Below, in pieces: positions 1 through 21,207 of a DNA stretch of 21,207 bases; positions within the stretch are counted from its first letter, which is position 1, and each line of letters opens with the position of its first letter. The notes under the pieces were generated by a model. The model saw nothing but the letters and a program-made list of their open reading frames with translations. It searched no databases and was not told where the DNA came from. Made by a program: the position numbers and the translations under genes. This stretch comes from a virus: positions 1-21,207 of the IMG/VR virus record IMGVR_UViG_3300032220_000894; one strand, given 5' to 3'.

Positions 1-312
1 ACCTTGAGATCCAGTTGGACCAGTAGAACCTGTATTACCCTGAATACCTTGAGATCCAGTTGGACCAGTAGAACCTGTATTACCCTGAATACCTTGAGAT
101 CCAGTTGGACCAGTAGCACCAGTTGGACCCTGAATACCTTGTGAACCAGTTGCTCCAGTTGGTCCCTGAATGCCTTGAGATCCAGTAGCACCAGTTGGAC
201 CAGTTGGACCTTGAATACCTTGTGAACCAGTTGCTCCAGTTGGTCCCTGAATGCCTTGAGATCCAGTAGCACCAGTTGGTCCCGCTGAACCAGTTGGACC
301 AGTTGGACCTGT
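1..312 (-). repeat. 45/36-bp tandem repeats encoding a collagen-like shaft
   Basis: Near-identical units begin at 1, 46, 91, 136, 172, 217 and 253. Unit lengths are 45, 45, 45, 36, 45 and 36 bp, with a diverging last unit. The first two units are identical copies encoding [15 protein letters not shown]. The 36-bp units at 136 and 217 encode GATGPTGSQ-type triplets with one triplet block fewer. All length differences are multiples of 9 bp, so the Gly-X-Y register is kept. The array continues beyond the left edge. Confidence 0.9.
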
Positions 313-1035
313 TGTAACAGTAGAAGAAATAGTTAAAGTTTTTCCAACAGAACTAATTGTTACAAAAGATCCACCACAAATACCCAAAATACCAGTTAGT
401 CCATTTACGGACAATACACCAGTATTTGTTACAGTCACAGAACCTGTAGAATCAGAAGTTGTTATTCCGTCTCCACCAAAAATTTCTGTAACTACTCCAG
501 TAGATCTAAAAGCAGTGTCCTGTGTAGTTCCATCTGGAAATTCTACATACCCATCATTAGATACCACTAGACCTTTTGGAATAATTAAATCAAAAGTACC
601 TTCTGCCAATCTAAAGTTATTAACAGAAAGTAAATCTTTATTATCTCCAACACCAGTATCTGCAACCTGGATATCATACACTGCACCCTTAACAGTTAAT
701 GTTTTCAAAAAATTTATAGTTATTCCAGAGGGTGAAGAATTTAAAGATATTTGTGTTCCACCATATAAGGTAACACCACCAGAAAAACCATTTAATGATG
801 AAACATAAGTTCCAACTGGACCTGTTGGTCCAGCTGGTCCCGTTGGTCCTGTTGGACCTCGAATTCCCTGTGGACCAGATATGGCAACACCTGGAGAAGA
901 AACATATAAGACTGCTGCTTCTTTTGTTTTTTCTACTACAGTATTGGTAGTTAAATTTGTATTAACAAATATTTCAGTTCCAGTTCCACTGAAAGTAGTT
1001 ACTACTAAGGTTGCCACATCGTTTTGATTTGACAT
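1..1035 (-). CDS. Collagen-like tail fibre / virion structural protein, 3' end cut by window edge
   Basis: An open frame starts at ATG 1035 and stays open to base 1, so at least 345 residues are present and the C-terminus is missing. Residues about 1-53 form a Thr/Val-rich N-terminus. Residues 54-75 are a short Gly-X-Y collagen-like stretch ([20 protein letters not shown]). Residues 76-242 are a probable beta-rich domain containing NGLTGILG-type turns. From residue 243 to the edge the protein is again pure Gly-X-Y, dominated by GPT, GAT, GST and GIQ triplets. Collagen-like triple-helical shafts are known in phage fibres, which supports a trimeric fibre or tail-associated role. The gene begins 2 nt after the stop of the upstream gene, so it is probably co-transcribed with it. 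The exact virion location is not known. The structural call is firm and the specific name is open. Confidence 0.85.
811..876 (-). repeat. Short Gly-X-Y collagen-like block near the fibre N-terminus
   Basis: Twenty-two codons encode [20 protein letters not shown] followed by VG. The block is separated from the long collagen-like array by about 165 residues of non-collagen sequence, so the fibre has two shaft segments. Confidence 0.85.
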
Positions 1036-1037
1036 TT

Positions 1038-1466
1038 TTATCTCGTAATTTCTCTACTTACTTCGAAAGAACCTTGTATTAATCTTTGAACTTCACCTAC
1101 ACTATTTGTTAATTCAAAATCATAAAAATGTTTTCCATCTGGAACATTTTTCATCGTATTATAATCAACTCTAATTAAAACTCCACCAGTGTAACCAGTT
1201 GATCCATCTGTTGCCGTATTAAAACTAATTCCACCAATACCAGCAACACCATATCCAGATAAAAATTCTCCAGTAGATCCACCACCAGTGACTCCATTAT
1301 TTGTCAAAAACAAAAGAATTTTATCATCTTTTGCTGACTTACGGACTTGCATAGCACCAGTATAATTTAACAAATCAATACCAGTTCCTCCAGAATATTT
1401 GTAATGCAAGTGTAGTTTAAAGGTAGACCCTTGCTCTGCTAAAATATCATATCTTGATGCTGGCAT
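1038..1466 (-). CDS. Small virion structural protein (cyanophage-type, MPASRYDI family)
   Basis: This 142-residue protein begins [20 protein letters not shown]. It continues with a beta-rich, Gly/Thr-rich body that includes [19 protein letters not shown] and ends [21 protein letters not shown] recall proteins with this opening and this layout beside the fibre genes of marine T4-like phages, where they are annotated as structural proteins. That link is from memory and was not searched. No signal peptide or membrane segment is visible. The start ATG at 1466 has a GGAG Shine-Dalgarno sequence about 7 nt upstream. The gene follows a 41-nt gap that holds a possible late promoter and lies 2 nt before the collagen-like fibre gene. 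A baseplate or fibre-base adaptor is possible. Confidence 0.75.
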
Positions 1467-1488
1467 TTGTTCTCCATTATTATTTAAT

Positions 1489-1496
1489 TATTTAGA
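1489..1496 (-). promoter_or_regulatory. Possible T4-type late promoter (TCTAAATA, 7/8)
   Basis: The minus strand reads TCTAAATA, one mismatch from the T4 late consensus TATAAATA. It lies in the 41-nt gap before the 142-residue structural gene, 23 nt from its ATG. In such AT-rich DNA a 7/8 match is easy to get by chance, so only its position supports it. Confidence 0.35.
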
Positions 1497-1507
1497 CAAC
1501 TAAAAAG

Positions 1508-2017
1508 TCATGGAGATGATGTAAAAAATCTTGCATTGAATGGCGTTTCAATATAACAATCAGGATCTTCTGTGGCAAGAGTTATTGTTACAGCACCCAT
1601 TGCAATGCCTGTCATTACATAATCTACTCGTAAACGATCAGTTTCGGCAAATGTTCCAAGATTTACAGAGGTAAGAGTAAAAGTTTTTGTCCCTGCACTT
1701 GCTGATTGTGATGCCGTCAAAGAAGAACTTGTCTGCACTGTTCCAGAAGAATTGACACGATGTAATGTAATTGCAATATTAGCAAGTGATTGTCCTGTTG
1801 TTATTTTTACTAATACTGTATAATTTCCAGTAACTGATGCTTTTGTTCCAGGGTGAAGAGGTTCTGTAAATGCTCTTTGAGTTTCTATAGAATTTGCAGC
1901 AATTGAAGCAGCAATTGTTGCGGGTGTTCCGTCTGTATTATATTTTAAATATCTATTCCAATCTGATCCACCAGTGAGATCTGATGTAGAACGAGATAGA
2001 TAATGTCTAGTTGCCAT
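1508..2017 (-). CDS. Putative virion structural / tail-associated protein
   Basis: This 169-residue protein opens MATRHYLSRSTSDLTGGSDW and is rich in Thr, Ser and Ala. It appears mostly beta (VLVKITTGQSLANIAITLHR, KTFTLTSVNLGTF), with no recognisable catalytic motif, signal peptide or transmembrane segment. The composition and context, between fibre genes and under apparent late control, suggest a virion component such as a fibre-associated or carbohydrate-contacting beta-sandwich protein. The family is not identified. Its start overlaps the last 11 nt of the upstream gene, which suggests translational coupling. Confidence 0.65.
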   Translation of the reverse strand: MATRHYLSRSTSDLTGGSDWNRYLKYNTDGTPATIAASIAANSIETQRAFTEPLHPGTKASVTGNYTVLVKITTGQSLANIAITLHRVNSSGTVQTSSSLTASQSASAGTKTFTLTSVNLGTFAETDRLRVDYVMTGIAMGAVTITLATEDPDCYIETPFNARFFTSSP

Positions 2018-2345
2018 CAGATGCCTCTATTAATATTTGATTAAATGCAATATTCATTTCTTCTTGAGATGTCATTCCTCCCCGTTTAAGAAATGATCCA
2101 TTGGGATTATTTGGATTTACAAAAGTTCCATCGGTTGTCAAAGATTCACTTTGTCCGATTGATCCATTATTGCTCATCCAATACCAATCTCCATACACAT
2201 GAATATTTCCCATCTTCAATCCATTATCCCATCCTAAGAATTCATAAATTCCCAGAACACCATCTTCAGGAGAAGCAATCCATTCTTCTACTGTACTTCC
2301 TGTTATTATTAAACCATTATTATACCATATTTTCCAACTACTCAT
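2007..2345 (-). CDS. Hypothetical small protein in the fibre block
   Basis: This 112-residue protein begins MSSWKIWYNNGLIITGSTVE and is unusually rich in aromatic residues (IYEFLGWDNGLKMGNIHVYGDWYW occupies roughly residues 33-56), Gly and Asn. The tail SQEEMNIAFNQILIEASDGN looks helical. I do not recognise the family. Its start lies 1 nt after the stop of the 764-residue fibre and its end overlaps the next gene by 11 nt, so it belongs to the structural operon. A small fibre-tip, chaperone or glycan-contacting protein is possible, but nothing in the sequence proves this. Confidence 0.6.
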   Translation of the reverse strand: MSSWKIWYNNGLIITGSTVEEWIASPEDGVLGIYEFLGWDNGLKMGNIHVYGDWYWMSNNGSIGQSESLTTDGTFVNPNNPNGSFLKRGGMTSQEEMNIAFNQILIEASDGN

Positions 2346-2346
2346 A

Positions 2347-4641
2347 TTAGAATTCCAATGTTACACTTAACTCATTTACAGTACCACTAACACCAGATAC
2401 AGTCAACCAAACAAAACTTGATCCTGTTATAGTTCCACTGTTAAATGATGTTGTACTCAATCCGTTTGTTGTGTTTGTGCATTTAATTCCGCTAGTTACC
2501 ACTTCAGTTCCCGCAGCAGATCTATCTGTTCCATATTTAACACTGAATGTTACTCCAGGACCAGCACTACCTCTCAACACAGACTCAATATTTGTTAAAG
2601 TCAAAGCATTTGTTGTATAGAACATCGTGATATTGTCAGATGTTGTTGGAGCATATACCGAAATAGATCTTCCAACTTTAACTGCTCCAGTTTGACCATT
2701 TACCGAAGATACACCAACTACTGCACCAGTTGATCCATTGAAAGAAGATACACCAACTACTGCACCAGTTTGTCCATTAAATGAGAATACAGAATTTCCC
2801 CAATATAATTGACCATCACCAGTTGTTAACATTGCTTGACCACTAGCACCAGTTGCAGAGGCGAATGTGTATCCCCATGTCGATGGACCATAGGCCTGAT
2901 CGTAATCACCATCTGATATTCTAAAAGATGGTGTTATGAACAATATAGGAGTTGATAAAGAGGCAAAGATGTATGGAGTAACAGAACTATTATATTCAAA
3001 ACCATATGGAGTAGCAGTGTTTACATTACCACTAGAAGAGTCTGAAACATATATCGCACCAATAGGTGCATCAATTTTTGCGGTATATGTACCCTGTGTT
3101 GCCTCAAATACTTTTGCACCAATAGTTCCACTATTTGGGATGTAAGACAATGGTGTTGTTATATTGTCTACTAGTAGACTCTGATCTCCAGCAGTTGCTG
3201 CAAACACAAGATATCTTGTAGCATTAATATTGGTACTTCCAAGCACCACTGTGCTGGCACTCAATCCAGTAATATTACCAGTAGATCCATTTATAGACCA
3301 CACACCAGTATTTGTGATTGTTACAGATCCAGTAGCACCAGATACCGATATTGCAGTTCCACCGACAGCAGCAGATACACCTTGAACATCTCCAGTTCTA
3401 CCATTGTAAGTGTTAACTATATTAATAGAAACATGTCCAGTATTTCCATTTAAACTCTTGACAGTATTTGCTTCAAGATATTTAAACGCAGTAGCACCAG
3501 TTAATAGACCATTATCAGATCCAGAAATTGTAGACGCATTAACAGCATCAAAATAAATAGCAGATGTATCTTTACCTTTTAATATCTGACTACTAGTTCT
3601 TGTCAAAAATAAAGTATCGGCAGAATCCAAAACCGCTTTCTTGAAAGTAGTTTTTCTTAATTTAGTTCCAGTTGCGTTAATATCATAAAATATAAATCCA
3701 TCATTTGCTTCATCTATTGCTGATGCTCCATTGATATCTGTAATATTTGTTGGATCTATAAGAAATTCTTGCGATACAGATGTATGGGTAATGCCATCAG
3801 TGTCTGTTATTATAGTTGGTGTCGTTGATGCTGCACACAAACCACCACCAGATGTAAAAGCAAATCCACCAGGAGTAGGACTGAGTGTAAAATGAATAGT
3901 AATCCAATCGCCAGATAATCCTGTTCCAGTTGTAGTAAAATCACTTTCACTTTGACCACCGAATGTTTTACGAACTAATGAGAATTGTCCAGTTCCAGGT
4001 GCTAAAGTAAAAGTTGTACTAGTAGTAACTGGTTGAAAAACAATTACTCTTTTTGTTCTTTCATTTACACAATGCAATGTTGGAGAATAATTTGCATCTT
4101 CCAATAAACCTTGCAAATTTGTAGTAGTTTTATCTGTATTGTTATTATTTGCGGCAGTTTTTGTTAAGTTTAAAAAATAATTTAAACCACTACCACTTAA
4201 ATAGAACTTACAGGTATCAGATGGTGTTAACTGACTTCCTTTTAATTGATATCCAAATGAAAAGGCAGTGATACCACTAGTCAATCCAGAACCAGAACCA
4301 GATCCAGCACCTGGTCCTTGAATAGTCAATGTTCTTCCACTAACTGATAATGTTATTCCATCTGTTCCAGTAAGTCCAACAATTCCTGTAAGTCCAAATA
4401 TACTGGTAACACCAGCATTTATTATAGTAACATCACCCTGTGTTTTTCCGTTTGCGAGTGATATTCCACTCCCTGCTGCAATTGCTGATACTCCTGGCAG
4501 AAATGGAAAAAAACTTCCACTAATATCACTTGTTCCAATATATAATTTTTTGTCAGTTAAATTGACTGCTAGTTCTCCAGCAGATAAACCACTAGGAACT
4601 GCACCACCTGATGAATTATTTTTTATCTTAATTTTTGCCAT
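2347..4641 (-). CDS. Tail fibre-like protein with NGxTG repeats
   Basis: This 764-residue protein has the N-terminus MAKIKIKNNSSGGAVPSGLS followed by AGELAVNLTDKKLYIG. That (G)ELAxNxxDxxLYxG pattern is widespread at the start of phage fibre proteins, which use it as an N-terminal attachment domain. The body carries many turns of the [S/F/I]NGxTGxV type, for example YNGRTGDV, INGSTGNI and three near-identical copies near residues 620-655. Such repeats are common in fibre shafts. The C-terminal part (TTNGLSTTSFNSGTITGS, ending VNELSVTLEF) is beta-rich. The gene lies 2 nt after the coiled-coil gene and 1 nt before the 112-residue gene. A role in host binding is inferred from family and context. 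Confidence 0.85.
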   Translation of the reverse strand: MAKIKIKNNSSGGAVPSGLSAGELAVNLTDKKLYIGTSDISGSFFPFLPGVSAIAAGSGISLANGKTQGDVTIINAGVTSIFGLTGIVGLTGTDGITLSVSGRTLTIQGPGAGSGSGSGLTSGITAFSFGYQLKGSQLTPSDTCKFYLSGSGLNYFLNLTKTAANNNNTDKTTTNLQGLLEDANYSPTLHCVNERTKRVIVFQPVTTSTTFTLAPGTGQFSLVRKTFGGQSESDFTTTGTGLSGDWITIHFTLSPTPGGFAFTSGGGLCAASTTPTIITDTDGITHTSVSQEFLIDPTNITDINGASAIDEANDGFIFYDINATGTKLRKTTFKKAVLDSADTLFLTRTSSQILKGKDTSAIYFDAVNASTISGSDNGLLTGATAFKYLEANTVKSLNGNTGHVSINIVNTYNGRTGDVQGVSAAVGGTAISVSGATGSVTITNTGVWSINGSTGNITGLSASTVVLGSTNINATRYLVFAATAGDQSLLVDNITTPLSYIPNSGTIGAKVFEATQGTYTAKIDAPIGAIYVSDSSSGNVNTATPYGFEYNSSVTPYIFASLSTPILFITPSFRISDGDYDQAYGPSTWGYTFASATGASGQAMLTTGDGQLYWGNSVFSFNGQTGAVVGVSSFNGSTGAVVGVSSVNGQTGAVKVGRSISVYAPTTSDNITMFYTTNALTLTNIESVLRGSAGPGVTFSVKYGTDRSAAGTEVVTSGIKCTNTTNGLSTTSFNSGTITGSSFVWLTVSGVSGTVNELSVTLEF
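2682..2787 (-). repeat. 39-bp tandem repeats (FNGxTGAVVGVSS) in the fibre gene
   Basis: Two full 39-bp units and a partial third encode FNGQTGAVVGVSS, FNGSTGAVVGVSS and VNGQTGAVKV. The core gatacaccaactactgcacc is exactly repeated, which indicates recent in-frame duplication. Confidence 0.85.
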
Positions 4642-4643
4642 GT

Positions 4644-5123
4644 TTATTCAGCAGTCAAAATTTCTTCTCTTTTTACTTTCTTTTTCTCTTTTGGTTTTTG
4701 TAATTCTTCATTTTGTTTCTGAAGAGATTCATAATTATTTTTTAATTCTTTATTTTCCTTCTGAAGAGATTCGTAATTAGTCTTCAATGAAAGATAATCA
4801 TTTGTTAAAATATTATATTTACCAACTTCATTATTAAATTTAGAATTTAGAGCATCACAATCTCTTTTGACATTCACAAGTTCTGTTTTTAGTTTTTCTT
4901 TTTCGTTGAGAATGTCTTGTATATTTTTAATTTGTTGTTTTAAATTTGAATTTTCTTCAAGCATAGATGTTAATTGACTCTCTCGATCTTCAATTAAACT
5001 TTTATTCTTTGCTTGTTCTATTTGCAAATTTAATTCTAAAGTTATGTTCTCTGAAATTGAAGTATGTAATTTTTTATAAAGATTAGGAATTACTATTGTT
5101 TCATGATAATTAATTTCTGCCAT
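4644..5123 (-). CDS. Coiled-coil protein between two fibre genes
   Basis: This 159-residue protein is helical almost throughout. A short N-terminal segment (MAEINYHETIVIPNLYKKLH) is followed by about 110 residues of heptad-rich Leu/Glu/Lys/Asn sequence (residues about 35-143) and a basic tail, KPKEKKKVKREE. Residues 114-141 are two copies of a 14-residue unit, KTNYESLQKENKEL and KNNYESLQKQNEEL, exactly two heptads each. No enzyme motif is visible. A trimeric or dimeric coiled coil could serve as a fibre shaft, a hinge or a fibre-assembly chaperone. The position between two fibre genes (20 nt after one, 2 nt before the other) favours a structural role. A GAGAGG Shine-Dalgarno sequence precedes the start. 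Confidence 0.75.
   Translation of the reverse strand: MAEINYHETIVIPNLYKKLHTSISENITLELNLQIEQAKNKSLIEDRESQLTSMLEENSNLKQQIKNIQDILNEKEKLKTELVNVKRDCDALNSKFNNEVGKYNILTNDYLSLKTNYESLQKENKELKNNYESLQKQNEELQKPKEKKKVKREEILTAE
4701..4784 (-). repeat. Two 42-bp direct repeats encoding two heptads each
   Basis: The repeats encode KTNYESLQKENKEL and KNNYESLQKQNEEL in the coiled-coil protein. The copies share stretches such as tctgaagagattc and keep the heptad register, consistent with a tandem duplication. Confidence 0.8.
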
Positions 5124-5143
5124 AATTTAAAACCTCTCATTAT

Positions 5144-6652
5144 TTAGTATGAACCACCATCTACTATACCTATAGCAACAGTACCAGAACCATTGTTTGT
5201 GAATTCACCTGTAGTAAAAGCAAATGGTCCAAAATCTATACCTGAGTTTATTTTTGCTAAACTTATGGTATAATCAGTGCCGTCTGTAAGTTCTGCGGTT
5301 GTTATGCTAAGACCAGAACCAGTAGATGCTATTGTTCGAGCATATTGACCTGTCGTATCTGTACCAAGTTCTACTGAATTTGCAGCAATCGTAGTATTAA
5401 TAGTTATATTTGAAGTTCCATCGAATGTGACTCCAGTTGCTGTCACATCTCCACTAAGAGCAATTTTAGGATTATTAGTCAATCTTCCAGCAGCATATGC
5501 AGTAAATCCTGCTGCATTTGCATTAATCCATGTTGGTTGTGAAGTAGTACCGTTTGACTTCAAAATATAATCAGATGTACCAAGATCTGATGGAACAACA
5601 ACTGAACCAGTGTGATCTGGGAGAGTATATGTTCTATTTGCTGCAAGTGCTGTAAGTGTTAGTCCACCAACAAAAGCACCAGAAGGCATTGTCAAATACA
5701 GAGATCTAAATTGTGCATCTCCAGCAGTTCCACCAGAAATTATTTCATTAGTTACAGTTGCTCCTATGGCAACATAAGTAAATCGTGAGGTGCTTGCATC
5801 AAATCCAAAAAACCCTGTTCTACCAGCGGTATCAAAATATGTAAATACAACACCACGATCTTTGGCACTATCAGATGCAGAAATTGCAACACCACCAGAT
5901 GTACCCAAAACAATCAATGGATCATCAACTGTCATTGTATTGCTATTGACAGTTGTAGTCGTTCCATTTACGGTGAGACTTCCCGTAACTGTAAGATCCC
6001 CAGATGCTGTAACATTTCCAGTAAGTGTAGAAGTTCCAGCAACATTGAGATTTCCACCTAAATTCAAACCTCCATTGTTTGCAAGTAAATTTGTACTTGA
6101 ATTATAAGTGAGTCCTGTTGTATCAATATATAATGTTCTACTGCCAGCAGAAGTAGCACCAGCAAGATAGATTGTCCTATCGTCAGCATTAGAATCTGTT
6201 ATTGATACACTAGTTGCTGCTCCAGTGGCAATCCAAGATAAAACTCCAGACCCATCAGTAGAAAGTACATATCCAGAATCACCATCGTTGTCTGGAAGAG
6301 TTAAAGTGTAATTTGTAGCAACTGTTGTTGGTGCTCGAATTCCAATATAATTAGTAGAATCAGCATCACCAAAACAAATTCCAATTTGATTTTGTAACCT
6401 TACTATTCCAGTAAAAGTTCCACCACTCTTTGGCATGAACTGAGTATTAATGGCATTTTGGGTGGCAAGCATCATTGTGCTACCATTCGCCCAAGTTGGA
6501 CTATCTTCTATCTGAGCACCAATCCAAATTGGAGGATCGCTAGTAACACCAACATAAAGTTGATTTGTGCTGTATTTCCATGCTGCTTCTCCAGCAGTCA
6601 ATCCCAATCCCGTTGGTGTTGCTCCACCTCGTTTAAATTTAATTGTTGCCAT
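5144..6652 (-). CDS. Tail fibre protein with GDLTVTGSLTVNG region
   Basis: This 502-residue protein has an N-terminal attachment-like motif (GGATPTGLGLTAGEAAWKYS, then TNQLYVGVTS, residues 9-38). A segment at 74-130 (MPKSGGTFTGIVRL, LTLPDNDGDSGYVL) is typical of phage fibre shafts. The region at 197-250 (NLGGNLNVAGTSTLTGNV, SGDLTVTGSLTVNGTTTTVN, TVDDPLIVLG) is a beta-helical fibre stretch commonly found in marine T4-like phage fibres. The protein ends GIVDGGSY. Its ATG shares one base with the stop of the upstream gene (TAATG), a stop-restart junction. A late promoter box lies about 44 nt upstream inside that gene. Fibre identity is well supported. Which fibre it is, long or short tail or baseplate-associated, is unknown. 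Confidence 0.88.
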   Translation of the reverse strand: MATIKFKRGGATPTGLGLTAGEAAWKYSTNQLYVGVTSDPPIWIGAQIEDSPTWANGSTMMLATQNAINTQFMPKSGGTFTGIVRLQNQIGICFGDADSTNYIGIRAPTTVATNYTLTLPDNDGDSGYVLSTDGSGVLSWIATGAATSVSITDSNADDRTIYLAGATSAGSRTLYIDTTGLTYNSSTNLLANNGGLNLGGNLNVAGTSTLTGNVTASGDLTVTGSLTVNGTTTTVNSNTMTVDDPLIVLGTSGGVAISASDSAKDRGVVFTYFDTAGRTGFFGFDASTSRFTYVAIGATVTNEIISGGTAGDAQFRSLYLTMPSGAFVGGLTLTALAANRTYTLPDHTGSVVVPSDLGTSDYILKSNGTTSQPTWINANAAGFTAYAAGRLTNNPKIALSGDVTATGVTFDGTSNITINTTIAANSVELGTDTTGQYARTIASTGSGLSITTAELTDGTDYTISLAKINSGIDFGPFAFTTGEFTNNGSGTVAIGIVDGGSY

Positions 6653-7290
6653 TAATATGTTCCCCCATCAATTATTGCTATTACACTTCCGCTAATATTT
6701 ATATCGTTATTTACCTGTAAATTATTTGTTATAGTTACATTGTTCGGAAGACCAATGGTGATCAGACTATTTGCGACTGAAGTTGTAACTTCTACCTCTT
6801 GTGTGGTTCCAACAATTGATACAATTCCACTCGCACCATTAATGTTAATAACCCCACCACTAGAACCTACTACAACTCCACCACCAGAACTTCCTGCACA
6901 TACAATCTTCCAACCATAATCATTCCATTCCCAAACTTTACCAGCATATCCGTAAGTATCCCCAGAACAGGGAAGAGATGGAAAATCTATTGTTGGAGTC
7001 GGATATGAAACAGAAAAAGATGGGCAACCTTCACCCATCTCAATCCATTGGTACGAAGTACCATCATAAATGTATGTGTATTCTGTCGCGTCTTCTGTAT
7101 TAAACCATTTATCTCCAACTTCGTTAGAACTTGGAGCACAAACTCCTACTGTATAATTATTTGTTCCAGCAAAACTATATTGTACAGACCCACATATTCC
7201 AGTATCCTTCCAACCATAACCGTCCCAAGACCAGATGTGTCCAGAGACTGTATATGTTTCACCGACTGAAGGATTTAGTGGAAATGGCAT
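6652..7290 (-). CDS. Fibre-associated structural protein with repeated aromatic W/Y modules
   Basis: This 212-residue protein holds two copies of a Trp/Tyr-rich module: GETYTVSGHIWSWDGYGWKD (residues 10-29) and GDTYGYAGKVWEWNDYGWKI (110-129). A related unit, GDKWFNTEDATEYTYIYDGT, lies between them at 59-78. A Gly-rich linker (133-147) leads to a C-terminal domain, INGASGIVSIVGTTQEVEVT and ITIGLPNNVTITNNLQVN, of a type shared with marine phage fibre proteins. The chain ends AIIDGGTY, almost the same as the end of the next protein. The modules look like small sheet domains that could bind sugars, but this is inference. The gene is the first of the fibre block and has its own late promoter. Confidence 0.75.
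   Translation of the reverse strand: MPFPLNPSVGETYTVSGHIWSWDGYGWKDTGICGSVQYSFAGTNNYTVGVCAPSSNEVGDKWFNTEDATEYTYIYDGTSYQWIEMGEGCPSFSVSYPTPTIDFPSLPCSGDTYGYAGKVWEWNDYGWKIVCAGSSGGGVVVGSSGGVININGASGIVSIVGTTQEVEVTTSVANSLITIGLPNNVTITNNLQVNNDINISGSVIAIIDGGTY
6696..6703 (-). promoter_or_regulatory. T4-type late promoter box inside the upstream gene
   Basis: An exact TATAAATA on the minus strand lies in the last codons of the 212-residue gene, 43 nt before the ATG of the 502-residue fibre. The distance fits a late transcript for the fibre. About three exact matches per strand are expected by chance in DNA this AT-rich, so position is the main support. Confidence 0.5.
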
Positions 7291-7306
7291 ATTTTTGGTA
7301 TACCAT

Positions 7307-7314
7307 TATTTATA
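7307..7314 (-). promoter_or_regulatory. T4-type late promoter for the fibre block
   Basis: An exact TATAAATA on the minus strand falls in the 26-nt gap between the GT2-TPR gene and the 212-residue structural gene, 16 nt before the ATG. It matches the T4 late consensus recognised by the gp55 sigma factor. A start site about 6-7 nt downstream would give a very short leader. A perfect 10-bp palindrome, tggtatacca (7296-7305), lies between the box and the ATG. Confidence 0.7.
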
Positions 7315-7316
7315 CC

Positions 7317-8525
7317 TCAACGATGTTTAATTTTTCGATCCTTGAACTTATTCTTTTTTTGTACTTCAGTTACTTGTTTTTGTACTTGCTGGACTTTCTG
7401 CGGATTGTCTTTTGCATATTGTTGCATTATTCTTTCATATTGAATATAGTTATTTTGAACTCTTGGCAATTCGTCAGGTGGAACAACTCCAGATGTTAAA
7501 AGTTTCTTAGATGCCAAATAACCAATATCTGGTCTTCCCGCAGAATAAGCAGTTGCTGAAACTTCATCTAATGCATGGAATGAATATATGATGTTTGGAA
7601 CAAACAAAATTTCATTTTGTGGAAATGGTATTTCTGCCGCTTGTCTTGCAAAAACAAATGCTGCTGCTGGTTGATTATACTTTTGACGCAAGACCTGAGA
7701 GATATGAACCAATGGTTCTGCTCTACTTGGTCTATAATTATACGCATCTAAGAATTTTTGTTGTATCTCAGGCCATGGTTTATCCAACATTGCCATAGAT
7801 ACGGCAATTCTATACATCGAATAATAAACCTCTTCAGGCCAACCACCCATATCAACACGCTTTTGATATGCCACTATCGCCTTTTCCCATTGTTGTGAGT
7901 CGAAGTAAGATTGACCAAGATAAAATTGGTATCTGGCATTAAATGGTTCATCAATTAATGCCTTCTCTAGAAGTTCTGCATCCTTTGTATATTTTTCTAC
8001 AGGAGTGATTCCAACATTTCTAGCACCAAGAGTTCTTGCATTCAAATAATAATCACCCTCAATCTTTGCAAGAGTTGGTTCTTTTACATCGGTTGCAGGA
8101 TATTCGTGTAGAACACCTTCATATCTCCAACGAGAGGCAGTCTTGAATACTTGTGTACGCCACCAAGAAAACTCTGGACGACCTAGACGAAGAACATATC
8201 CATCTGCATCCATGTTTGGTGGAAACTTAAAGTTGCCATCAATCTTGTCATCTGCATCGATCATCCAAGCATAGTCTGCTTTGTCATCGCAATGACGCAA
8301 TGCTAGACTTCTATTATGACCGAAACCCTTCCATTCATCTTGATGAAGTTCTCCTGGAATTCCCTTCCCTTCAAAGAACTTCTTAATTATATCTTGAGTC
8401 CCATCAGTAGACCCAGTATCTGATATTACCCAATAATCAATATGCTTATAAACAGATTCCAAGCATTCGTGAATAATATGAGATTCATTCTTAACAATCA
8501 TACACAGAGAAATAGTTTTCTTCAT
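7317..8525 (-). CDS. GT2 family glycosyltransferase with TPR-like C-terminal region
   Basis: This 402-residue protein begins with a GT-A domain: ISLCMIVKNESHIIHECLES (residues 5-24), SDTGSTDGT (35-43) and the metal/nucleotide-sugar motif IDADD (89-93). These features define family 2 transferases of the type fused to tetratricopeptide repeats. A helical-repeat region from about 180 onward includes FNARYQFYLGQSYFDSQQWE (195-214), a TPR-like unit. The C-terminus is Gln/Lys-rich (QQVQKQVTEVQKKNKFKDRK) and basic. The enzyme should move a sugar from a nucleotide sugar to an acceptor, and the TPRs suggest a protein or complex partner. It is the last glycan gene before the fibres and has a late promoter and a strong AAAAGGA Shine-Dalgarno sequence. 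The acceptor is not known. Confidence 0.88.
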   Translation of the reverse strand: MKKTISLCMIVKNESHIIHECLESVYKHIDYWVISDTGSTDGTQDIIKKFFEGKGIPGELHQDEWKGFGHNRSLALRHCDDKADYAWMIDADDKIDGNFKFPPNMDADGYVLRLGRPEFSWWRTQVFKTASRWRYEGVLHEYPATDVKEPTLAKIEGDYYLNARTLGARNVGITPVEKYTKDAELLEKALIDEPFNARYQFYLGQSYFDSQQWEKAIVAYQKRVDMGGWPEEVYYSMYRIAVSMAMLDKPWPEIQQKFLDAYNYRPSRAEPLVHISQVLRQKYNQPAAAFVFARQAAEIPFPQNEILFVPNIIYSFHALDEVSATAYSAGRPDIGYLASKKLLTSGVVPPDELPRVQNNYIQYERIMQQYAKDNPQKVQQVQKQVTEVQKKNKFKDRKIKHR

Positions 8526-8543
8526 GACAAAAATCCTTTTAAG

Positions 8544-8551
8544 TATTTATA
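8544..8551 (-). promoter_or_regulatory. T4-type late promoter for the GT2-TPR gene
   Basis: An exact TATAAATA on the minus strand lies 2 nt beyond the stop of the 57-residue gene and 18 nt before the ATG at 8525, in a 28-nt gap. An AAAAGGA ribosome binding site follows it. The placement mirrors that of the late promoter before the fibre block. Confidence 0.7.
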
Positions 8552-8553
8552 CA

Positions 8554-8727
8554 TTACCAACCAAGAAAAACATCTTTAGATTGAATTTTAAATTTAACAT
8601 TTTTATCCAAAGAATAGTTCTTTATTAGTTCTTTGCTATTAAATTGTTTTTTAAAAGTTGGTATAGAAATAATTGGATACCCGTCAAGGTATCCAATCAA
8701 ATAGTAAATTTTATTTTTTATATTCAT
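8554..8727 (-). CDS. Small 57-residue hypothetical protein
   Basis: Between the GDP-mannose epimerase gene and the GT2-TPR gene an open frame runs from ATG 8727 to TAA 8554. Its ATG overlaps the upstream TGA as ATGA, the coupling signal used elsewhere in this operon. Without it about 200 nt would be non-coding in an otherwise packed region. The product begins MNIKNKIYYLIGYLDGYPII and ends KDVFLGW. It is basic and rich in Lys, Ile and Tyr, with no clear signal peptide or full membrane span. I do not recognise it. A small partner or regulator of the neighbouring enzymes is possible, but that is a guess from position only. Confidence 0.65.
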   Translation of the reverse strand: MNIKNKIYYLIGYLDGYPIISIPTFKKQFNSKELIKNYSLDKNVKFKIQSKDVFLGW

Positions 8728-9752
8728 CTACGAAAGCGGTCTTCCATATCCAATTGAGCAGAATTGCAATATTCTACTTTATTTTGTTGCAAAACTTGCG
8801 ATTCTATCCAATCATATGTAGACTCCATTCCATCACGCAATGAGCGATAGTTTGGCAAACCAATCATTCGCTTGAACAACTTATTATCAGAATTTCTTCC
8901 ACGAACACCAACTGGTCCTGCAATGTTTTTGATATCAACATTCTTTCCAGAAATCTCAATTGCCATTTCTGCAAGATCATTGATCTTAATCATTTCTTCA
9001 GAACCAATGTTCACAGGAACAGTACAATCCGAATTCATAAGACGAATTGTAGCATCAACACAATCATCGATATACAAGAATGATCTAGTTTGCTGTCCAT
9101 CACCCCAGACTTCAATTTCTGATCCGTTCTCTACCTGTGCAACCTTTCTACACATTGCTGCTGGTGCTTTTTCCTTTCCACCCTGCCATGTTCCTTCTGG
9201 TCCAAAGATGTTGTGATAACGAGCAATTCTAACTCGCATTCCATGATTGCGAGCATATGCAAGATAGAGTCTTTCACTGAATAGTTTTTCCCAACCATAC
9301 TCGCTATCTGGTGCTGCTGGATATGCAGACTCCTCTGAGCATTTTGGATTGTCAGGATCTTCTTGGTTGTATGCTGGATACATACATGCCGAAGACGAGT
9401 AGAAGATCTTTCCTACTTTAGTCTTATGACATCTTTCTACGACATTCAAATTGATGAGTGCAGAATTGTGCATAATGTCAGCATCGTGTTCTCCAGTAAA
9501 AATATATCCAGCACCACCCATATCTGCTGCTAATTGATATACCTCATCGAACTGAACATCAAATGCCTTGTCACAAATTTGTTGTAGTCTCAAATCTCCG
9601 ATAATAAAATCATCTGCTGGAGACTTTGAAAATTCTGGATATTTAAGATCAACAACTCTTACCCAATGACCTTCTCTCTTGAATCGTTTTACAAGATGAG
9701 AACCAATAAAACCACCACCGCCAAGTACAAGAATCTTTTTCATATTAATCAT
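8724..9752 (-). CDS. GDP-mannose 3,5-epimerase-like NAD-dependent epimerase
   Basis: This 342-residue protein is an extended short-chain dehydrogenase. It has the NAD-binding GGGGFIG (residues 11-17), LAADMGGAGYIF (74-85), SSSACMYP with Cys123, YGWEK (152-156), the segment RYHNIFGPEGTWQGGKEKAP, WGDGQQTRSFLYIDD (216-230) and VRGRNSDNKL. This combination is characteristic of GDP-mannose 3,5-epimerase, which forms GDP-L-galactose (and GDP-L-gulose). Cys123 and Lys195 match the family's acid/base pair by pattern. The length is close to the usual one. Met1 and Met4 (ATG 9743) are both possible starts and neither has a clear Shine-Dalgarno sequence. It lies 5 nt after the FkbM gene. The likely role is supplying an L-sugar to the transferases of the island. 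Confidence 0.9.
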   Translation of the reverse strand: MINMKKILVLGGGGFIGSHLVKRFKREGHWVRVVDLKYPEFSKSPADDFIIGDLRLQQICDKAFDVQFDEVYQLAADMGGAGYIFTGEHDADIMHNSALINLNVVERCHKTKVGKIFYSSSACMYPAYNQEDPDNPKCSEESAYPAAPDSEYGWEKLFSERLYLAYARNHGMRVRIARYHNIFGPEGTWQGGKEKAPAAMCRKVAQVENGSEIEVWGDGQQTRSFLYIDDCVDATIRLMNSDCTVPVNIGSEEMIKINDLAEMAIEISGKNVDIKNIAGPVGVRGRNSDNKLFKRMIGLPNYRSLRDGMESTYDWIESQVLQQNKVEYCNSAQLDMEDRFRR

Positions 9753-9757
9753 CTATT

Positions 9758-10345
9758 TTAATTTTTAATTAAATCACTATGAATATAGTAATCATCAACA
9801 CTTGCTACATTTTGGATAAAAATATATCCTTTACTTTTTAAATATTCCCTAGATTCATTTATTCGTTGCAATCCACTTGAACCATCAAGAGGACAATCTC
9901 TATAACTGTCAACCTCAAATGTGATTACATTAAATTTATAAGTGTCAAAAGGAATTAAATATAAACATTTAAGTGTTACCGATGGTGGTTCTAAATCCAA
10001 ACTCAAATAGTCCATTGTAGTTGGACAATTGTGTTTCTTAAATAAATCCAAATAGTCAATTTTTAAACAATCTTCTATTAAATATTCAGTATTTGGTCTG
10101 AAAGATTTAAAATCTGTTTCTCCATTTGGAGCAGAATTTGGATCTAAAGAAGCATCTTGAATATCTACTGCTATTCCCTTCCAATTGAATTCCGATTCCA
10201 TCACATAGGTATTACTTATATGTCTTGGTGGTCCAGCACCCAAATCTACAAAATATCCATTTCTTTTGTATTTTAATACATTTAAAGTAAATCTATCTTG
10301 ACCATGTTGTGAACGCCACTTAATTTTATTGATGTCATTTTCCAT
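9758..10345 (-). CDS. FkbM-type SAM-dependent methyltransferase
   Basis: This 195-residue protein has an N-terminal SQHGQDRFTLNVL (residues 12-24) followed by the SAM-binding GYFVDLGAGPP (30-40) and NWKGIAVDIQ. It then has YLSLDLEPPS (about 113-122) and a later FNVITFEVDSYRDC. This order is that of FkbM-family methyltransferases, which often act on hydroxyl groups of sugars in polysaccharide clusters. The usual fold is covered, and no membrane segment is visible. A good AAAGGA ribosome binding site precedes the ATG. It is the first gene after the 91-nt gap and lies 5 nt before the GDP-mannose epimerase gene, so it may methylate a sugar made or transferred by its neighbours. The substrate is unknown. 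Confidence 0.82.
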   Translation of the reverse strand: MENDINKIKWRSQHGQDRFTLNVLKYKRNGYFVDLGAGPPRHISNTYVMESEFNWKGIAVDIQDASLDPNSAPNGETDFKSFRPNTEYLIEDCLKIDYLDLFKKHNCPTTMDYLSLDLEPPSVTLKCLYLIPFDTYKFNVITFEVDSYRDCPLDGSSGLQRINESREYLKSKGYIFIQNVASVDDYYIHSDLIKN

Positions 10346-10384
10346 AATATTTTTCTTTCCTTTGGTTATAATCCCATTAAAACT

Positions 10385-10412
10385 ATTTTACTATGTCTCA
10401 TTCTGTTATCAA
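10385..10412 (-). promoter_or_regulatory. Weak sigma70-like promoter candidate
   Basis: On the minus strand TTGATA (10412-10407) is followed after 16 nt by TAAAAT (10390-10385), each 5/6 to the bacterial -35 and -10 consensus. It lies in the largest gap in the window, ahead of the FkbM gene. In DNA this AT-rich the match is only suggestive, and the -10 overlaps one arm of an inverted repeat. Confidence 0.25.
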
Positions 10413-10436
10413 GTGATTTATAAAGAATAGTAAAAT
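10385..10436. repeat. 10-bp inverted repeat in the 91-nt intergenic gap
   Basis: The arms attttactat (10385-10394) and atagtaaaat (10427-10436) are perfect reverse complements separated by 32 nt. The upstream arm abuts the stop codon of the nucleotidyltransferase-HAD gene. Transcribed on the minus strand the arms could pair, and only a weak AGTTTTAA follows, so it is not a typical terminator. The loop also holds TATAAATC (10415-10422), a 7/8 late box. The rest of the gap, 10346-10384, shows only the FkbM gene's ribosome binding site. Confidence 0.5.
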
Positions 10437-11507
10437 TTATTTGAGGTATGGTTCAATTAATTGATTTCTTGGTATATTTATAGACAAGCAACTTGGAAAT
10501 GGATTGCTTGGAGCAAAATCATTTACTATTATTCTTTTCGAGTGTAAACAAGAATCAATTATCATTTTATAATTTATTTTATTATCTTTTAATAATTTTT
10601 TGTACATTTCCAAAGCATCATTTGGTCTTGATGTTACAAAAATAATCTCATGTCCATCATCTGATAATTGTTTTACTATTTTTAGATTTTCTTCTATTGG
10701 TTCTATGGTATTGTACCAATTTTTGCTGCCATATTTTCCTGTGTTTACCAATACAACGCCATCAATGTCTATAAAATATGTATTTTTAAGGTTTGCCGAA
10801 GAAAACCATTCTTCTTTAGTTCCCCAATCTATAAATTCTGTTGCATCTATCTCAACAAAAACTTTATTATCGGTATCAATAATGTCTGAAATTATATGAC
10901 TAAAATATAATTCTGTTCCTATAGTTTGATGCAAGCGAAAAAATGATTTTATAAAATCATAAGAATTCATCCCATACACTCCAAGACAAATCTTATCAGA
11001 AACTATTTTCTTTTCTACTATTTCTTGTATAATATTGTCTTGATTGACTAATATAAATGATTTTTGTTGAATATTTTTAATAGTGGAATTGACATCTATA
11101 CCAACAACAAAATTTGTCATATTTAGACTATTATATGATACTAAACAATCACAATCCTTTACTACTATTGGTCCACTAATATTTTCTTTTATTAAACAAT
11201 TATATACAGTTTCTGGACTACTATTTGTAGACTCTTCCATTATTACCACTTTATGTGATATATTATGAAAACATTGTTTCAATATTACATCTGCCTCATA
11301 TTTTTGGCAATGCTCTCTCAAAACTACAAAATAAATCATAGAATAATCATCGATAGATAATCCCTCTACAACCTTTTCGATCATTAATTTTCCAGATGGA
11401 TGTGTCAACATCCATTTTGGTTTCATATTTTGAAATCTTGAAGATTTTCCTGCTGCTGGTATTATTAAAATTGGTTTATTTTTGTTTTCACTTTTTGAAT
11501 CATGCAT
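10437..11507 (-). CDS. Nucleotidyltransferase fused to a HAD-type phosphatase domain
   Basis: This 356-residue protein has two enzyme domains. Residues 11-235 look like a sugar-phosphate/alkyl-phosphate nucleotidyltransferase: the glycine-rich IPAAGKSSRF (16-25) followed by KPK (29-31), a metal-site-like VKDCD (116-120) and the closing EFIDWGTKEEW (224-234). Residues 243-356 look like a HAD hydrolase: YFIDIDGVV (244-252, nucleophile Asp247), VTSRP (291-295), Lys324 and IIVNDFAPSNPFPS (326-339), as in small capsule-cluster HAD proteins. The first domain would make an NDP- or CDP-activated group and the second remove a phosphate. The start overlaps the upstream kinase gene by 43 nt. No in-frame ATG lies before the glycine-rich loop other than Met1. 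The substrate is unknown. Confidence 0.8.
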   Translation of the reverse strand: MHDSKSENKNKPILIIPAAGKSSRFQNMKPKWMLTHPSGKLMIEKVVEGLSIDDYSMIYFVVLREHCQKYEADVILKQCFHNISHKVVIMEESTNSSPETVYNCLIKENISGPIVVKDCDCLVSYNSLNMTNFVVGIDVNSTIKNIQQKSFILVNQDNIIQEIVEKKIVSDKICLGVYGMNSYDFIKSFFRLHQTIGTELYFSHIISDIIDTDNKVFVEIDATEFIDWGTKEEWFSSANLKNTYFIDIDGVVLVNTGKYGSKNWYNTIEPIEENLKIVKQLSDDGHEIIFVTSRPNDALEMYKKLLKDNKINYKMIIDSCLHSKRIIVNDFAPSNPFPSCLSINIPRNQLIEPYLK

Positions 11508-12190
11508 AATATAGTTTCTTTCTTTTCTGCTTTGACATATGGAATTATCCTATACAGATGTAACAACAACATAGAATAATGTTGTTTTGTATCGAATTTT
11601 TCGCAAACAGAAATCAATTTTCTTTTTGGTATATTTTGTTTAAATGACCAATAACAAAAAGCATCTTGTAACATTTTAGATTCATCGACTAATGGACAGT
11701 CCACAAATGAATCTAAAAAATCTATAAGATATACTTCGTTATTATTTATAATTACATTTTCAAAAGTTAAATCACCATGACAATAACCATCAGAGACAAT
11801 CCAAGATTGATTCTTTATGATCTCTAATGAATCATCATCAATGTTTATTTCTTTTGCCTTTTTCATTACTAATTCAAAAATATCTTTTTTATTTTCCGTT
11901 TTAAATGAAAATAAATCAATTATATTTTTACAAGATTTTAATGAATTCTGTTGAAAATAAATTGCTAAATTTACTCCAGGAATGTATTCCATATCAAAGT
12001 ACAACAAATCATTTTCAAATCCTGTTTGAAATACTTTTGGTGTTTTTATAAAGGGATGATTAAAATTTATTTGCTTATTTATTTGTTTTAACAATCTTTC
12101 ATTATATTCAATATTTTTAGACTGTTTCCGTATTGTCTTATCATCAACTAGTGTTACTTTACAACCAGAATTTCCAAATAAATTAATCAT
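11465..12190 (-). CDS. APH/choline-kinase-fold small-molecule kinase
   Basis: This 241-residue protein carries the catalytic loop YCHGDLTFENVII (residues 136-148) with Asp140 and Asn145, and the metal-binding LIDFLDS (155-161). These are the marks of the aminoglycoside phosphotransferase/choline kinase superfamily. The N-lobe includes TLVDDKTIRKQ (13-23, with a candidate ATP-binding Lys) and the hinge-like YFDMEYIPG (64-72). It is somewhat short for the family. The phosphorylated substrate may be a sugar, choline, ethanolamine or another alcohol. It lies 1 nt after a methyltransferase gene and overlaps the nucleotidyltransferase-HAD gene, so a kinase-then-nucleotidyltransferase activation route is a reasonable inference. 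Confidence 0.78.
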   Translation of the reverse strand: MINLFGNSGCKVTLVDDKTIRKQSKNIEYNERLLKQINKQINFNHPFIKTPKVFQTGFENDLLYFDMEYIPGVNLAIYFQQNSLKSCKNIIDLFSFKTENKKDIFELVMKKAKEINIDDDSLEIIKNQSWIVSDGYCHGDLTFENVIINNNEVYLIDFLDSFVDCPLVDESKMLQDAFCYWSFKQNIPKRKLISVCEKFDTKQHYSMLLLHLYRIIPYVKAEKKETILCMIQKVKTKINQF

Positions 12191-12191
12191 A

Positions 12192-12869
12192 TTACTTTTT
12201 GATAAAAGGCATTATTTGTGTTTTAAATGATGTAAACGATGTTGCAAATGGTTCGTCTACAATCATATTGTTCTTTTGAATTGGTATTTGTATTGAATCC
12301 ATAATCAATTCAGTTCCCCAATCATGAACTGCTATGCAGTCTCCAGGTTTAATAATTTCAGAATAAATCCAAAACTCTTTTATTTTATCTCCACCATCAC
12401 AAAATATAAAAGTCTTTTTGTCAGAAACATTTAATTTAATATGTTCTATTACTTCCCGAGAAAAAGAATTTCCATGATAAGAATTTACAAAAGGAGAAAT
12501 TTTGGATATTTTATCTAACCAATGCCCACAACCTTCATTCGTTCTAGAATAATAATCCACATAAGGATTCAATTCAAAAGTATCAAAATAAAATCTTTCA
12601 GTTATTGCTGCCATGTTAGCAAAATATGTACTCAATGCTCCTTTTTGAGTTCCAATTTCGACAATATATTCAAATCTATGAGTATCTATATAATACTCTA
12701 AAATTGGTATGGCAAATTGATTTTGTGACATACCACCACCCATATATTTGTGATTTATACTCAATAAATCATTTATATTAATAACTACATTTTTAAATAA
12801 ATCTCTAGGAATTTTTACATTAGATCCGTGTTCTTTGTTAAAAATTGTTTTGTCGTATTGTGTATTCAT
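12192..12869 (-). CDS. Class I SAM-dependent methyltransferase (CmcI / Methyltransf_24-like)
   Basis: This 225-residue protein has the SAM-binding motif YIVEIGTQKGALSTYFAN (residues 68-85), an acidic FELNPYVD (98-105), FIFCDGGDKIKEFWIYSE (154-171) and GDCIAVHDWGTE (176-187). The CDGG...HDWG arrangement resembles the cephalosporin hydroxylase CmcI-like methyltransferases common in bacterial polysaccharide loci. Length is normal. Its leader shares the 13-nt sequence AAACTATATTATG with the nucleotidyltransferase-HAD gene. It probably methylates a sugar or another surface group, but the substrate cannot be read from the sequence. Confidence 0.75.
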   Translation of the reverse strand: MNTQYDKTIFNKEHGSNVKIPRDLFKNVVININDLLSINHKYMGGGMSQNQFAIPILEYYIDTHRFEYIVEIGTQKGALSTYFANMAAITERFYFDTFELNPYVDYYSRTNEGCGHWLDKISKISPFVNSYHGNSFSREVIEHIKLNVSDKKTFIFCDGGDKIKEFWIYSEIIKPGDCIAVHDWGTELIMDSIQIPIQKNNMIVDEPFATSFTSFKTQIMPFIKK

Positions 12870-12881
12870 AATATAGTTTTC

Positions 12882-13784
12882 TTAAAAGTATTTAGAAAAT
12901 CCTTTTTGTGGATTGTATTTAGATTCTGTTTTTTCTATTTGTTCTTCATAAAAATAATGTTTCAAACCCATATACAATGGATATGGATATCTTCCATTGT
13001 CATATGGCAATCTTTTTATCCATATCATATCGATCTTTGGAAATGTTTTAAACATCTTTTCTCTGAGTTCTTCATATACTGCAAGTGCTTCATTTCTTTT
13101 TGGAGATATTGTATACAAATATTCTGGTTGATTTTGATAATGAATTTCTATTCTTTCATCAAATTTTCTCATGTAATTCAATCCAATCCAAGAAGGAATA
13201 TTAAATTTATCATCATAATATGATGAATCTCCATTTGGTGGTAAATCAAATATATGTTGATTTAAATAATCACAAGAAAAAACTTTATTTATATCTTCCG
13301 TATAACCCCACCAGATATGATCTTGAAGTAAATAAGGACGATCTGCATCAATGCCATGCACAAAAATATATCCCTTTGGTGAAGTTCCATCTGTAAATTT
13401 TATATTTACATCATCAACATAAAAATCAACAAAAGATTTCATCATGCATAATGAGTTAGGAAATATGAGTTGATCACTTCTCATCTTAACCGCATATTTA
13501 GATGTACAATGCTTAAGTCCTTCCTTTGTACTCTTAAGTTGAAGATTCATATTGTTATAGTGGGGTGTTATTTTTTCACTTTGAATTATAACAATTCTTT
13601 CATTGTCCTTGTACTTGTCTGGAATAGGTTCTTCGTTCCATGTGGAAACTATTACTTTATTTACGAACCACACCTTTGAATATTCATTTGCAATATCAAG
13701 AGTATCAATTAGAGAACGATTATAATAATTTTGTGAAATTGGTCCTTGCAATATTATATCGGTATCTCTTTCAAAAATTTTCAT
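12882..13784 (-). CDS. WavE-like polysaccharide biosynthesis protein
   Basis: This 300-residue protein starts MKIFERDTDIILQGPISQNY and has VIVSTWNEEPIP (44-55) and YAVKMRSDQLIF (97-108). This combination (ILQGPI, VSTW, KxRSDQ) matches the WavE lipopolysaccharide synthesis family, named for a Vibrio cholerae core-LPS gene. The family is thought to be glycosyltransferase-like, although no strict DxD is obvious here. The C-terminus is basic and aromatic (YPLYMGLKHYFYEEQ). An AAAGG Shine-Dalgarno sequence lies before the ATG. It is separated by 12 nt from each neighbouring gene. Its reaction is not established in the family, so the role is inferred from context. Confidence 0.78.
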   Translation of the reverse strand: MKIFERDTDIILQGPISQNYYNRSLIDTLDIANEYSKVWFVNKVIVSTWNEEPIPDKYKDNERIVIIQSEKITPHYNNMNLQLKSTKEGLKHCTSKYAVKMRSDQLIFPNSLCMMKSFVDFYVDDVNIKFTDGTSPKGYIFVHGIDADRPYLLQDHIWWGYTEDINKVFSCDYLNQHIFDLPPNGDSSYYDDKFNIPSWIGLNYMRKFDERIEIHYQNQPEYLYTISPKRNEALAVYEELREKMFKTFPKIDMIWIKRLPYDNGRYPYPLYMGLKHYFYEEQIEKTESKYNPQKGFSKYF

Positions 13785-13796
13785 ATAAAATAACCT

Positions 13797-14414
13797 TTAA
13801 TTTCTTTTTAATATTGTTAATCCATTGCAATTTGTAAAAATTTTATCTATGGACCATTCAGAATTAGCAATTAAAAATTCAGAAATTGCTGCCTGCAATC
13901 CTCTTTTTATCGTTACTGACTTTGACAGTTTGGATCCCAAATCTTCATGTATCTCATCAATAAATCCATAGGTAGTTGTATCGTGAAAAATTATATATTT
14001 TTTTGCTTTATTTCCATGAAGTTTTAATTCTTCACTCAATTGTCTATAAACATGCAGTGTATCTATAAACAATAAATCCGTCTCTTCAATATTCATATCA
14101 AGACTGTCGCCTAAAATAAATGAATAATTTATATTATTATTTTTAGCATAATCATTTAAGTCATTTAATCTTTCATCAACATTATATTTTTTATCCCAAT
14201 CTGTTGGATGTTTTATATCAATCGAAACTAATTTATTAGGATTTGCAAGTATGAATGGATAAGTTGATATGACCCATCGAACTCCAAGTTCTGTTATGTG
14301 TTTACAATCTTTTGCATATTCCAATAAAGTTGGAATATGCTCATTAATATCAGAAGGAGTATTTACAAAATGTTCGTATGTTTTAAGTATTTTATCATTG
14401 ATGGTATTGTTCAT
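13797..14414 (-). CDS. Class I SAM-dependent methyltransferase (Methyltransf_24-like)
   Basis: This protein of about 205 residues has HITELGVRWVISTYPF (residues 39-54; ELGVR is the SAM-loop signature of this family), LVSIDIKHP (62-70), DLLFIDTLHVYRQLSEEL (113-130) and KYIIFHDTTTYG (139-150). The pattern is that of class I methyltransferases often found in marine bacterial and phage glycan clusters. ATG 14414 is chosen because it overlaps the epimerase stop as ATGA and has GGAAAG 7 nt upstream. A TTG at 14429 would add five residues with no benefit. The substrate is unknown, probably a sugar hydroxyl or amine. Confidence 0.75.
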   Translation of the reverse strand: MNNTINDKILKTYEHFVNTPSDINEHIPTLLEYAKDCKHITELGVRWVISTYPFILANPNKLVSIDIKHPTDWDKKYNVDERLNDLNDYAKNNNINYSFILGDSLDMNIEETDLLFIDTLHVYRQLSEELKLHGNKAKKYIIFHDTTTYGFIDEIHEDLGSKLSKSVTIKRGLQAAISEFLIANSEWSIDKIFTNCNGLTILKRN

Positions 14415-15409
14415 TTGTTCACTTTCCAAAAATTATACATTCCAACATCCAACTCATATTTGGACCAAAGTTTTCTTTCTCTCATTGGTTGTTTCTTTGC
14501 CCATTCCCACATTAAAGACAATCCATCCCGCAAAGATGTTGTCTGTTTATAGTTTAAAATATTTTTAATCTTGTCGTGTGTAACCCATGCATGTTTTACT
14601 TCATGTCTTTGTTCTAGATGAGTCTTTGTTCCAGATCCAATTACATCTATGAGCAAATCACAAGCATCACTTATCGTGATGTGGTCATCTCCACCAATAT
14701 TAAATATTTGTTTTGATGCTCTTTCATCTACTGCTCCCATCCAAAAATAAGGAACACAATCATCAATATAACTAAATGCTCTAGTTTGACTACCATCTCC
14801 ATAAATTGTCATTGGCATATTATTTAAATGCTGATACATCCAAATTCCAATAACATTTCTGTATTTATCCCATATGTTTTGATTTGCTCCATAAACATTA
14901 TGTGGTCTAAAAATACACCAATCTAAACCATGCTGATCTCCCGCAACATGTATATCCATCTCACATGCATATTTTGCTATTCCATATGGATCAATTGGTT
15001 CTTGTTTGTAATCTTCTCGGAATGGGACTTCCGCATTTCCATAAACTGCCATAGTTGAAGTAAAAACAAATCTTTTTATACTGTATTTGATTGAAAGATT
15101 AATTAATTTAGTGGTCGCAATTAGATTGTTTTCATAATTATATTGACGAATAAATGGACTCAATCCTTCAGCAGCATATGCTGCAAAATGAAAAACATAA
15201 TCAAACTTATGATTTTCAAATAGTTTTTCTACTTTATTTTTATCACTGGCAAGATTGATCTTGTAAAATTTTACCTTTTTATTTACATTCTCAATATAAC
15301 CACCAGATAGATCATCAATACCATATACTTCAGCCTTATTGTTTTGAATGATCCAATCTGCTAATCTGGACCCAAGTAGTCCAGCAACTCCTGTAATTAA
15401 AACTTTCAT
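14411..15409 (-). CDS. GalE-like NAD-dependent nucleotide-sugar epimerase
   Basis: This 332-residue extended SDR has GVAGLLG (residues 7-13), an NAD-ribose-binding acidic region YGIDDLSGG, HFAAYAAEG, FTSTMAVYG, the catalytic YxxxK in DPYGIAKYA, RPHNVYGANQNIWDKY and YGDGSQTRAFSYIDD. The layout fits UDP-glucose 4-epimerase and related nucleotide-sugar epimerases or dehydratases. Length is typical. It probably supplies a modified nucleotide sugar, but substrate choice between UDP-, dTDP- and GDP-sugars is not visible. Both ends are ATGA overlaps, so it is translationally coupled to the DUF5672 gene upstream and the methyltransferase downstream. Confidence 0.83.
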   Translation of the reverse strand: MKVLITGVAGLLGSRLADWIIQNNKAEVYGIDDLSGGYIENVNKKVKFYKINLASDKNKVEKLFENHKFDYVFHFAAYAAEGLSPFIRQYNYENNLIATTKLINLSIKYSIKRFVFTSTMAVYGNAEVPFREDYKQEPIDPYGIAKYACEMDIHVAGDQHGLDWCIFRPHNVYGANQNIWDKYRNVIGIWMYQHLNNMPMTIYGDGSQTRAFSYIDDCVPYFWMGAVDERASKQIFNIGGDDHITISDACDLLIDVIGSGTKTHLEQRHEVKHAWVTHDKIKNILNYKQTTSLRDGLSLMWEWAKKQPMRERKLWSKYELDVGMYNFWKVNK

Positions 15410-16098
15410 ATAGTCTCCAATAGTTTAAATTTGTCTGGGTGTGACTCATCACAATGAAATCCAAATGTATTATCTGAACTTAAATTTATTCCATCCACAT
15501 TTTTTATCTCACAAGAAAATTTAAAAGCAACTTCAGTTGGGGCGAAAACAAAACCTTCTTCTTCCAATTGCTTTCTCATACAAACTGCTATAACAAGATC
15601 TTCAGGAATTGCATCATATTCTGATATATACAATTCAGAAACTCTCTTCATTAATTTACTAGACCTTAATGTAAATCCACCATTGCCTACATTATATTCT
15701 AAATTAGATTCAGTTAAATGTCTATGAACAATAGGCCATTTTGTAGTATTGTGATACATATTTGCCCTATTCCACGATGCGCCAATATAATCATACTTTA
15801 AAAATTCATTATTCCATAAATGTGGATTTACTACAAATCCGTCATTTTGAATCAGTAACATATACTTCGTATCGATATGCTTTGGTAAAATAGTTAATGT
15901 AAATTTTTGACACTCATTCCAACTCATTTTTTCTATTAAAATTTTTTCACTATTTTCCAATTCATAATCAGAACAAGTGAAATATTTAATCGAATTAAAG
16001 TCAATATTTTTGATGGAATACTTAACTGCCTTCAGTAAAAGTTGATCGTTTCCAACCCCATCAATAGCAACTAAAGTCACATCATTTAAGTTAAGCAT
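15406..16098 (-). CDS. DUF5672 family, glycosyltransferase-like protein
   Basis: About 230 residues begin MLNLNDVTLVAIDGVGN. Conserved blocks are KYMLLIQNDGFVVNP (78-92), KYDYIGASW (101-109), VGNGGFTLRSSKL (137-149) and PEDLVIAV (165-172). These match the DUF5672 pattern (QxDG, DYIGA, GNGGFSLRS, ED) found in surface-glycan loci, which resembles a GT-A transferase with the QNDG in place of a DxD. ATG 16098 is preferred. It overlaps the upstream gene's end by 8 nt and keeps the expected N-terminus, whereas an ATG at 16170 would add 24 residues inside the upstream gene. The donor and acceptor are unknown. Confidence 0.75.
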   Translation of the reverse strand: MLNLNDVTLVAIDGVGNDQLLLKAVKYSIKNIDFNSIKYFTCSDYELENSEKILIEKMSWNECQKFTLTILPKHIDTKYMLLIQNDGFVVNPHLWNNEFLKYDYIGASWNRANMYHNTTKWPIVHRHLTESNLEYNVGNGGFTLRSSKLMKRVSELYISEYDAIPEDLVIAVCMRKQLEEEGFVFAPTEVAFKFSCEIKNVDGINLSSDNTFGFHCDESHPDKFKLLETI

Positions 16099-16462
16099 AT
16101 GACTTTTCTTCTTTGATGTTCGAATTTGATAAATTATTAATTCGATTCTTAACAGCAAATCTACGATCATTTGTCATGTAGACGGATCTTGCAAGTTCAA
16201 TGAATTCCTCATCGAATTCTAATCTTGATTCTTTAATTCTGATCTCATCTTCAATCTTCCACAATTGTGAATTAATATCTTTGAGTTCTGCAATTTCAGC
16301 AGAAAACTCATTAAGATAATTCATCTTTTCCAGTTCTTTTCGAATTATAAATTTTTCTTTTTTGATATTATACAACTTAGAGGAATCTGTAATATGTTCT
16401 TCTTTAATTTCTAAAATTGTATATTTGTCTATTAATTCACCATTTGAGATTTCAATCATCAT
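16091..16462 (-). CDS. DUF6165-like protein
   Basis: About 123 residues begin MMIEISNGELIDKYTILEIK. The GELIDKxTILEIK opening is the hallmark of DUF6165-like proteins, which occur in glycan gene clusters. The rest is a highly charged helical protein (KEKFIIRKELEKMNYLNEF, AELKDINSQLWKIEDEIR), probably a helical hairpin or coiled coil, with a basic stretch SVYMTNDRRFAVKNRIN. Its function is not known, and it may be a partner of the neighbouring transferases. ATG 16462 overlaps the upstream stop as ATGA. ATG 16477 is possible but would add five residues that the family does not need. Confidence 0.7.
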   Translation of the reverse strand: MMIEISNGELIDKYTILEIKEEHITDSSKLYNIKKEKFIIRKELEKMNYLNEFSAEIAELKDINSQLWKIEDEIRIKESRLEFDEEFIELARSVYMTNDRRFAVKNRINNLSNSNIKEEKSYA

Positions 16463-17208
16463 AGTATATAATTCCATTCTTTTTTGTAAATGTGACTCAC
16501 ATAAGAAAAATCAATGTGTTGATTTTGCCCGTTGATTCTGCGCGAATACATGAACAACTTGCTATTCTTATTTATACGCTCTACCAGATAGCACATTGAG
16601 GTTTCCACAGTGTGTATTTCTTTTGCATTCTCAAGAACCCAACACAAATCAAACAGATTAAATTGATTTATATGTTCAATTTTGTGATATACTTTCTTGA
16701 GAGAGGTTTCTATGTGCATTTCTCTTCTATAGATGCTTGGTGGAGATGCAAACATATCATTAATGAATATGAATTCTTCCCCATCTTCTATGCCTAGAAT
16801 CTCTTTACATCGTTTTTCTCGTTCAGGATTTCTCTTGAAGTTTAAATAATTCACCCAATCTGAACTTTCAATACTGTATCCTAATTTTTGAAACAAAGGA
16901 TACTTTGCTCTCATAGCAGAACTACGGTAGTTGTTATCTAAAAACAAATGTGCATGATGTAGTGGAAAATATATCATTTCATCGGTTTTGATAATATCAC
17001 TTCTTCCATAATATTCAAACCCATCAAAATGATTATTAACATCACAAAATTCTATATGGGGAATATAGTCTTTAACATAAAGAAATTCAGGAATCACAGG
17101 CCAAACAACACGATATCCCAGATCAAGAAAATGTTGTGCTGCCTTCTGGAGATATAAGATATCTCCCATTCCTGCTGGTTGCCAGAATAAGACAAATTTA
17201 TTTTGCAT
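16459..17208 (-). CDS. GT-B-like glycosyltransferase (heptosyltransferase-like)
   Basis: About 249 residues begin MQNKFVLFWQPAGMGDILYL. GMGDILYLQKAAQHF followed by GYRVVWPV resembles the N-terminal GxGDxLxxxPxxxxL motif of GT9-type transferases such as heptosyltransferases. The C-terminal half has FIFINDMFASPP and FDLCWVLENAKEIHTVETSM, similar to the donor-binding half of such enzymes, in which a conserved sequence near an ..A..hT.. motif contacts the nucleotide sugar. At about 250 residues it is shorter than a usual GT9 (about 330). ATG 17208 has GGAAA 7 nt upstream and is preferred over a TTG at 17220. It overlaps the upstream gene by 11 nt. The sugar is unknown. Confidence 0.62.
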   Translation of the reverse strand: MQNKFVLFWQPAGMGDILYLQKAAQHFLDLGYRVVWPVIPEFLYVKDYIPHIEFCDVNNHFDGFEYYGRSDIIKTDEMIYFPLHHAHLFLDNNYRSSAMRAKYPLFQKLGYSIESSDWVNYLNFKRNPEREKRCKEILGIEDGEEFIFINDMFASPPSIYRREMHIETSLKKVYHKIEHINQFNLFDLCWVLENAKEIHTVETSMCYLVERINKNSKLFMYSRRINGQNQHIDFSYVSHIYKKEWNYIL

Positions 17209-17866
17209 GTTTGTTTCCAACTAAATTAAATTTTACAACATTATCATTGAGTCCCATTTCTCTTAATCCCTTTTCTTTGGACTCACCATCCGCTATACCC
17301 ATAGTAATCATGGGTTCCATATTTGGTGGAATACTAGTACCAGGCCATATTGCATAATTAATTCCCAATTGTACTATTGTTAATTTTGGAACATATAACG
17401 GCAAAACTTTCTGCATTAAAACTTCATGATCAAAAAGTTTTCCACCTTCATTAATATTTTTGGTACATTCATCAACCCAACATTGTACAAATTCTAAAAT
17501 AATTGGTTTGTATGTAAAATATATTGGCGATGCCTTTGGATAATTAACTGGTATAAATTGTGGTATTCCCTGATACGCAAAAGCAATGTCACATTTATCT
17601 TCGATTTCATCGTAAACCTTTAATTCGCGATGAATCAATGAATCTACATCCATCCACACGAAAGGCCTTTTCTTTTCGTTTAGAATATCCAAAATAAATT
17701 GTGGTTTAGATAAGCAATTTAAACGATATTCTCCCTTCGATGGAAGTTCACGAATATCGTGTTTCATGTTATTTTCATTACAATTAATTCTCAATCTTCT
17801 AGCATGGTCGCTGTAGTAAGTACGATTATCAATATCACAATAAAAAGATACAATTTCAGTTTTCAT
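17198..17866 (-). CDS. Putative nucleotide-sugar transferase with DVD motif
   Basis: This 222-residue protein has the GT-A-type signature RPFVWMDVDSLIHRE (residues 67-81), where DVD would bind the metal and sugar nucleotide. Before it is KPQFILDILNEKKRP, a helix leading to the DxD typical of PF03407-like or GT8/GT32-like transferases. Later blocks are DIAFAYQGIPQFIPVN, a Glu/Asp-rich YVPKLTIVQLGINYAIWPG, and a Lys-rich end. An AAAGGA Shine-Dalgarno sequence lies 6 nt upstream of the ATG. It starts 2 nt after its neighbour and overlaps the following gene by 11 nt. A glycosyltransferase role is likely. The donor cannot be named. Confidence 0.7.
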   Translation of the reverse strand: MKTEIVSFYCDIDNRTYYSDHARRLRINCNENNMKHDIRELPSKGEYRLNCLSKPQFILDILNEKKRPFVWMDVDSLIHRELKVYDEIEDKCDIAFAYQGIPQFIPVNYPKASPIYFTYKPIILEFVQCWVDECTKNINEGGKLFDHEVLMQKVLPLYVPKLTIVQLGINYAIWPGTSIPPNMEPMITMGIADGESKEKGLREMGLNDNVVKFNLVGNKHAK

Positions 17867-17868
17867 AA

Positions 17869-18705
17869 TTATCCTTTATATCCATACATTCTTTTAAAGA
17901 ATTCTAATGTCTTTATATCTACTTGTCTATATGCTTTGTCAGTTTTTACAAAATTATCAATAGCAGACAACATAAACTTAGTGTCTTCCATTTTATACTT
18001 TTTAATAGTAGTTCCACCCTTTCCCTCTATTGGACAGGAATAATGAATAATTGGATAGTCATCTACTGACATTCCTGATGGATTTTCTTTATAATTATCC
18101 ACAAACCAACAAGCTGCTCCTAAATTTTCATACTTTATTTTTAAATTTAAACATGCAGAAGAAAAACCAAGACACAACAATTCAGTCATCCACCAAGTAG
18201 TTTTCTTTCTTATAATTTGCTCAGACTTCATTGCTATTTTAAATAAATTTGAATATATATTACCTTTTGCATAGAATGGGGTGTGTATAGTCACAGGATT
18301 TCTCAAATCAATATTTTTTGATTGTTTAAAAATATCAAAGTTTGAATCATCAAAAAGTTCCCAAAATTTCTGCCAATTTCCCCCACCAACCCATTTTTGA
18401 GTCACTATTTCATTATCACCAACTAAAATTGGTTTATATTGTTTGTGAAAAAACATATCACAATCCAATAAACAAATAGTTTCATTTTCTAACCTATTAT
18501 TTTTGATATATTCAATTATACCAATATAACGATTATACATTGCATAATCATCCACACAATCATATTGTTTAAACTTTTTTCTTTCATTAGTTTTTACAAT
18601 AATTAATGGGTCTTTTATACCAACTTCTTTATGAGATCTCACCAGAAAGTCTGCTTGAACAAGCATATCTTTTCGCAATGGATCAGCGTGAGCTAAGTAT
18701 ATCAT
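17869..18705 (-). CDS. Putative GT-A glycosyltransferase with DCD motif
   Basis: This 278-residue protein has ETICLLDCDMFFHKQYKP (residues 75-92), a typical GT-A strand-DxD context (Asp81, Asp83). Conserved-looking blocks follow: VTQKWVGGGNWQKFWELF, TIHTPFYAKGNIYSNL, TTWWMTELLCLGFSSACL and the metal-site-like PIIHYSCPIEGKGG. The His in the last block could be the second metal ligand often found in such enzymes. Its ATG overlaps the GT10 gene's stop as ATGA, so the two are coupled. I do not recognise the exact CAZy family. Confidence 0.7.
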   Translation of the reverse strand: MIYLAHADPLRKDMLVQADFLVRSHKEVGIKDPLIIVKTNERKKFKQYDCVDDYAMYNRYIGIIEYIKNNRLENETICLLDCDMFFHKQYKPILVGDNEIVTQKWVGGGNWQKFWELFDDSNFDIFKQSKNIDLRNPVTIHTPFYAKGNIYSNLFKIAMKSEQIIRKKTTWWMTELLCLGFSSACLNLKIKYENLGAACWFVDNYKENPSGMSVDDYPIIHYSCPIEGKGGTTIKKYKMEDTKFMLSAIDNFVKTDKAYRQVDIKTLEFFKRMYGYKG

Positions 18706-19556
18706 AAACCTTGTATTAGTTTATATAAAACATCATCAGCAGACAACATCTTTTGTACTCGTTCGAAGTTGTCCTGTATTGCTTCTTTTTTACTTTCGTA
18801 TAGTTCGGGAGTCAATATTGAGATGTCAAAATCTGGAGTCAATTCAATCATTCCATCAAGATTGAACATGTCTCCAATGTCGGGAGTACCCCAATATACT
18901 GGAATAGTTCCCGTAACAAAGGCATCAGTCAATTTTTCGGTGAAGTATGTTTCGTACTTGTCATTTTCAATAACAAATGAGAACATGTAGTCGTTAAGTC
19001 CCTCAGACTTGTCTCCCCAAGGCACATTGCCACCAATGCGCTTTGATCCCAGAACACCACCATACAAATCTACCTTGTCTTTGTATTTCTCTGCCATTGT
19101 GTGACGCAGAGCGTGACCAAATGCAAAGTTCTTTGGAGATGCGATCAGAGAAACCAATTTAGTCTTTGAAAAGATCTGTTGATCCTTAATCCAAGGCAAA
19201 TTGCTTCCTGCATAGCAGAAATGCATCTTTGGATTCTTTCCAACATAAGACCGTTCAGATGTAAAGATTGCATCGTAGGATTCGCAAACTTTATCCAAAT
19301 GTGCATCCCACAAATCTCTAGGAACTCCTCTGGTTCCTGGAGCCATTGAGTGAAATATGGTCCTGGATTCACAAACCCAACCAATTTTCAGTTCTCCTGG
19401 TTTTTTCTTCTGTTGCATACCATGAATTATAGCACCGTCATGGTATACCTTTATCGATTGCTCTTCGTCAGTCCACTCGAATAACTGTGGTTTTTTATTC
19501 GAACATGAAGAATATCTAGTTTCGAAGGGTGCGCCGATTGCTTGTAATCTATCCAT
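18702..19556 (-). CDS. GT10 (alpha-1,3-fucosyltransferase-like) glycosyltransferase
   Basis: This 284-residue protein contains the GT10 donor-binding region FSFVIENDKYETYFTEKLTD (residues 192-211) followed by AFVTGTIPVYWGTPDI (212-227). Its core, FxxxxEN...YxTEKxxxA...G.xPVxxG, is the diagnostic signature of fucosyltransferases. The N-terminal half holds KIGWVCESRTIFHS and SYDAIFTSERSYV, as expected for acceptor-side strands. GT10 enzymes use GDP-L-fucose, and some can use GDP-L-galactose. No fucose-synthesis genes are in the window, but a GDP-mannose 3,5-epimerase is. A strong AAAGGA ribosome binding site precedes the ATG. It is the first gene after regA and the head of the island. Confidence 0.85.
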   Translation of the reverse strand: MDRLQAIGAPFETRYSSCSNKKPQLFEWTDEEQSIKVYHDGAIIHGMQQKKKPGELKIGWVCESRTIFHSMAPGTRGVPRDLWDAHLDKVCESYDAIFTSERSYVGKNPKMHFCYAGSNLPWIKDQQIFSKTKLVSLIASPKNFAFGHALRHTMAEKYKDKVDLYGGVLGSKRIGGNVPWGDKSEGLNDYMFSFVIENDKYETYFTEKLTDAFVTGTIPVYWGTPDIGDMFNLDGMIELTPDFDISILTPELYESKKEAIQDNFERVQKMLSADDVLYKLIQGL

Positions 19557-19577
19557 AATAAAAAATCCTTTCGGGAA

Positions 19578-19976
19578 TCACTTTCCTATATGGTATTTAG
19601 GTATGAGATCCCAAGAGGATTTGTCTTTATGTGGTATGATTTTTAATCTTGCTAAAGAAAGTTGTGGTTCTTTGTACTTATCTGGATTTACAGGTTTTAC
19701 TAGACCCCACTCGGTCAACAGTCTGACTATAGTATTTCTCCTACCCAAGTCATCCGTAGACATGTCACTCTCTAACCCATCAAGTATAAACATCTCCTTA
19801 AAGTGCATAATTGCATACCTACCGCGCTTATGCAATATATGGCAACTTTGATATAGTTTATTTTCTTTTTTAGATGAAACTCCAACCCGCGTTAAAGTTT
19901 CTTTAATTTTTAAGAAGTCCTCTTCTGATTTTAAAGTGACTTCCACTCCCAATCCCTCAAAAATATCTTCTGTCAT
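19578..19976 (-). CDS. regA: RegA translational repressor of early genes
   Basis: This 132-residue protein matches T4 RegA (122 residues) along its length. Shared blocks include VTLKSEEDFLKIKETLTR (residues 13-30), LYQSCHILHKRGRYAIMHFK (42-61), LLTEWGLVKP and a closing SWDLIPKYHIG. RegA binds AU-rich translation-initiation regions of early phage mRNAs, including its own and the gp44 mRNA, and blocks translation. The protein has about ten extra N-terminal residues (MTEDIFEGLG) relative to T4, and no internal Met offers a shorter start. A GGGAG Shine-Dalgarno sequence lies 6 nt before the ATG. It follows gp62 as in T4, but in T4 the next gene is the DNA polymerase, and here it is a glycosyltransferase. 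Confidence 0.95.
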   Translation of the reverse strand: MTEDIFEGLGVEVTLKSEEDFLKIKETLTRVGVSSKKENKLYQSCHILHKRGRYAIMHFKEMFILDGLESDMSTDDLGRRNTIVRLLTEWGLVKPVNPDKYKEPQLSLARLKIIPHKDKSSWDLIPKYHIGK

Positions 19977-20012
19977 TATGTACTCCCATATTAACAGAAA
20001 ATATTTATTATT

Positions 20013-20384
20013 TTATCTTTTTTGACCCCCTTTTTGGACAAAATCCTTCATTTTGTCCATTGGTAGCAAATCAACAATTTCTCTTGCTTTTGCGTCAGAA
20101 TATCCAAAAATTTCTTTAACAATCTCTATATTTTTATCTTCCTCTGGTTTTACCCACTTGGAGAATCTTTTCCTCTTGGATATGGAAGATAGCAAATAAT
20201 CATATTGCATCCTCTTATCCAAAAAAGGAACCTGATTCATTCTGTTGGCATAGAACACAGTATCTGGAAAATATGAAAAACACTTATTAATGACAAAAGG
20301 AACATATTCCTTTTCCAAACGAGAATCGCCTTTCAGCAAATTATCTTTGGATTGGTTTATTGAATTTAAAAAGTCGGATAGCAT
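20013..20384 (-). CDS. 62: Clamp loader small subunit gp62
   Basis: This 123-residue protein sits between gp44 and RegA exactly as T4 gene 62 does. Recognisable blocks are VPFVINKCFSYFPDTVFYAN (residues 28-47), MNQVPFLDKRMQYDYLLSSI and KRKRFSKWVKPEED, which match the conserved N-terminal part of gp62. It is much shorter than T4 gp62 (187 residues), so it appears to keep only the core that contacts gp44. In T4, gp44 and gp62 form a complex (4:1) that opens and loads the gp45 sliding clamp. Its ATG lies 1 nt after the gp44 stop, so its translation is probably coupled to gp44. Confidence 0.88.
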   Translation of the reverse strand: MLSDFLNSINQSKDNLLKGDSRLEKEYVPFVINKCFSYFPDTVFYANRMNQVPFLDKRMQYDYLLSSISKRKRFSKWVKPEEDKNIEIVKEIFGYSDAKAREIVDLLPMDKMKDFVQKGGQKR

Positions 20385-20385
20385 T

Positions 20386-21207
20386 TTATTTAAAAGCGCA
20401 AGACATCATCATCTGTACGAGACATGCCATCATGTTAATTTCTTGATCAGCAACAAACGCACTACGATACTGTGCCTCGGCAAGTATTAGAATTGCCTCT
20501 GGGATACTTTGGTTCTCTAGATTGTCTCCCAGACCGTCGTAGATTTTCCTATACACCTCGACAGGGGATGTTTCAGCATTCAGTGCCGCCCACTTTCTGA
20601 CTGACGAGAAATCCTTATTCTTCATAGAGACGATGAGATTTTTGATCTCCGATTCCTGAAGAGAAGATAAGATTCCAACATCAATCTTTCCAGACACACC
20701 ATATCGCTGAAGTTCGTTTAAAACTCTTCGCATGTCTGGAAAGTGCTTCATGATCAATTGACCAAGAACCTTTTTGTCAAATTTTACTCCTTCATTCGAA
20801 AGAATATAAGAACACCGATCCATGATCTTTGCAGCAATCTGAGGTTTCTCAGAAGGTGGGAGAACAAAGTCAATACAAGTGCAACGAGAATGAATTGGTT
20901 CTATAATTCTTGACTTGTAATTACAAGTGAGAATAAATCTACAATTATTTGCAAACTCTTCAATTGCTCCTCGAAGAGCAGGTTGAATGCTATTTGCATT
21001 TGAATAGTCAAACTCGTCAAGAATGACTACCTTGCGTACATCCCCAGAAAGAGAAACTGTGCTAGCAAACTGACGAATCTTTGTCCGAAGAGTGTCAATA
21101 TTTCCCTCTTCAGAGCAATTGATGATGATCCAATCACAACCCATTTCATTACACAATGCCTTTGCCACTGTGGTCTTTCCCACACCAGCACTCCCCGATA
21201 AGAGTAA
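20386..21207 (-). CDS. 44: Clamp loader large subunit gp44 (AAA+ ATPase), 5' end cut by window edge
   Basis: The frame is open from 21207, and 273 residues are seen. The N-terminal part before the Walker A is missing. Visible motifs are Walker A GSAGVGKTT, Walker B VVILDEFD, the sensor-like CRFILTCNYKSRI and the clamp-loader SRC motif HSRCTCIDF. A C-terminal helical collar domain follows (residues about 150-273, including DMRRVLNELQRYG). This is the AAA+ ATPase that with gp62 loads the gp45 clamp onto DNA. A GTG inside the Walker A motif at 21183 is a Val codon, not the start. The T4 protein is 319 residues, so about 45 residues lie outside the window. Confidence 0.95.
   Translation of the reverse strand, partial: LLLSGSAGVGKTTVAKALCNEMGCDWIIINCSEEGNIDTLRTKIRQFASTVSLSGDVRKVVILDEFDYSNANSIQPALRGAIEEFANNCRFILTCNYKSRIIEPIHSRCTCIDFVLPPSEKPQIAAKIMDRCSYILSNEGVKFDKKVLGQLIMKHFPDMRRVLNELQRYGVSGKIDVGILSSLQESEIKNLIVSMKNKDFSSVRKWAALNAETSPVEVYRKIYDGLGDNLENQSIPEAILILAEAQYRSAFVADQEINMMACLVQMMMSCAFK

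Follow-up and report, generated by a model that had tools for sequence, protein, structure and literature searches.

The window, the whole 21,207-nt stretch analysed here, is a 21 kb fragment of an uncultured T4-like virus. Positions 7317–19556 of its minus strand hold 16 co-directional open reading frames (ORFs), 15 of at least 128 amino acids and one of 57, bounded by regA, gp62 and gp44 at one end and by fibre-like ORFs at the other. In descending order of coordinates, the features are as follows.

20386–21207, minus strand: gp44, clamp loader large subunit, running off the contig end (Pfam AAA 6.7e-16, Gp44_lid 2.6e-14)
20013–20384, minus strand: gp62, clamp loader small subunit (Pfam Phage_clamp_A 1.8e-13)
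19578–19976, minus strand: regA, conserved left edge (Pfam Translat_reg 2.7e-39)
18702–19556, minus strand: GT10 (fucosyltransferase-type) transferase, first after regA (Pfam 1.2e-7)
17869–18705, minus strand: GTa2, presumed transferase from an earlier DxD label only (no Pfam, PHROG or NCBIfam match)
17198–17866, minus strand: GTa1, conserved GT-A fold transferase by predicted structure (pLDDT 89.8)
16459–17220, minus strand: protein labelled GT-B-like (no Pfam, PHROG or NCBIfam family match; cluster found in 4 of 35 whole or partial islands)
16091–16477, minus strand: DUF6165 protein (Pfam 1e-11)
15406–16170, minus strand: DUF5672 protein (Pfam 3.4e-21), its real start probably further inside
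14411–15409, minus strand: Epi2, SDR nucleotide-sugar epimerase/dehydratase (Pfam Epimerase 7.4e-46)
13797–14429, minus strand: presumed methyltransferase, unconfirmed (no family match)
12882–13784, minus strand: WavE-like LPS synthesis protein (Pfam WavE 7.5e-13)
12192–12869, minus strand: presumed methyltransferase, unconfirmed (no family match)
11465–12190, minus strand: APH-type small-molecule kinase (Pfam APH 23.9 bits, only marginally above the cut-off of 23.2)
10437–11507, minus strand: nucleotidyltransferase–HAD fusion (profile to 4evw 2.1e-19; HAD C-terminal)
9758–10345, minus strand: FkbM-like presumed methyltransferase, unconfirmed (no family match)
8724–9752, minus strand: GDP-mannose 3,5-epimerase, GME (PDB 2c59 2.5e-89)
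8554–8727, minus strand: 57-aa ORF, retained in relative L090 at 84%
8544–8551, minus strand: TATAAATA, a late-promoter motif of T4 type, 26 nt upstream of the GT2-TPR start
7317–8525, minus strand: GT2-TPR, GmaR/SunS-like polypeptide glycosyltransferase by homology, conserved right edge (Pfam GT2 3.2e-13)
7307–7314, minus strand: a further TATAAATA late-promoter motif, 24 nt upstream of the first fibre ORF
6652–7290, minus strand: fibre/baseplate-like ORF (phrog_18186 1.3e-8)
5144–6652, minus strand: virion structural-like ORF (phrog_697 5.9e-30)
1038–1466, minus strand: c7 small protein (phrog_1084 1.3e-17)
1–1035, minus strand: collagen-like fibre protein, truncated at the contig end, whose Gly-X-Y repeats are rich in GPT; candidate acceptor of the glycan

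The sequence-only reading had placed a 16-gene sugar island at this position and on this strand, and every ORF is present, with intact frames. HMM and profile matches bear out its labels for the GT10 and GT2 enzymes, two SDR epimerases, the WavE, DUF5672 and DUF6165 proteins, the kinase and the nucleotidyltransferase–HAD fusion (HAD part, phrog_1238, 2e-12), and leave six proteins that matched no family under the cut-offs applied: GTa1, GTa2, the ‘GT-B-like’ protein and the three ‘methyltransferases’. GTa1, the only one of the six that was modelled, has a GT-A fold in its model; Foldseek matched it to BoGT6a (6.6e-8) and to the capsid-glycosylating transferase of PBCV-1 (2p6w, 2e-7). Of 35 whole or partial islands, 26 contain its cluster, and a search for phage matches found none. 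Among the same 35, the GTa2 cluster occurs in 3 and that of the ORF at 13797–14429 in the window only. Epi2 matches the UDP-glucose 4-epimerase 4zrm in the PDB (1.1e-46). GME joins its sequence match to C123, Y152, K195 and R286, retained within motifs, which we take to be the catalytic C, Y/K, K and R of the family. The claim of a complete pathway goes too far: no island gene was identified as a GDP-mannose maker, and the sole nucleotidyltransferase carries no specificity call.

In T4, regA is followed by gp43, a place taken in the window by GT10, as had been claimed. Sinorhizobium phiM12, whose regA matches that of the window at 62%, has the order regA–dut–gp43, and Pelagibacter HTVC008M has regA–small ORF–gp43 with no island at regA. 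Among 35 records from relatives, a B-family polymerase appears in 5, always beyond GT2-TPR and about 19–32 kb from regA (by subtraction); gene order bears out a long single-strand glycan operon in an unusual place, the regA/gp43 interval. The cassette, of 10–17 genes including sugar-nucleotide enzymes, lies between regA and GT2-TPR in 27 of the 35 records, the remaining eight ending no more than 12.7 kb from regA. Conservation as ordinary core genes, the other ground for refutation, holds for the edges (GT10 immediately behind regA in 66 of 80 relatives, near-copies included in the count; GT2-TPR in 27 of 35) and not for the interior. There, ten pairs of viruses whose GT2-TPR proteins agree at 85% or more have a mean Jaccard index of 0.28 for shared gene families, and the island genes common to the window and L090 are 26% to 93% identical. 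Genes are swapped while the design stays constant, frames are intact, edges conserved and active-site motifs kept, all of which makes functionless stuffer DNA, retained for genome size, a very improbable account, although the idea has been raised for cyanophage LPS clusters (in a passage of PMC3037559).

The island adjoins replication genes, as would suit sugars that modify phage DNA, like the glucose of T4. Yet PF00303 (thymidylate synthase), which we take to be the family that includes dCMP hydroxymethylase, is absent from two sets of relatives' records (0 of 27 and 0 of 10, two records belonging to both sets, all possibly incomplete), and the nucleotide-sugar, aminotransferase and methyl-transfer families better suit oligosaccharides. 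Despite the title of a 2024 paper on virus transferases with varied DNA glycans, an entry in the references of PMC12619734, we hold DNA modification to be scarcely credible at this locus.

At the right edge, GT2-TPR is by profile and predicted fold nearest to the polypeptide glycosyltransferases GmaR, SunS and ThuS. Its profile matched GmaR at 1.7e-15, SunS at 6.5e-12 and ThuS (7msk) at 1e-8, versus 0.016 for the wall-teichoic-acid enzyme TarS, the specificity control (other GT2-looking island proteins against GmaR and SunS) being an empty set; GmaR was again best in a single-sequence search (7.9e-10). Foldseek with the AF2 model (pLDDT 87.6) placed SunS first (5.7e-16, at a TM-score of only 0.58) and ThuS at 3.8e-14, the next enzyme being RmlT (5.6e-7). 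As in the three known enzymes, a GT2 domain, here with a DxD-type motif (IDADD, retained in 22 of 22 aligned sequences), is followed by a TPR-like helical domain (helices at 175–400 in the model; TPR profile matches lie under the Pfam cut-offs, and TPR chains were also matched in the PDB). GT2-TPR differs in being a remote relative, with a candidate acceptor only: at 28.3 bits against a cut-off of 350 for NCBIfam TIGR04195, SunS proper is excluded. In GmaR, according to a section of PMC9638930, a GT domain that glycosylates flagellin is followed by a TPR domain proposed to recognise the protein substrate. By homology, GT2-TPR probably transfers sugar onto a polypeptide.

The late-promoter motif sets the right edge apart from the interior. 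Exact TATAAATA within 60 nt upstream, counted in non-duplicate islands, precedes GT2-TPR in 11 of 23 (7 of these 11 at exactly 26 nt) and the first fibre ORF in 9 of 20, versus 6 of 336 interior genes (Fisher 5e-11 and 3e-9, respectively, with genes taken as independent); the first gene after regA has it in 2 of 31. A second sample gave 17 of 66 loci for GT2-TPR. For GT2-TPR, 12 of 23 islands and 49 of 66 fresh loci have no exact motif, and 8 of the 23 lack even a one-mismatch version.

Collagen-like fibres are common among phages. That of the window has 42 Gly-X-Y triplets, including 14 GPT, and matched tail-fibre PHROGs, with scores that the repeats may inflate. Where 4 kb or more is available after GT2-TPR, 10 of 11 stretches contain collagen-like ORFs, against 0 of 23 interiors and, in the 8 kb preceding regA, 0 of 25 stretches; relative L092 has none in the 7.6 kb after GT2-TPR. 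In the second sample they lie downstream in 37 of 46 loci (absent in 9) and upstream in 4 of 58, those 4 being cassette-less loci. The c7 gene stands directly behind GT2-TPR in some relatives, its cluster occurring in 12 of 35.

The cassette-less lineage (6 loci, of which L156 is a shorter copy of L155) keeps regA and GT2-TPR, and the collagen-like fibre too where the contig reaches; three distinct loci have collagen-like ORFs also before regA. Here and in a sister group, the first collagen-like ORF is not Thr-rich. Survival of GT2-TPR where the cassette is missing means that the two may be independent of each other: GT2-TPR alone might add a single fibre sugar, the cassette then being a locus in its own right, for the host surface or some other glycan, at the same recombination hot spot. 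The late motif, on GT2-TPR and fibres and rarely on interior genes, would fit such a division. Against it, all 27 complete islands form a single co-directional run up to GT2-TPR (GT2-TPR itself defines ‘complete’, and ORF picking favoured that strand), and in the window 28 nt separate GT2-TPR from the preceding ORF. We regard two separate functions as rather unlikely.

Of 446 island genes, near-duplicates included, hydropathy gave two or more membrane segments to none and a single borderline segment to 3; E. coli K-12 controls gave 9 segments for the RfbX flippase, 6 for the WbbH polymerase and 7 for WzxC. PF02397 and PF01943, the families that set the scope of the search for lipid-linked initiation and flippase genes, occur in 0 of 10 large relatives, and a Wzx/Wzy O-antigen or capsule locus was rejected on both counts. 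Because LPS-core enzymes are likewise soluble and able to lean on host export, this absence argues against a phage-encoded O-antigen machine and not against editing of host LPS. A serious rival is that the island remodels a glycan on the surface of the infected host, either the LPS core or the O-chain, for example against superinfection or progeny re-adsorption, with GT2-TPR as one of its transferases. An LPS-core route needs no phage flippase, and the WavE and GT25-type matches in the islands point to LPS-type enzymes, counter to a virion reading; the authors of PMC7029224, in the portion concerned with pelagimyophage glycosyltransferases, read those genes as changing the host O-chain. Yet the right-edge enzyme is nearest to polypeptide transferases, carries the late motif, as fibres do, in about half of the islands, and stays at the fibres when the cassette is absent; the missing PF02397 and PF01943 also count against the host surface, which we consider unlikely, if somewhat less so than two separate functions.

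The sequence-only reading had left the choice between virion and host open. On GT2-TPR homology, the late-promoter motif, the fibre neighbourhood and the absence of membrane proteins, we favour the virion. From the genes, the island appears, with moderate confidence, to be a variable glycan-assembly locus for the virion, in which GT2-TPR would prime a fibre protein with a sugar for the variable enzymes to build on. Late in infection, GT2-TPR would put the first sugar, straight from a nucleotide sugar, on a fibre protein encoded beside it; the likeliest candidate is the collagen-like fibre, which in the window is rich in Thr. Cassette enzymes, transferases and sugar makers alike, would then extend and decorate this sugar in the cytoplasm; the donor in the window is probably GDP-L-galactose or a related sugar, which GME would make and GT10 use. 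As interiors are exchanged between viruses, close relatives would carry different fibre glycans, serotype-like, and might gain in adsorption range or hide their fibres from recognition.

A variable cassette, adjacent tail fibres and an enzyme of protein-glycosylating type suggest that the fibres of these viruses probably bear a sugar coat of the virus's own making, different from strain to strain, akin to bacterial surface-antigen variation. The fuller picture, a ‘serotype locus’ in which an exchangeable soluble cassette, flanked by replication genes and a late GT2-TPR, builds a strain-specific oligosaccharide on collagen-like fibres by O-antigen-like swapping, we put forward tentatively. Bacterial O-antigen loci have conserved edges and a low-GC exchangeable interior, as the phage island does, but the phage islands have no multi-span membrane protein; such a phage cassette design was not found in the literature searched. 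If true, fibre specificity in a group of aquatic phages would reside in glycan as well as protein sequence, the glycan varying by gene exchange; the long ‘LPS’ gene runs of some phages that lack export machinery would be explained; a concrete glycan acceptor would be at hand; and a set of soluble cassettes for glycosylation would become available, together with a candidate enzyme for attachment to protein.

The ingredients, phage virion glycosylation, cyanophage LPS clusters and pelagimyophage recognition islands, are known. BclA of the Bacillus exosporium is a collagen-like fibre glycosylated with oligosaccharide on GPT repeats; the GPT-rich phage fibre resembles it by analogy only, its modification being putative. 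Mycobacteriophage virion glycosylation reportedly involves few transferases, whereas here an exchangeable cassette with sugar-nucleotide enzymes lies beside fibre genes. Virion-protein glycans, here predicted from genes alone, are described for mycobacteriophage (Freeman 2023, as cited in part of PMC12619734). Pelagimyophages, also T4-like and aquatic, have a hypervariable host recognition cluster of fibres beside glycosyltransferases between VrlC and gp14 (excerpt of PMC7029224). We rejected that cluster as an equivalent by location: the island here has conserved edges and a polypeptide-transferase-like last gene and runs from regA to the fibres, and gp43, in all 5 of the records that include it, lies farther on.

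The claim that such a set is unusual even for marine phages does not stand, as cyanophages have comparable clusters: S-SSM7 carries a run of 14 genes, nine annotated as epimerases, sugar or methyl transferases, and large LPS clusters are described for S-SSM7 and P-SSM2 (in a passage of PMC3037559). These clusters lie near hli03 or phoH in that passage, versus after regA in the window, and no cyanophage was among the matches listed for GT2-TPR (10 records). Epimerase and transferase runs are common to S-SSM7, P-SSM2, S-SM2 and the window, as are homologues of GME and GT10, which match cyanophage proteins at about 60% and 40%, respectively.

The window's record (21,207 bases, linear) is probably a fragment, and megablast against 50,697 phage records returned no near-identical named phage. 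Along its minus strand, gp44, gp62 and regA are followed by 16 open reading frames (ORFs; 19556–7317), then by fibre-like ORFs and a collagen-like ORF truncated by the contig end; GC content is 25–28% in the middle of the 16-ORF island and ~35–39% at its edges. The sequence-only reading had called this run a 16-gene glycan island on one strand. Its ORFs and their place are confirmed, some of its labels are unproven, and its interpretation as a whole is partly supported. Six proteins, including all three supposed methyltransferases, gave no match in family searches. The families matched are GT10, WavE, DUF5672, DUF6165, GT2 with TPR, two epimerases, an APH-type kinase and a nucleotidyltransferase-HAD protein. 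Among the six unmatched proteins, only GTa1 could be placed, its predicted GT-A fold lying near GT6 enzymes and a PBCV-1 capsid-glycosylating enzyme, a likeness at the level of the fold only. The features discussed here are:

17198–17866, minus strand: GTa1, predicted GT-A-fold transferase
14411–15409, minus strand: Epi2, SDR epimerase
10437–12190, minus strand: kinase and nucleotidyltransferase-HAD pair
8724–9752, minus strand: GME, predicted GDP-mannose 3,5-epimerase
7317–8525, minus strand: GT2-TPR, a GT2 domain followed by TPR-like helices, at the right edge of the island
1038–1466, minus strand: small conserved protein (phrog_1084)

Against solved structures, the kinase gave nothing informative and the single nucleotidyltransferase-HAD sequence no match; a profile of the latter built with relatives matches 4evw. 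The pair could be the source of an activated small-molecule decoration.

In named relatives, gp43 lies soon after regA (with dut in between in phiM12 and one small ORF in between in HTVC008M). A regA search gave 306 loci, of which the best 80 were retained, and GT10 follows regA immediately in 66 of these 80 (manual count). Of 35 records of the window's relatives, five show a B-family polymerase, always beyond GT2-TPR and, by subtraction, ~19–32 kb from regA. The island set of 35 comprises 26 of 30 fetched regions, eight earlier loci and the window; the other four fetched regions (L089, L103, L109 and L113) are extensions and do not form separate entries. GT2-TPR was clear in 27 of the 35 records, weak in two (~24% identity) and not found in six, and the eight records lacking a clear copy all end within ~12.7 kb of regA. 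As the 27 'complete' islands, window included, are defined by the presence of GT2-TPR, the statement that they always end in this gene is partly definitional, the independent fact being the 27 clear cases in 35 records. Measured from where regA ends to where GT2-TPR ends, complete islands are 7.2–15.8 kb long, with 10–17 genes of at least 100 amino acids, an interior GC content of 26–32% and no gene on the opposite strand, as called by an ORF picker biased to the regA strand.

Grouping the interior genes, 419 over the 35 islands and part islands, gave 117 clusters, of which 114 were scanned for families through representatives and three, being window proteins, separately. Matches listed (the 25 commonest of 62 families in one listing and of 50 in another) include GT2, GT6, GT10, GT11, GT25, GT34 and GT47, together with epimerases, GDP-mannose dehydratase, DegT aminotransferase, NeuB, UDP-galactopyranose mutase, a TPP enzyme and several methyltransferase families. 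Some further matches in relatives' interiors are unexpected in such an island: DmpG/acetaldehyde-dehydrogenase domains, ketopantoate hydroxymethyltransferase and dehydroquinate synthase. Four near-duplicate loci (L087, L091, L099 and L110) were retained in the clustering, size and membrane counts and in one earlier Gly-X-Y count, and removed from the non-duplicate counts of late motifs, turnover, GME and GMD motifs and collagen-like neighbours.

The interior turns over rapidly relative to its edge. Across ten virus pairs with GT2-TPR at least 85% identical, some sharing members, the mean Jaccard index of interior clusters is 0.28. Compared with L090, a locus from an uncultured relative, the window shows identities of 84% for regA, 61% for GT10, 68% for GTa1, 47% for the GT-B-like transferase, 89% for DUF6165, 26% for Epi2, 41% for WavE, 41% for the ORF at 12192–12869, 93% for GME, 84% for a small ORF and 70% for GT2-TPR; the kinase and nucleotidyltransferase-HAD pair is present there too, at 64% and 90%, and four island genes are unshared. 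Identity that shifts so sharply along one operon points to genes having been exchanged recently, singly or in small groups. That the interior is neutral stuffer DNA was considered and is very improbable.

One interior enzyme can be named closely. The ORF at 8724–9752 matches plant GDP-mannose 3,5-epimerase at 2.5e-89 (the next kind of SDR enzyme at 4e-28), retains the expected motifs and is ~60% identical to cyanophage proteins; judged from sequence, it should convert GDP-mannose to GDP-L-galactose (or GDP-L-gulose). GDP-L-fucose is the donor of GT10 enzymes, some of which accept GDP-L-galactose, so GME and GT10 may act in series. Epi2 is closest to UDP-glucose 4-epimerase (1.1e-46). Among the 23 complete non-duplicate islands, crude motifs for GME occur in two (the window and L090; also in one of eight partial islands) and a crude GMD-like motif in seven, and a GT10-cluster gene in 22; GT10 thus occurs at times without any GDP-sugar enzyme that these motifs recognise, and the proposed L-galactose route would fit just a few islands. 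L143 and L077 belong to a sublineage with short islands (~5–7 kb), and L077 has no GT10-cluster gene.

By hydropathy, none of 446 island genes (near-duplicates included) has two or more membrane segments and three have one borderline segment; in an E. coli K-12 control, the same script gave six to nine segments for two flippases and one polymerase and none for eleven soluble neighbours. Neither PF02397 (lipid initiation) nor PF01943 (flippases) was found in ten relatives of 63–157 kb, records that may be incomplete. A whole O-antigen machine encoded by the phage is therefore unlikely and was rejected, and what remains is cytoplasmic assembly on a protein or on host LPS core. The latter would have the island alter the host surface, a reading that we regard as possible but unlikely; a hypervariable host recognition cluster of pelagimyophages with fibres and glycosyltransferases is read as modifying the O-chain (PMC7029224). 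Accounts of other phages describe large LPS clusters of unknown function near hli03 or phoH in cyanophages (PMC3037559), four core glycosyltransferase groups in 'Moraphages' (PMC12619734) and, in freshwater actinophages, a variable island that combines fibre genes with collagen-like ones (PMC10202952). In a survey mainly of the open literature, we found no account of a locus running from regA to GT2-TPR, nor of a phage transferase resembling GmaR/SunS that lies next to collagen fibres. DNA hypermodification, for which the thymidylate-synthase family PF00303 was sought and not found in the relatives' fragments, retains very low confidence.

Several observations on GT2-TPR bear on a protein acceptor. 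A profile of 22 GT2-TPR sequences matches GmaR (1.7e-15), SunS (6.5e-12) and 7msk (ThuS; 1e-8), with the cell-wall polymer enzyme TarS far behind (0.016), and the predicted structure (pLDDT 87.6) matches SunS (5.7e-16; TM-score 0.58) and ThuS (3.8e-14), then RmlT (5.6e-7). The kinship is remote: GT2-TPR falls far below the cut-off of the NCBIfam SunS model, and the control, in which two presumed GT2 island proteins were searched against the PDB, came back empty. In GmaR, the N-terminal glycosyltransferase domain glycosylates flagellin, and recognition of the protein has been proposed as the role of the TPR domain (PMC9638930).

Collagen-like ORFs, called in both samples from at least eight consecutive Gly-X-Y triplets (six in the earlier count), lie downstream of GT2-TPR in 10 of the 11 loci whose sequence there extends for 4 kb or more, in none of 23 interiors and in none of the 8-kb stretches before regA in the 25 of 80 loci reaching that far. 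In a second sample they occur downstream in 37 of 46 stretches and upstream in 4 of 58. Within the window's group, GPT, GNT or GAT triplets abound in many loci, and outside it GPQ, GEQ or charged ones are frequent.

The four upstream-positive loci (L140, L155, L156 and L167) all lack the cassette of interior genes, their collagen-like ORFs before regA sitting upstream of gp44. With L139 and L141, they make up six cassette-less loci among 80 in the second search (L156 is a shorter copy of L155). Here regA is followed, after 15–28 nt, by GT2-TPR, a protein like that at 1038–1466 and, in five of six (L156 ends too early), a collagen-like fibre. In BLAST searches of these stretches against the island clusters, no other ORF resembled a cluster, and a GT10 gene was found in none of four cassette-less records searched, versus all ten large records. 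Because the cassette-less viruses form one supported group within the midpoint-rooted GT2-TPR tree, the arrangement suggests that the cassette was lost or relocated. As GT2-TPR is retained there, it seems to go with the fibre, the cassette having the look of an accessory. This site supports a fibre acceptor for GT2-TPR; it also allows the cassette and GT2-TPR to be uncoupled, and two separate functions at one place are, in our estimate, improbable. The most likely reading, and probably the correct one, is a locus that glycosylates the virion fibre and carries an exchangeable cassette. In several relatives the small protein at 1038–1466, which weakly resembles a tail-fibre assembly family, comes directly after GT2-TPR.

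The window holds seven copies of TATAAATA, the T4 late-promoter motif, all on the gene strand between 6696 and 16576; 3.5 are expected over both strands, and at least seven were reached in 3 of 100 shuffles. One copy lies 26 nt upstream of GT2-TPR and another 24 nt upstream of the first fibre ORF. In the non-duplicate set, an exact copy no more than 60 nt ahead of the start was counted for 11 of 23 GT2-TPR genes, 9 of 20 first fibre ORFs, 5 of 63 later fibre ORFs, 6 of 336 interior genes and 2 of 31 genes that come first after regA. Fisher tests against the interior genes, with genes taken as independent, gave 5e-11 for GT2-TPR and 3e-9 for the first fibre ORF. The second sample, found through GT2-TPR, left 66 fresh loci after 14 of 80 on already-used contigs were excluded; the motif precedes GT2-TPR in 17 of these, weaker yet above the interior rate, the counts not being independent as near-copies (for example, L125–L130) are included. 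In a sister group (L101, L102, L104–L107 and L112), the exact motif is confined to L106. Over the non-duplicate loci, the coding strand carries 59 copies and the opposite strand 20.

Follow-up and report, generated by a model that had tools for sequence, protein, structure and literature searches.

What might a marine phage make with two overlapping genes that encode a kinase, a nucleotidyltransferase and a phosphatase? The pair lies on the minus strand of a 21,207-base stretch of DNA (hereafter the window), which is an entire virus record. Its source is a marine-type T4-like phage: the region at 19.6-21.2 kb encodes a RegA-type translation repressor and has clamp-loader genes of T4 type; the gp44-like protein is ~54% identical to its counterparts in Pelagibacter, Methylophilales and Synechococcus myoviruses. 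The two genes stand in the middle of a glycan cassette (~7.3-19.6 kb) comprising two sugar SDRs, a WavE protein, methyltransferase-like proteins and other glycan-type proteins. GC content is 26-30% across positions 10501-16500 and 32-38% elsewhere, in the structural and replication parts, and this lower value suggests a separate origin for the 10.5-16.5 kb stretch.

Several neighbours in the cassette can be assigned to families. A WavE-family protein is encoded at 12882..13784 (minus strand; Pfam WavE, 7.5e-13), and a search of the PDB with its profile gave no match. An SDR sugar epimerase/dehydratase is encoded at 14411..15409 (minus strand; Epimerase, 7.4e-46), GalE-like but under the GalE cut-off. 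Positions 8724-9752 encode a relative of GDP-mannose 3,5-epimerase (E 2.5e-89 to 2c59), of a kind also seen in the sugar cassettes of several cyanophages. In addition, the frames of a DUF5672 protein (15406-16170) and of a 128-aa protein (16091-16477) share about 80 nt; the 128-aa protein has 87.5% identity in the related locus L005.

The upstream gene of the pair (11465..12190, minus strand) encodes an APH-fold small-molecule kinase of 241 aa with the motifs HGDLTFEN and DFLD(S). Its match to Pfam APH (PF01636; E 4.2e-5, 23.9 bits) is slightly above the cut-off of 23.2, and 73 of 79 kinase homologues match the same family. Residues K22, H138, G139, D140, N145 and D157 are invariant across the 79. 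The AlphaFold2 model (pLDDT 96.0, pTM 0.91) has the APH fold, with HGD...N and the subsequent aspartate in the chain. The fold search returned APH(4) (Z 16.3), maltokinase (15.4), fructosamine-3-kinase (about 15) and glucosamine kinase (14.9). Sugar, choline and aminoglycoside kinases score too alike for the fold to name a substrate.

The downstream gene (10437..11507, minus strand) encodes a 356-aa nucleotidyltransferase-HAD fusion (AlphaFold2 model, pLDDT 91.8, pTM 0.84). One row from an annotated phage record was left out of the input for structure modelling. By itself the fusion sequence gives weak matches to family libraries, and single-sequence searches of the PDB returned nothing useful. 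Neither the kinase nor the fusion falls into a curated family, save for the general APH model.

The nucleotidyltransferase domain spans about residues 11-240 (10788..11477, minus strand) and carries IPAAGKSSRF...PKWML, KDCD and DWGT. With its signature loop, lysine, metal-binding aspartates and pyrophosphorylase fold, it belongs to the sugar-phosphate nucleotidyltransferase superfamily. D118, D120, E165 and K166 are invariant in 79 homologues, and G20, S22, R24, K31 and D227 almost so. The nearest structure is 4EVW, a solved nucleoside-diphosphate-sugar pyrophosphorylase of V. cholerae, which ranks first in the fold search (Z 26.4 over 217 residues at 2.1 A, against 23.2 for the runner-up); the profile search concurs (E 2.7e-15). 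UDP-glucose and GlmU-type pyrophosphorylases come next. The superfamily also takes in inositol-phosphate and phosphonate cytidylyltransferases, and cytidylyltransferases are among the fold matches.

The remainder of the chain, about residues 243-356 (10440..10781, minus strand), is a predicted HAD phosphatase of the capless type, judged by its DxD motif I and motifs II-IV (DIDG, TSRP, HSKRIIVNDF, with D247, D249, T292, R325, N329 and D330) and by a match to PHROG 1238 at 2e-12. D247, D249, R325, N329 and D330 are retained in 78 of 79 homologues. The fold-match list for the fusion was filled by one domain and barely covers the HAD part. A profile search with this part found bacterial Pnkp1, while 1XPJ, a small HAD resembling a stand-alone Vibrio HAD, scored at chance level. 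Kinship to the EcbF/BcbF HADs (TIGR01689) is weak: 5 of 79 members match, at best 1.5e-6 and short of the curated cut-off, and the fusion of the window is unmatched. EcbF/BcbF capsule phosphatases are likewise small HADs in surface-polysaccharide loci, but they stand alone at about 126 aa. The preliminary description of this DNA, made from its letters, had named these three enzymes and warned that loss of catalytic residues would refute its proposal. The residues are kept, and the reading frames and their overlap are exactly as it gave them.

The end of the kinase gene and the start of the fusion gene share 43 nt (11465..11507, minus strand), and an overlap recurs in most non-redundant viral homologues, typically of 10, 32, 38 or 41-43 nt. 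In the closest relatives (L005, L007 and L008) the fusion begins at the equivalent ATG within the kinase gene. Translational coupling of the two genes would be the natural reading. Both genes are under purifying selection, since the fusion has a dN/dS of about 0.16 relative to L005 and the kinase one of about 0.20. With catalytic residues invariant or nearly so, these dN/dS values and a recurrent overlapping order, the module is far beyond chance. DNA identity to L005 across positions 10437-12190 is uneven, at 96-99% in the middle of the fusion, 72-86% at the HAD end and 52-83% in the kinase, suggesting recombination inside the module.

Does the kinase always accompany the fusion, the check that the preliminary description itself proposed? 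It is found directly upstream in 78 of 87 non-redundant full-length homologues (viral 55/57, bacterial 23/30), a count that includes some viral loci fetched with the kinase as query. In the other nine the kinase is elsewhere in the locus (six), not detected (two) or cut off by the contig edge (one). A search with the kinase profile by itself, sampled as the best 80 of 359 matches and thus leaving distant kinases outside, gave 49 non-redundant viral kinases, with the fusion downstream in 47 of the 47 that could be evaluated. The fusion or its nucleotidyltransferase part lies ≤200 nt from 46 of these kinases and within 3.5 kb of one; the contig end cuts the other two.

The pair also occurs in bacteria, among them Vibrio, Marinobacter, Ferrimonas, Prochlorococcus, Pelagibacteraceae, Paenibacillus, Butyrivibrio, Planctomycetota, Ignavibacteriae and Magasanikbacteria. 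The spread is patchy. Among 117 cyanobacterial genomes three match, two of them along the entire fusion; in a sample of 99 Vibrio the full fusion occurs in two and nucleotidyltransferase-only relatives in a further 13. The plasmids searched gave no match.

The packaging of the three activities varies. One Prochlorococcus genome combines the two-gene pair with two single-chain versions, about 724 and 690 aa long. The longer (L065:11776-13950) runs in the order nucleotidyltransferase, HAD, kinase, and the shorter (L166:3599-5671) matches the entire fusion profile and the kinase profile. In four Vibrio LPS-core clusters (L162-L165) the same activities are contiguous and overlapping, and the nucleotidyltransferase is of the type of the nearest solved structure. 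Unlike in the window, they are three separate proteins: an EcbF/BcbF HAD of 123-126 aa that passes TIGR01689 (228.7 bits against 162), a protein of 525-528 aa, longer than the kinase of the window, that holds the kinase domain in its C-terminal half, and a 4EVW-like nucleotidyltransferase of 245-247 aa. WavE directly follows this set in three of the four loci, with heptosyltransferase- and Kdo-transferase-like genes around.

The strongest argument for one shared pathway is that the same activities stay together while their packaging changes. The genes might instead adjoin merely since surface-glycan genes cluster, with each serving an unrelated pathway. The order of the wider cassette does vary among relatives, and the window is a mosaic with respect to L005. 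However, the two genes stay adjacent almost throughout, across phyla whose other neighbouring genes differ, the frame overlap is conserved, and three-domain single chains exist. We reject mere clustering as highly improbable on the strength of those single chains and of adjacency seen from the fusion side and from the kinase side. That the kinase and the fusion belong together, as first proposed, is thus upheld.

The preliminary description had called the phosphatase the odd part of the set. It is a standing member, since in Vibrio clusters an EcbF/BcbF-type HAD is encoded as its own protein next to the kinase and the nucleotidyltransferase. Its timing is a matter of interpretation. The kinase and nucleotidyltransferase could make the donor alone, with the HAD acting late on a phosphorylated glycan or a side product, like Cj1435 of the Campylobacter capsule, which dephosphorylates glycan-bound serinol phosphate (PMC11800397). 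The separate HAD of Vibrio would fit such a role, but distant organisms have the HAD in one chain with the nucleotidyltransferase, some of them with the kinase as well. We regard late action as quite unlikely; fusion to the nucleotidyltransferase suggests that the HAD acts early and in a coupled manner.

Other arrangements of similar domains also occur. An opposite architecture of 457 aa (L002:5353-6726; L025:6623-7996) has an N-terminal beta-phosphoglucomutase-like HAD and a C-terminal nucleotidyltransferase, and in L025 this protein directly precedes the kinase. In three Vibrio loci (L146, L159 and L161) a glycerophosphodiesterase-like protein (HRGxW, by eye), a beta-phosphoglucomutase-like HAD and two nucleotidyltransferases adjoin, perhaps as another activation pathway.

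As far as sequence can tell, the logic of kinase, nucleotidyltransferase and phosphatase that was first put forward holds, and it has precedents. In the muramic-acid recycling of Pseudomonas, MupP, AmgK and MurU are a HAD phosphatase, an APH-type anomeric kinase and a nucleotidyltransferase acting in series. The module of the window shares this logic; MupP, however, is a separate HAD, and the MupP-AmgK-MurU route belongs to peptidoglycan recycling whereas the present context is surface glycan. The AmgK family model leaves the kinase of the window unmatched and finds 7 of 79 kinases weakly (best E 3.3e-4). Heptose activation by HddA, GmhB and HddC also places a kinase, a HAD phosphatase and a nucleotidyltransferase in one pathway, and HddC (5xhw) is among the fold matches of the nucleotidyltransferase. 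HddA, however, is a GHMP kinase, and the kinase of the window has the APH fold. No sugar-phosphate isomerase, of the GmhA type or other, stands out among the neighbours in viral or bacterial loci, so the neighbours give no hint of the precursor.

Beside several sugar-1-phosphate routes, the preliminary description had named LicA-LicC, in which an APH-fold kinase is likewise followed by a nucleotidyltransferase. Here the kinase would phosphorylate choline, ethanolamine, glycerol or a similar alcohol, a CDP-alcohol would be made, the phospho-alcohol would pass onto the glycan and the HAD would trim or proofread. LicA choline kinase (4r77) is among both the profile relatives (E 0.0012) and the fold relatives of the kinase, Pfam Choline_kinase matches 31 of 79 kinases (E up to 0.01), and the cytidylyltransferases noted above would suit this chemistry. 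But LicA is one of many APH-fold relatives and not the closest, at Z 14.3 and rank 31 in the fold search. A phosphatase is foreign to the LicA-LicC route and has no obvious role there.

Neighbouring genes help to choose between the two products. Directly beside the module, viral loci most often have sugar epimerase/dehydratases (23 of 99), GT6 glycosyltransferases (13) and WavE (9); bacterial loci most often have WavE (14 of 100), GT1 and GT2 glycosyltransferases and LPS-core enzymes. WavE lies ≤4 genes away in 10 of the 57 viral loci and in 10 of the 30 bacterial ones. In many phages the fusion is followed by an SDR similar to UDP-glucose and UDP-GlcNAc 4-epimerases, and SDRs of this commonest viral class work on nucleotide sugars. 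LicD is absent from the 25 commonest neighbour families of viral and bacterial loci. Because the neighbours are sugar epimerase/dehydratases, glycosyltransferases and WavE, we favour an NDP-sugar over CDP-choline; a plain LicA-LicC route ranks below it, and we consider the phosphocholine reading in particular unlikely.

We now propose that the two genes form one metabolic unit making a nucleotide-activated sugar, or a close derivative, for the glycan of the phage cassette, and give this reading a probability of about 0.55. It builds on three catalytic domains with intact motifs, constantly linked, fused or re-packaged elsewhere and set in a glycan context, and on the nearness of the nucleotidyltransferase to sugar-1-phosphate pyrophosphorylases in the fold search. 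Weighing against it are a kinase fold shared with choline and aminoglycoside kinases, a nucleotidyltransferase superfamily that extends to cytidylyltransferases, and neighbours that point to no precursor. A precursor, itself phosphorylated, would lose a phosphate to the HAD domain; the APH-fold kinase would add one at the site of activation (most likely the anomeric carbon), and this phosphate would be coupled to a nucleotide by the nucleotidyltransferase. Nearby SDR and glycosyltransferase or WavE-type proteins would then modify and transfer the sugar. The phosphatase may precede the kinase (the order of MupP-AmgK-MurU) or come after it (that of HddA-GmhB-HddC). A single common substrate, its nature as a sugar, the reaction order, the nucleotide and the acceptor are what we infer.

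The WavE-family protein at 12882..13784 would be a candidate user of the activated product. Tentatively, the module may even make an undescribed nucleotide-activated donor for WavE-type transferases, common to bacterial LPS-core assembly (Vibrio, Marinobacter, Ferrimonas) and to marine phages remodelling host-surface or virion glycans. Campylobacter capsule enzymes of such kind can make unexpected donors, e.g. CDP-6-fructose (PMC10918830). The literature on WavE, wav genes, 4EVW, EcbF/BcbF and the kinase-nucleotidyltransferase-HAD combination yielded no characterised member and no assigned substrate for 4EVW or the Vibrio set; these are weak negatives, since "WavE" is confounded with "wave" and Vibrio-core papers in subscription journals fell outside the search.

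The term "new pathway", used at first, is too strong for this window alone, since the module is widespread: its two genes are one instance of a broad, conserved and uncharacterised activation module. Novelty lies in the unassigned product and in a module common to phages and bacterial LPS-core loci; neither fold nor reaction type is new. Altogether, dozens of phages and many bacterial phyla keep this three-activity set together in several fusion layouts, and its unassigned substrate marks a clear gap in the biochemistry of surface glycans. The set is relevant to unassigned Vibrio LPS core genes and to the question of what large sugar cassettes do for marine T4-like phages. With small proteins and a crystal structure of one Vibrio relative (4EVW) at hand, the pathway is directly testable in vitro.
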